From NCBI GenBank assembly GCA_030017685.1, contig JASEHH010000016.1:1-47528 (forward strand): DNA of 47,528 nucleotides. Direction: 5' to 3'. Within the stretch, counting starts at the first letter, position 1, and each line of letters opens with the position of its first letter. Under the pieces are notes generated by a model. It saw only the letters and a list, made by a program, of their open reading frames with translations. It made no database searches and was not told where the DNA came from. The translations under genes and the position numbers were made by a program. Of this stretch, positions 1 through 47,528 are shown one piece after another. The DNA is from Thermodesulfobacteriota bacterium. Its GTDB lineage: Bacteria; Desulfobacterota; BSN033; UBA1163.

Positions 1-116
1 CGGATGAGATCTTAAATTGCCAGCTTATTCTTTTTTCAAAGAGCTAAAGTGTTACAAAAATTTTAATTTGAACTTTGACATTAATTTGACATTTGGATTT
101 TGAAATTTGAACTTCG

Positions 117-626
117 TTAGAAGAAAGAAATAACCTTAAACACTCCTTTGGCAATGCCCATGATGATAAAAATCCCGATAAAAGACCCTGTCATCAAAAG
201 GATCGTTCCCTCCGTCCGGTTCTTTTTCAGGAAGAAACTGACAATGCTTCCCGAGAGGATTCCGAAACCACGGATGGGAAGGGCAGAAAGTAAGATGAGC
301 CCTACATTTCCGAGAGACATCACCTTCTTAAGAATGGGCCTCTCATTCAGACTGGAGATAACCTTATCGGTTTTGTGGGTGAGCCACCGAACGACGAAAA
401 ATTTTTTGCTCGATTGTTCTAACAATGCCCCATAGACGGGAATCTGCACATAATCATAGACCAGGGCTAAAGGGAAATAGATAAAGACAGACATCTGATT
501 GAAGATAGCAAAGAGTATAGAGAAGGAACGGCCCAGGGTAAAATGAATGAGGGTGAAGAGGAGTATGAGATTTCCTGTGCCGGTTATCGGTTCCATTCGC
601 GCCCCATAAGGATAGAAGAATAACAT
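117..626 (-). CDS. Small multidrug-export-like membrane protein
   Basis: A hydrophobic protein of 169 residues with three or four membrane segments. The stretch ALPIRGFGILSGS followed by a basic turn (FLKKNRTEG) and a final hydrophobic helix resembles the PxPGTGAWTGA-type loop of the 'putative small multidrug export' family (COG2426/PF06695). That family name rests on weak functional evidence, so transport is only a guess. The start is uncertain: ATG at 626 overlaps the end of the ketosynthase gene by 43 bases, and an internal ATG at 596 would still overlap it. It is the last gene of a three-gene minus-strand operon with the ketosynthase and acyl-CoA dehydrogenase, so a role in lipid or envelope chemistry is possible. 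Confidence 0.6.
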   Translation of the reverse strand: MLFFYPYGARMEPITGTGNLILLFTLIHFTLGRSFSILFAIFNQMSVFIYFPLALVYDYVQIPVYGALLEQSSKKFFVVRWLTHKTDKVISSLNERPILKKVMSLGNVGLILLSALPIRGFGILSGSIVSFFLKKNRTEGTILLMTGSFIGIFIIMGIAKGVFKVISFF

Positions 627-1801
627 TCTCCAGGAGAAATGCCCAGGTGGAGGACAGTCCGGACCTCCCGCTCCAGCTTTTGATTAGCGACATATCGAAG
701 ATCGCAAGAAGGATCTGGAAAGAGATAATTGATTGTCGGAGGGATGAAACTATACTCCATGGAAAGCACATTGGCCACCATCCTCATCCCACCTGATGCA
801 ATCGCCTCACCTGTCAGAGATTTGATTGAACTGACTGGAATCCGGGAATACTGAGATGGAAAGGTCCTCTTAATTCCCCGGGCTTCCAATGCATCCAAGA
901 TTTTAGATGAATTCCCTGCACCGCTGATAGTATCGGTCTCCATCCCTTCTTTTCCTTTCAGCGTCAATCGAATGGAGCGTTCGATATCCTCTGACCCGTC
1001 GCTTTTGGATGACCCACCCACTAAACTATACCCTAAAATATAACCCAAAATTTTTGCCCCTCTTGAGCGGGCATGCTCCTCCGACTCAACCGCCAATATC
1101 CCTGCTCCTTCTCCCAGGACCAGACCATTTCTCATCCGATCATAGGGACAGGATCTTTCCCCATGGCCTTGATCTGTGGCTAACAGACGAAGATCGGAAA
1201 ATCCACGAAACAGGAATTCACTCAGCTCATCCACTCCTCCTGTAAGGACGAGGTCTGCTCTTCCATTTTGAATCTGATCGCAGGCGAAGAGGATCGCGGC
1301 TTCTGCCGTGCAGAAGGATTGAACCAGAGTGCAATTGACGCCCCGGATTCCAAGTTCTATGGAGACATGGCTCGAGGCGGCATTGGGGACCGTGTTGGGA
1401 AAGAGCATGGGATTTAAATCTAAAAAACCTTTCAGAACCTGGCTCCGGTGAAACTCCGCTGAGCTCGAGAGCCCACAGAAACCCGATCCAAGAACGACTC
1501 CCACCCTTGAACTATTCTCCTGGGTCACAGAAAATTGAGCATCGGCTAATGCCAGTTTTGATGCGGCAATGGCAAACTGGCTGGCTCGATCGAGGCGTCT
1601 GAGTTTACTTGTCGGGATGAAATCCTTGGGATGGAAGTTCCGGACCATCCCGGCCTTTTTAGAACGGGAGAAATGGGTATCGAAGGCTTTGATCTCCGTA
1701 ATCCCCGATTGGCCGTTCTTCAGGGATAAAAGGAATTCATCTTTGCCAATCCCAATGGATGAAACCACCCCGATTCCGGTGATACAGAGACGATCATTCA
1801 T
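584..1801 (-). CDS. Beta-ketoacyl synthase (FabF-like) lacking both active-site histidines
   Basis: A 405-residue thiolase-fold condensing enzyme of the FabF/KAS II type: N-terminal [11 protein letters not shown], nucleophile Cys164 in [10 protein letters not shown], and LVLTGGVDE and [11 protein letters not shown] motifs. The start is ATG at 1801, overlapping the acyl-CoA dehydrogenase stop by 8 bases; the frame stays open upstream but that stretch lies inside the previous gene. FabF normally has Cys-His-His. Here the first histidine region (NAHGTST) reads SGAGNSS (Ala295) and the second (KSMTGH) reads KSLTGE (Glu332). Lys327 is kept, and the C-terminal glycine-rich loop is changed. A classical decarboxylating condensation is therefore doubtful; it may be a non-condensing acyltransferase, a chain-length-factor-like partner or a specialised synthase. 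Family certain, activity open. Confidence 0.85.
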
Positions 1802-3023
1802 AAACCTTCTCTTCTTCTCCTTCGAGGTCTCCTGCATCACCCTCCACATCTCTTGACTCGCCGATCCTCTCCAGAACCTCTTTATAGAATTCATGCTGGA
1901 TGAGGAGGCTCATCACCTCATTCGTTCCGGTCCAGATCATCTGTAACCTCGCATCCCTGAAGAAACGCTCGATGGGATAGACATTCGTGTATCCGATCCC
2001 TCCCATGATCTGCATCGAATAATTGACGACCTCCCAGAGCATCTCCGTTGAAACCTTCTTCGCTTCCGAGACCATTCGTCTCGAATCGAGGCCTTCGTCC
2101 ACATGTCTTGCCGCCACATAAACGAGACCTCGTGCCGCGTCGAGTTTCGAAATGGCATCCGCGACTTTAAAACTGACCGCCTGAAATTTCCGGATGGTCT
2201 CCCCGAATGCCTTTCGCCGGTTGCTGTATCGCGTGGCAATCTCCAGACAGGACCTCGCCATCCCCAGGGCCCCTGCCGCAGTCGTCAATCGCTCAGGAAT
2301 CATCATCCGGTTGAAAACCAGATAACCTCCATTTAGCGGTCCCACAAGATTTTTTGCCGGCACCCTCGCATCTTTAAAATAGAGCCGGCCTGTCCCGCCT
2401 CCACGGGAACCCAGAAGCCCATAGACATGCTTTACCTCCACGCCCATCTCCCTTTCAACGATAAAGCAGGAAATGGATTTGTGAGGCTCTGCCTCGGGTG
2501 CGGTCTTCGCATAGACCAGAAAGTAATCCGCGCCTTCGGCGCCCACAACGAAACGTTTCTGGCCGTTGAGGATGTAATGCTCTCCATCTCTCTTGGCAAG
2601 GGTCGTGGCGCCGAAGAAATCGGACCCGCCCCGGGGCTCTGTGAGGGCCTCCGCACAGCAGAGCTTTCCTTCAAGGGTGGGCTTTAAATACTTTCCCTTC
2701 TGTTCCGGAGTGCCAAAGTGGTGGATGGCTTCACCCACAATGCTCACCAGTGAATAGAGACAGCTCATCCCCGATCCGAGAATGCCGATCTCTTCAATGG
2801 CGGTCACCTCTCCTGTCCAATGAAGACCTCTCCCTCCCCACTCCTTCGAAAAACGGAGGCCGAGGAGATTTTCTGATGCCAGGCTCTCCATATACCCCTT
2901 CGGATACCTCACCTCGTCAGCATCCATCGCCCGGACAAGGGAACTCGGCACCTTCTCTTTGACAAACCTTCGCACCTCCTGTTTCAATTTCCGCTCCTCC
3001 TGCGTCAATAGAATCTCGAACAT
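1794..3023 (-). CDS. Acyl-CoA dehydrogenase
   Basis: A flavoprotein of 409 residues that would oxidise an acyl-CoA (or acyl carrier) to the 2,3-enoyl form and pass electrons to ETF. Family landmarks are the mid-domain [21 protein letters not shown], the RKAFGETI helix and the C-terminal [19 protein letters not shown]. The usual C-terminal catalytic Glu (YEGT) is replaced in IWTGTNE, but Glu244 in [12 protein letters not shown] matches the alternative base position of isovaleryl- and long-chain-type dehydrogenases. The enzyme is thus probably active, with a branched or long substrate. First gene of the operon with the unusual ketosynthase downstream. The last 20 residues are acidic and not part of the fold. 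Confidence 0.93.
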
Positions 3024-3186
3024 AACCTCTCCCTCCCTCTTGTATGAAATTTTCTGTTATGATGAATTGTTGATATGAATTCTTCACCCAAAACCCATAA
3101 AGAATCAAGAGGATTTTTTTATTGACAGAGGAGATAGATAAATTGAATAATCTTCGGTGAGTTTGGGCTTCCTGAGGAGGATAGAG

Positions 3187-3987
3187 ATGAAAGAGATGAT
3201 CAAGAATAAGGCGAAGGAGTTGGGGGCGGATCTCGTCAGTTTTTTGAATTTGAGGGACTACAAGAGTCCACGTTCGCCAAATCCTCTCCGATACCTCTCG
3301 TCGGCCAGATCCATCGTCGTTTTAGCCTTTAAGCCCCTTGCAGGCGCCTACAGTTATCAGGAGAATACCTGGAGTAAGATGCCTTCTTACCTTTATAGTA
3401 TGGAAGCGGCCGGCAATACGGCGGCCTACCATCTGGGAAGGTTTATCGAAAAGGAATTGGGCGCCGAATCCTTTCTCGTCCAGGCCCACCGGCCCTTCGA
3501 AATCAATGAGGAGACCTTCCGTTCTCCCATCGGCAGCATCTCACTCCGTCATGCCGCCGTTCAGAGCGGATTGGCGGTTTGGGGGAAAAACACCCTTGCC
3601 CTGACTCCTCAATTCGGACCTCGCGTCATGTATCTCGGGCTTCTCAACAGTCTGGATCTGCAATCCGATCCTCCTATCGAGGGTTATGATCCCTGCCTCA
3701 CCTGTCAATATGACTGTCGATCCACCTGCCCGGGAAAAGCCTTCACAGAGGATGGTCGTGTGCTGAGCCATCGCTGCGTAAAGGTAAGTCAGCCCGATGA
3801 TGTGGGAAACTTCATGCGTTTTTTGATTGAGATGGCAGGAAAACCTTCAATGGATGAACGTCTGGAGATGATGAAGTCGCCACGTTTCTTTCGCCACCTC
3901 CAATACCTTCAATTTTTCATCCATTACCGCTGCGATAACTGCACCCGACATTGTCCAGGAGACCTTGCAGGTTCGGTTAAAAAGTAG
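3187..3987 (+). CDS. QueG-like 4Fe-4S oxidoreductase
   Basis: A 266-residue protein related to the epoxyqueuosine reductase/reductive-dehalogenase Fe-S family (COG1600). The C-terminal half holds Cys170, Cys173, Cys177 and Cys181 (CLTCQYDCRSTC), then Cys197 and a second group in CDNCTRHCPG, enough for two 4Fe-4S clusters. The SLRHAAVQSGLAVWGKNTL segment is a typical family motif. It is shorter than QueG (about 350 residues), with no C-terminal HEAT-like repeats, so tRNA modification cannot be assumed. Start set at ATG 3187, preceded by GAGGAGG at the right distance; a GTG 30 bases upstream lacks such a site. Monocistronic: a promoter for the next gene follows within 30 bases. Confidence 0.8.
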   Translation: MKEMIKNKAKELGADLVSFLNLRDYKSPRSPNPLRYLSSARSIVVLAFKPLAGAYSYQENTWSKMPSYLYSMEAAGNTAAYHLGRFIEKELGAESFLVQAHRPFEINEETFRSPIGSISLRHAAVQSGLAVWGKNTLALTPQFGPRVMYLGLLNSLDLQSDPPIEGYDPCLTCQYDCRSTCPGKAFTEDGRVLSHRCVKVSQPDDVGNFMRFLIEMAGKPSMDERLEMMKSPRFFRHLQYLQFFIHYRCDNCTRHCPGDLAGSVKK

Positions 3988-4012
3988 AGATTTCGACAAG
4001 ATACGAATTTTC

Positions 4013-4041
4013 TTGCTATCTGGTCGGGAATAGATTATAGT
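4013..4041 (+). promoter_or_regulatory. Sigma-70 promoter for the sigma factor gene
   Basis: TTGCTA (4013-4018), a 17-base spacer and TATAGT (4036-4041). The inferred start is near 4048, well upstream of the hairpin at 4088-4130, so that hairpin would lie inside the leader of the sigma factor transcript. Confidence 0.5.
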
Positions 4042-4087
4042 TGGCCCAGATTAAGTTGCAAAGAGCCTATTGTCTTTTCAAAGCGGG

Positions 4088-4130
4088 AAAACCGCAAAGA
4101 ACTCTAAACAACTCCTTTGCGGTTTTTTTT
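4088..4130 (+). terminator. Intrinsic terminator or attenuator in the sigma-factor leader
   Basis: AAACCGCAAAG (from 4088) pairs with CTTTGCGGTTT (from 4114), followed by a run of eight T. It can end transcripts from the QueG-like gene, but the promoter at 4013-4041 lies before it, so it may also act as an attenuator of the sigma gene. GCAAAGAG at 4055-4062 could pair with the 3' arm (CTCCTTTGC), which would break the terminator stem. Confidence 0.7.
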
Positions 4131-4225
4131 ATAAAGCGCTGATATTTATCCTTGCCCGACGCGACCCTTCACTTTGTTTCATTAAGAATAAATTGGACGC
4201 AAAGGAATTGAAAAAGGAGAGAGGT

Positions 4226-5854
4226 TTGGAAGAACAGGGTTCAGAGAAACCTTACCTGTTGGAGCCAAACGAAGACCCCATCCTCCTATCCGAGGAGTTG
4301 GATATCGACCTAATGGGCGAGTTTCCAGGAATCGGATTGGAGAACGAAAGCCTTCGTGTATCGGAAGATGAAGATGTGGCTGGAGCGGGATATGTTGGCT
4401 TCCACGGTAAGATAATCGATCCTGTCCGGATTTACCTGAAGGAAATGGGGTCATTCCCATTATTGACCCGTGAGGGAGAAGTGGAGGTAGCCAAAAGGAT
4501 TGAAAACGGACAGCAAGAAATCCTCCGTGTGGTTCTCAACTGCCCCATTGCGATCTGGCAAATCACCGCTCTTGGGAAGAGCCTCCGGGCCGGGAAGGTA
4601 AAAGTCGGTGAGATCACTAATGAAATCGACGATGAAGTGATCAATATTAAAGAAGAAAAGTTTCAAAAAAGAAGGGTTCTCCACCTCATTGATAAAATTC
4701 GGAAGGAAACAAACAAAATCCAGCTTCTCCACAAGAAATTGAGGACCTTGAAAAAGAAATCTTCTAAAAAGAAGATAGAGGAAGAGATCAGTAAAAAACA
4801 GGCTGAAATACTCATCGCATTTATACGGATCAATCTGAGGGGAGAGCAGATTGACAGAATTATACGGGAACTCAAGCAGTGGAATATCCAAATGGAAAAG
4901 GCCCAGCAGGAGTTAAGAAAATATGGAGGACACTTAGGAAGTTCCATCCGGGGAATGAAAAAGTCCAAAATGAAGCAGAGGGACTTGAAACGGAAAGATT
5001 GGGAGGAGAGGAATAGGATCGTCCGGAACATCAAACGTAGAATAAGCAGGATAGAGGCAGAGTGTGGCCTCTCTTCAAGCCAGCTTAAAGAGGCTCTCAG
5101 GGCGATAGCGAAAGAAGAGGCCCGGGTTAAAGAGGCGAAGGCCGAATTGATCAAGGCCAATCTGAGGTTAGTCATCTCCATAGCCAAAAGATATATGAAT
5201 CGGGGGCTTCAGTTTTTGGATTTGATTCAAGAAGGGAATATAGGGTTAATGAGGGCAGTGGAAAAGTTCGAATACCAAAGGGGCTATAAGTTCGGCACGT
5301 ATGCCACGTGGTGGGTTCGTCAGGCCATCACCCGGGCCATTGCCGATCAGGCCCGCACCATTCGCATCCCCGTCCACATGATCGAAGTCATCAACAAATT
5401 GAACCGCACCTCTCGCTTCCTCGTTCAAGAAATGGGAAGAGAACCGACCCTGGAAGAGGTCGCCGAAAAAATGGGAGTGTCTCTTCCCCATATTCAGAAG
5501 ATTTTAAAGGCGAGCAAGAAAACGATCTCACTCGAAACTCCCATCGGCGAGGAGGAGGAGAGCCGTCTGGAGGATTTTATTGAAGATAAGGAATCCATTT
5601 CTCCTCAGGATGCCACCATCAGTTCCAATCTGGTGAAACAGATTCAGACCGTCTTTTCCACTCTGGATAAGCGGGAGGAAAAAATTCTGAGAATGCGGTT
5701 TGGGATCGGAGAGAAACACGATCATACCCTCGAGGAGGTGGGACAGGAGTTTAACGTCACACGGGAAAGAATCCGACAGATTGAGGAAAAGGCATTGAGG
5801 AAGTTAAGGCATCCCAGCCGGGCAGAGAAATTAAAGAGTTTTACCGAATATTAA
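4226..5854 (+). CDS. rpoD: RNA polymerase sigma-70 factor, primary (RpoD) type
   Basis: Directs core RNA polymerase to housekeeping promoters. In order: a short acidic N-terminus; region 1.2 ([11 protein letters not shown], about residue 65); a long lysine-rich, coiled-coil-prone non-conserved region (about 130-290); region 2 ([17 protein letters not shown] and [17 protein letters not shown], about 310-375); region 3; region 4 with a helix-turn-helix ([20 protein letters not shown]). No clear region 1.1. The start is chosen as TTG at 4226 with AAGGAGAG 6 bases upstream, giving 542 residues. An ATG at 4070 is in frame, but that extension would be encoded by the terminator hairpin and reads as junk. 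With one such gene in view, primary sigma versus a close paralogue cannot be settled. Confidence 0.9.
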
Positions 5855-5895
5855 GACAGCCCTGGAAAATGATTACAGGCTTTCTTGATGACACA

Positions 5896-5935
5896 CCTGC
5901 CTACCCTGCCTACCGGCAGGCAGGCGCAGGCAGGG
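5896..5935. repeat. GC-rich palindromic repeat (CTGCCGGCAG type)
   Basis: Overlapping CTGCC/GGCAG units built round TACCGGCAGGCAG. Related units occur at 7539-7555 and near 29360. It lies in the untranslated leader between the sigma factor and RRM genes; any reading frame through it is chance. Confidence 0.6.
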
Positions 5936-5994
5936 ATTTGAAAATCAGAGATTCGAGGCTTTTTCAGAAATCTCATTTTAAAAGGAGAGAGACG

Positions 5995-6312
5995 ATGAAC
6001 ATTTATGTGGGAAATTTGTCATTTGACGTTTCAGAGGAAAACCTTCAGACAGCCTTCTCAGCCTACGGGCAGGTCAGCTCAGCCACCATTGTAAAAGATA
6101 AGTATAGTGGCCAAGCCCGGGGGTTCGGCTTCGTCGAAATGCCTGATTCAAATGAGGCCCGGACGGCGATTGCAAACCTCAATGGGAAAGAACTCAATGG
6201 CCGACAGATGAATGTGAATGAGGCGCGGCCCCGGGCAGACCGGGGAGGGTCAGGAGGCCGTGGCGGGGGCCGCGGGGGAAGATCCAATTTCGGCGGGAGA
6301 GGCCGTTATTAA
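5995..6312 (+). CDS. RRM-domain RNA-binding protein
   Basis: A single RNA-recognition motif (residues 1-75) with RNP2 (IYVGNL) and RNP1 (RGFGFVEM), followed by an Arg/Gly-rich tail (GGRGGGRGGRSNFGGRGRY), 105 residues in all. This is the architecture of bacterial glycine-rich cold-induced RNA-binding proteins, which are thought to act as RNA chaperones. Start at ATG 5995 with AAGGAGAGAG just upstream; an earlier in-frame ATG at 5869 would translate the palindromic repeat and is rejected. It is followed on the same strand by a tiny zinc-ribbon gene. Confidence 0.93.
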   Translation: MNIYVGNLSFDVSEENLQTAFSAYGQVSSATIVKDKYSGQARGFGFVEMPDSNEARTAIANLNGKELNGRQMNVNEARPRADRGGSGGRGGGRGGRSNFGGRGRY

Positions 6313-6430
6313 GATCGGCCCAATATTTCGGAAGGGTAAAATGACTGTGTCCATTTCACTTCACAGGGAAGTGTTTTGTTCATAGACATTTTTCTCATTT
6401 CGGTCAGCATTAGAAAAAGAAGGGAACGGG

Positions 6431-6595
6431 ATGCAGAGAAAAAGACACGGGAGGACGCGTGGTCCAAGGTCCAACCGTCCAAGCCGTCCAAAATTCTACA
6501 GAACTGTATGTGCGGGTTGTGGGAAAGAAGTGATCCTTCAAGTGGCTCCGCCTGAGGGCAAAACACTGATGTGCCTGGAGTGTTTTAAAAAATAA
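6431..6595 (+). CDS. Small zinc-ribbon protein (54 residues)
   Basis: ATG at 6431 with an AAGGGA ribosome-binding site, TAA at 6593-6595. The protein starts with a very basic segment (MQRKRHGRTRGPRS) and ends with two CxxC knuckles: CAGC at 27-30 and CLEC at 48-51, spaced as in small CxxC...CxxC zinc ribbons. A basic tail plus one zinc ribbon suggests nucleic-acid or ribosome binding. It lies 118 bases behind the RRM gene on the same strand, so the two may be co-expressed. No firm family name is given. Confidence 0.75.
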   Translation: MQRKRHGRTRGPRSNRPSRPKFYRTVCAGCGKEVILQVAPPEGKTLMCLECFKK

Positions 6596-6604
6596 TCTTC
6601 TCTG

Positions 6605-7357
6605 TTAAAAAGTGAAGAGCTCGATCCCGCCTGAAACATTGAGCACAATGCCGGTTATGTAGTTGGCTTTGTCCGAGGCTAAAAAGACAATAGCATAAGC
6701 CACATCTTCAGGCTCTCCAGGCCTTCTCAAGGCGGTTTTCCTGATCAACCTTTCCCTCATTTCGGCGGAGATAAACTGAAAAGATTCTGAATTGATAATT
6801 CCCGGGCAGACGACATTGCAGGTAATCCCATATCGCGCGCCTTCCAGGGCCAATGTCTTAGTAAAACCGATGATCCCTGCCTTAGTCGTGGAGTAACTCG
6901 CCTGACCAAATCCTCCAAGCGTCCCTGCCACAGAGGCCATATTGATGATCCTTCCCCACTTCTTCTCTTGCATATAAGGCCAGACCGCTCGAGAGCAGTT
7001 AAACGTGCCCGTAAGATTGACTCGAAGATCCCTTTCCCAGAGTTTATCCCTTTGCTCCAGAAGCTGGCCGAGATGATCCAGGGTGGCGGCGCTGTTCACA
7101 AGAATATCGATGGAACCCAATTCGTTCTTGATTCGAACAACCCCTTCTTTCACTTCTTCCATATGGGTCACATCCATCTTGATCGCAAAAGATTTTCTTC
7201 CCATCGCCTGAACCTCTTTGGCCGTCTTCTCTGCTCCGTCCATCAAAATATCGGCAACGACCACATCCGCACCTGCCTCTGCCAGGGCCAGGGCATCCAC
7301 TCTCCCCAGACCTCTCGAACCTCCTGTGACTAATGCAACCTTCCCTTTGAGCATCAT
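6605..7357 (-). CDS. Short-chain dehydrogenase/reductase (FabG-like)
   Basis: An NAD(P)-dependent SDR of 250 residues with a Rossmann fold: cofactor loop TGGSRGLG (11-18), NSAA (88-91), structural Asn114, catalytic Ser142, Tyr155 and Lys159 (SYSTTKAG), and C-terminal LNVSGG. It is closest to 3-oxoacyl-ACP reductases and related alcohol dehydrogenases; the substrate cannot be read from sequence. It converges on the zinc-ribbon gene with only 9 bases between stops. Two adjacent ATG codons (7357, 7354) make the start ambiguous by one residue. Confidence 0.9.
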   Translation of the reverse strand: MMLKGKVALVTGGSRGLGRVDALALAEAGADVVVADILMDGAEKTAKEVQAMGRKSFAIKMDVTHMEEVKEGVVRIKNELGSIDILVNSAATLDHLGQLLEQRDKLWERDLRVNLTGTFNCSRAVWPYMQEKKWGRIINMASVAGTLGGFGQASYSTTKAGIIGFTKTLALEGARYGITCNVVCPGIINSESFQFISAEMRERLIRKTALRRPGEPEDVAYAIVFLASDKANYITGIVLNVSGGIELFTF

Positions 7358-7526
7358 CTTTTCATCCCCCTCTCAATCCACTCGCTTTAAATTTTCAACC
7401 AAACGCCATCAAGAATCAAGGGATTTTTTGATAAACATTTCGAATATAACGAATGACAGCGAATATGACGAATCGACATGATTCGCTATGATTAATACAA
7501 ATACATTTATTTCTTTGACATGAGGC

Positions 7527-7564
7527 CCCCTCACCCCTGCCTGCCGGTAGGCAGGGGTGAGGGG
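7527..7564. repeat. Perfect 16-bp stem palindrome
   Basis: CCCCTCACCCCTGCCT (7527-7542) pairs perfectly with 7549-7564 across a 6-base loop, and contains the CTGCC/GGCAG core also seen at 5896-5935. It sits between the divergent SDR and radical SAM genes. A short tandem motif (GAATATAACGAAT-like) precedes it at about 7440-7485. Interspersed-repeat type, not a clear terminator, as no T run follows. Confidence 0.7.
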
Positions 7565-7602
7565 AGGGTTGTCTTAAAGACTCAGAATGGGTTAAATAAG
7601 GG

Positions 7603-8952
7603 ATGATGAAAATCCTTCTCGTCTCACCGGAAAGAGAGAGGAAAAAGGAGGAAGCCTTCCTCTTCAGGCTCGGTTTCCTGAACCTTCCCTATGTGGCCGC
7701 AGTCACCCCTCCTGATGCGGAGGTGAAGATTGTAGATGAAGCCTTCGAGAAGGTCAATTTAGAGGAGAAGGTTGATCTGGTGGGCGTCACTGCCCAGACC
7801 CCTGTCGCCCCCCGGGCTTACCAGATCGCGGGAGAATTCAGAAAGAGAGGAATTCCTGTCGTCATGGGAGGGGTCCATGCCAGCATGCTTCCCGAGGAAG
7901 CCCTCCATCATGTCGATGCCGTGGTGATCGGAGAGGCAGAAGAGGTCTGGCCTCAACTGATTGAGGATTTTAGAAGAGGGCAGATGAAACGGATCTATCA
8001 GGCCAATGGATTTGTCAACCCCTCCGGCCTACCCCTCCCGAGAAGAGATCTGCTGAACCCTAAATTCTATTTTCCACTTAAACTCCTGGAGACGACGAGA
8101 GGATGCCCTCATCACTGTGATTTCTGCGGGGTATCAAAATTTTTCGGTTATCGATACCGGAATCGACCCCTCGGCGAGATCGACCGGGAACTGACAACCC
8201 TTTTCGAAAAGGGCCCGGTGATGAACCCTTTTTCTAAAAAGGTCCTCTCTCTTTTTAACAGAGACCTGCCTTACTTTCTCAAAAGGAGGCTTCTCTATAT
8301 CATCGACTCCAATATTGCAGGGGACAAACGATTCGCCCTCGATCTTGTCTCCCTTTTGAAAGACTACGACCTCCTCTGGTATGGCCACGCCCCGGTCTCA
8401 ATCGCCTTCGATCAGAAACTCCTCGAAGGGTTTTCACAAAGCGGGTGTATTGCCGTCAACATCGGCTTTGAATCCTTCTCAATAAAAAATCTCAAGGCCA
8501 TGGGCAAGGGGTTCAACCAACCCCCTCATTATGCCGAAGCGGTCAAAAGGATACATGATTATGGGATTGGCATTATGGGAACCTTTATGGTGGGCCTCGA
8601 TGACGATGATCCCGGAGTCTTTCAGCGGATCATCGACTTCTGTATCGATTCCAGGCTCGACTGGGCGCTCACCTTCATCATGGCGCCCTATCCCGGAACC
8701 GAATCATTTTTACGATTGGAAAAGGCGGGAAGGATATCTTGCAGGGATTGGGGAAAATACGACTCCCTTAATGCCGTCTATCAACCCTTGCTGATGTCAG
8801 TGGAGGATCTCGAAAAGGGGATGAGGAGGATATGGAAAGAGGTCTTCTCTCTCCCCTCCATCTATAAGAGAATACTGAGGAGGCCCTGGATCCACCCCCT
8901 CTTCTACCTCGTCATGAATTTACAATTTCACCATTTGACAAAAAAATGGTAA
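7603..8952 (+). CDS. B12-binding domain radical SAM protein
   Basis: 449 residues: an N-terminal cobalamin-binding-like Rossmann domain (about 1-130, with VDLVGVTAQT and GGVHASMLPEEAL) followed by a radical SAM domain. Cys168, Cys172 and Cys175 (CPHHCDFC) would hold the SAM-binding 4Fe-4S cluster. This large family performs methylations and other radical reactions in lipid, cofactor and natural-product pathways; the substrate is unknown. The C-terminus is basic and hydrophobic (LHPLFYLVMNL-type), which suggests membrane contact. Eleven bases separate it from ccsA, so co-transcription with the haem/cytochrome genes is likely and a haem- or envelope-related role is possible. Confidence 0.88.
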   Translation: MMKILLVSPERERKKEEAFLFRLGFLNLPYVAAVTPPDAEVKIVDEAFEKVNLEEKVDLVGVTAQTPVAPRAYQIAGEFRKRGIPVVMGGVHASMLPEEALHHVDAVVIGEAEEVWPQLIEDFRRGQMKRIYQANGFVNPSGLPLPRRDLLNPKFYFPLKLLETTRGCPHHCDFCGVSKFFGYRYRNRPLGEIDRELTTLFEKGPVMNPFSKKVLSLFNRDLPYFLKRRLLYIIDSNIAGDKRFALDLVSLLKDYDLLWYGHAPVSIAFDQKLLEGFSQSGCIAVNIGFESFSIKNLKAMGKGFNQPPHYAEAVKRIHDYGIGIMGTFMVGLDDDDPGVFQRIIDFCIDSRLDWALTFIMAPYPGTESFLRLEKAGRISCRDWGKYDSLNAVYQPLLMSVEDLEKGMRRIWKEVFSLPSIYKRILRRPWIHPLFYLVMNLQFHHLTKKW

Positions 8953-8963
8953 GATGAGGCGAT

Positions 8964-9785
8964 ATGAACGTCTATTTCTTTAACATTAGCTCTCTTTTCT
9001 ACTTATTAGGAACGCTGGCTTACCTGTCTTATATCATCTCCCTTAAAGACCTTCTTTCCAGGGTGGCAGCCATTATCGTCTCCATTGGGTTTGCCTCACA
9101 CAGCCTCGCCATCCTGACAAGGTATGCGGAGGCCGGCTACACGCCCGTGACCAATCTCCATGAATCCCTCTCCTTCTTTGCGTGGATGATCATCGGCATT
9201 CTCCTGATTGCGAATTTGAGATATAAGATCAAAGTCCTCGGGGCCTTTCTCACTGCCATCGCCCTCATTCTCATGCTCTTTGCTTTTGCCCTTCCCAAAG
9301 AGATCCTGCCCCTTGCGCCTGTGCTAAGAAGCTTCTGGCATCCTTTTCATGTCACCTTCGCCTTTTTAGGCAACGCCATCTTCACTCTGGCCTTCTGTAG
9401 CGGAGTGATGTATCTCATCCAGGAACATCAACTCAAATCGAAGAAGATGGGAGTTGTTGCCAAGAGGCTTCCTTCTCTCAAGGTTCTGGACGACCTCAAC
9501 TACCGGGCCTTGACCTTTGGATTTCCATTGCTGACCCTTGGGATCATCACCGGAGCCGTCTGGGCGGAATATGCCTGGGGACGATACTGGGGATGGGATC
9601 CTAAAGAGACATGGTCCCTGATTACCTGGTTCCTCTATGCCGCCATGCTGCACCAGCGTCTCACCGTGGGATGGAGGGGGCGGAAAGCCGCCATCATGGC
9701 GATTGTCGGATTTATGTCTGTGCTCTTCACTTTTTTGGGTGTCAATCTGCTTCTCCCTGGACTTCATGCCTATTCGAATTGGTAA
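8964..9785 (+). CDS. ccsA: Cytochrome c assembly protein CcsA/CcsB-type (HemX-like)
   Basis: A 273-residue membrane protein with about eight hydrophobic segments and the tryptophan-rich haem-handling loop WGRYWGWDPKETWSLITW (about 212-229), diagnostic of the CcsA/CcmC/CcmF superfamily. Conserved histidines occur in transmembrane segments (FASHS, SFWHPFHV, LHQRL). It is predicted to deliver haem for c-type cytochrome maturation (system II) or to stabilise HemA as HemX does. Being followed by hemA is a common arrangement in related bacteria. RBS TGAGG upstream of ATG 8964. Confidence 0.9.
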   Translation: MNVYFFNISSLFYLLGTLAYLSYIISLKDLLSRVAAIIVSIGFASHSLAILTRYAEAGYTPVTNLHESLSFFAWMIIGILLIANLRYKIKVLGAFLTAIALILMLFAFALPKEILPLAPVLRSFWHPFHVTFAFLGNAIFTLAFCSGVMYLIQEHQLKSKKMGVVAKRLPSLKVLDDLNYRALTFGFPLLTLGIITGAVWAEYAWGRYWGWDPKETWSLITWFLYAAMLHQRLTVGWRGRKAAIMAIVGFMSVLFTFLGVNLLLPGLHAYSNW

Positions 9786-9837
9786 TCCTTAAACCGGAGG
9801 GCAAGGGCAAGGTTGAGCCTAATGATGAAATATAACT

Positions 9838-10007
9838 TTCTTGAACCTAAATTGAGCGATTCTTTTGAAAGGAACCTGTAGCCGCTCCGTTTGAGACGGA
9901 GCGGTTTCCTCTCACCCTTTGGGTGAGAAATCGTTTCCGATAAAACCACGCAACCTAAAGGTTGCGGCTACATTTAGGATAATAAATCGCTCGATTTAGG
10001 TTGAAGA
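9838..10007. repeat. Multi-hairpin MITE-like element
   Basis: Imperfect terminal inverted repeats (TTCTTGAACCTAAATTGAGCG from 9838; its complement ends near 10007) enclose three hairpins: CCGCTCCG/CGGAGCGG, CTCACCC/GGGTGAG and GCAACC/GGTTGC, with an outer GTAGCCGC/GCGGCTAC pairing. It has no coding capacity. The gap from 9786 to 10158 contains this element, the tandem repeat below and no gene. Confidence 0.65.
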
Positions 10008-10078
10008 AATGCGGTAGGGGAAATAGCTATGGATTGGGCGGTAAAAGCCTTAAGTGGGTTTGACATTTTAATTTTTTC

Positions 10079-10155
10079 TCAACCTGAACCTTAACCTCAA
10101 CCTTAACTTAAATGTTTTTGCTTAACCTTAACCTGAACCTTAACCTCAACCTTTT
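10079..10155 (+). repeat. Tandem AACCTT/AACCTC/AACCTG hexamers
   Basis: About ten near-hexameric units of the form AACCT(T/G/C) run right up to the hemA start codon, broken once by AAATGTTTTTGCTT. The last unit ends 3-4 bases before the ATG, leaving hemA with no Shine-Dalgarno sequence. Confidence 0.75.
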
Positions 10156-10158
10156 TTT

Positions 10159-11454
10159 ATGCAACTCATTATCCTCGGATTGAATCATAAAACAGCGCCC
10201 ATCGAGATTCGAGAAAGACTGGCCTTCCAGGAATCGGAGATGGAGAAAGCGCTCTCCCAGACCCACTCCCTCCCTTCATTCAAGGAAAATATGATCCTAT
10301 CCACCTGCAACAGGGTTGAAATCTATGCCATCTCCCACGAACCCGAGAAAGCGATTCGGGAACTGAAAAACTTTCTTTCCCGATATCACGAACTTCCCTT
10401 GAAAGAATTTGAGAAGAGTCTCTATCTCCTCATCGGAGAAGAAGCGGTGAGACACATCTTCCAGGTGGCCTCCAGTCTCGATTCAATGGTGGTGGGCGAG
10501 CCGCAGATTCTGGGTCAAATCAAGTCCGCCTACGCGATGGCGACAGAATCGAAAACCTCCGGCATCATCCTCCATCGGCTTCTTCACAGGGCTTTCCACG
10601 TGGCAAAGAGAGTGAGGACCGAGACCCGGATTGGCGATAGCGCCGTCTCGGTCAGTTCCGTCGCGGTTGAGCTGGCGGAAAGAATCTTCGGAAGCCTGGA
10701 TCAACGAGTTGTTCTCCTGATTGGCGCGGGGGAGATGTGTGAATTGGCCGCACGGCATCTCGTCGCAGGCGGCGTGGAGAAAATCCTGGTGACAAACCGC
10801 ACTTACGATCGAGCGGTCACACTCGCTCAGGAAATCAAGGGGGAGATCATCCGTTTCGAAGAAATGGCGCTGGGATTGAAAAGAGCGGACATTGTCATCA
10901 GCGCAACCGATTCGTCACAACACCTCATCAGGCATGACCCGATCGCAAAGGTGATGAAGGAGCGGAAACAAAAACCCATCTTCTTTATCGATATTGCCGA
11001 CCCTCGTGACGTGGAGCCCAGTGTCGGCGACATTGAGAATGTCTATCTCTACAACATCGATGACCTCCAAAAAGTCGCCAATGAAAATATGAAGGATCGT
11101 GAAAAAGAAGCCCGCAAGGCAGAGGTGATCGTCCAGGAAGAAGTTAGCAAGTTCGTCCACTGGTACCAATCTCTGGAGATCACTCCCACCATCATTGCCT
11201 TAAAGAAAAAATTTGAGGAGATTCGAAAAAGAGAGCTGGAAAAAATGCTTTCCCTTCATCCCCATCTTTCCGAAAAGGAGCGACAATCCCTGGAGGCTTT
11301 GACCTCGGCCATTGTCAATAAGATCCTCCATGATCCCTTGACCCGGCTCAAGCAGAAAGATGAGGAGGCGATGTCAGACTTCTATCTCGATGCCCTCAGA
11401 ACTCTCTTTCAACTTCCGGACCTGACCGCGGAAGAACGAATGGAGGAGGATTAA
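10159..11454 (+). CDS. hemA: Glutamyl-tRNA reductase
   Basis: First committed enzyme of C5-pathway tetrapyrrole synthesis: reduces glutamyl-tRNA(Glu) to glutamate-1-semialdehyde with NADPH. 431 residues, full length. N-terminal catalytic domain with nucleophile Cys50 (LSTCNRVEIY), a GEPQILGQIK motif, a Rossmann NADPH domain (VLLIGAGEM) and a C-terminal helical dimerisation domain. The ATG at 10159 directly follows AACCTT-type repeats and a T run, so translation initiation is unusual. The gene ends one base before galT and forms an operon with galT, hemC and probably hemD. Confidence 0.97.
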   Translation: MQLIILGLNHKTAPIEIRERLAFQESEMEKALSQTHSLPSFKENMILSTCNRVEIYAISHEPEKAIRELKNFLSRYHELPLKEFEKSLYLLIGEEAVRHIFQVASSLDSMVVGEPQILGQIKSAYAMATESKTSGIILHRLLHRAFHVAKRVRTETRIGDSAVSVSSVAVELAERIFGSLDQRVVLLIGAGEMCELAARHLVAGGVEKILVTNRTYDRAVTLAQEIKGEIIRFEEMALGLKRADIVISATDSSQHLIRHDPIAKVMKERKQKPIFFIDIADPRDVEPSVGDIENVYLYNIDDLQKVANENMKDREKEARKAEVIVQEEVSKFVHWYQSLEITPTIIALKKKFEEIRKRELEKMLSLHPHLSEKERQSLEALTSAIVNKILHDPLTRLKQKDEEAMSDFYLDALRTLFQLPDLTAEERMEED

Positions 11455-11455
11455 G

Positions 11456-12454
11456 ATGCCGGAATTCAGACAGAACATGGTTTCAAAGGAATGGGTCATT
11501 ATTGCCACCGAGAGGGCGAAAAGGCCTGACCAGTTCCTCCAGAAAAAAGAGGAAAAAAAATCCATTCCTCTTCACAGGGAGGATTGCCCCTTCTGCCCGG
11601 GTAACGAGTCAAAGACCCCCGCTTCCCTCTTCTCTATCGAGAAAAATGGGGCATGGACGCTCCGTGTCGTCCCGAACAAATTCGCCGCCCTTCAGAGCCA
11701 TCTCACCACAGAGCGAAAACATGAGGGTCGATTCCTTAAAGCGGATGGGTTTGGAATCGCGGAGGTGGTCATTGAGACGCCCTACCATAACCGGACGATC
11801 GCCACCATGGATCCGGAGGAGGTAAAAAATACGGTGATGGCTTACAAAGAACGATACATCGCCCTTTCAAAGATCGGGCAAATCGATCTCATCACCATCT
11901 TCCGAAACTACGGAGAGAGGGCCGGAACTTCTCTTGAGCATCCCCATTCCCAGATCATCGCCACGCCCATCGTCCCTCCCCATGTGAGAAATCCGCTCTA
12001 TCAATCTCAGCTCGCCTGCGATACCTTCGGAGATTGCATCTACTGCGGAATGATGGAGGAGGAACGGCGCCAACAGGCGAGGGTGGTGGAGGAGACCAGA
12101 TATTTTCTCGTCCTCTGTCCCTTTGCCTCACGCTCTCCCTTTGAAACTCGAATCTATCCGAAGATTCACCATTCTTCCTTCACTTCGATATCGGATGAGG
12201 AGTTGATGGAGTTTGCCTCCGTGCTTCAGGATACGCTCAAGAGGCTCTGTGTCGGATTGAACGATCCTGACTACAACTATATTATCCGCTCCGCACCCGT
12301 TGAGGATAGCGATGTCAAATACCACCACTGGTATGCTGTCATCGTTCCCAAACTGACCACACCTGCCGGATTCGAGATCGGGACAGGGATCTACATCAAT
12401 GCCACCCTGCCGGAACAGTGCGCAGAATTCCTGAGAGGGGTCGCGATCCAATGA
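11456..12454 (+). CDS. galT: Galactose-1-phosphate uridylyltransferase (GalT-like)
   Basis: 332-residue HIT-superfamily nucleotidyl transferase. The zinc-binding CPFC (44-47) and the catalytic HPH triad (162-164, nucleophile expected at His164) in SLEHPHSQIIATP are clear; PYHNR holds a further conserved histidine. It exchanges UMP between UDP-glucose and galactose-1-phosphate, although homologues in organisms without a Leloir pathway may act on other sugar phosphates or ADP-sugars. It is wedged between hemA (1 base upstream) and hemC (ATGA overlap), so it is translationally coupled to haem enzymes. No other Leloir gene is in the window. Confidence 0.92.
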   Translation: MPEFRQNMVSKEWVIIATERAKRPDQFLQKKEEKKSIPLHREDCPFCPGNESKTPASLFSIEKNGAWTLRVVPNKFAALQSHLTTERKHEGRFLKADGFGIAEVVIETPYHNRTIATMDPEEVKNTVMAYKERYIALSKIGQIDLITIFRNYGERAGTSLEHPHSQIIATPIVPPHVRNPLYQSQLACDTFGDCIYCGMMEEERRQQARVVEETRYFLVLCPFASRSPFETRIYPKIHHSSFTSISDEELMEFASVLQDTLKRLCVGLNDPDYNYIIRSAPVEDSDVKYHHWYAVIVPKLTTPAGFEIGTGIYINATLPEQCAEFLRGVAIQ

Positions 12455-13395
12455 CCCTGCGCGAACTGAGAATCGGAACCCGGGGAAGCCAGCTCGCCCT
12501 CTTTCAGGCCAACTGGGTAAAGGAGAGATTAGAACAGGCCCACTCCCGCCTCATAGTGACTCTGGTCAAAATTAAAACGACAGGCGATAAGATTCAGGAT
12601 GCTCCGCTCGCAAAGATCGGAGGAAAGGGTCTCTTTGTCAAGGAGATCGAAGAAGCCCTTCTTGCGAAGAGAATAGATCTCGCCGTCCACAGCATCAAGG
12701 ACGTCCCCACGGAATTTCCAGAAGGCCTCCACCTCTCAGCCATCACAAAGAGGGAAGACCCCCGCGATGCCTTCATCTCCAGAGAAGGAATCCCTTTAAA
12801 AGACCTGCTTCAGGGAGCAAAGATCGGGACGAGCAGTCTGAGGCGCCAGGCCCAACTGCTCCATTTCAGAGGCGATCTGCAATTGATCCCTCTCAGGGGA
12901 AATCTGGACACACGTTTGAAGAAGTTAAAGACATTGGGCCTCGATGGCATTGTCCTTGCTTGTGCCGGGCTGAAAAGACTCGGTCTTGATGAGAACATTA
13001 CGGAGATCCTTTCCACCGACATCTCCCTCCCTGCCATCGGACAGGGAGCATTGGGAATTGAGACGAGGGTGGGTGATGAGGAGGTGGAGGAAAAGATCGG
13101 ATTCTTGAATGACCCGGATTCATCCGTTGCCATTACCGCGGAGAGGGCTTTCCTCAAAAAATTGGAAGGAGGCTGTCAGGTTCCCATTGCTGCTTTTGGC
13201 CGGATCGTTGGTTCGAACTTTCATATCGATGGCCTCGTCGGGACAATCGATGGAAAATGTCTTATCAGACATCATATGGAGGGTCCAATAGAAAAAGCAG
13301 AGCCTCTTGGAGTTGAGCTGGCAGAAATTCTTTTGAACAAAGGAGCGGGGGAAATTCTGGAGGAGGTTTACCGGAAATCTAGCGCTACCAAGTAA
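12451..13395 (+). CDS. hemC: Hydroxymethylbilane synthase (porphobilinogen deaminase)
   Basis: Polymerises four porphobilinogens into hydroxymethylbilane. 314 residues; the landmarks fall at E. coli-like positions: catalytic Asp84 (HSIKDVP), dipyrromethane-attaching Cys242 (EGGCQVP), plus GTSSLRRQAQL and LPAIGQGALGIE. The start ATG 12451 overlaps the galT stop as ATGA; an in-frame ATG 33 bases earlier lies inside galT and is less likely. Third gene of the hemA-galT-hemC-hemD cluster. Confidence 0.97.
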   Translation: MTLRELRIGTRGSQLALFQANWVKERLEQAHSRLIVTLVKIKTTGDKIQDAPLAKIGGKGLFVKEIEEALLAKRIDLAVHSIKDVPTEFPEGLHLSAITKREDPRDAFISREGIPLKDLLQGAKIGTSSLRRQAQLLHFRGDLQLIPLRGNLDTRLKKLKTLGLDGIVLACAGLKRLGLDENITEILSTDISLPAIGQGALGIETRVGDEEVEEKIGFLNDPDSSVAITAERAFLKKLEGGCQVPIAAFGRIVGSNFHIDGLVGTIDGKCLIRHHMEGPIEKAEPLGVELAEILLNKGAGEILEEVYRKSSATK

Positions 13396-13572
13396 AATAC
13401 CCAATACCCAAATTCCAATAATCAAATAATAACCAATATCCAATATTCTAAAAATCTAAGGACTTGTTTGGTGTTTGGTTATTGTTGATTGGAATTTATT
13501 TGATGTTTGGTTATTGGTGATTGGAGATTTAGACTAAAAATATTTCCAGTTTGCATTGGTACGGAGGTTGTT

Positions 13573-14382
13573 TTGACTAAAATGCCTCTTAGCGACAAAA
13601 AGATCCTGATCACCCGTGCCAGAGAGCAGTCGAGAGAATTTACTACCCGACTCAAGAAACTCGGAGCGGGTGTCATCGAATTCCCCACCATTGAGATCAC
13701 CCCTCCCCTGAGCTGGAGGAACGTTGACCGCGCCATCGACCAACTCAAATCCTACGATTGGATCATCTTCACCAGTGCGAATGGAGTCAACTTCTTCTAT
13801 CAGAGATTGAAAGAAAGGGATAAGAATCGACGCTCCCTCTCAGGCTCAAAGATTTGTGCGATCGGGCCTGCCACGGCAGAACAGTTAAAAAAGAAAGGCG
13901 CCCGGGTCGACTATATCCCGAAAGAATTTGTCGCCGAATCGATTCTCAGGGGATTTAGGAGGATGGACATCGAGGGAACGCAAATCCTTCTGGCCAGGGC
14001 GAAAAAAGCGAGAGATGTTCTGCCAGAAGGTCTGAGAAGGATGGGGGCAGGGGTCGATGTCGTTGAAGTCTACCGGACGGTCAAACCAAAAGGAGGGGCA
14101 ATGAGATTGAAGCGACTTCTGGAGAAAAAGGAAGTCGATGTCATCACTTTCACCTCCTCTTCAACGGTCCGCCATTTCATCGATCTCCTGAAAAAGGAAG
14201 CTTGGAAAAACCTTTTAAAAGGGGCAGCCATTGCCTGCATCGGGCCGATCACTGCCCGAACCGTAAGGGAAGCTGGCTTGAAGGTTCATATCCAACCCAA
14301 GGAATATACCATTCATGGATTGACCCAAGCGATTGCCGAGTATCTTGCCCCTCACCCTTCCCAAAGGGGCTTAAAAATGTAG
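13573..14382 (+). CDS. hemD: Uroporphyrinogen-III synthase
   Basis: Cyclises and inverts ring D of hydroxymethylbilane. 269 residues with the two-domain HemD pattern: KKILITRAREQSREF at the N-terminus, WIIFTSANGVNFF, ICAIGPATAEQL, and in the second half VITFTSSSTVRHF and ACIGPITARTVREAGL. TTG at 13573 is the preferred start, because GGAGG ends 5 bases upstream; the ATG at 13582 is 14 bases from it. The C-terminal dozen residues and the stop codon are encoded by a palindromic repeat, so the tail is probably not conserved. A 177-base gap with AATAACCAA/TTGGTTATT inverted repeats separates it from hemC. Confidence 0.93.
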   Translation: MTKMPLSDKKILITRAREQSREFTTRLKKLGAGVIEFPTIEITPPLSWRNVDRAIDQLKSYDWIIFTSANGVNFFYQRLKERDKNRRSLSGSKICAIGPATAEQLKKKGARVDYIPKEFVAESILRGFRRMDIEGTQILLARAKKARDVLPEGLRRMGAGVDVVEVYRTVKPKGGAMRLKRLLEKKEVDVITFTSSSTVRHFIDLLKKEAWKNLLKGAAIACIGPITARTVREAGLKVHIQPKEYTIHGLTQAIAEYLAPHPSQRGLKM

Positions 14383-14437
14383 CAGCGGCATTCACTGCCG
14401 CTGTTTTTAATTCGCCCCCAGTAAATGGGGGGCTACA
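14378..14437. repeat. Three-way-junction palindromic repeat
   Basis: Outer stem TGTAGC/GCTACA (14378-14383, 14432-14437) encloses two hairpins, AGCGGCattcactGCCGCT and GCCCCCagtaaaTGGGGGGC. It overlaps the hemD stop codon and has the same GTAGC...GCTAC plan as the element at 9838-10007. It could act as a 3' RNA structure of hemD. Confidence 0.65.
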
Positions 14438-14467
14438 GTTTTTGATAAAATTTCTAACGGGGTCCCA

Positions 14468-15097
14468 TTGATTCAAACTTCGATTGAGATCATTCTTTTT
14501 GATTTAGGCAATGTCATCCTGCCATTTAATCACTACCAGATTGCCGAAAAACTCTCCCGATTTACTAAAAATGCAGATTTTCAGGACCCTGAGATGATAT
14601 TCTCCTATCTTTTTAACTTTGAAAACGGGGCGATCAATGGTTACGAAGTCGGAAAGGTCTCTTCTCTCGATTTTTTCCAGTCTCTAAAAGAGCATCTTCA
14701 GCTCACCCTCTCCTTCGAGGAATTCATCCCCATCTGGGACGATATCTTCTGGGAAAACCTGGAAGTCTCCAGAATCATCCGTTCATTGAAAGGAAAGAAG
14801 AGGCTCGGCCTTCTTTCCAACACCAATCCCCTTCATTTTGACTACATCCTCTTAAAATTTCCTGTCGTTCAGATCTTTGACAAATGGATTCTATCTCACG
14901 AGGTGGGATTCAAGAAACCGGCTTTAGAAATCTTTCAAAGCGCCATCGAGTGGGCTTCAGTCGAACCGGAAAAGATCCTCTTCATCGACGACATGAAAAC
15001 TCATATAGAGGTCGCCACTTCATTAGGAATGCGGGGTATCCATTTTATTTCCTGCCAGGACCTAAAAGATAATCTGATAAAATTTCTGACATGGTAA
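14468..15097 (+). CDS. HAD-family hydrolase (HAD-IA, YihX-like)
   Basis: 209 residues of the haloacid dehalogenase superfamily. Motif I FDLGNVI carries the nucleophile Asp (DxGN form typical of the YihX/epoxide-hydrolase-N subgroup), motif II is LLSNTN, motif III is in the GFKKP segment and motif IV is ILFIDDM. An alpha-helical cap follows motif I. Likely a small phosphatase; the substrate is unknown. It starts at TTG 14468, the only suitable start before motif I, with a weak upstream GGGG. Confidence 0.85.
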   Translation: MIQTSIEIILFDLGNVILPFNHYQIAEKLSRFTKNADFQDPEMIFSYLFNFENGAINGYEVGKVSSLDFFQSLKEHLQLTLSFEEFIPIWDDIFWENLEVSRIIRSLKGKKRLGLLSNTNPLHFDYILLKFPVVQIFDKWILSHEVGFKKPALEIFQSAIEWASVEPEKILFIDDMKTHIEVATSLGMRGIHFISCQDLKDNLIKFLTW

Positions 15098-15133
15098 CGC
15101 CTTCGATAACCTCCATCCAATAATAAAAAAGTT

Positions 15134-15162
15134 TTGATTTTTTATTGAAATTCTGATATTAA
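15134..15162 (+). promoter_or_regulatory. Sigma-70 promoter
   Basis: TTGATT (15134-15139), 17-base spacer, TATTAA (15157-15162), 24 bases before the start codon of the coiled-coil gene, in an AT-rich stretch. Confidence 0.5.
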
Positions 15163-15185
15163 AATTTTAGACAACGAGGTATTTA

Positions 15186-15491
15186 ATGATGTCTCAAAGA
15201 AACGAAGAAAAATTTACAACCAAGAAAGACCTTGTAGAGTTAGAAGAAAGGATTGTCCATGAATTCAAAATCGTATCTGAAGAACTGATGCAGAAAATTG
15301 AACTGGTAGCCGAAGGGGTGAGCAATGTTCATGAAAAGATGGGGCGAGTGGAAAAGGGATTAACTGAAAAAATAGATTCTGTCGGAGCTGACCTTTCGGC
15401 TGTCATACGAGTTTCCTATCTTGACCTCAACAAACGTGTGGATGATCTCGACCGTCGGGTAAAAGAGTTAGAGAAAATCATAACTCATTAA
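15186..15491 (+). CDS. Small coiled-coil protein, function unknown
   Basis: 101 residues, highly charged, with heptad-like spacing of hydrophobic residues over most of its length (LVELEERIVHEFKIVSEEL, then RVDDLDRRVKELEKII). No signal peptide, membrane segment or catalytic motif. Proteins of this form are common near phage- or mobility-related loci, but nothing around it supports that here. It has its own promoter-like sequence and a GAGG ribosome-binding site. Confidence 0.7.
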   Translation: MMSQRNEEKFTTKKDLVELEERIVHEFKIVSEELMQKIELVAEGVSNVHEKMGRVEKGLTEKIDSVGADLSAVIRVSYLDLNKRVDDLDRRVKELEKIITH

Positions 15492-15583
15492 ACAACTCTT
15501 GTTAAAAAGAACCCTGCCATCGTTACTCCATCACTTCCATCTTTTGAAAAACTCTGGAATGGAATGAGACCTGAAGAGATAAA

Positions 15584-16552
15584 ATGAAACGAATTGCTGT
15601 ATTAACGAGTGGAGGGGACGCCCCGGGAATGAATGCGGCGATCCGGTCTGTGGTCCGAACCGGAATAGAGAAGGGCTGGGAGGTCTACGGCATTTATCGG
15701 GGCTATGCGGGATTGCTCACCGGCAGTGCGGTGAGCCTGGGACTCAGGGATGTCAGCGGCATCATTCAGCTGGGGGGCACCCTTCTGGGAAGCTCCCGCT
15801 CCCCCGAATTTAGAACCGAGGAAGGATTACAAAAGGCCCTGAACTTTCTTAACCAGCAGGGCATCGAGGGGTTGGCGGTGATTGGAGGCAACGGATCCCA
15901 GGCAGGAGCCCATGCCCTTTCCTTAAAAGGTTTCCCGGTCGTGGGTGTGGCCTCCACCATTGACAACGACCTCTACGGATCGGAGACCACCCTCGGTGTG
16001 GACACGGCCCTCAATATTGCCCTCGAAGCCATTGACCGGTTGAAAGTGACCGCCTCCTCACACCAGCGGGCTATCCTCGTCGAGGTGATGGGCAGGGATT
16101 GCGGCTATTTAGCTCTGATGACGGGAATTGCCGGTGGAGCCGAAACCATCATCCTTCCGGAGGCAGAGACGAACCCGGAGGAGGTTGCAAAAGAACTCCG
16201 CGAAGCCTACCAGCGGGGCAAATCCCACGCCCTCGTCGTGGTAGCAGAGGGCGCCTATTACAACGCCCGGAGACTGGAGCAATACTTTCAGGAGCATCGG
16301 GAACTCGGTTTTGAGTTGCGGATCACCATCCTGGGTTACGTTCAGCGGGGAGGGACCCCGAGCGCTTTTGACCGTCTCCTCGGAACGCGTTTTGGATATG
16401 CAGCCACGGACTGCTTGGCCAGAGGTGAGCATGGCGTATTGATCGGCCTTCTTCAGGGAAAAATCGCTGTCACCCCTCTAAGCGAAGTCGTCTCGAAAAA
16501 GAAGCCGCTCGATCTCTCGCTCCGGAAGATGGCTCAAATTCTGGCGAAATAG
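15584..16552 (+). CDS. pfkA: 6-phosphofructokinase
   Basis: Phosphorylates fructose-6-phosphate in glycolysis. 322 residues, the size of bacterial PfkA. Motifs: TSGGDAPGMNAAIR at the N-terminus, LGSSRSPEF, catalytic TIDND with Asp127, MGRDCGYLA, LGYVQRGGTPSAFDR. In the phosphoryl-donor site Gly104 is kept, which points to ATP, but the preceding residue is Asn103 (GGNGS) where ATP-PFKs have a Mg-binding Asp (GGDGS), and position 124 is Ser rather than Gly (ATP type) or Lys (PPi type). Donor specificity is therefore not certain. Pyruvate kinase is in the same window at 42.8 kb. Confidence 0.95.
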   Translation: MKRIAVLTSGGDAPGMNAAIRSVVRTGIEKGWEVYGIYRGYAGLLTGSAVSLGLRDVSGIIQLGGTLLGSSRSPEFRTEEGLQKALNFLNQQGIEGLAVIGGNGSQAGAHALSLKGFPVVGVASTIDNDLYGSETTLGVDTALNIALEAIDRLKVTASSHQRAILVEVMGRDCGYLALMTGIAGGAETIILPEAETNPEEVAKELREAYQRGKSHALVVVAEGAYYNARRLEQYFQEHRELGFELRITILGYVQRGGTPSAFDRLLGTRFGYAATDCLARGEHGVLIGLLQGKIAVTPLSEVVSKKKPLDLSLRKMAQILAK

Positions 16553-16562
16553 GAGAAAAACG

Positions 16563-16858
16563 TCAACCTTTATGGCTTCCTTTGATCTGCACATATTGGG
16601 CGATGCCATTTCTTGTGATGAGCCCGATGATCTTATCTCTTTCTGTAATGACAATCCTTCCTTTATCCTCCTTGATCATCAATTCAAGGGCCTTCATCAC
16701 ATCGGCATCCGGAGAGACCTCCCATTTTTTGTCATGAGGCACAAAGACATTTGATACCCTCACCCTTCCCCAATCCTCTCTGGGAACCTCTTTAATTTCC
16801 TTCAGGGTGAGGATCCCGAGAAATTTGAGAACGGGAAACCCACCATATCCGAAACAAA
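16563..16858 (-). pseudogene. Remnant of a CBS-domain protein (site-2 protease-like C-terminus)
   Basis: The open frame reads from about 16858 down to a stop at 16563, with no start codon at the right place. It encodes the end of one CBS domain (GYGGFPVLKFLGILTLKEIKE) followed by a linker and a second CBS domain (ALELMIKEDKGRIVITERD, KIIGLITRNGI). The linker VPREDW joining two CBS motifs is typical of the C-terminus of M50-family membrane proteases. The sequence stops exactly where a palindrome begins at 16864, so the gene appears cut by an insertion or rearrangement. A GTG at 16763 could express the last 66 residues alone. Confidence 0.65.
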
Positions 16859-16863
16859 GGGGG

Positions 16864-16906
16864 AAAAGGGGACGGTTCTATTTAAAAAATAGAACCGTCC
16901 CCTTTT
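16864..16906. repeat. AAAAGGGGACGGTTCTATT palindrome, copy 1
   Basis: Perfect 19-bp inverted repeat with a short A-rich loop; both ends finish in AAAA/TTTT, so it can terminate transcription on either strand. Other copies are at 18144-18185 and 24647-24690. It resembles REP-type palindromes mobilised by RAYT transposases; no transposase gene is in the window. Confidence 0.8.
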
Positions 16907-16947
16907 AGATAAGTCTCTTAAGGGTTGTTCGGGAAACAATCCCTGTA

Positions 16948-17949
16948 CTATTTCAGCATATATAGAGACAGCAGATTAGCCATATACAATAATATGATCA
17001 CTATAGAATCCCAGGCCAGAAACAATGTTCTTTTCTCAGCACGATAAGTTAAACCAATAATTGCAGTGGATGTCATGGCGATGGCAAATAGGGTAGAGAT
17101 GATATGATTCTGATTAACAAGGGAAAGAATAGGACCTTTGATAAAAAAGAAGTCATCTATCGCAAGGATAAAGATATTAAAAACATTGCTTCCGAATAGA
17201 TTTCCCATTGCGAGGTCTATGGCGCCAATTCTTACTGCGGCTATAGAAACGACCACTTCCGGGATAGTTGTGACAATTGCGATAAAGATACTGCCCACAA
17301 AGGTCTGTCCCAAACCCGTAGATTCTGCAATGCCTTCACCTACCTTCGGCAAAAAGACAGCAGCAACGATAACAAAAACAGCGTTGATACTAAACTTCAG
17401 AATAGCAGTTTTCACTGAAATGTCTTCATATTTGAGTTTAGCTGCTATTTCCTTCAAAAATACAGAAATCTGTGTTCTCTCGTAAAAATAAACCAATCTC
17501 ATAGCGACAAAATAGATAAACACAAGTAATGGACTATAAAGCCCAATCCAGCCTAATGGAAAAATACGATCACCCAAAAACAGACTGATGGCTACCATGT
17601 TGAGAAGAAAGATTCCAAATCCAGCAGATAGAATATTCCCTTGATGCGCTTTTGTTAATACAGGCATCGGACGATAAATAGCATCAAGAATAGCAAGAAC
17701 AAGCATGTTAAAAACGCAAGCTCCAATCACATTACCAATGGCTATATCAGGAACCCACGCATAGGTAACAGAGCTTATTCCTGTCACAAGTTCTGGAAGC
17801 GAAGTAACCGATGCCAGAAGCACGACGCCTATCCATGTTCCTCCAAGTCCCGTCTTTTCAGCTATAATATCACCGTACTTCGAGAGCCTTGTGCCTGCAT
17901 AAACAATCACCGCTGTGCAGAGTATTAATCCAATCCATAGAATCATCAT
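16948..17949 (-). CDS. Sodium/calcium exchanger family membrane protein
   Basis: 333 residues with about ten membrane helices and the two inverted alpha repeats of the CaCA superfamily: SVTSLPELVTG...GNVIGACVFN in the first half and IVTTIPEVVVS...GNLFGSNVFN in the second, each carrying the ion-binding Glu. Predicted to exchange Ca2+ (or another cation) for Na+ or H+ across the inner membrane. Start at ATG 17949, behind TATGAGG; an upstream TTG in frame lacks an RBS. The gene appears more AT-rich than its neighbours by eye and lies between two palindrome copies, suggesting acquisition as a cassette. Confidence 0.9.
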   Translation of the reverse strand: MMILWIGLILCTAVIVYAGTRLSKYGDIIAEKTGLGGTWIGVVLLASVTSLPELVTGISSVTYAWVPDIAIGNVIGACVFNMLVLAILDAIYRPMPVLTKAHQGNILSAGFGIFLLNMVAISLFLGDRIFPLGWIGLYSPLLVFIYFVAMRLVYFYERTQISVFLKEIAAKLKYEDISVKTAILKFSINAVFVIVAAVFLPKVGEGIAESTGLGQTFVGSIFIAIVTTIPEVVVSIAAVRIGAIDLAMGNLFGSNVFNIFILAIDDFFFIKGPILSLVNQNHIISTLFAIAMTSTAIIGLTYRAEKRTLFLAWDSIVIILLYMANLLSLYMLK

Positions 17950-18030
17950 TAAAACCTCATACAACAAATAAATCGGGCAGTTTTATTTTAATCTTTTTTC
18001 TTTTATCTGTGTAATATTTAAGAGAATGCT

Positions 18031-18140
18031 TCATTGTAACCCGACGTAACTCCATTTCAAAACCATGACCTCCTCTTCGGTTAGGTCAACTTCCCAAACC
18101 ATCCGCGCCTTTCCATCCACTTGGCCAACTCCAGCACTGC
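18031..18140 (-). pseudogene. C-terminal gene remnant
   Basis: An open minus-strand frame runs from the edge of palindrome copy 2 (18144) to a TGA at 18031-18033, ending in VWEVDLTEEEVMVLKWSYVG. It has no start codon and only about 36 residues. Codon use and composition look protein-like, so it is probably the tail of a gene cut at the palindrome. The family is not recognised. Confidence 0.3.
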
Positions 18141-18143
18141 AGG

Positions 18144-18185
18144 AAAAGGGGACGGTCCTATTTAAAAATAGAACCGTCCCCTTTT
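18144..18185. repeat. AAAAGGGGACGGTTCTATT palindrome, copy 2
   Basis: Same palindrome as at 16864-16906 with one mismatch in the stem (GGTCC against GGTTC). With copy 1 it brackets the cation-exchanger gene in a segment of about 1.3 kb. Confidence 0.8.
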
Positions 18186-18231
18186 ATTGACTTTTATTGA
18201 AGTCGAGGCAACTCCGATTGAGAGTCTATCT

Positions 18232-18942
18232 TTATAGATGAGAGAGGCGGTTATGGTCTTCGCCTTCTCCCTTATTTTTCCGATAAAGCCTTTCAAGAAA
18301 ATCCTTGGCCAGTTCCCTTCCTCCCCATCCAAAGGCAATGGCCAGGGCCAGAACAATACCGCCAAAAGTGATTGAGAAGGCAGCCACGATCACCTTCTCT
18401 GCGATTCCTAAATGATAAAGAGCCATCGTCAGAGAAAGAATAATGATGAACCATCGGACAGAACGGCTGAGAAGTTTCGCTGATTCCATCTGGGCGTTGA
18501 CCGCCGCAATGAGTGCGGCCTGGCCCAAAAAAATAGCAATCAAATAGCCGATAACCAAAATGATGACCGCAGCGAAAAGATTGGGAAGGTAGCTGAAGAA
18601 TTGAGCGATAAAGTTTTGAGTTGCCGCCACCTCAAGGGCGTTGATCCCAAGGATCAGGGTAATTAGAACAATGACCCAATAGAAGAAACGGCTCACCAGA
18701 CTGGCAGGGGAATAGGCCATCCCCCCCTTAGAGAGAACATGGGTCAACCCCCATCGTTCGCTCACCCGGTCGAATTGAATCGCCTTTAAAAAGCGCAAAA
18801 GAATTGTTTTAATGACCCACGCGGTGATAAATCCGATGATGAGAATTGTGATCATCGCCAATAGATTGGGCAAAAACGTGGCGACTTTCCCCAAGAATTT
18901 ATTGAATGAAGCTACGATGGCTGTCCTCCAGATTTCACTCAT
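18232..18942 (-). CDS. Small mechanosensitive-channel-like membrane protein (CmpX type)
   Basis: 236 residues with four to five hydrophobic helices, including two repeats of the 'conserved TM helix' kind: LPNLLAMITILIIGFITAWVI and LPNLFAAVIILVIGYLIAIF. The C-terminal GGIVLALAIAFGWGGRELA resembles the pore-lining helix of MscS-family channels, but the large cytoplasmic MscS domain is missing. Start at ATG 18942 with AGGAGG at the right spacing. It is the last gene of the compatible-solute operon, so a role in releasing solutes on osmotic downshift fits the context. Confidence 0.8.
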   Translation of the reverse strand: MSEIWRTAIVASFNKFLGKVATFLPNLLAMITILIIGFITAWVIKTILLRFLKAIQFDRVSERWGLTHVLSKGGMAYSPASLVSRFFYWVIVLITLILGINALEVAATQNFIAQFFSYLPNLFAAVIILVIGYLIAIFLGQAALIAAVNAQMESAKLLSRSVRWFIIILSLTMALYHLGIAEKVIVAAFSITFGGIVLALAIAFGWGGRELAKDFLERLYRKNKGEGEDHNRLSHL

Positions 18943-18962
18943 ATCCTTCACCTCCTATATTC

Positions 18963-20207
18963 TTAGCCCCACCGCTCGATGAGGTAGGGTTTCATCTCTT
19001 CAAAAACCTTGCAAAGGGATTCGATCTTTTCTTCAACCTCCTTTACAGAACTTTCTTGATTTTCCTTAACGAATGAAGCCACCCGGCCCAGATAGAGTGG
19101 AATCATCGACTTTAATAAATGTTCACGATGGACTGACCCCTTGTGATAGGCAATGGCAAAGTCATAAATCAAACGAACCCATAGATCTTGAGGGAAGGAA
19201 AAAGCTTCATCCGACAATCGCCCAATGGATTCAAGCCACAAGACGGTCTCTGGAAGCAATACCTTTCTCCAGATCTCCATGAGATCTTTTACGCCCAACC
19301 GGAAATTTCCGATCATCCGTCCCAGATTGACCGGGACCGGTTCAAGTCCTACCTCGTAATGAAAACCAAAAGTAGAAACGGGTTGTGATTCCTTAACCCC
19401 TTTCCAGAGAGGTTGATAATTTCCCATTAAACCATAGACCGAAGAGACAACCTGGGTGAACATCGGTCCCAGATCACTCCCGGGGTCTTTGGCATCATGG
19501 ATTTTCGCCCCCAGGTAGGATTGACATACCTTATATCCCTCCGCGATGGCGAGGGTCGTCATCCAGATATCAATCCCAAACCGGGCCACATCAGTCTCCC
19601 ACACATCCTTGGTTAAGTAGAATTTCGCCAATTTTCCGGAAAAACCGAAATCTCCTCCGATGGGCTGACGGACCCTTTTCCCGTAAAGGGTCCGAGTTAA
19701 GGGATAGACGATACTGTTCGTGATCGTTCCATCAAATTTATGGCGAGCATAAAGAGGAGCGACATAGTCAAAACCTTCTTCATAAATGGGTGTTAGTAGA
19801 AGATCCATCCATTCAGGGGTGATGGACCTCAAATCCGAATCGACCACGGCACAGGCCTTCGCATTCAGGATCTGAGTGGTTTCGAAGATGGCGCGGAAGG
19901 AACTCCCTTTTCCTGGAATCCCGTGGTAGGGAGTAACAATCTTCTGAATGGGATGAACGGGGTGAGAAGTGAGGATGGTCTTATAATCTTCAATCTGGAC
20001 CCGTCTCACCTCCTCCTGCGTCCCATCGGTTGAGCCACCATCCGAATTGATAATCACCGCTTTTGCTCCTGGAAAATATTTCGCCAGGCCAGCCATCACT
20101 GCTCTCACCACATGACCGATGGTCCGGGAGTTGTTATAACTGGGAATCCCGATCAGGATATCGGCCTCTTTAATCTCCTCTAACTGAATCTGAAATGACG
20201 GCTTCAT
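18963..20207 (-). CDS. Glycosyltransferase, glucosylglycerate synthase-like
   Basis: A 414-residue GT-A fold enzyme: DILIGIPSYNNSRTIGHVV at the N-terminus, SDGGSTDGT, metal-binding VVDSDLRS, acceptor-side GGDFGFSG, and a long helical C-terminal part. The pattern matches enzymes that add a sugar to glycerate or a glyceryl glucoside (glucosylglycerate synthase and mannosylglycerate synthase relatives). In this operon it could make glucosylglycerate directly or extend it to a di-glycosyl glycerate as in Petrotoga. Start set at ATG 20207 (AGAGGAG upstream) rather than TTG 20219. Substrate specificity is inferred from neighbours. Confidence 0.75.
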   Translation of the reverse strand: MKPSFQIQLEEIKEADILIGIPSYNNSRTIGHVVRAVMAGLAKYFPGAKAVIINSDGGSTDGTQEEVRRVQIEDYKTILTSHPVHPIQKIVTPYHGIPGKGSSFRAIFETTQILNAKACAVVDSDLRSITPEWMDLLLTPIYEEGFDYVAPLYARHKFDGTITNSIVYPLTRTLYGKRVRQPIGGDFGFSGKLAKFYLTKDVWETDVARFGIDIWMTTLAIAEGYKVCQSYLGAKIHDAKDPGSDLGPMFTQVVSSVYGLMGNYQPLWKGVKESQPVSTFGFHYEVGLEPVPVNLGRMIGNFRLGVKDLMEIWRKVLLPETVLWLESIGRLSDEAFSFPQDLWVRLIYDFAIAYHKGSVHREHLLKSMIPLYLGRVASFVKENQESSVKEVEEKIESLCKVFEEMKPYLIERWG

Positions 20208-20223
20208 CTCTCCTCTCAAAAAC

Positions 20224-21387
20224 CTATACCCAACAATCTTTTAAGATTTCGTTGACTTCCTCCTTCTTGAGGGCGCCCATCATTTTTTCCCAATCTCCCC
20301 GGAACTGGAGATACTTCGACCAACCTTCATCTCTCTTCCGAGAAAGGAGGCCCATATTATCCAAACACTCCCTCGCCTTTCCCCATTCTCCTTTGCCAAG
20401 ATAGTCAAGACTTAAAAAGAGGGAGGTGAGGATGGCTTTCGGATAGAGGGTCCACTTCAGAAAATACCCCGGATAGGGTTCGAGGTCAATCGTTGTTCCT
20501 GTTTTTACCTTTCTTCTTTCGTAAAGAAAACGTTCAATATCGCCTTTTAACTCCTCGTAAAAATAAACTCCTGTCCTTTCGGGGTGGAGATGTTTAATCC
20601 GAAGTTTTTTGTCAAACAGGAGGCAGAACCCCTGTTGGCTGGCATTGATGAGATAATCGGTATCTTCTCCCCTTGGAATGTAAGGGTCAAATGGCACCCT
20701 GCGAAAAAGAGATTGATGTAGGACGAGATTCCCACCCAAAAGCATGGGGGAAGGAACAAGTCGATCTTTTGATGAAAGGATTTTCTCCCATACCCGATTC
20801 ATCCATTTGGTCTTATTCCATAAAAACCTCCACCAGAGAGGTTGAGGAGGAAGAAGGATGGTTCCATCCGGGTTGACATAAAATCCGCCTTTCCCGCTCA
20901 CTTTCTTCCCATTCCATCTTTGGTTCAGATACTCACACGCGACCTTTAAATAGTGAGGGTCCTCCACGATTTCGTCATTGTCCATGAAGATCGCTACATC
21001 CATCGAGAGGGCCTGAGTAAGAAAGAGCCCCGTATTACGGATTTTCGAAAATCCTTTAAGATCAATAAGAGGAGAGAAACTTCTGAAACCTTTTTGATCC
21101 AGATATTTTCTCAAGGTTTTCAGGCGATAGGAGGAAAAGAGAAATATTTTTCTTGCCCGGAGATTCTGCAAGGCCTGCCTGAGGAACCCATCCATCTCAA
21201 TCCACGAGCCCTCTTCGTCTCCTCCAACCAGATCAAAACAGACAGGAAGAATGAGGGTAAAATCCTGATCTTCTAATATCTTTAGGCTTTCGGTTGCCCT
21301 TCTGGTCAAAGCGAGCCCCTCTGAATCAGGTAATTCTTCCGGGCGGTTTAATCGGAGATAGACAGGGATGATGATCGCTTTATTCAT
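20224..21387 (-). CDS. Glycosyltransferase family 2-like protein
   Basis: 387 residues beginning KAIIIPVYLRLNR, with a DxD-like metal site FMDNDEIVEDP near residue 136 and RGEDTDYL further on, followed by a helical C-terminal region. It is a soluble GT-A enzyme; donor and acceptor are unknown. It lies between the LapA-like gene and the glucosylglycerate-synthase-like gene in the same operon, so it probably decorates or synthesises a related glycoside. Confidence 0.75.
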   Translation of the reverse strand: MNKAIIIPVYLRLNRPEELPDSEGLALTRRATESLKILEDQDFTLILPVCFDLVGGDEEGSWIEMDGFLRQALQNLRARKIFLFSSYRLKTLRKYLDQKGFRSFSPLIDLKGFSKIRNTGLFLTQALSMDVAIFMDNDEIVEDPHYLKVACEYLNQRWNGKKVSGKGGFYVNPDGTILLPPQPLWWRFLWNKTKWMNRVWEKILSSKDRLVPSPMLLGGNLVLHQSLFRRVPFDPYIPRGEDTDYLINASQQGFCLLFDKKLRIKHLHPERTGVYFYEELKGDIERFLYERRKVKTGTTIDLEPYPGYFLKWTLYPKAILTSLFLSLDYLGKGEWGKARECLDNMGLLSRKRDEGWSKYLQFRGDWEKMMGALKKEEVNEILKDCWV

Positions 21388-21395
21388 TGCTCTTC

Positions 21396-21686
21396 TTATT
21401 CGTCTTTTGCTTTTACAGGAGCAGGCCCATGGTAGACCGTTTCGAGGTTTTCAATCTGCTTTTTCAATTCTTTCGATCGAATGAAAGATTTGATGGTCCT
21501 TGGAATCCAGAAAAAAAGGGCGACGAGAATCCCTGCCCCCATTGATCCTAATAGTGTGTAGATCAGGGAGGTTTCAAACTTCCAAAAAAGAAATCTCATG
21601 GTAACAAGAGGAGCGGATGAATTCTGAACAGCAAAAATTGCAACTCCAATGACGATTGCCAACATCAACCAGTAAAAGAATTGCAT
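21396..21686 (-). CDS. LapA-domain membrane protein
   Basis: 96 residues: an N-terminal helix (about 4-22), a short periplasmic loop with the typical AVQNSSAPLVTMRFLFW sequence, a second helix (about 40-62) and a basic, coiled-coil-prone cytoplasmic tail (IRSKELKKQIENLE). This is the LapA/DUF1049 pattern; E. coli LapA works with LapB in lipopolysaccharide assembly control. Its position inside the solute operon gives no firm function. Strong RBS (AGGAGG). Confidence 0.85.
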   Translation of the reverse strand: MQFFYWLMLAIVIGVAIFAVQNSSAPLVTMRFLFWKFETSLIYTLLGSMGAGILVALFFWIPRTIKSFIRSKELKKQIENLETVYHGPAPVKAKDE

Positions 21687-21701
21687 AGGTTTCCTCCTGA
21701 T

Positions 21702-22535
21702 TTAAAATTGCAACTCGCTTAATATATTCAGAATTGCTTCGTTCCAGGCCTGGGGTCCTGTTCCTTCAAAACATAGCAGATTTTTAGATGGTATCTCAGG
21801 GGAAATACCTTCTTTTTCTTTGAGAAAAATCGGATGATCCACGGCTAATAACATGGGGATGTCATTCAGACTGTCTCCAATGCCCACGGTTGAGATAGAG
21901 AAGAACTCGTTCTCGTATAACTCCTTCAATATCTCCACAGCCTTCCCTTTATCGTTTTTACCCAAGATATGGTGAAATTTCCCTCCCCAGACATAGTTCA
22001 TCCCCTTTCCCTCGATCTTTCTTCTGACCGTCTCAATTTCTCTTTCTCCCCCTTCAATGATAAAGGGTTCGTCATATTCTCTTTTCTTGGCAAACTCAGC
22101 TTCTTCCAAACTCAATCCACTGATTGAGGAGAGCTCCTCCTCTGTGAGGTCTGAGAACCCTTTTATCGGAATCCCAGTCTCTTTTTTGATGGAATCCAAA
22201 ATCTCAAGGATGATAGGATAAAAGGTTCCTAATTCCAAAACGAAATATTCTCCCAACACCCTATCATAAGGAAAAGAAAATGATAAGTAACCTTTGGGAA
22301 CAAACACCGCTCCTCCATTTTCTGAGACGAAGGGATGGGCGTTCTCTAATTCTTTTCGATATAATTCTATCTCAGTTCGGGTCTTACTGCTGGATAGAAC
22401 CAGAGGGATCCCCTTTTCCTTAATCATCTGGAGGGCCGGTCTTGCCGGCTCAAATGAATAAGTTTCTTTATCGAGTAAGGTCCCATCCAGATCCGTAAAG
22501 ATCACAAGCTTAGGTGTTGTCGTCGTCGACGGCAT
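21702..22535 (-). CDS. gpgP: Glucosyl/mannosyl-3-phosphoglycerate phosphatase
   Basis: 277-residue HAD-IIB phosphatase: motif I FTDLDGTLLD, SSSKTR (motif II), motif III lysine in ILGKNDKGKAV, motif IV GIGDSLNDIPML. The SENGGAVFVPKGY segment is characteristic of the mannosyl-3-phosphoglycerate phosphatase group, whose members also hydrolyse glucosyl-3-phosphoglycerate. It overlaps the upstream synthase gene by 26 bases, which points to a matched pair: synthase makes glucosyl-3-phosphoglycerate and this enzyme releases glucosylglycerate. Confidence 0.9.
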   Translation of the reverse strand: MPSTTTTPKLVIFTDLDGTLLDKETYSFEPARPALQMIKEKGIPLVLSSSKTRTEIELYRKELENAHPFVSENGGAVFVPKGYLSFSFPYDRVLGEYFVLELGTFYPIILEILDSIKKETGIPIKGFSDLTEEELSSISGLSLEEAEFAKKREYDEPFIIEGGEREIETVRRKIEGKGMNYVWGGKFHHILGKNDKGKAVEILKELYENEFFSISTVGIGDSLNDIPMLLAVDHPIFLKEKEGISPEIPSKNLLCFEGTGPQAWNEAILNILSELQF

Positions 22536-23718
22536 TTTTTAACCTCTCCAAAAAATCAGGGATGGCAGAGGTGACCCGGCTCCAGTTTGGGATGAGAGGA
22601 ATCCTGAGTGGATCTTCCACAAAGGCTTTGCTTGCCAATTCAATGCCTATTGTAAAGGTCTCTACAGCTACCCCTTCTTCATGACGGTCAAAGTCGAGAC
22701 CATTGATGGCCGCATCATCATGATATTTCGTGATCGCCTCCTGGGCAGTTCTCAAATAGGTCGCCTTGAGGGTCTTAAGCAGGCTTTCCGAAAGATCAAT
22801 CCCTTCACTCGCCAGATTTCGAAAGAGGTTCTTCGCAATATCCGTTGACATTTTCAAAAGCCCTTTGCTCGGGTCATCCGGAGAAAGTTCTTGATGTTTA
22901 TGCTCATAATTGTCTGTAAGATCAACCTGGCAGATCCGTCTCAGGGAACAGTTGCGGAAAACCTCTGATAGGACACCCACCTCCAGTCCCCAATCCCAGG
23001 GAATCCGATTGATTCGTGCCAGGTCCGTGATCATTGAAAATTCCCCTGCCAGGGGATATCGAAAACTGTCCAGATAGACTAAAAAGGGAAAGTATCCTAA
23101 CAGCCTCTCCAGGGACCTGATGAGAGGGGTCACAAAGAGCCGTGTGACCCTCCCATGCATCTTATTCGTCACCCGGCTGTAATATCCTTTACAGAATTCG
23201 TATCCCAGATTTGGGTTAACCACCGGGTAGCACAACCGGGCTAAAAATTCCCGATCATAACTCATGATATCACAATCATGGAGCACGATGACATCGCTCT
23301 TTTCGCTGGCCAGGACATAGCCAAACGCCATCCAGGCGGACCGTCCCTTCCCATCTTCTCCCGCTGAAATATCGTTCTTGCTTAGGATATCGTAAAGGGA
23401 ACGCACCCTTTCGCCATCATTCCAGATGATAATCGTCTCCTGGGGAAGAACGGAGAAGAACTCTTTGGCATGTTCAAACTCTTTCTGGTCTGCCCTTCCC
23501 AGGGTGATAATGACCTGATTGATGTATGTAACCCTCTTAATCTCTGAAACGATCGTTTTGAGCGCCTTCTCCTTCAGTTCGGAATAGAGGGAAGGAAGGA
23601 CCAATGCGATGGGATTGTATTTTGAATAGAAATCCAGCTCCATCTCCATCCGTTCTAAGTTCTCCTTTTTAAATCGATGAAGTGTTGTGATCACTCCGGG
23701 TTGAAAGAAGTCACCCAT
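22510..23718 (-). CDS. gpgS: Glucosyl-3-phosphoglycerate synthase
   Basis: 402 residues of the GT81/GT2 type: ALVLPSLYSE at the N-terminus, metal-binding HDCDIMSYDREFLARLCYP (Asp148, Asp150), YCKG-like CKGYYSRV, PLAGEFSM, and a long helical C-terminus with YEHKHQELS. It transfers glucose from an NDP-glucose to 3-phosphoglycerate, the first step to the compatible solute glucosylglycerate. RBS GGAGGAGG precedes ATG 23718. Phosphatase, two further glycosyltransferases and a channel-like gene follow in the operon. Confidence 0.9.
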   Translation of the reverse strand: MGDFFQPGVITTLHRFKKENLERMEMELDFYSKYNPIALVLPSLYSELKEKALKTIVSEIKRVTYINQVIITLGRADQKEFEHAKEFFSVLPQETIIIWNDGERVRSLYDILSKNDISAGEDGKGRSAWMAFGYVLASEKSDVIVLHDCDIMSYDREFLARLCYPVVNPNLGYEFCKGYYSRVTNKMHGRVTRLFVTPLIRSLERLLGYFPFLVYLDSFRYPLAGEFSMITDLARINRIPWDWGLEVGVLSEVFRNCSLRRICQVDLTDNYEHKHQELSPDDPSKGLLKMSTDIAKNLFRNLASEGIDLSESLLKTLKATYLRTAQEAITKYHDDAAINGLDFDRHEEGVAVETFTIGIELASKAFVEDPLRIPLIPNWSRVTSAIPDFLERLKNAVDDDNT

Positions 23719-23759
23719 AACTCCTCCTCCTGTAAGGACACCCCTGGACTGTTCAACCG

Positions 23760-24066
23760 TTACGATGTCCCTTTTCGCTCCAGATAGGCTTCGTTCGTTT
23801 TTGTTAAGTAACCTTCAAAAAGGATCAGGGCAGGGTGTTCGTTAAAAGTCTCCCATCCTGTAACCACTACCCCTTTTTGCTGGGCTTCTTTTGGTCTGAA
23901 GATGCGAAGGAATGTAACGGGTTTCCCCACTTCTAAAACCCCTTCACGCTCTACGCATCTCAATTCTTTGGAAATGGTATCTACATCGATATTGTTGTAC
24001 ACTGACCAGATGTCCCCAAACTCCGTCGCGAATTTCTTTAATGACCTTCTTTTTAAAAAGCCCCAT
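23760..24066 (-). pseudogene. Small soluble protein gene interrupted by a frameshift
   Basis: ATG at 24066, with a G-rich site upstream, opens MGLFKKKVIKEIRDGVWGHLV. That frame soon meets a stop after nonsense sequence, while the next frame continues smoothly at 24002 as SVYNNIDVDTISKELRCVE and runs to a stop at 23760. Joining the two near 24003 gives one coherent protein of about 101 residues (VTFLRIFRPKEA, VTGWETFNEHPALILFEGYL). Either a sequencing error, a real inactivating indel or, less likely, programmed frameshifting. The function is unknown; it sits just before gpgS in the solute operon. A GTG at 24002 could start the downstream part alone. Confidence 0.65.
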
Positions 24067-24120
24067 GATCTTCCGCCCCCTTCTATTAAAAAGTTATTAA
24101 GCTCTTTTTTATCGATCTTG

Positions 24121-24285
24121 CTAACCTAAATAGGAGATAAGGATGACAATTCCAAGAATAACGAGGACGATAAGTAACCACCCCCCATACATTAAAAAGT
24201 TTGCAAAACGACTTAACCATTTTCGCTTTCCACTTTTTTCTTCTTTAATATCGGTTCCCTCTTTCTCTTTGATTACGGTTTCCAT
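24121..24285 (-). CDS. Small single-pass membrane protein (54 residues)
   Basis: ATG at 24285 behind a very strong AAAGGAGGAAG site, stop TAG at 24121-24123. The protein has a charged N-terminal half (METVIKEKEGTDIKEEKSGK), a basic junction (RKWLSRF) and a C-terminal hydrophobic helix (WLLIVLVILGIVILISYLG). First gene of the compatible-solute operon, 55 bases before the frameshifted gene. Unknown function; the strong RBS and clean codon pattern argue that it is real. Confidence 0.7.
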   Translation of the reverse strand: METVIKEKEGTDIKEEKSGKRKWLSRFANFLMYGGWLLIVLVILGIVILISYLG

Positions 24286-24504
24286 AACTTCCTCCTTTCA
24301 TTAAGATTTAATTGGTTTTGGAAAAGAATCCATCCTATCCGGAGTATATAGAAACGACTAAAATGTCTGCTAATATCACAACCACATTCCCATCGTTCGC
24401 CTCCCTACCTTCCATCACTGCTTGTTTCTCCTACTTCTTCTTGGCCATAGAATTCCTAAAACCCTCGTCCAAGGTCTCTAGGATTTTTTGATCCCTTTCC
24501 TCAA

Positions 24505-24543
24505 TAAAAAAGCCGCTACCCGAACTGTGCCCCGGATAGCGGC
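24505..24543 (-). terminator. Intrinsic terminator
   Basis: Read on the minus strand: GCCGCTA (24543-24537) pairs with TAGCGGC (24518-24512), with an inner CCG/CGG, followed by TTTTTT. It would end transcripts from the receiver genes at 24.7-25.5 kb before the solute operon begins. The gap 24286-24738 holds this terminator, the palindromes at 24565-24593 and 24647-24690, and no gene. Confidence 0.75.
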
Positions 24544-24564
24544 CCGACTACCCAAATTTTACCC

Positions 24565-24593
24565 TCCAGAAAATATTTGGTATATTTTCTGGA
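24565..24593. repeat. 12-bp inverted repeat, operator-like or hairpin
   Basis: TCCAGAAAATAT and ATATTTTCTGGA are perfect inverted arms around TTGGT. It lies 22 bases before the terminator on the minus strand; it could be an RNA hairpin or a protein-binding site. Confidence 0.5.
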
Positions 24594-24646
24594 CCCCTAT
24601 TACCTTTCTTTTTGGTTCTATCTTTCTTCGTTGATCTGAAAGTTGG

Positions 24647-24690
24647 AAAAGGGGACGGTTCTATTGAAAAAATAGAGCTGTCCCCTTTTA
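24647..24690. repeat. AAAAGGGGACGGTTCTATT palindrome, copy 3
   Basis: Third copy of the palindrome at 16864 and 18144. The right arm differs at two places (GAGCTG for GAACCG), but both give G-U pairs when read on the plus strand, so the RNA stem is kept. Confidence 0.8.
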
Positions 24691-24738
24691 TCCCTTCAAG
24701 AGCTTTTCCCTTTTATTAACCTCCCCCTTGTCTAAAAA

Positions 24739-25077
24739 TCAGAGACTTTTTATTAACTCCTTTAAACCATCGCTTTGAGGCAGTTTGGGTAAATAGTAAT
24801 CAACCCATTCCTTGTATTCACTTGGGCATTCGGAGTAGGTGGAATGCCCGATGCACGGAATGCCTGGATATCGCTTTCTTAATTTCTCAAAGCTTTTCGC
24901 ATCGAGTATTTCCTGTCTCAGTTCCAAAATAATGAGGTCCGGCTGGATCTCTCTTTTTTTCGATAGGGCCTCCTCGATGTTGTTTACAGTAATGACTCTA
25001 TGTCCTTCCTCTGATAACTCCTCCTGAAGAAGAACCTTATAGCTTTCGGAATGATCAATGTAGAGGATCGTTTTCAT
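24739..25077 (-). CDS. Degenerate receiver-domain protein
   Basis: 112 residues with the fold pattern of a response-regulator receiver (KTILYIDHSESYKVLLQEEL, PDLIILELRQEI, YLPKLP). The first acidic pocket is reduced to IDHS, and the usual phospho-acceptor position (LD in PDLIILD) is Glu in IILEL, so it probably cannot be phosphorylated and may mimic the active state. The conserved Lys (YLPK) remains. No output domain. Directly downstream of a normal receiver gene, 16 bases apart. Confidence 0.75.
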   Translation of the reverse strand: MKTILYIDHSESYKVLLQEELSEEGHRVITVNNIEEALSKKREIQPDLIILELRQEILDAKSFEKLRKRYPGIPCIGHSTYSECPSEYKEWVDYYLPKLPQSDGLKELIKSL

Positions 25078-25093
25078 GGGTCTTCCTTTCTCC

Positions 25094-25501
25094 TCAGCTT
25101 CTTCCTTCCGGGGAGAGAGGAGTTGAGGGTGGATAGACCATTTCGCAAACCAGGCTCCTCAACTTGTTGAACTGGATTGGTTTTTCTAAATAGGCCGTTG
25201 CCCCCCTTTCAAGGGCTCTCTGACGGATCTCATCGGTTCCGAAAGCCGTGATGACAATAATCGGGACTTCGGGTTGAAGTTTTCTGATCCCGGGAAGAAT
25301 ATCCAATCCTGTCAAACCAGGCATCCGAATATCCGTAATGACGAGAACGAAAGATTCCTTGACCAGCTTTCGAAAGGCCTCGGAACCATTGCTTACAGAA
25401 TCTGTCTCAAACCCCTCCTCCAGAAAAAAGTCTTTCAGCAAAGCCCTCATCTCTTCATCGTCTTCAATCACCAATATTCGTTTCTTATCATGACCCATCA
25501 T
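25094..25501 (-). CDS. Single-domain response regulator
   Basis: 135 residues: receiver with acidic pair VIEDDEEM, phospho-acceptor Asp in VITDIRMPG, switch TAFGT and Lys in YLEKP, followed by a short proline-rich tail without an output domain. It would relay phosphate or bind a partner, like CheY- or SpoIIE-network receivers. No cognate kinase gene is adjacent. It pairs with the degenerate receiver downstream. Confidence 0.88.
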   Translation of the reverse strand: MMGHDKKRILVIEDDEEMRALLKDFFLEEGFETDSVSNGSEAFRKLVKESFVLVITDIRMPGLTGLDILPGIRKLQPEVPIIVITAFGTDEIRQRALERGATAYLEKPIQFNKLRSLVCEMVYPPSTPLSPEGRS

Positions 25502-25674
25502 TTATCTTTCTGATTTGTTCGGCTACTCTCCGCCACTATGGCCCTGCAATATGACAAACAGAATGTGTCTATCGCGGGGAGATTGCCGACAGCTTGAAAC
25601 AACAGAAACTCATTCCACAATGTAGTGATTGAAATAATGCCTCTTCTCTTAACCCTGTATGTGAAGACCAGGGA

Positions 25675-26211
25675 CTATTCGATCTTTATCTTTTCAGATA
25701 AGATTAATGTTTCTCGCTTAAGAGGAGAGGAGACGTAGACCAGGTTGACTTCTAACTTGCCAAGGGGCTTTTCCTTGATAGCGTTCGCTGGGATCGTGAT
25801 GTCCAAAGAACCTTCGGCAATGCCTTCAGGCTGAAGAACCTTCCAAAATGGATAAACTTTTTCTATTTTCTCGTCGGGTTTATAAGGGATGGGCTTCCCG
25901 GCTTCATCCAGGCATTCGACGGTAACCGCCTGGATATCCTGGATATCTTTCGATTTATTGGTGATCTTGATGCTACCCTTGAGACTCGGCGTCCCGACTA
26001 CTTCTTTGGAAGCTATGTTTACGGTCATGACAACCCTGAGGTCGCTAAGCTCCACAAGAAAAACCTGTCCCTTAATCTCAGACTTCGGTGGAACCAGATT
26101 CTTTGTGACTTGCTCTTGTGTTGGAGCCTCCGCCTTTCGCTCCTTAGCACAACCAAAAAACCCAATGGCCAGACTTAACGTTAATAAAATAAAAATCTTT
26201 ATGAAATGCAT
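25675..26211 (-). CDS. Outer-membrane-type lipoprotein, function unknown
   Basis: 178 residues. Signal peptide with lipobox IGFFGC (Cys21), then a charged linker and a beta-rich domain (about 45-178) that resembles an immunoglobulin-like fold of the FxLYD/DUF3426 kind: SLKGSIKITNKSKDIQDIQAV and GSLDITIPANAI. No catalytic motif. Probably periplasmic, anchored in a membrane. Stands alone between receiver genes and hflC. Confidence 0.75.
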   Translation of the reverse strand: MHFIKIFILLTLSLAIGFFGCAKERKAEAPTQEQVTKNLVPPKSEIKGQVFLVELSDLRVVMTVNIASKEVVGTPSLKGSIKITNKSKDIQDIQAVTVECLDEAGKPIPYKPDEKIEKVYPFWKVLQPEGIAEGSLDITIPANAIKEKPLGKLEVNLVYVSSPLKRETLILSEKIKIE

Positions 26212-26316
26212 ACACTGTTCTCCTTTCTTGGTTAGGGGTTGGTAGAAATATCAGGTTCTTAGATCCGGCGCCACCTTTCACATTTTTGCCGGTTTTTGGT
26301 GACAGGTTCTTTATTG

Positions 26317-26561
26317 CCTGTTACACAAAGTCCCTTTCCGTGCTTCAACAAGCCTGTCCTCTCCGAGCCAGAGGCTCTCTGAGCCGGAGGCTGAGTGAAC
26401 CGTTCACCCTTCGAGAACCTCAGGGCGAACGGTTTTTCCCGAATGTCCTGAGCGAAGTCGAAGGAAGGGCTCAGCACGAACGGAAAAAGCCAATGATTTC
26501 AAAATAAACTCCGTTCACCCTGAGCCTGTCGAAGGGTATTTTTTAGCATTTGTGTAACAGG
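26317..26561. repeat. Composite repeat with CCTGTTACACAAA ends
   Basis: Inverted ends CCTGTTACACAAA (26317-26329) and TTTGTGTAACAGG (26549-26561) enclose nested palindromes, for example AACCGTTC...GAACGGTT, and the widespread motif CCCTGAGCCTGTCGAAGGG. The gap 26212-26641 contains only this element and no credible gene. Confidence 0.6.
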
Positions 26562-26641
26562 TTCTTTGACCCTTCATAAAAAATTGAAAGGGAATGATTA
26601 GGTTGATGGTTTCCGACACCTGTTCTTTTTATCGGTTCTTT

Positions 26642-27517
26642 TCATTTACTCGAAATCCTGGGACTCTTGAAGTATTTCAGAAGTTCGGAATCCGATTCCA
26701 GAAGGATCGTCGTCTTCCCCTCGAACAGTTGTTCATACGTTTGGAGTCTCCTGAGAAAAGAGTAAAACTCCGTATCCTGCTCATAGGAAGAGATGTAAAT
26801 CTCTGTGGCGCGGCCATCCCCTTCGCCAAACAGCTTCATCTGCTGGCTATAGGCTTTGGCAAGAATGATCTCTTTCTCTTTGTCCGTTTCGGCTTTGATC
26901 TCCCTCGATTTCTGTTCTCCCTCGGCCCTGTACCGTTTTGCAATCCGGTGGCGTTCTGCCTGCATCCGGGCATAGACGCTCGCCTGAACCTCCTTGGGAA
27001 GGTCTGCCCGTTTGATTCGAACATCAATGATCTTGATGCCGAATCGTTTTGCCTGCTCATGGGCGTCTTTTGCCACGGTCTCGACGATCTTCTCCCTCTC
27101 TTCTCGGATGAATCCGATAAACGGGTGCTTGGCAATCTCCTGCCTCAGCCGGGCTACCAGAATATCTTCCAGGCGGGCCAGGGCCCCTGCTTCGGACCTC
27201 ACGCTCCTGTAAAATTCCAGAGGGTCTTCAATCTTCCACCGAGAGACATGATCCACGACCACCCTTTTCTTATCAAGGGTGATATACTCCACGGCGACAG
27301 CGTCCGTTGTGAGAACCCTCTTATCAAAGAGGTTTAAGGTTTGAATGAAGGGTATCTTAAAGTTCAATCCGGGTTCTTTAATGGTTCTGACATACTTTCC
27401 GAACTGGGTGATAATCGCCTGTTCTTTCTCATCAATGGTAAAGGCTGCGCCCGAGACGAGAAGAAGACCGAAAAAAATCAAAACAACAATCGCCATCCGC
27501 TTTTTGCCGTTCATCAT
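26642..27517 (-). CDS. hflC: HflC, FtsH-protease modulator
   Basis: 291 residues: N-terminal membrane anchor (about 7-27), then an SPFH/band-7 domain (FTIDEKEQAIITQFGKYVR, VDHVSRWKIEDPLEFYRSV) and a coiled coil with the typical RMQAERHRIAKRYRAEGEQ. With HflK it forms a large periplasm-facing cage around FtsH that modulates membrane-protein quality control. The hflK gene lies 3 bases upstream, so the two are co-expressed. Confidence 0.95.
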   Translation of the reverse strand: MMNGKKRMAIVVLIFFGLLLVSGAAFTIDEKEQAIITQFGKYVRTIKEPGLNFKIPFIQTLNLFDKRVLTTDAVAVEYITLDKKRVVVDHVSRWKIEDPLEFYRSVRSEAGALARLEDILVARLRQEIAKHPFIGFIREEREKIVETVAKDAHEQAKRFGIKIIDVRIKRADLPKEVQASVYARMQAERHRIAKRYRAEGEQKSREIKAETDKEKEIILAKAYSQQMKLFGEGDGRATEIYISSYEQDTEFYSFLRRLQTYEQLFEGKTTILLESDSELLKYFKSPRISSK

Positions 27518-27520
27518 GGT

Positions 27521-28594
27521 TTACTCCTTTTTGCCCTCTTTTTCTTTAATTTTGCCTTCTTTTTCTTTAATGATGACGCCTTCCTTCAATGGAAGCCATT
27601 TCAGGACCGAATTTCCCCCCTCCGGAGGGAGAATATACTTCTCCTTGCCCGGCAAAATCTTCTCCAGGGTTTCGAGATAGAGCCGTTCCCTGGTCACTTC
27701 TTTCCCTTTTCGATAGGCCCTGAGCACATCTAAAAATTTCCCGGCATCCCCCTGTGCCCGGATGACCCTCTGTTCTTTATAAGCCTCCGCAGTCCGGAGC
27801 ATCTGAACCGCTTCCCCTTTTGCTTTAGGAATGAGGTCTTCACGGTATCCCTCTGCCTCGCGCATCACGCGCTCCCGATCCTCCCAGGCTCTCACCACAT
27901 CGTGAAAAGCGTCCTTAACCTCCTCGGGCGGGTCCACTACGAGGAGTCTGGCCTCGGTGACCATCAATCCTGTCTGGTACTCGTCTAAAAGGCTTTGAAG
28001 ATATTTCTTTACCTCGTCCTGAACAATCACGCGGCCCTCGGTCATCGTGAAGTCAATCGTATTTCTTCCCACCACGCTTCGAAGGGCCACCTCCGCAGAG
28101 GATTTTAAGACCGCCTCCACATTCCTCACACGGAATAACAACTGGGAGGGATCCTTAACGATATATTGGACAAAAAGCTGGGCGTCTACGATGTTCTCAT
28201 CGCCGGTAAGCATCAGGGCTTCTTTAGGTTCGGGCCTCACCTTTCCGGTGTAGGGATCTGTCCTTAGCCCAACCTCGGCTCTTCTCACTCTGGCCAAATG
28301 GACGACATCGTGGGTCTGTATGGGCCAGGGAAGGCGATACCGGAGTCCTGGAGGGGTTCTGTCCACTTCCTTTCCAAACTGCCGGATCACTCCCTCTTCC
28401 CCTGGGCCAACCATATAGGTTCCAGACGCAAGCCAGATGATGATGGGGATGGCTAACAGAATGAAGAAAAACTTCTTCCCACCCCATCGTCTGATCTTCT
28501 CCTGAACATTTCCCAGCACCTCCTCCATTGAAGGACCGCCATAGCCTTGTCCTTCACTTCCTCTAATAAATTCATCATCTTTCCAGGCCATCAT
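27521..28594 (-). CDS. hflK: HflK, FtsH-protease modulator
   Basis: 357 residues: glycine-rich N-terminus, one membrane helix (about 40-60), SPFH domain beginning VGPGEEGVIRQFGK, and a C-terminal coiled coil (REAEGYREDLIPKAKGEA). The Lys/Glu-rich end (KEKEGKIKEKEGKKE) is a low-complexity tail. Two ATG codons (28594, 28591) follow AAAGGAG; the second has better spacing. The long upstream region (to 29.0 kb) holds a palindrome, the structured element and a sigma-54-like promoter. Confidence 0.93.
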   Translation of the reverse strand: MMAWKDDEFIRGSEGQGYGGPSMEEVLGNVQEKIRRWGGKKFFFILLAIPIIIWLASGTYMVGPGEEGVIRQFGKEVDRTPPGLRYRLPWPIQTHDVVHLARVRRAEVGLRTDPYTGKVRPEPKEALMLTGDENIVDAQLFVQYIVKDPSQLLFRVRNVEAVLKSSAEVALRSVVGRNTIDFTMTEGRVIVQDEVKKYLQSLLDEYQTGLMVTEARLLVVDPPEEVKDAFHDVVRAWEDRERVMREAEGYREDLIPKAKGEAVQMLRTAEAYKEQRVIRAQGDAGKFLDVLRAYRKGKEVTRERLYLETLEKILPGKEKYILPPEGGNSVLKWLPLKEGVIIKEKEGKIKEKEGKKE

Positions 28595-28709
28595 TTCTCC
28601 TTTCGTATAGATTCGTTATGAGAAATCACTATAATTAAGGGCTCCGTTTAACGGCAACGGTAAAAATGCCCGTTTCGTTAAATTGAAAATGACGTTTGTC
28701 GTTGTCGAA

Positions 28710-28783
28710 GCTCGTATCGAAACTCGTGAATAGAATCTGGAGGCTCGAGCGTCGTTTTTCGAGTCTCTTGCTTCGATACGAGC
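28710..28783. repeat. Long hairpin in the hflK upstream region
   Basis: GCTCGTATCGAA (28710-28721) and TTCGATACGAGC (28772-28783) pair perfectly over 12 bp, with an inner CTCGA/TCGAG pairing. On the minus strand it would lie in the 5' region of hflK. No gene was found between 28595 and 29578; that gap is described by the entries here. Confidence 0.6.
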
Positions 28784-28903
28784 ATCGTCACCCATAACCG
28801 TTTGACTATCAATCCAAACAGGCTTCGTAACCGTAACCCAAACACCCGCAGTATTTTTATGGTTTGAGGGTGACACTACCGTCATTAAAGATTACCTGAT
28901 AAT

Positions 28904-28990
28904 ATTGAAGGAGGCCTGATCAGAGAGAGTTCCCGATAAATTCACATCCATCAAGAGGAGGTGATGGCAAACTGACCTGGCCTCCTTCAA
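28904..28990 (-). ncRNA. Candidate sigma-54-driven small RNA or leader, copy 1
   Basis: A closing stem of 12-13 bp (TTGAAGGAGGCC with GGCCTCCTTCAA) surrounds an interior with GGTCAG, the hairpin CCATCA-CCTCCTCT-TGATGG, and GGGAAC...CTGATCA. The inferred sigma-54 start falls at about 28990, the first base of the stem. Related copies are at 34520-34620 and 37019-37115. No U run follows, so here it may be a leader of the hflKC transcript (about 300 bases downstream) rather than a free RNA. Inference; no match to a named RNA family was recognised. Confidence 0.5.
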
Positions 28991-29000
28991 TTCTCTTAAG

Positions 29001-29016
29001 AGCAATAAATATACCA
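29001..29016 (-). promoter_or_regulatory. Sigma-54 promoter
   Basis: On the minus strand TGGTATATTTATTGCT: GG and GC separated by exactly 10 bases, against the consensus TGGCAC-N5-TTGC. Transcription would start near 28990, directly at the structured element. The same sequence type occurs at 34629-34644. Confidence 0.6.
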
Positions 29017-29087
29017 AAGTTAAAAGGGCAAATTCTCTTTAGATTTCAATCATTGAAAAATCAATAAAAATACGAAAGGTGAAAAAG

Positions 29088-29125
29088 TGGGGCAAAACGA
29101 AACAGCCTGTGGCAAAATGGGGCAA
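29088..29125. promoter_or_regulatory. Candidate activator-binding repeats
   Basis: Three decamer-like repeats: TGGGGCAAAA (29088-29097), TGTGGCAAAA (29108-29117) and TGGGGCAA (29118-29125). They lie about 98-135 bases upstream of the inferred sigma-54 start, the normal range for enhancer-binding-protein sites. A related pair lies at 34737-34755. Confidence 0.45.
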
Positions 29126-29226
29126 TCCTTGAGTTGAACCAGAGATGAAGAGAATAGAGAGGGAGGCAGTGCAGAAATTGAATTAAAGGCGCAGGACTTC
29201 GCGCACCCACAGTCAAAAAAAACCTC

Positions 29227-29512
29227 GTAACACTTTAGCTCTTTGAAAAACGTTATATAATCCCCCTTCATCCCCCTTTGCCCGCTACGCCAGCGCATGC
29301 GCGGCGAGTCAAAAGGGGGAAATGTTTCTCCTCCCTTTAGTCTCCGACCCAGAGCACCTGCCTGCCGGTAAGCGGGGTCTCTGACCCGGAGGGTAAAGGG
29401 AGGCGCCGCCGTCCAGAGCCGCACTGCTCACGCCAAACGAAGCATTGGGACTTTGGCGCCGGACGGTGGGGAGGGATTTTAAAAAGTTTATTTCAAACAG
29501 CTAAATTATTAC
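29227..29512. repeat. Region bounded by TTTCAAAGAGCTAAAGTGTTAC-type repeats
   Basis: GTAACACTTTAGCTCTTTGAAA at 29227-29248 is the exact reverse complement of 34-55 in this window; a diverged copy in the forward direction lies at 29491-29512. Between them are small palindromes, including a CTGCCTGCCGGTA unit near 29360. No credible gene; a long open frame on the minus strand here is only repeat sequence. Confidence 0.55.
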
Positions 29513-29521
29513 AAAAACGAT

Positions 29522-29550
29522 TTGACAGAAACAAGAATCGTCGTTATTAT
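29522..29550 (+). promoter_or_regulatory. Consensus sigma-70 promoter of the toxin-antitoxin operon
   Basis: TTGACA (29522-29527), 17-base spacer, TATTAT (29545-29550), 28 bases before the toxin start codon. It is the best housekeeping-type promoter seen in the window. Confidence 0.75.
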
Positions 29551-29578
29551 ATAGGAAGAATACAATAGGCACACGTTT

Positions 29579-29857
29579 ATGAAATATTTTGACTGGAATG
29601 ATGTGAAGAATGAGAGGCTCAAGAAAGTGCGTGGTGTGTCGTTTGAACAGGTTGAATTGGCATTCGCATCAGGAGATTTGGTTGACCGGATAAAACATCC
29701 AAATCCGGCAAAATATCCGAATCAGAAAGTTTTCCTGGTAAAGATTGAAGATTATATTTATTCGGTGCCATATGTGGAGGATAACGAAAGAATATTTTTG
29801 AAAACAATAATACCAAACAGCAAAGCAACAAAGAAGTACTTAGGAGGCAAAAAATGA
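29579..29857 (+). CDS. brnT: BrnT-family toxin
   Basis: 92 residues of the BrnT/DUF497 family: FDWNDVKNERLKKVRGVSFEQVELAFAS at the N-terminus, then VFLVKIEDYIYSVPYV and IFLKTIIPNSKATKKYL. BrnT toxins are RelE-like ribonucleases that stop translation. The gene is the first of a two-gene operon with a ribbon-helix-helix antitoxin; the ATGA overlap (29854-29857) couples them. The usual core (RxIS) reads VRVxSEV-like here (VRGVSFEQV), so catalytic residues should be checked. Confidence 0.85.
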   Translation: MKYFDWNDVKNERLKKVRGVSFEQVELAFASGDLVDRIKHPNPAKYPNQKVFLVKIEDYIYSVPYVEDNERIFLKTIIPNSKATKKYLGGKK

Positions 29858-30132
29858 AAAAAGCAGCATATTTGGATAAAGACGAGAGGGAATTGGCAAA
29901 ATCACTTGAAAATGAAGAATGGGTTTCTGACCTCACTAAAAAAGAAAAAAAGCAATACGAGGAATATGCCCGCTATAGCCTGAACAAACAGAAGCGGATC
30001 AATATCCGAATGACTGAACGAGATTTAAAGAAAATTCGTGCGAAAGCAGTTGAAGAGGGCATACCGTATCAATCCCTTATCTCAATGTTGATTCATAAAT
30101 ACAATGAGGGGAAAGTATCGGTTAATCGATAA
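29854..30132 (+). CDS. Ribbon-helix-helix antitoxin (BrnA/CopG-like)
   Basis: 92 residues: a charged N-terminal half (DERELAKSLENEEWVSDLTKKEKKQYEEYA) and a C-terminal RHH DNA-binding fold, INIRMTERDLKKIRAKAVEEGIPYQSLISMLIHKY. The protein should bind and neutralise the toxin and repress the operon promoter. The 196 bases after it (30133-30328) hold no gene. Confidence 0.85.
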   Translation: MKKAAYLDKDERELAKSLENEEWVSDLTKKEKKQYEEYARYSLNKQKRINIRMTERDLKKIRAKAVEEGIPYQSLISMLIHKYNEGKVSVNR

Positions 30133-30328
30133 ACAGCCTAATATCGCTCAACCAGACGCGCAAGAATGGCGCGCAGGTTAGCTCGGTCGTTGAACCTGTA
30201 GAAAAAGTCAATCTCGCCCGAATCTGGCGAGTTGGAAGAAAATGCAACCTCTCAGGATGCTCTGTATCCGCCGGGTTTGAGATCGCTTCTTCTATCTTAG
30301 TTGGCTTTGGAAAAGAGGAAAGGAGGGA

Positions 30329-31558
30329 TTAAAGAAAGATAATTCTCTCTCCTGGATGGGAGAGAACGTGGAACAGAAGGAGATATCGCCTTAAATTTCG
30401 AGTGATCAGGAATTCTTCTTTCACAAATTCATGGCCATATTCACCCAATTTCTTTGCGACCTCGGGATGGCTCAGAAGATATCGAATTTGATAGGCTGCC
30501 CCCTCAATAGAGTAGACGAGAGCCCCTGTGAATTTAGGAATGATTTGGGCGGGAATCCCACCAACAGCACTCCCGATCACGGGTTTCTTTTTCCACAATG
30601 CTTCTGATACCGTTAAACCAAATCCTTCCCTTATCGATTTTTGAAGGATAATGCTCGAAGCTCTTTGAAGTGCATTAATTTCAAGAGAACTGGTCGGGGG
30701 GAGAAGGAGAATATGGATATCTGGATCACCTTCAGCCTCGTTCCGTGCCTCACTCAGGACCGCCTCACCCTCAGGATCATCACTTGCCCCTCCTCCTGCC
30801 AAGACTAACTGGCAATCGATATACCGCTTTGTCATTCTATACGCCTTAATCACTCCAATAGGGTCTTTGAGACGATCAAATCTGGAGATCTGGGTGATAA
30901 TGGGTTTGTCTCGCGGAATATGAAGGCGTTCCAATACTTGATCGATGAATTCGGGTTCAAGTTCCCTATTTTTATCTGATAAAGGATCGATGGAGGGAAA
31001 GAATAAGAATTGGGGGATGGGCAATCGTTTCGAAAATCGAGGAGAAGAGAAGAGGGCTACATCATACTTCTCTACATATCCCTTTAGAAACTCCCAAACC
31101 TCTTCATTTGGATTTGAAATATCGATGTGGCATCTCCAAACCCATTTCGCCTGGGTTCGATCTCTCATTTCAATATAGGCAATAGGCTGGGGATCGTGGA
31201 TGACGACAACATCCTGATCAAAATTGGTATTTCTTAAATTCTCCCTGTTTACTTCCAGAAAGACTTCTTTCATTCTGGGCGTGAGGGAAAGTTGTTCTCC
31301 ATGGAGGGCATTGTGGATTTTTTTCGTTACCTCAAAGAAATCCTCCCCCCCTTTGATCACCTCCCATTGAGTTGAGACACCGAGTTCATTTAATAAGGGG
31401 ACAAGTCGACTTAAGATCTCTGCCACTCCACCGCCCACCGCCGTGGAGTTGACCATTTTTATCTTTCTTTCCCTTAATCCCTCTGCCAGAAGGTAGAGTT
31501 CTTCTAAGGTTTGCGCTCCAACAATCGGCTCATAATCCATTAAACGGACGGACGACAT
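30329..31558 (-). CDS. treT: Trehalose synthase TreT-like glycosyltransferase (GT4)
   Basis: 409 residues, GT-B fold. N-terminal VNSTAVGGGVAEIL is the signature of TreT-type trehalose glycosyltransferring synthases, which join NDP-glucose and glucose. The C-terminal half has SRFDRLKDPIGVI and the GT4 EGFGLTVSEALWK motif. It overlaps the DUF5752-type gene by 19 bases and ends the four-gene operon otsA-otsB-DUF5752-treT, so two independent trehalose routes are encoded together. Confidence 0.9.
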   Translation of the reverse strand: MSSVRLMDYEPIVGAQTLEELYLLAEGLRERKIKMVNSTAVGGGVAEILSRLVPLLNELGVSTQWEVIKGGEDFFEVTKKIHNALHGEQLSLTPRMKEVFLEVNRENLRNTNFDQDVVVIHDPQPIAYIEMRDRTQAKWVWRCHIDISNPNEEVWEFLKGYVEKYDVALFSSPRFSKRLPIPQFLFFPSIDPLSDKNRELEPEFIDQVLERLHIPRDKPIITQISRFDRLKDPIGVIKAYRMTKRYIDCQLVLAGGGASDDPEGEAVLSEARNEAEGDPDIHILLLPPTSSLEINALQRASSIILQKSIREGFGLTVSEALWKKKPVIGSAVGGIPAQIIPKFTGALVYSIEGAAYQIRYLLSHPEVAKKLGEYGHEFVKEEFLITRNLRRYLLLFHVLSHPGERIIFL

Positions 31559-32208
31559 GGAGACTTCATCTCCTCCTCAACATACTGCAGAATCTTTTTT
31601 CGGATTTCCTCCAGGGAGTGGAGATAAATATCAATGCCTTCGATTCGTTGCGCCGGCCTCTCCATTCCTAAACTATTCCGAAACCAATTCGAGAAGTCAT
31701 TGGTATGGATGCCTAATCGAAGCCTTGCTTCGATTAAGTGATAATGGATGGATCGAATTCCAATCTTCCCAATAACTTGATAGAAATCCTCTAAATTCCA
31801 TGCGATATAATGCGTAGGCATCACAATGCTGACCGATTGACAGAAGAAAAAAGGAGTCTTCCCCTGTCGATTTCCACTCTGAGGATGTTTGCGAAGATGA
31901 TCATCGATGATCTGAATCATGGACTCCCTTAAAGCCCGAATGGTTGTAAAATCTCTAACATCCAGAGAGCCTAATCTTTCTGCCAGGGCCTCCTCGTCCA
32001 AGGAATTGGAAATCCATTGCGCAAAATCAGAATGATATTTATCAATAGCAAAGTGGCGATCCCGGTAACTTTGAAAGACATGATAAAAAATTGCCGACCC
32101 AGTGCATCGCTTTAATAATGCTACCAGCTCTTCTAAGTTATTTGCCTTTTCACCAGTCAATTCGACCAGATTGGATGAGGTATAAAAATAGAAAGGATTA
32201 CCTTCCAT
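31540..32208 (-). CDS. DUF5752-type protein of the trehalose operon
   Basis: 222 residues, no signal peptide or membrane segment. It starts PFYFYTSSNLVELTGEKA and contains two similar halves, each with a 'FYHVFQSYRDRHF...DFAQWISNSL' or 'SIHYHLIEARLRLG...DFSNWFRNSL' pattern, which suggests an internal duplication. It is known mainly as a companion of TreT-like glycosyltransferases; biochemical function is unknown. It begins 5 bases after otsB. Confidence 0.75.
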   Translation of the reverse strand: MEGNPFYFYTSSNLVELTGEKANNLEELVALLKRCTGSAIFYHVFQSYRDRHFAIDKYHSDFAQWISNSLDEEALAERLGSLDVRDFTTIRALRESMIQIIDDHLRKHPQSGNRQGKTPFFFCQSVSIVMPTHYIAWNLEDFYQVIGKIGIRSIHYHLIEARLRLGIHTNDFSNWFRNSLGMERPAQRIEGIDIYLHSLEEIRKKILQYVEEEMKSPCRPSV

Positions 32209-32213
32209 GGCTA

Positions 32214-32990
32214 TTAAAACACCTTTTTAATGATCTTTAGAAATTGATAAACTTCAGATGGATCTTTTACATAGTACTTCGCCAAAGAATTGCTCAGGAA
32301 GCCTACAAATATTGTGATACCCCTTTTTTTGAGGGCCTTAAAGGCGTCTTCATCCGTTTGATCATCTCCGATGTAAATTGGAAGCACTCCGTCTTGATTG
32401 ACCTGATCCAATAGCCCTAAGACTGCTGTTCCCTTATTTCCCGTTGATTGGGGCCTGATTTCAAATACCATCTTTCCATGCCCCAAACAAAGGGGTACCA
32501 TAGAGTCCTTTATCTCTTGCTTCAACGCCATAAAAATAGGAGGAACCTGTCTTAGATCGACATTTCGATAATGAATGGCAAGGATCCATCCCTTATCTTC
32601 TATGAGGACCCCATTAACATCTTTCAACTGGTTATTTAATCGGTCCCGAATCCTTCCAAGTTCAGGCACAACTTTTTCTGGAACGAGCGTCTTTGTCCCT
32701 CGTTTAGGGGTAAAGATCTCCAATCCATGATTCCCGACATAATAAACCCCCTTCAGCCCCACCAATTCCCGAATATCTTTAAGGGATCTTCCGCTCACGA
32801 TGGCCAGAAGGAATTTGGGACTTTTCTTTAAGGCTAAGAGCAGGGCTCTTGTCTCTTTGGAGAGAGTGGCTTTCTCCGGATGGGAGACAATGGGGGTAAG
32901 AGTTCCGTCATAGTCTAAAAAGAAAAAAATACGGTTAGCGGTCTTAAATCGTGCCAGAATTTTTTCTGTTTGATCGAAAAGATAATCCAT
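32214..32990 (-). CDS. otsB: Trehalose-6-phosphate phosphatase
   Basis: HAD-IIB phosphatase, 258 residues from ATG 32990: motif I FLDYDGTLTPI, motif II VSGRS, GNHGLEIF, Lys in TGNKGTAV, motif IV IYIGDDQTDEDAF. Releases trehalose from trehalose-6-phosphate made by the upstream OtsA. ATG 32990 lies 8 bases after the otsA stop; an in-frame TTG at 33041 would add 17 residues overlapping otsA and has no better RBS. Confidence 0.93.
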   Translation of the reverse strand: MDYLFDQTEKILARFKTANRIFFFLDYDGTLTPIVSHPEKATLSKETRALLLALKKSPKFLLAIVSGRSLKDIRELVGLKGVYYVGNHGLEIFTPKRGTKTLVPEKVVPELGRIRDRLNNQLKDVNGVLIEDKGWILAIHYRNVDLRQVPPIFMALKQEIKDSMVPLCLGHGKMVFEIRPQSTGNKGTAVLGLLDQVNQDGVLPIYIGDDQTDEDAFKALKKRGITIFVGFLSNSLAKYYVKDPSEVYQFLKIIKKVF

Positions 32991-32998
32991 TAATTTTT

Positions 32999-34462
32999 CT
33001 ATGAAATCTGGATTGTTTTCGCAAGGATTTGGTCGGCCCAACGATAAATATTTCTTTCCCGAGCGATTTCCCTTAGCTTCTTCATCCTCCGAGAAACCTC
33101 CTCAGGCGGCATCTCCATAGCCTCCTTAATCGTTTGAGCAAATTCATCCACCGCATAAGGATTGACAAGGAGGGCTTCATTCAACTCTCGTGCAGCGCCT
33201 GTAAACCTTGAGAGAATGAGGACGCCATCGGAATCGGTCTTGGCCGCAATATATTCCTTTGCCACCAGATTCATTCCGTCGTGAAGGGAACTGACAATAC
33301 AGAAACTGGACATCTTATAGAAGGCAAGCATAGAAAGGAAAGGGATATGCTCTCGGAGAAAGAGGATCGGGGACCAGTGCTCTGTTCGATGCTTCCAATT
33401 AATCCTTTCCACCGATTCGTCAATCTCATCGTTGATTTGCTTATAACTTGGAATATGTTCCCGGCTGGGTGCGCCCAATTGGATAAAGACAAAACGTTTT
33501 CGATATTCAGGATTTTGATCTAAAAAGAGATCAATGGCTCTAAACTTCTCGGGAATCCCTTTGGTATAATCGAGGCGGTCCACCCCCACCCCTATGATTT
33601 TATCAAAGAGATGGTATTTGGTTTTTAACCTCTTCGTCTCCTCTTCCACTTCTCTCTTCCTTGTGCTTTCGTCAATGGCATCGAAATCGATACTGATGGG
33701 GAAGTGACGGACATAAGTCGTCTTACCCTTATAGACGATTGAAGACCTCTCACGGTCAGGTCTGGCCTCCAATTCTCGATCCACTGTATCAATAAAATTG
33801 TTACAATGGTAACGGATATGAAAACCCAGCAGATTATTGCCCAAGAGGCCCTCAAGGAGTTCTTTTTTCCAGGGACAAATTCGAAATGCTTCCGGATTGG
33901 GCCAAGGGATGTGCCAGAACTGAACCGTCAAGGCATCTGGTCTTTTCTCCTTGATGATCCGGGGGAGCAATGCAAGATGATAATCTTGAATAAAGATGAG
34001 GGGTTTTTGACTGCCGATTTCTTCCAAAATTTTTTCGGCAAAGAGCTGGTTTACCTTTTCATAATATTCCCAATCGGATGCCCTGAAAACAGGGCGGGTA
34101 TAAGCAATATGGCAGAGGGGCCAGAGGGCCTCATTCGCAAAGCCGTAATAATATCCCTCCTCCTCATTTTTCGAAAGCCAAACCCTTTTTAATTCATATT
34201 GTGGATCTTCGGGAGGAACCTCCACTTTTTGGTTGTTGTCCACGGTCTCGCGGTCCGCCGTACCACTCCCGTGTGCGATCCAAATTCCTCCGCAAGCTTG
34301 CATCATCGGATCTAATGCAATCGTGAGCCCGCTGGCTGGCCGAATGCATTCAATCTGGTCTTCCTTCCAGTTATGAATATAGGGCTCTCTATTGGAGACG
34401 ATAAAAAGTTGATAATCCTTCAGCTTCTCTTTAATGACCCGCTGAAAATGCTTCTTTTTCAT
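32999..34462 (-). CDS. otsA: Trehalose-6-phosphate synthase
   Basis: 487-residue GT20 enzyme that joins UDP- or ADP-glucose to glucose-6-phosphate. Landmarks: IVSNREPYIH, SGLTIALDP, QDYHLALLP, FWHIPWPNPEAFR, GVDRLDYTKGIPEK, and SSLHDGMNLVAKEY with the nucleotide-sugar site. The gene is full length, first of the otsA-otsB-DUF5752-treT operon. Fifty-eight bases upstream begins the second structured element with a sigma-54-type promoter, so stress or nitrogen-type control is possible. Confidence 0.95.
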   Translation of the reverse strand: MKKKHFQRVIKEKLKDYQLFIVSNREPYIHNWKEDQIECIRPASGLTIALDPMMQACGGIWIAHGSGTADRETVDNNQKVEVPPEDPQYELKRVWLSKNEEEGYYYGFANEALWPLCHIAYTRPVFRASDWEYYEKVNQLFAEKILEEIGSQKPLIFIQDYHLALLPRIIKEKRPDALTVQFWHIPWPNPEAFRICPWKKELLEGLLGNNLLGFHIRYHCNNFIDTVDRELEARPDRERSSIVYKGKTTYVRHFPISIDFDAIDESTRKREVEEETKRLKTKYHLFDKIIGVGVDRLDYTKGIPEKFRAIDLFLDQNPEYRKRFVFIQLGAPSREHIPSYKQINDEIDESVERINWKHRTEHWSPILFLREHIPFLSMLAFYKMSSFCIVSSLHDGMNLVAKEYIAAKTDSDGVLILSRFTGAARELNEALLVNPYAVDEFAQTIKEAMEMPPEEVSRRMKKLREIARERNIYRWADQILAKTIQIS

Positions 34463-34519
34463 AGAACGATCCTTTTTTAGTCCTTTTTAAATACCTCTCC
34501 TCTCATGGAATCGAAAAAG

Positions 34520-34620
34520 ATTGAAGGAGGCTTTAGATCAGCGAGAAGGGGTTCCCATAATCTTCATATCCATCCTCAATCAGAGGAAGTTAAGCAACCT
34601 GATCCAGCCTCCCTCATTAC
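34520..34620 (-). ncRNA. Candidate sigma-54-driven small RNA or leader, copy 2
   Basis: On the minus strand a closing stem (GGAGGCT with AGCCTCC, a C-G to U-A change relative to copy 1 that keeps pairing) and a second stem GATCAG/CTGATC enclose CCTC/GAGG and GGGAACC. After the closing stem comes CAATCTTTTTC, a weak terminator tail, so it could end as a RNA of about 100 nt or read through into otsA. The gap 34463-34848 contains this element, its promoter and repeats, and no gene. Confidence 0.5.
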
Positions 34621-34628
34621 CAGGAATG

Positions 34629-34644
34629 AGCAAAAAGCATACCA
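34629..34644 (-). promoter_or_regulatory. Sigma-54 promoter
   Basis: Minus strand TGGTATGCTTTTTGCT, with GG and GC exactly 10 bases apart. The inferred start, near 34618, is at the edge of the structured element, as at copy 1. Confidence 0.6.
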
Positions 34645-34736
34645 AAGGCAAGAGAACAAATTTCCCTTTTATTTTCATCGGTTCAGACCCTGATGAGAAA
34701 TGGAGGCCCTCTAAAAAGGGGAAAAATGAGACACAT

Positions 34737-34755
34737 TGTGGCAAATTGGGTCAAT
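34737..34755. promoter_or_regulatory. Candidate activator-binding repeats
   Basis: TGTGGCAAAT followed by TGGGTCAAT, matching TGTGGCAAAA and TGGGGCAAT at 29108-29126. The distance to the inferred start (about 119 bases) equals that of copy 1 (about 118). Confidence 0.45.
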
Positions 34756-34848
34756 AGGGATTTTATGAGATTGCCTATTCTTCAATCCTCAATCTGAAAC
34801 GATTCATCAATGACACGTAGTCTCTCGATAAAAAAATGTCTATGTCTG

Positions 34849-36066
34849 TTATTGAAATCTCTTCCGCTGGGATCGACGTATCCACCAGAATCCAAAAAGA
34901 CTAAGGATGATTAGACCCAGAATACCTCCTCCAATGATTGGCCAAGGAATAAATATCCCTTTGGAAACATCGGAGGATGAAAGGAGTGCAACCTCTTTTA
35001 GCACTCGTCCTTCGCTCTGGATGAGAACCTTTCCTACCACCTGTCCTTTCTGGACCGGAGCCATGATAAATTCCGGCACTTCCGAAGTGAGAGTAATCGA
35101 ATCCTCCTTCCCCTTCGCCACCGTCACCCTTCCATCTCCGGAGGCGATGAATTGAACTTTCCCCAACTTGCCTTTCTTCACCTTTACGAAACCCAATGGA
35201 GTCCCCTTCTTCACTGCCTCAACCAATGAAAAGTTCTTAAAGCCATATTCCAATAAAGATTGGGCCTCACGGGTCCTCTTCCGCAAACTCTCACAACCCA
35301 TCACCACGGCAATCAACCTTTGATCGCCTCGTTTCCCGGTGGCTATCAGGTGATAACCCGCTTCTTCAACATGACCTGTCATCAAGCCATCTACCCCGAT
35401 ATCCCTCCGGAGAAGGGTGTTCCGATTCTGCTGCTGAATCCCCTGGTGCTCAAATTCGAGGGTGGAATGAAAGGTAAGGGCCTCCGGATGGTCTTCGATA
35501 TAACGTTGCGCTAAAACGGCCATATCTAATGCCGTCGTATACTGGTTCCCGGCAGGCAACCCATGAGGGTTTTTAAATAGAGAATCCTTTAACCCTAAGG
35601 ATTTGGCCTTCTCGTTCATCTTTAAAATGAAAGTCTCCTCCGATCCTGCCAAATGCTCTGCCAATGCGACACAGGCATCATTCCCTGAAACGATAGCAAT
35701 TCCTTTTATCAGATCCTCCACTTTTACCCTCTCCCCGACTTTGATGAACATCTTCGACCCTCCGATTCTCCAGGCCTTCTGGCTTACTGTCACCAGATCG
35801 TTTAACTTGAGGTCTCCTGATCGGAGGGCATCAAAGGCTACATAGAGGGTGAGAATTTTAACGAAACTGGCAGGTGGAATCTTTAACTGGGGATTCTGCT
35901 CAAAAAGGATCTGACCTGTGGGAGCATCCATCAGGACGGCAGATCGAGCATTGATGCGGAGGCTCGGCTGTGTTGTCTGGGAAAAAGTTTGATTTGTGAA
36001 GATGATCAGAAAGAAGGTCAATAAAAGGATTGGCCACCATCCTTTTTTAAAAGAACGAATGATCAT
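34849..36066 (-). CDS. D-alanyl-D-alanine carboxypeptidase (PBP5-like) with altered KTG motif
   Basis: 405 residues of the S11 family. N-terminal signal/anchor (about 10-30), transpeptidase-type domain with nucleophile Ser67 and Lys70 (SFVK), SGN at 127-129, and a PBP5-type C-terminal beta domain, then a final membrane helix (about 375-397) with a basic tail. The third active-site motif, normally KTG, reads MTG (Met229). The gene lies divergently from an L,D-transpeptidase gene (75 bases apart), so together they could trim pentapeptides to the tetrapeptides that L,D-transpeptidases use. Activity needs testing because of Met229. Confidence 0.9.
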   Translation of the reverse strand: MIIRSFKKGWWPILLLTFFLIIFTNQTFSQTTQPSLRINARSAVLMDAPTGQILFEQNPQLKIPPASFVKILTLYVAFDALRSGDLKLNDLVTVSQKAWRIGGSKMFIKVGERVKVEDLIKGIAIVSGNDACVALAEHLAGSEETFILKMNEKAKSLGLKDSLFKNPHGLPAGNQYTTALDMAVLAQRYIEDHPEALTFHSTLEFEHQGIQQQNRNTLLRRDIGVDGLMTGHVEEAGYHLIATGKRGDQRLIAVVMGCESLRKRTREAQSLLEYGFKNFSLVEAVKKGTPLGFVKVKKGKLGKVQFIASGDGRVTVAKGKEDSITLTSEVPEFIMAPVQKGQVVGKVLIQSEGRVLKEVALLSSSDVSKGIFIPWPIIGGGILGLIILSLFGFWWIRRSQRKRFQ

Positions 36067-36108
36067 TTATCTCCTCCACAGGATTTTCCAAGATCTCCTC
36101 AATTTTGT

Positions 36109-36138
36109 TTGACAACTCATAAAGAATTCCTTTATTAA
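36109..36138 (+). promoter_or_regulatory. Sigma-70 promoter close to the L,D-transpeptidase start
   Basis: TTGACA (36109-36114), 18-base spacer, TATTAA (36133-36138). The start would be about 36145, so the mRNA would have almost no leader; ATG at 36147 could be used leaderless. Confidence 0.45.
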
Positions 36139-36140
36139 TT

Positions 36141-37088
36141 GTGAGGATGAAGAAATCCCTTTATTTATCCCTTTTCGCCTTAACAAATCTTTTTCTAATC
36201 GTACTATCCAATCGTCCAATGATGGCTGCAGATGGTGCTTTTACTTACCGTTTACCCATTCGACCCTATGGGATTGATCTTCAAGCAGTGACGGTAGTCG
36301 GTGCCCCGTGCACTTATACAGTACAAAAGGAAGATACCCTTCTGGATATTGCTCGAAATTTTGATCTTGGCTTTTCAGAAATTCAACTCCTATATAAAGA
36401 CATCGACCCATGGGTTCCTCCCGAGGGATTGGAATTAATCATTCCAACCTTCTGGGTATTACCCGAAGGGAAGTGGGACGGAATAGTAATCAATATTCCT
36501 GAGATGAGGCTTTATCTGTTTTTTAAAAAGATATCCATGGTCAAAACATTTCCAATCGGAATAGGGGTCACTGAAAATTTCACTCCAGTAGGACGGTTTC
36601 ATATTAAAGAGAAGAGAGTCTCTCCCACCTGGCATATTCCTCTTTCCCTTCGTGAGAAATATGAAGGGAGAAAATCTATTCCTCCAGGGCCGGAAAACCC
36701 TCTCGGCTCTCACTGGCTGGGTCTGTCCATAAGAGGGTATGGAATTCATGGCACCAATTTTCCATGGGCCGTTGGGCGATTGGTCACTCACGGGTGTATC
36801 CGTCTTTACCCAGAAGATATACCGCATCTTTATTCCACGGTATCCATTGGAACCCCGGTAGAGATCATCTATGAGCCTGTCAAAATAGGTTTTATAGAAG
36901 GGCGGATTTTCATTGAAGTCCATGAGGACATTTATCATCGAATCCCCGATTTTTTTCAGTATACCCTTCAAAAAATGGAGAAAAAAGGGATCAAAAACCT
37001 CGTTGATTTAGAAAAAATAAAGGAGGCCATTGATCAGAGAAGGGGGGTTCCCATCGATATTACATCCGATTTCGACCATGGGAGGTGA
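36141..37088 (+). CDS. LysM L,D-transpeptidase (YkuD/ErfK type)
   Basis: 315 residues: signal peptide (about 1-29), LysM peptidoglycan-binding domain (about 57-101, YTVQKEDTLLDIARNFDLG), then a YkuD catalytic domain with His203 (GIHGT), His217 and nucleophile Cys219 in THGCIRL. This is the layout of E. coli ErfK/YbiS/YcfS, which attach Braun lipoprotein to peptidoglycan by its C-terminal lysine. Three lipoproteins ending in Lys-Lys are encoded right next to it on the other strand. The C-terminal 20 residues (KEAIDQRRGVPIDIT) and stop overlap the third structured element. GTG 36141 or ATG 36147 may be the start; neither has a clear RBS. Confidence 0.92.
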   Translation: MRMKKSLYLSLFALTNLFLIVLSNRPMMAADGAFTYRLPIRPYGIDLQAVTVVGAPCTYTVQKEDTLLDIARNFDLGFSEIQLLYKDIDPWVPPEGLELIIPTFWVLPEGKWDGIVINIPEMRLYLFFKKISMVKTFPIGIGVTENFTPVGRFHIKEKRVSPTWHIPLSLREKYEGRKSIPPGPENPLGSHWLGLSIRGYGIHGTNFPWAVGRLVTHGCIRLYPEDIPHLYSTVSIGTPVEIIYEPVKIGFIEGRIFIEVHEDIYHRIPDFFQYTLQKMEKKGIKNLVDLEKIKEAIDQRRGVPIDITSDFDHGR

Positions 37089-37115
37089 AGACCGTCTGAC
37101 CAAGCCTCCTTCAAT
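37019..37115 (-). ncRNA. Structured element, copy 3 (3' end of the lipoprotein transcript)
   Basis: Same order of blocks as the copies at 28.9 and 34.5 kb: GAAGGAGGC, GGTCAG, TCACCTCC, GGATGT, GATGGGAAC, CTGATCA and GGCCTCCTT, followed on the minus strand by TTTATTTTTTC, a good terminator tail. It starts about 5 bases after the stop codon of the first lipoprotein gene and on the plus strand encodes the L,D-transpeptidase C-terminus. No sigma-54 promoter precedes it here. It is probably a shared bidirectional terminator or a 3'-derived RNA. Confidence 0.45.
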
Positions 37116-37119
37116 GCAT

Positions 37120-37635
37120 CTATTTCTTCAACTTTTTCTCAAATATTGCCTCTGATTTCTTTGCCGCTTCTTCTGCCTTTTGGGCAGCTAATTCTGCCCG
37201 GTTAGCAGCTGTCTCAGCTCTGTTCGCCGAGTCTTCCGCTTTTTTAGCAGCCGATTCCGCTTTTGACGCTGCTATTTCAGCCTTTGATGCTGCCGCCTCG
37301 GCCTTAGATGCTCCCGTAGTCGCAATCATTGCGGCACTCCCTGCTTTCTCGGCAGAAGATTCAGCTCTTTTCGCCGCATCCCCTGATCGAATGGCAGACT
37401 CCTCAGCCTTTCTCCCAGCACCCTCTGCTTTCATTGCAGCCGTTTCGGCTCGCTTAATAGTTACCTCTGCTGTAGCAGTAGAGGCTTCGGCCTTTTTTAA
37501 GGCATCCTGAGCTGTCTTCATCGCAGCCTCAGCCATGGATTTTGCCTCACGGACCTCTTTTGTGGTGGCGCAGCTTGAAAGCATGATCCCAAGAATGAAG
37601 GCCATTCCAATAAAAACCACTGTCCTTATTTTCAT
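37120..37635 (-). CDS. Alanine-zipper lipoprotein 1 (Lpp-like)
   Basis: 171 residues. Signal peptide with lipobox MLSSC (Cys22), then about 140 residues of Ala/Lys/Glu heptads (KAEAAASKAEIAASKAESA) predicted as a continuous trimeric coiled coil, ending FEKKLKK. The C-terminal lysines resemble the peptidoglycan-linked Lys of Braun lipoprotein. It is about three times longer than E. coli Lpp and could span a wider periplasm. Strong RBS (AAGGAGGTGAAG). Confidence 0.85.
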   Translation of the reverse strand: MKIRTVVFIGMAFILGIMLSSCATTKEVREAKSMAEAAMKTAQDALKKAEASTATAEVTIKRAETAAMKAEGAGRKAEESAIRSGDAAKRAESSAEKAGSAAMIATTGASKAEAAASKAEIAASKAESAAKKAEDSANRAETAANRAELAAQKAEEAAKKSEAIFEKKLKK

Positions 37636-37659
37636 CTCTCTTCACCTCCTTTCTCGTCC

Positions 37660-38085
37660 TCATTTTTTCAATCTTTTTCTAAATACTCCCTCAATTTTAT
37701 CGGCTGCCGCTTCTGCTTTTTGAGCGGCTACCTCGGTTCTTTGGGCAGCACCTTCTGCCTTGGCTGCTGCTGATTCTGTCTTTAGGGCTGCAGTTTCGAA
37801 TCTCTTAGCGGCGTTCTCTGCTCGAGAAGCAGCCTTTTCAGCTGCAGAAGCTGCTTCAAATGCCTTTGCAGCTGCCCTATTGGCTTCTCTTACACCTTCC
37901 TCTACCTTCGCTGCCATAGTCTCAGCCTTTTTCGCAGCTTCTTGAGCTGCCCTCATCGCCGCCTCAGTTGCCAATCTCGTTTGCTCAATTTCCTTTGTTG
38001 TTGCACATCCGAAAAGAATTCCAAAAGAAATGAGTAGAATCCAGAAAAATGGAACCCGTCTTATTGCTTTTAGTTCCCATTGCAT
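37660..38085 (-). CDS. Alanine-zipper lipoprotein 2 (Lpp-like)
   Basis: 141 residues. Lipobox ILFGC with Cys27 behind a basic N-terminus, CATTKEIEQTR shared with lipoprotein 1 (CATTKEVREAK), then Ala-rich heptads (AAAKAEGAAQRTEVAAQKAE) and the C-terminus FRKRLKK. It appears to be a paralogue of lipoprotein 1, 24 bases upstream on the same strand, with its own strong RBS (AAGGAGGTGG). Confidence 0.85.
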   Translation of the reverse strand: MQWELKAIRRVPFFWILLISFGILFGCATTKEIEQTRLATEAAMRAAQEAAKKAETMAAKVEEGVREANRAAAKAFEAASAAEKAASRAENAAKRFETAALKTESAAAKAEGAAQRTEVAAQKAEAAADKIEGVFRKRLKK

Positions 38086-38101
38086 TCAAAACCACCTCCT
38101 T

Positions 38102-38380
38102 TTATTTCTTTAATTGCTTTTCAAACGCACCGACAGCCTTCTGGCTGGCTGCCTCTGCCTTTTTCGAAAAATTTTCTGATGAAGCAGCGGCCTTCTCTGA
38201 CCTTTGTGCCGCCGCTTCCGCTTTCTCTGCGTAACCCTTTATGTTCTCCAGAATCATCTTCGTTTCTTTATTTGCTCTTTCCGCTGCATCTCTCGCTTCG
38301 CGCATCTCCTGAAAAGGATTGCATCCTGAAATGAAAATCAAAAGAAAGACAACGAAAGCCCATCTGTTCAATTTCCGCAT
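38102..38380 (-). CDS. Alanine-zipper lipoprotein 3 (Lpp-like, short)
   Basis: 92 residues from ATG 38380 (GGAGGGG upstream); an in-frame start further up overlaps Pal and is rejected. Lipobox FISGC (Cys20), then a helical stretch with Ala heptads (AEKAEAAAQRSEKAAASSE) and the C-terminus FEKQLKK. Closest in length to E. coli Lpp. First of the three after pal. Confidence 0.85.
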   Translation of the reverse strand: MRKLNRWAFVVFLLIFISGCNPFQEMREARDAAERANKETKMILENIKGYAEKAEAAAQRSEKAAASSENFSKKAEAASQKAVGAFEKQLKK

Positions 38381-38412
38381 ATGCCCCTCCTTCCCGTAAA
38401 AAAAATGGCTCC

Positions 38413-39039
38413 TTACTTGGATAAAATGATGAATGCAGCCCTTCGATTTTTTGCCCATGCCTCCTCACGATGACCAGGGTCTAAGGGTCTTTCCTCTCCA
38501 TAGCTGATTGTAGAGATACGATCTCCAGGAAGGCCCAGAGAAAGGAGATACCTTTTCGTGCTGTTCGCCCGTCTTTCTCCAAGAGCAAGGTTGTATTCAA
38601 TGGTTCCTCTTTCATCACAATGCCCTTCAATCTGAATCTTTACATTGGGATACTTCATCAATAAAGCTGCATTCTCCTTGAGAATTGCTGTATCCCCTGG
38701 GCGAATATCATATTTGTCAAAATCGAAATGAATCATCTTCAGCATTTTGCTTTCGAAGACCTCTCCTTCAATTCCTGGGTTCTTCTTGGCAACTAAACTC
38801 TTTTCGAACTCTTTCTTGGCCAGTTCTCTCTTTGCCTCTTCTTCTTTTATTCGAGCCAATTCCTTCGCTTCTTTTTCCCTACGTTCAGATTCACGCCTTT
38901 CCGCTTTCTCTCTTTCTATTGCCATCTCTTCTGTCTTTTTTACCGATGGCTCCTCTTTAATAACTGTCTTCTTTGGACATCCTGTCAAAATGAGACCCAA
39001 GCAGAGGATGAGGATGACGATGAAACCCTTTCTAATCAT
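38413..39039 (-). CDS. pal: Peptidoglycan-associated lipoprotein (Pal/OmpA-like)
   Basis: 208 residues: lipobox LILTGC (Cys21), a long charged helical linker (about 40-90; EREKAERRESERREKEAK) and a C-terminal OmpA-like domain (about 100-208) with HFDFDKYDIRP, GHCDERGTIEYN and NRRAAFIIL, which binds diaminopimelate in peptidoglycan non-covalently. It heads the lipoprotein array. No tol genes are adjacent. RBS AAGGAGG. Confidence 0.93.
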   Translation of the reverse strand: MIRKGFIVILILCLGLILTGCPKKTVIKEEPSVKKTEEMAIEREKAERRESERREKEAKELARIKEEEAKRELAKKEFEKSLVAKKNPGIEGEVFESKMLKMIHFDFDKYDIRPGDTAILKENAALLMKYPNVKIQIEGHCDERGTIEYNLALGERRANSTKRYLLSLGLPGDRISTISYGEERPLDPGHREEAWAKNRRAAFIILSK

Positions 39040-39143
39040 GATGAACCTCCTTTTAAATGGATTTTTGTAATCTTTTCTATCCTGATCGCCTTGAGCAAGG
39101 CGGACACACCCTCCCCCCTTTCCATGAGCTGAATTGCCTGTTT

Positions 39144-39623
39144 TTAACCCTGATCGAAAAAGAAAGTAACTTTCACATGTTGAGCCTCCATGATCTCTAC
39201 CAATTTATTAACTGAATCATAAATGGAATTTAATTTCTCTTTCTTAAGCCTTCTTAATCCATAGATCATCTTTCCCTGAACAGGGTTGGGCGCTCTCTTA
39301 ACTAATTTCTTTCCTTGAGGAGTCAATTGGACATTTGTTATTCTCCTGTCTCCTTGACCCCGATCTCTCGATACATAGCCTTTTTTCTCCAAGCGATCTA
39401 CAACCCCCGTGATAGTACTTGGGTGTAAGTACATCTTTTTGGTCAATTCACCTAAGGATAGCTTTCCATTTTGTGATATGGTTTTGAGCGCCCAAAGCTG
39501 TGGACCGGTGATACCGAATTTGTTTGAGACTTCATGAGAGTAATCTTGGATGGCTTTAAATATCCTTCTAAGGGACTGCATGATCTCTGAAATCGCAACC
39601 TCCCGAGTGACCTGTTCAGCCAT
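39144..39623 (-). CDS. MarR-family transcriptional regulator
   Basis: 159 residues with a winged helix-turn-helix: LGELTKKMYLHPSTITGVVDRLEKKGYVSRDR, the wing GDRRITNVQLT, and flanking dimerisation helices. It lies just upstream of pal and the lipoprotein array on the same strand (104 bases from the pal start), so it may control it or itself. The ligand is unknown. RBS GAGGTG. Confidence 0.9.
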   Translation of the reverse strand: MAEQVTREVAISEIMQSLRRIFKAIQDYSHEVSNKFGITGPQLWALKTISQNGKLSLGELTKKMYLHPSTITGVVDRLEKKGYVSRDRGQGDRRITNVQLTPQGKKLVKRAPNPVQGKMIYGLRRLKKEKLNSIYDSVNKLVEIMEAQHVKVTFFFDQG

Positions 39624-39830
39624 TTTACACCTCGCTTTAAAAGTTTGTATGCCAAATATTTATATTCAAAATAAATAACTATTTCAAATTTGTCAAATAA
39701 AAAATATAAAACATCACGCTAAACACTTTGATCCCTAATCCAGGTCAGGAGACTTGAACCATCAAACCCAGGGTATCGTCGTAAGCTTGGCAAAACCGGT
39801 GAGATAAATTCGGAGATTGAAGAAGATAAT

Positions 39831-41183
39831 TTATATTCCCTGAAGTTTTCGGTAGAGGGTTTTGCGATCGAGGCCCAGTCTTTCAGCCGCCTTAGACTTA
39901 TTCCCTCCTGTTTCAATCAGAACTCTCCTGATATATTCCTTCTCCAATTGATCCAGGGTAAACTTCTCTTCCACCGCCTTTTCAAACAATTTCTCATCTG
40001 CCTTTTGAATGATAGACGCCGGTAAATCCTCCGGGGAAATAACTTCATGCCGGCTCAGGGTGATCGCCCTCTGAATGATATTCTCCAATTCTCTTACATT
40101 TCCGGGCCAGGGATAGTTTAATAGAATTTTTAAGGCATCTCTTGAAACGCCTGAAACTGCCTTCTTCAGTTCTTTACTGAATTTTTGGATGAAATGCTGA
40201 ACGAGAATGGGAATATCTTCCCTTCTCTCCCGAAGGGCCGGCATTTCGATATCGATCACCTTCAAACGATAATAGAGGTCCTCACGAAATCGACCCTGCT
40301 GGATCGATGATGTGATATCACAGTTCGAAGTAGAGATGATCCTCAAATCAATGGGATAGGAATTCGTATCTCCGAGGGGCCTGACCTCTCTCTCTTCAAG
40401 CACCCTCAGTAACTTTGCCTGGAGCATAGGAGGCATCTCCGTGATTTCATCCAAAAAAAGCGTTCCCTCATCGGCTTCAAAAATGAGCCCTTTCTTATCC
40501 GATTTCGCGTCGGTGAACGCCCCTTTCTTATAACCGAAGAGTTCGCTCTCAAGAAGGGTTTCAGGAATGGCTGCGCAATTCACTGCGATGAAGGGGCCTC
40601 CCTTTCTGATTCCACTGTAGTGGATGGCTTTTGCGGCCAGTTCTTTGCCTGTCCCGCTTTCTCCTGTGATGAAAACATTGATGGAACTGTCACGAATCCT
40701 TTCAATGAGGTCGTAGATTTTTTGCATGGAAGCGCTTTTCCCAATAAGCTGATGAAAATGATATCGGGTCTCCACCTCCTTTTTTAATCTTACGACCTCT
40801 TTTTTCAAAAAACGATTTTCAAGGGCCTTTCTCACCGTCAGGATGAGTTCATCCATTTGAAAGGGTTTGGTAATATAATCATAAGCCCCCATCTTCATCG
40901 CCTGGATGGCCGACTCAATCGTCCCAAAAGCTGTGATGATGATCACCGGCGTCAAAGGAGATACCTGTCTCGTTTCTTCAAGGAGGTCAAGACCCTTCAG
41001 TCCCTTCATCTTTAAATCGGTGATGATGATGTCGAACTCTTCTTTTTTGAGAATCTTTGAAGCCTCTAAACTGTCATGAGTGGTGATGGCAGAGAATCCC
41101 TCCCCTTTGAGAACGTCCGAGAGCAATCCGCACATCTCAAGATCATCATCCACCACTAAGACCCGGTAACCCTTATCTTTCAT
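39831..41183 (-). CDS. NtrC-type sigma-54-dependent response regulator
   Basis: 450 residues: receiver with Asp56 (IIITDLKMKG), AAA+ domain with Walker A GESGTGKE (173-180), sigma-54 contact loop GAFTDA (221-226, a variant of GAFTGA), Walker B TLFLDE (241-246), arginine-finger region FREDLYYRL, and a Fis-type helix-turn-helix at the C-terminus (NKSKAAERLGLDRKTLYRKL). The histidine kinase gene lies just upstream. It is the only sigma-54 activator in the window, so it is the natural candidate to act at the sigma-54 promoters at 29.0 and 34.6 kb; this link is inference. Confidence 0.95.
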   Translation of the reverse strand: MKDKGYRVLVVDDDLEMCGLLSDVLKGEGFSAITTHDSLEASKILKKEEFDIIITDLKMKGLKGLDLLEETRQVSPLTPVIIITAFGTIESAIQAMKMGAYDYITKPFQMDELILTVRKALENRFLKKEVVRLKKEVETRYHFHQLIGKSASMQKIYDLIERIRDSSINVFITGESGTGKELAAKAIHYSGIRKGGPFIAVNCAAIPETLLESELFGYKKGAFTDAKSDKKGLIFEADEGTLFLDEITEMPPMLQAKLLRVLEEREVRPLGDTNSYPIDLRIISTSNCDITSSIQQGRFREDLYYRLKVIDIEMPALRERREDIPILVQHFIQKFSKELKKAVSGVSRDALKILLNYPWPGNVRELENIIQRAITLSRHEVISPEDLPASIIQKADEKLFEKAVEEKFTLDQLEKEYIRRVLIETGGNKSKAAERLGLDRKTLYRKLQGI

Positions 41184-41198
41184 CTTTTACCTTTCACC

Positions 41199-41337
41199 TT
41201 GATGGAATCGTAAAAAGTCGTCATTCCCGTGAAAACGGGAATCCAGAGAATTCTAACTACTTTAAAATACTGGATTCCTGCTTGCGCAGGAATGACTGAT
41301 AATGGGCTTCTTTTCAGACTTTTTATGAAACCATCAA
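41199..41337. mobile_element. MITE-like element with terminal inverted repeats
   Basis: TTGATGGAATCGTAAAAAGTC (41199-41219) is inverted at 41317-41337 with 18 of 21 matches. Inside are two common palindromes (CATTCCCGtgaaaaCGGGAATCCAG and CTGGATTCCTGcttgCGCAGGAATGAC). Length 139 bp, no coding capacity. The stop codon of the histidine kinase lies in the right terminal repeat, so insertion may have changed its C-terminus. Confidence 0.75.
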
Positions 41338-42812
41338 CTTTGATAAGAGGGAAGATAAATCTTAAATAAGGAACCTTTCCCTATTTCACTTTCTAACTCA
41401 ATCCATCCTTCATGGTCCTGAACAATACCCTGGCTCACGGTCAAACCCAGGCCAGTCCCTTTGTCTTTTTCTTTTGTCGTAAAGAAAGGGTTGAAAATGT
41501 TGTCCATCACTTCCCGTTCCATTCCCATTCCAGTATCCTGCACCTTGACCTCCACGTATCGACGCTGTCCATCCTCAAGGCCCTCCTTGGAGGTCACTTT
41601 AGTTGACGCTGAAAGATGAAGCGTCCCGCCTCCAGACATAGACTGAATGGCATTGAGAACGATGTTCAAAAAGACCTGCTGAAGTTGGTCTGGATCTCCC
41701 ATCACGGAGGGGAGATGGTCTTCCGTTTCCCTGACCACCTTTACTTTCTGTTTTTGAATTTCGTGGTCAAGAAAATCGAGCGTCGTCTCCAATAATGCGG
41801 TGATATTAAAATTCCTTTGTTCGGGTTTCTTTTTTCTGACAAACCCAAGAAGTCGCTGGATGATCTTTGTGATTCTTTCGGTTTGTTGGATGACGATGTC
41901 CAGATTTTTTTGGACCCCCTCTTTATCATCGAGCTTTCTCTTTGCCAATTCCACCCTTCCACTGATGATATTTAAAGGAGTGCCGATCTCGTGAGCCAGT
42001 CCCGATGCCAATTGCCCGATCGTGGCCAATTTCTCGGACTGGCGGAGGTCCCTTTCCAATTTCAATTTTGTCTCTGCTTCCTCGATAATCCGGTCCTGGG
42101 CCTCTTTCAAATCGCCGGCCATTTGATTAAACGCATGCCCCAGCTCAGAGAGTTCATCCCCTCTTTTCAACTCGATCCTTGTCTGGAGATTCCCTTTCGC
42201 CATATTTTTGATTCCGCCCATCAACTGAGAGATAGGTTCTGTAATCCATTTTCTCGCACTAAAATGGACCAATGCCAATGTCCCTCCTATCATGATAAGG
42301 ATCGTGATCAAGATGCTCCATTCCGCCTTCTTAATATCATCCTCTACGAAAGAGGTGCGTTGAAGAATCGAAACTCCGCCTATATTGCGACCTCTTCTGT
42401 CTTTGATAGGAAAGGTGTACGAAAAAATAGGAACCTTTTTATAAACTCCAAGCTCTTCATAGGGAAGATCCTCTTGAATGGACCTTTTGATCAAATCCCA
42501 ATAAGGTTCGATATCCCCTTCTAATGAGTTGGATTTAAAGATGAGGTTTTTCCCCGGGTGGTAGACGATGATCCCCAGGGTTTTCTCGTCCTCCTCAACG
42601 GAATCGATCAGCTCTTGAACATATTCCATCTCCCTCGGCAATGAGATCTTTTCGAGGGAAACTTTTAAGGTTCGGCCAATGCTCCTCACCTCCGCTTTCA
42701 TCTTTCGAAGGAGGATGTCCCGGCGGGATAAAATATGAAAATAGCCATACCCTGATAGCACGACAATGATGATAAGAGAAAGAGAAAGAGTCAACTTTGT
42801 GCCGAGTTTCAA
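41334..42812 (-). CDS. Sensor histidine kinase
   Basis: 492 residues: membrane helix (about 8-27), periplasmic sensor region (about 28-165), second helix (about 166-184), HAMP domain (about 187-240), HisKA with phospho-acceptor His274 (GLAHEIGTPL) and a HATPase domain with VFLNIVLNAIQSM, DTGMGM and GTGLGLTVSQGI. Pairs with the NtrC-type regulator downstream. Start TTG 42812 with AGGAG 8 bases upstream. The signal is unknown; the sensor fold looks like a dCACHE/PAS-type periplasmic domain. Confidence 0.93.
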   Translation of the reverse strand: MKLGTKLTLSLSLIIIVVLSGYGYFHILSRRDILLRKMKAEVRSIGRTLKVSLEKISLPREMEYVQELIDSVEEDEKTLGIIVYHPGKNLIFKSNSLEGDIEPYWDLIKRSIQEDLPYEELGVYKKVPIFSYTFPIKDRRGRNIGGVSILQRTSFVEDDIKKAEWSILITILIMIGGTLALVHFSARKWITEPISQLMGGIKNMAKGNLQTRIELKRGDELSELGHAFNQMAGDLKEAQDRIIEEAETKLKLERDLRQSEKLATIGQLASGLAHEIGTPLNIISGRVELAKRKLDDKEGVQKNLDIVIQQTERITKIIQRLLGFVRKKKPEQRNFNITALLETTLDFLDHEIQKQKVKVVRETEDHLPSVMGDPDQLQQVFLNIVLNAIQSMSGGGTLHLSASTKVTSKEGLEDGQRRYVEVKVQDTGMGMEREVMDNIFNPFFTTKEKDKGTGLGLTVSQGIVQDHEGWIELESEIGKGSLFKIYLPSYQS

Positions 42813-42845
42813 AGAAATTTCTCCTGATGATTCATCCGATCTGAT

Positions 42846-44273
42846 CTACTCCACGACCTCCACTTTAATAAGATTCGTGGTGCCGGGGATGCTGATGGGC
42901 ACTCCGGCGATAATGACGATCCTGTCTCCTCTTGAAGCCAGGCCTGACTTCTTTGGCATCCTCTTGGCCCTTTCCAGCATATCATCCGTATCCCTCCAGT
43001 CAGAGACAAGAAGGGGCGTGACCCCCCAGCAGAGATTGAGACTTCTGACTGTGGAGAGATGGCGGCTCAGGGCAATAATGGGCTGCCGGGGACGAAGTCT
43101 CGATACCCACCGTGCCGTGCTCCCGGATTCGGTGGGAACAACAATGGCCACGGCTTTTACCTTCTCAGACAGGAATGAGGCAGCATAGCTGATTGCCTGA
43201 GGAAGACCAGCCGCCTCCGCTATCTCCCGGCTCAAGAATTGATCGAAGGGAAACTGCTCCTCGGCCGCACAGGAAATCTTAGCCATCATCTGAACGGTTT
43301 CAACAGGAAACCGGCCAATGGCTGTCTCCTCCGAGAGCATGACCGCATCCGTCCCATCATAGATGGCGTTGACGACATCCGTCGCCTCTGCCCGTGTGGG
43401 CCGGTTCTGATCAACCATCGATCTGAGCATCTGGGTGGCAGTGATCACAGGCTTCCCCAAAACATTCGCCTTCCGGATCAACATCTTCTGGACATTGGGG
43501 ACCTTTTCAATCGGAGTCTCTACGCCCAGATCGCCCCGGGCAACCATGATTCCATCCGAAGATAAAAGGATTTCATCGATCTTCTCCAGGGCCTCCTTTC
43601 TCTCGATCTTGGCAATGACCGGAAGAAGGGCCGAATTTTTTTTCAAGAATCTTTTAACTCCTTCGATATCTCCCGCATCTTTGACATAGGAGAGGCTGAT
43701 CATATCCACTCCGTTTCGAATGCCGAAGAGAAGGTCTTCCCGGTCTTTCTTCGTAAAGGGAGAGACGCGAATCGTTCCGGTTGGGAAGTTGATTCCCTTG
43801 TTGGAGGTGAGTGTGCCTCCCACCATCACCCGGCACTCAATATCCTGGTCATTGCTCTTCAGGACCTGGAGTTCGATTGCTCCATCGGCAAGGAGAAGTG
43901 TGTCTCCTGACTTCACCTCCATGGGGAGGGATGGATATGTAACCGAAACCCCTTTCTCATCTCCCAAAATCCTTCGATTGGTCAGGATGAATTTCTCTCC
44001 CCGCTTTAAGCCTATTCCTCCTTCCTTCACCTTGCCGACCCGGATTTTCGGTCCGGAAAGATCCTGTAGGATGGTCACAGGCCTTTTTAACCAATCCGAC
44101 AGTTTTCGGATCTCTTTGATCTTCCTTAGATGCTTCTCATGAGTCCCATGAGAAAAATTGAGCCTTGCCACATCCATGCCGGCCTTCATCAATGATTTAA
44201 GAACCCGTGAGGATTCGCTCGCCGGACCAATGGTGCAGACGATCTTCGTCTTCCGTCGTTGGACTTCAACCAT
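42846..44273 (-). CDS. pyk: Pyruvate kinase
   Basis: 475 residues, full length. TKIVCTIGPASES, ARLNFSHGTHEKH, LQDLSGPKIRVG, MVARGDLGVE and ITATQMLRSM are family signatures; Lys in AKIERKEAL is the catalytic lysine. Makes pyruvate and ATP from phosphoenolpyruvate. The C-terminal allosteric domain is present (ESGSTARWVSRLRP). It overlaps the preceding YihY-type gene by 8 bases; 33 bases separate it from the downstream kinase gene. Confidence 0.97.
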   Translation of the reverse strand: MVEVQRRKTKIVCTIGPASESSRVLKSLMKAGMDVARLNFSHGTHEKHLRKIKEIRKLSDWLKRPVTILQDLSGPKIRVGKVKEGGIGLKRGEKFILTNRRILGDEKGVSVTYPSLPMEVKSGDTLLLADGAIELQVLKSNDQDIECRVMVGGTLTSNKGINFPTGTIRVSPFTKKDREDLLFGIRNGVDMISLSYVKDAGDIEGVKRFLKKNSALLPVIAKIERKEALEKIDEILLSSDGIMVARGDLGVETPIEKVPNVQKMLIRKANVLGKPVITATQMLRSMVDQNRPTRAEATDVVNAIYDGTDAVMLSEETAIGRFPVETVQMMAKISCAAEEQFPFDQFLSREIAEAAGLPQAISYAASFLSEKVKAVAIVVPTESGSTARWVSRLRPRQPIIALSRHLSTVRSLNLCWGVTPLLVSDWRDTDDMLERAKRMPKKSGLASRGDRIVIIAGVPISIPGTTNLIKVEVVE

Positions 44274-45111
44274 TTTCCCTCTCCTTTCCCTTCTCCAAAA
44301 TAAATACGGTTTCCCCTCCCAGAATGACGATGACCGAGGAATAGTAAACCCATAAGAAGAAAATGATCAGGGCGCTCAAGGAACCATAGACCATTGAGAA
44401 CCTTCCAATGTTGAAGATATACCATCCGAACAACTGCTTGGCGGCCTCCCAGAACAGACTGATGAAGAAGGCGGCCTGGAGAGCCGTTTTAAAATGGATT
44501 TTTCTGTTGGGAATGATCTTATAGATTAAGAAGAACATCCAGAAGGTGAAGAGAAAGGGAAGGAGGTATTTTAAGAAGAGTCCAAAGAGGGGCCCCAGGT
44601 CCAGTGGCGCTTTAAACTGATAACGCTGAGTGTAAGTCATCAATGAAGTGAGCCCCATGCTGGCCAGGTGAGAAATTCCCGCCAGCCCGATCATCAAAAG
44701 GTCGATCGCCTTCCCAAGGAAAATTCCCCGTTCTTTTTTCACCTGAAAGATGATATTAAAGGCTGTCCTCAAGGAGCTGAAGACCCAGGTCGAGGTCCAG
44801 ATCAATCCGATGATCCCCAGTATCCCGACAATTTTTCGGCTCTGAATGATCCCCAAGAGATTTTTCATAATCCTCGGATCTAAAGCAGGGGCCATCCCCT
44901 CAAGGTAACGGCGGATATGGGTCAATACCTCTTTATCGCTATAAAGGTAGGTCCCAACCAGACCCAGCAGCAGAAGGCTCAGGGGAATCAAACAGATGAT
45001 GAGATTGAAGGTGATCCCTGCGGAGAGAAAAAAACCGTGGTCTCTGTCAAACTTCTTCAGGACAGCCCAGAGGAATTTGAATCTCCTCGAGATTTCTCTT
45101 TTTCGGTTCAT
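44266..45111 (-). CDS. YihY/BrkB-family inner-membrane protein
   Basis: 281 residues with six hydrophobic segments. LSAGITFNLIICLIPLSLLLL at the N-terminus, GLIWTSTWVFSSLRTAFNIIF in the middle and LFWEAAKQLFGWYIFNIGRFSMVYGSLSA near the end match the YihY/BrkB family (once called ribonuclease BN). Function is unsettled in all bacteria. Co-directional and overlapping with pyruvate kinase. Confidence 0.9.
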   Translation of the reverse strand: MNRKREISRRFKFLWAVLKKFDRDHGFFLSAGITFNLIICLIPLSLLLLGLVGTYLYSDKEVLTHIRRYLEGMAPALDPRIMKNLLGIIQSRKIVGILGIIGLIWTSTWVFSSLRTAFNIIFQVKKERGIFLGKAIDLLMIGLAGISHLASMGLTSLMTYTQRYQFKAPLDLGPLFGLFLKYLLPFLFTFWMFFLIYKIIPNRKIHFKTALQAAFFISLFWEAAKQLFGWYIFNIGRFSMVYGSLSALIIFFLWVYYSSVIVILGGETVFILEKGKERENG

Positions 45112-45149
45112 CTATGCCTTTTCACCGTTTTCCACTTGTCTATAGGATT

Positions 45150-45761
45150 TTAATAGGGGTTCGAAAAGAAACCATCGAAGATATCGGCCAGAGCCTGGTT
45201 GACCATCATTTCCACCCTTTCCGGCGTCAATCTGGCCAAAGTCGCCTCCTTCTCCACCTCGACGTTTCTCGTAAAGACCTTCCCCTCTTTTTTCACTCCT
45301 AAATGGATGGCGAAGTGGACCGAAGTCTTCGCATTCGTTCGAAATGTGGCGGCCTTCCCTTCTGTCCAGAATCTCTTGATCTCGATCATCAGGACAGAAT
45401 CGGCCTCGATATTCTTGAGAGACTCGGGTTTCCCGTCCCAATTTGATATAGGAACCGTCTTCACACCAGAACGGGAAAGGGTATTGGATATTGAATCCAT
45501 CATCGCCTGATCCAGGGGAAAGGGATCACTTTTAAAATAGCTTAAGGGTCCCTCATGGGGGGTATGGCGACCAATGTAGAGTTGTTCGGACCGCTCGTCT
45601 TTAAAGGGGACGAGACCAAGGGTCGGGCCGACCTTCCCGGAGAGTGAAGGAAATTCTTTGACGGGTTGATATTGAACGCGAACGAGATAAGTTCCTCCCT
45701 TTGCACAACCGAACACGAAAAAGAGAATCAAAATGATTGAGAGCCAACGGTATGATTTCAT
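45150..45761 (-). CDS. Lipoprotein, function unknown (YajG-like)
   Basis: 203 residues: lipobox FVFGC (Cys19), then a mixed alpha/beta domain with LGLVPFKDERSEQLYIG, DSISNTLSRSGVKTVP and DSVLMIEIKRFWTEGKA. This pattern resembles YajG/LpoB-type periplasmic lipoproteins that carry an ABA-like sandwich fold. It precedes the YihY-type gene by 38 bases on the same strand. RBS GAGGAGG. Confidence 0.75.
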   Translation of the reverse strand: MKSYRWLSIILILFFVFGCAKGGTYLVRVQYQPVKEFPSLSGKVGPTLGLVPFKDERSEQLYIGRHTPHEGPLSYFKSDPFPLDQAMMDSISNTLSRSGVKTVPISNWDGKPESLKNIEADSVLMIEIKRFWTEGKAATFRTNAKTSVHFAIHLGVKKEGKVFTRNVEVEKEATLARLTPERVEMMVNQALADIFDGFFSNPY

Positions 45762-46131
45762 GGGGCCTCCTCTTTTTTTTCATAAAAGATTAAGATATAG
45801 TTCAATTTATCAGTTAACCTCTGAAAAGTCAAAAATGGAGGCATCTCCCATTCCGCGATGACAGAATGGACTCCAGAGGTGCAGGCAGGCCAGACTCCGA
45901 AATCTTTAGGATTGCGGATCATTAGACATTTATGGGAAACTTTCATAGTCAATGAAATGAGGCTTTTATTGTTCTTGGAGCGTCTGGGGTCAATCTTTAA
46001 GCGGTGCCGCCCTAAATCTTTCTCCGCTGGCCCGCCTGCCCCTCTGGATTTGGCATTCCCATGGATTTCTATCACGGGAAAAGAGATGCTTACTTACAAA
46101 TTCCTTTTGTAGACTTTTGGCCTAAAATGTT

Positions 46132-46165
46132 GTAAAAAATAGCTGTAAATATTCATTTTTTACAT
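46132..46165. promoter_or_regulatory. Inverted repeat upstream of hemB, possible operator
   Basis: TGTAAAAAAT (46132-46141) and ATTTTTTACA (46156-46165) are perfect 10-bp arms separated by 14 bases, ending 38 bases before the hemB start. Spacing is consistent with a dimeric regulator site. The gap 45762-46203 holds this site and repeat-like sequence (including a CAGGCAGGCC unit near 45883); frames in it look non-coding. Confidence 0.45.
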
Positions 46166-46203
46166 GTTCAAATCGCCGCCAAATCCGATAAAAAGGAGGG
46201 CAA

Positions 46204-47184
46204 ATGAGATATCCGGAATACAGGCCGAGAAGATTGCGAAAGAATGGATTGCTTCGGGAGATGATTCGAGAAACCCACTTGAGGCCGGATGACTTTATCC
46301 TCCCCCTCTTCGTCCGTCCCGGCAAAGGGGTGAAAAAGCCCATCTCATCCATGCCAGGCCATTTTCAGTTATCCATCGACCTCCTGGTCAAAGAGGTGAA
46401 AGAAGCCAGGGCCCTGGGAATTCTCGGTGTGATCCTTTTTGGCATCCCCGAAAAAAAGGATGAACTGGGTTCGGAAGCCTATTCCAAGGATGGGATCATC
46501 CAGAGGGCGGTGAGGCAGATCAAAGAGAAGGTGGACGGAATTCTGGTCATCACCGATGTCTGTCTCTGTGAATATACCAGCCACGGTCATTGCGGTGTGG
46601 TAAGGGATGGCCGGATTCTCAACGATGAAACGCTCGAACTTCTCAGCCGTCAGGCCCTCTCTCATGCTGAGGCGGGCGCGGACATCGTTGGCCCTTCGGA
46701 TATGATGGATGGAAGAGTGGGAGCCATTCGAAAGATCCTTGACGAGAATCAATTTGAAGAGACTCCCATCCTCTCTTATGCGGCTAAGTATGCCTCCGGT
46801 TTTTATGGGCCTTTCCGTGTGGCTGCAGAATCAAAACCCCTGTTCGGCGACCGAAAATCCTACCAGATGGATCCCGCCAATGGAGATGAGGCTCTGAGAG
46901 AGGTTCAACTCGACATCGAGGAAGGAGCGGATATGGTCATGGTCAAACCCGCCCTTCCCTATCTGGATATTATCTTTAGGGTTAAACAAACCTTTAACAT
47001 CCCGGTGGCCGCTTACAATGTGAGCGGCGAATTCGCAATGGTCAAGGCGGCCTCGAAACTGGGCTGGGTCGATGGAGATCAGGTGATGATGGAATCTCTT
47101 ATCGCCATTAAGAGAGCAGGAGCGGACTTGATTCTCACTTATTTTGCCAAAGAAGCTGCCCAAAAAATAGAGAGTGGAAAGTAG
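46204..47184 (+). CDS. hemB: Porphobilinogen synthase (delta-aminolevulinate dehydratase)
   Basis: Condenses two 5-aminolevulinates to porphobilinogen. 326 residues. Zinc-binding cysteines Cys120, Cys122 and Cys130 ([13 protein letters not shown]), Schiff-base lysines Lys195 (SYAAKYAS) and Lys248 ([10 protein letters not shown]), DGRVGAIR and [19 protein letters not shown] are family hallmarks. ATG 46204 follows AAAGGAGGGC. It completes, with hemA, hemC and hemD at 10.2-14.4 kb, most of the early tetrapyrrole route; hemL is not in the window. Confidence 0.97.
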
Positions 47185-47227
47185 AGAGTGGATTTTTAAA
47201 TTGTAATCCAAAAAGGGAGGGTATGAT

Positions 47228-47506
47228 ATGGCGAAAATGTATGAGAACCTGGACGCGTGGAAAGAGGCAACAAACTTAGCGGTTCGTATTTACGAAATAA
47301 CTAAAAGCTATCCTAAGGAAGAAATTTTCGGAATAACTTCTCAGCTTCGAAGAGCGGCCATTTCCATTTCCAGTAATTTAGCTGAAGGGGCGGCGAGGAA
47401 ATCTAAAAAAGATTTTAAGCAGTTCGTTCATATAGCTTCTGGTTCACTGAACGAAGTTGACAGTCTGTTATATATTATAGTGAACGTATTAAATAAAGTG
47501 ACATAA
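47228..47506 (+). CDS. Four-helix-bundle (23S rRNA IVP-type) protein
   Basis: 92 residues: YENLDAWKEATNLAVRIYEIT, FGITSQLRRAAISISSNLAEGAAR and QFVHIASGSLNEVDSLL match the four-helix-bundle family first seen in 23S rRNA intervening sequences. Full family members run to about 115-120 residues with a conserved fourth helix; here the end (IIVNVLNKVT) departs from the pattern, so the C-terminus may be frameshifted or truncated. RBS GGGAGGG before ATG 47228. Stand-alone, function unknown. Confidence 0.85.
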   Translation: MAKMYENLDAWKEATNLAVRIYEITKSYPKEEIFGITSQLRRAAISISSNLAEGAARKSKKDFKQFVHIASGSLNEVDSLLYIIVNVLNKVT

Positions 47507-47528
47507 TGACGTTATCTTTTTGGGTTTC

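Follow-up and report, generated by a model that had tools for sequence, protein, structure and literature searches.

The window, by which is meant the whole stretch of 47,528 nucleotides analyzed here (positions 1 to 47,528 of contig JASEHH010000016.1, from a Thermodesulfobacteriota bacterium), carries three copies of a structured RNA of ~95–105 nt per copy, which can be regarded with little doubt as a real and conserved member of a sigma-54 regulon. As far as genome sequences go, this RNA is so far known from one deltaproteobacterial family, itself little known and uncultured. The identification of a conserved RNA element is strong, and the mechanism proposed further below is one that we infer. 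All three copies lie on the minus strand within 8.2 kb, in agreement with the initial annotation, which had been made by eye and had also counted three:

28902-28994, minus strand: structured RNA copy 1, before hflKC, with arms at 28904-28923 / 28972-28991
34518-34621, minus strand: structured RNA copy 2, before otsA, preceded by a separate operator and sigma-54 box; T-run behind it
37014-37118, minus strand: structured RNA copy 3, immediately after the stop codon of a gene for an alanine-zipper lipoprotein, with a T-run behind it

Copy 3 overlaps the 3' end of a convergent YkuD-domain open reading frame, and no sigma-54 box is found within 400 nt upstream of it. The region before hflK had been interpreted as a regulated small RNA or leader and not a random repeat, and the arrangement of activator site, sigma-54 promoter and conserved structured RNA is supported by the recurrence of operator, promoter spacing, stem and fold in related genomes, the comparison by which that reading was to stand or fall.

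Conservation was evaluated with a covariance model built from nine copies, which match by construction; copy 1 is one of these nine and scores 100.3 bits (E 2.5e-21). The model finds 16 sense copies in 10 of the 17 genomes of the family, at 50.8–100.3 bits and with one to four copies per genome, and the seven copies outside the model-building set score 50.8–88.2 bits; the element is thus conserved in related genomes. In the genome to which the window belongs all three counted copies lie inside the window, and the five further matches at E up to 10 comprise two antisense mirrors and three weak matches, the best with E 0.012 (C111); antisense matches are the mirror of the stem and were excluded from the copy count. 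A search at class level gave matches in 10 of 23 genomes, all ten within the family, and in a sample of the phylum 8 of 395 genomes have a match, all again in the family (under stricter filters, by which weak matches are lost). When named genomes were scanned with a pattern, 12 stretches were returned and seven of them were confirmed by the covariance model; the other five (in Eisenbacteria, Bacillota, Polyangiaceae, Treponema and Oscillospiraceae) give no model match at E up to 10 and were rejected as chance. The seven are hosted by Syntrophaceae bacterium UBA1163 (two copies), UBA2188, UBA2208, Deltaproteobacteria bacterium CG03_land_8_20_14_0_80_45_14 and isolate CROMO_BS_46_3 (two copies), all of them metagenome-assembled genomes; in the NCBI taxonomy UBA1163 belongs to Thermodesulfobacteriota, Syntrophales, and the CG03 genome is listed under unclassified Deltaproteobacteria.

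A refined model (R2, E up to 1) applied to the 23 class genomes gave no convincing extra copy among the matches read by eye: one in G015 (1.1e-4) is an unrelated hairpin, one on contig C261 of G006 (7.8e-4) apparently lies within coding sequence, and one in G002 (0.12) was likewise discarded. No Rfam family, GlmY and GlmZ included, reaches threshold at gathering level on the element in the window or at the 16 loci. With Rfam at E up to 1 over 28800-29300, a plant miRNA model scores on the element below threshold (20.9 bits, the cut-off being 90) and was rejected. Neither a plasmid collection (query 28600-29400) nor a phage collection (query 28880-29135) returned a match, and no short open frame inside the element is kept across the copies, as judged by eye. 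No published description of the RNA was found among titles and the beginnings of abstracts; its novelty rests on this literature searching and on Rfam.

The region of copy 1 folds at -39.6 kcal/mol (z -4.05, with 0 of 200 shuffles as low) into a P1 of 13 bp plus a P2, and the closing stem of 12–13 bp formed by its inverted arms, described earlier by eye, is thereby confirmed. Across the family the RNA consists of a long closing stem P1 (GAAGGAGGC / GCCUCCUUC, 11 modelled pairs), a stem P2 (GGUCAG / CUGAUC), a hairpin P3 (UCACcUCC / GGAuGUGA) with the conserved UCACCUCC, and a weak P4. Five closely related short-type copies (W_hflK, G7_hfl, G7_ompA, G6 and G5) and eleven long-type copies show identical architecture when folded separately, and P1 has a pairing probability of 0.82–1.00 in all 16. 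In an alignment of 16 distinct rows that was fitted to the model, which biases pair counts upward, and whose related rows easily exceed such shuffles, 91.0% of cells pair, against 89.7% in shuffles (5/500 as high) and 38–53% in slid controls; two-sided changes occur in 9 cells (4.0 +/- 1.7 when shuffled, 2/500 as high) and at 6 pairs (3.2 +/- 1.3, 20/500 as high), and the covariation score is 0.189 (0.163 +/- 0.010, 3/500 as high). Further pair types in these 16 rows are not above the shuffles (104/500 as high). The covariation support for the fold is modest for these two reasons and, mainly, because P1 barely varies.

P1 and P2 together have 20 G.U pairs and 4 A.C mismatches, which favors an RNA of the sense strand; in P3 the ratio is reversed (11 A.C mismatches, 4 G.U pairs) because four copies break inner pairs. 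The antisense strand folds equally well or better in 7 of the 16 copies, so that energy alone gives no direction, which comes instead from orientation and the G.U pairs. With gaps counted against, the majority letter is held by 88–91% of rows in the paired columns of P1–P3, by 76% in those of P4 and by 61% in unpaired columns. The sequence UCACCUCC, identical in its letters to the anti-Shine-Dalgarno end of 16S rRNA, is retained in G009 and G012 despite poor P3 pairing, a hint that the letters themselves have a role; its probability of being unpaired averages 0.40 (range 0.13–0.83 over the 16 copies), so that on average it is more than half paired.

Upstream of copies 1 and 2 lie the following predicted control elements:

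29089-29120, minus strand: operator 1 (predicted upstream activating sequence), CCATTTTGCCACA-GGC-TGTTTC-GTTTTGCCCC, a pattern conserved in the family
29001-29016, minus strand: sigma-54 promoter 1 (TGGTAT-N5-TTGCT), TGGTATATTTATTGCT, with 0 mismatches to TGGYRYN5TTGCW
34718-34749, minus strand: operator 2, a predicted match to the operator pattern
34629-34644, minus strand: sigma-54 promoter 2, TGGTATGCTTTTTGCT, an exact match to TGGYRYN5TTGCW, before copy 2

On the minus strand the order is therefore operator 1, sigma-54 box, element and hflK. The sigma-54 promoter that had been proposed before the element holds without a mismatch, and both promoters have the sigma-54 form with GG at -24, GC at -12 and 10 bp between. 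A third exact match to TGGYRYN5TTGCW in the window lies on the plus strand (12945-12960), and with up to one mismatch the window contains 9 matches, against 4.88 expected. Counting from the C of TTGC as -12 places +1 at ~28990, within one base of the stem start at 28991. The earlier suggestion that transcription starts on the first base of the stem is thus correct for the window and is not general, since the predicted start falls at the stem in 6 of the 11 promoter-linked copies and 7–41 nt before the modelled element in the other five. The upstream repeats that accompanied this suggestion, TGGGGCAAAA (29088-29097) and TGTGGCAAAA (29108-29117), both written as plus-strand letters, survive as the two ends of one conserved operator and not as independent repeats: the second does not recur as a repeat at other operator sites, and as words the two occur 6 times in the window with up to one mismatch, against 6.14 expected, which is no excess.

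The operator is bipartite, 32 bp long and centered on an ACA-N3-TGT dyad. Searched as a pattern of 28 bases with up to two mismatches, it is found at 21 sites in 10 of the 17 family genomes, and its reversed control at none. At 19 of the 21 sites a sigma-54 box lies 99–104 bp downstream, measured from the start of the pattern to the start of the box, where ~0.0004 would be expected per site; the two sites with no box at that spacing are G009:C57 and G014:C203:3988. Of the 19 operator/sigma-54 promoters 11 (spacing 99–102 bp) lead into the RNA and 8 do not, and the regulon can therefore do without the RNA. One promoter of the latter kind serves hflK in G013 (identified by BLAST), and hflK in G016, recognized by eye from its opening codons, is probably arranged likewise. 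Eleven of the 16 RNA copies stand behind an operator-linked sigma-54 promoter, and the five with no operator or sigma-54 box nearby are the two 3' copies described below, both copies of G012 and the otsA copy of G014. At one mismatch the operator occurs in 11 of the 395 phylum genomes (8 in the family, and 3 outside it with single sites), with one match for the control. RNA and operator share nine genomes (co-occurrence p 0.004); G012 has the RNA only and G015 the operator only.

A candidate for the protein that binds the operator is encoded further upstream in the window:

39831-41183, minus strand: sigma-54 activator gene (receiver, sigma-54 activation domain, Fis-type HTH), the presumed operator binder
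41334-42812, minus strand: histidine kinase gene (HAMP, HisKA, HATPase_c), the presumed partner of the activator
42846-44273: pyruvate kinase open reading frame

The NCBIfam models nearest to the activator are AtoC, NtrC and ZraR, all below cut-off. An orthologue (E up to 1e-150, at least 69% identity) is present in 12 of the 17 family genomes; all ten genomes with the operator have the gene and none of the five genomes without the gene has the operator (Fisher p 0.003), and G002 and G010 have the gene with neither operator nor RNA. In G005, G006, G013, G016 and G011:C67 the operator lies directly behind the activator gene. Activator and operator are linked by this co-occurrence, and the activator presumably binds the operator. 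Both features that a sigma-54 promoter under an enhancer-binding protein should have, an operator at fixed distance and a co-occurring activator gene, were thus found. For the RNA itself the association is not significant (activator gene in 9 of 10 genomes with the RNA and 3 of 7 others, p 0.10), and G012 has the RNA and no close activator gene.

The genes that the copies adjoin in the window are the following:

26642-27517, minus strand: second Band_7/SPFH gene, taken as hflC from its position and domain
27521-28594, minus strand: hflK, with its start codon 310 nt behind copy 1
30329-31558, minus strand: TreT-like gene
31540-32208, minus strand: DUF5752 gene, flanked by the trehalose phosphatase gene and the TreT-like gene
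32214-33041, minus strand: trehalose phosphatase (otsB)
32999-34462, minus strand: otsA, trehalose-6-phosphate synthase of glycosyltransferase family 20, with its start codon 55 nt behind copy 2
37120-37635, minus strand: alanine-zipper lipoprotein gene, with its stop codon directly before copy 3
38413-39039, minus strand: Pal/OmpA-like lipoprotein gene, whose homologue in G007 is preceded by an operator-promoter-RNA cassette

The position before hflKC that had been assigned to the element is right for copy 1 and is not specific to hflKC, as other copies in the family stand before otsA, ompA/Pal-like genes, DUF5752-treT, a gpgS-like gene or a response-regulator gene, and two follow a lipoprotein gene. 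Also found around the copies are a HAD gene (glucosylglycerate), a mechanosensitive-channel-like gene, a D-alanyl-D-alanine carboxypeptidase and an L,D-transpeptidase. We take the trehalose, glucosylglycerate, channel, hflKC, lipoprotein and wall genes to serve osmoadaptation and envelope functions, and from a gene set of this type the signal of the regulon is therefore probably osmotic or envelope stress.

Some further features of this island were recorded. DUF5752, which stands directly behind the RNA in G016 and G013, is a candidate partner in trehalose synthesis. In a glucosylglycerate-like cluster on the minus strand, the gene at 18963-20219 has a weak mannosylglycerate-synthase-like match and that at 20224-21387 has no Pfam match; both are conserved behind the gpgS-like gene in G005, G009, G011 and G013. 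An RNA of the nhaA-I (Li+/Na+ riboswitch) class at 24534-24596, minus strand (45.2 bits), is followed by a terminator-like hairpin with a T-run and by a small open reading frame, the nearest identified downstream gene being gpgS-like. It resembles the deltaproteobacterial variants of this class that bear terminators and may have Na+ as their ligand, according to the available text of PMC9646797, which also reports an occasional link to trehalose-6-phosphate synthase. A near-perfect hairpin of 52 nt (AAAAGGGGACGGTTCTATTT...), unlike the element, occurs in three copies (16856-16907, 18135-18186 and 24639-24690).

The placement of the copies bears on what the RNA might do. Twelve of the 16 precede a start codon by 27–310 nt, nine of these by 27–63 nt, and two (in G007 and G006) lie near a contig edge with no downstream gene recognized. 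Two copies, copy 3 of the window and one at the same place in G007, are found 3' of the lipoprotein gene with the next same-strand gene ~0.9 kb on, which makes a leader role unlikely there. The orientation is that of the adjacent gene in 14 of the 16 and that of the copy's own promoter in the other two. By script, 8 of 16 copies have at least four consecutive T no further than 10 nt behind P1, and a terminal T-run is present in 11 of 16 when three are added by eye in which the script anchor had slid into the run; it is absent in five, all short-type. The stem closes ~50–65 nt, which is unusual for a rho-independent terminator. A gene for hfq is present in all 17 family genomes, whether the RNA is present or not.

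The cassette also appears to move. A block of ~1.4 kb (28887-30273 of the window, compared with 11441-12851 of L036), which combines a BrnT/BrnA-like pair with the operator, promoter and RNA, lies before hflK in the window; in G007 it is flanked by the activator gene on one side and the ompA-like gene on the other. Its main pieces are 92% and 98% identical, homology stops ~15 bp behind the RNA, and the BrnT/BrnA-like proteins are 100% identical between the window and G007. The block stands at different genes in the two genomes; thus operator, promoter and RNA can travel as a unit.

These observations can be assembled into a tentative model, to which we give slightly less than even weight, of a sigma-54-driven RNA that is ended in part at its own U-run as an Hfq-type small RNA and otherwise read through into stress genes. 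The local pair of histidine kinase and sigma-54 activator would switch on the sigma-54 promoters from which most copies of the RNA are made, probably under osmotic or envelope stress, with the activator binding the 32-bp operator ~100 bp upstream of the sigma-54 promoter. The first product of these promoters would be the RNA, in which P1 closes and, in most copies, the U-run comes next. Part of the transcripts would end at this U-run as a stable small RNA, bound by Hfq at its U-tail, and the remaining transcripts would continue into the protective genes; from the 3' copy an identical product would arise at the end of the lipoprotein operon. By pairing with ribosome-binding sites, the conserved UCACCUCC may then reduce the translation of target mRNAs. 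Action in trans as a small RNA is somewhat less likely than not. The 3' copies and the variable spacing to start codons favor an RNA that acts as its own unit, and the many leader positions favor a role in cis; a terminator-ended RNA with read-through reconciles both.

A purely cis-acting leader is nearly as likely as the small-RNA model, and is to be taken seriously while falling well short of probable. P1 at or near the 5' end would then protect the mRNA from decay or tune its translation, for which the 5' stem-loop of E. coli ompA mRNA is a precedent; placed 3', it would protect or terminate the mRNA that lies upstream of it. This explanation accommodates the 12 copies at 27–310 nt before a start codon, the predicted start at the stem in 6 of 11 promoter-linked copies, the formation of P1 predicted in 16 of 16 and the short-type copies without a T-run. 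It is harder to reconcile with the fact that the letters of P1 are conserved and UCACCUCC is kept despite a bad P3 (G009, G012), as a plain stabilizer needs pairing only; with the absence of the element between an operator/sigma-54 promoter and hflK in G013 and, as judged from the opening codons of the gene, in G016; and with the five of 11 promoter-linked copies whose predicted transcript begins 7–41 nt before the element.

An extension of the small-RNA model, which we consider speculative and unlikely, is that the RNA is a regulon-wide read-out: several promoters of the stress regulon, together with the 3' end of another operon in the island, would release the same RNA, its dose would sum the activity of the regulon, and through the anti-Shine-Dalgarno-like UCACCUCC it would throttle other mRNAs, with the protective genes expressed by read-through.

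A riboswitch or attenuator for an ion or osmolyte seems a poor prospect; its ligand would decide whether P1 plus U-run forms (stop) or the 5' GGAGG pairs instead with the inner CCUCC (go). The multi-branched fold with its closing stem, the T-run that often stands behind, the osmoadaptation-type gene set and the nhaA-I RNA with its terminator-like hairpin in the same region speak in its favor. However, P1 is long and forms at 0.82–1.00 without a ligand, and the unpaired positions that would make up the pocket are the least conserved (61%, compared with 88–91% in P1–P3). In G005 and G009, moreover, the arms of P1 are changed and the inner CCUCC is unchanged. The alternative pairing of the 5' arm was rejected as a kinetic switch, since it is favored in the truncated chain for only 1 of the 16 copies (W_hflK; mean 0.10).

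A mobile repeat is disfavored: that the P1 arms are, at the level of DNA, a protein site or a MITE/REP-like repeat with no RNA function is very improbable, even though the letters of the arms are conserved and the ~1.4 kb block precedes hflK in the window and the ompA-like gene in G007. MITE and REP elements are dispersed in many copies and both orientations, but here 14 of 16 copies are oriented with the adjacent gene and the other two with their own promoter, each genome has 1–4 copies, and those of the genome studied lie only within the window; the inner pairing and the G.U bias of P1 and P2 are retained, and arms at least 48 nt apart are long for one protein site. Also disfavored, and with next to no probability left, is a sponge in which the conserved GGAUGU (9/16 copies), similar to the CsrA-binding consensus, titrates CsrA/RsmA. 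It was rejected on the distribution of CsrA (PF02599), which was found in 5 of the 17 genomes of the family; of the 10 genomes with the RNA a single one is among these, which contradicts a sponge in the other nine, unless nine incomplete assemblies all miss the gene.

To return to the RNA as a product of the sigma-54 regulon, its release from each regulon promoter would couple the stress regulon to translation elsewhere; if it acts in cis only, the regulon would share a leader module that is carried along with its promoter. Under either reading the operator, promoter, RNA and candidate activator are now mapped, and an RNA family without a match in Rfam 15 is added, tied to a likely activator, an operator and a gene set in an uncultured deltaproteobacterial group.

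Among known systems, the nhaA-I (Li+-I) riboswitch, with its terminator-bearing variants in Deltaproteobacteria, shares the ion and osmotic context as presented in the accessible part of PMC9646797; the nhaA-I RNA of the window is separate from the element, and cmscan shows no relation between them. GlmY of enterobacteria, as described in the available portion of PMC6075780, likewise has a sigma-54 promoter with upstream activating sequences and a kinase / sigma-54 activator pair for envelope homeostasis, QseE/QseF, beside the RNA gene. However, the QseF site consensus in that portion is TGT-N12-ACA, compared with ACA-N3-TGT inside the 32-bp operator here, and GlmY stands alone upstream of qseEGF, whereas the present RNA is repeated before several operons. 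The rhizobial small RNAs alpha-r14 / NfeR1 likewise have a conserved anti-Shine-Dalgarno motif in a structured RNA; in the text available of PMC10746234 the nfeR1 promoter is without a sigma-54 signature and is repressed by NtrC, and alpha-r14 has three hairpins, each with an unpaired CCUCCUCCC, a hallmark absent from the element, which has one UCACCUCC, partly paired, in a closed fold. CJnc230 of Campylobacter jejuni, in the sections available of PMC11187230, differs in its two stem-loops flanking a 12-nt single-stranded stretch, in its association with flagella genes and in its lineage. This RpoN-dependent RNA of 98 nt is reported to bind ribosome-binding sites, and thereby repress translation, by means of a region that contains a putative anti-Shine-Dalgarno motif, and its position downstream of an RpoN-dependent gene is comparable to that of copy 3 (PMC11187230).
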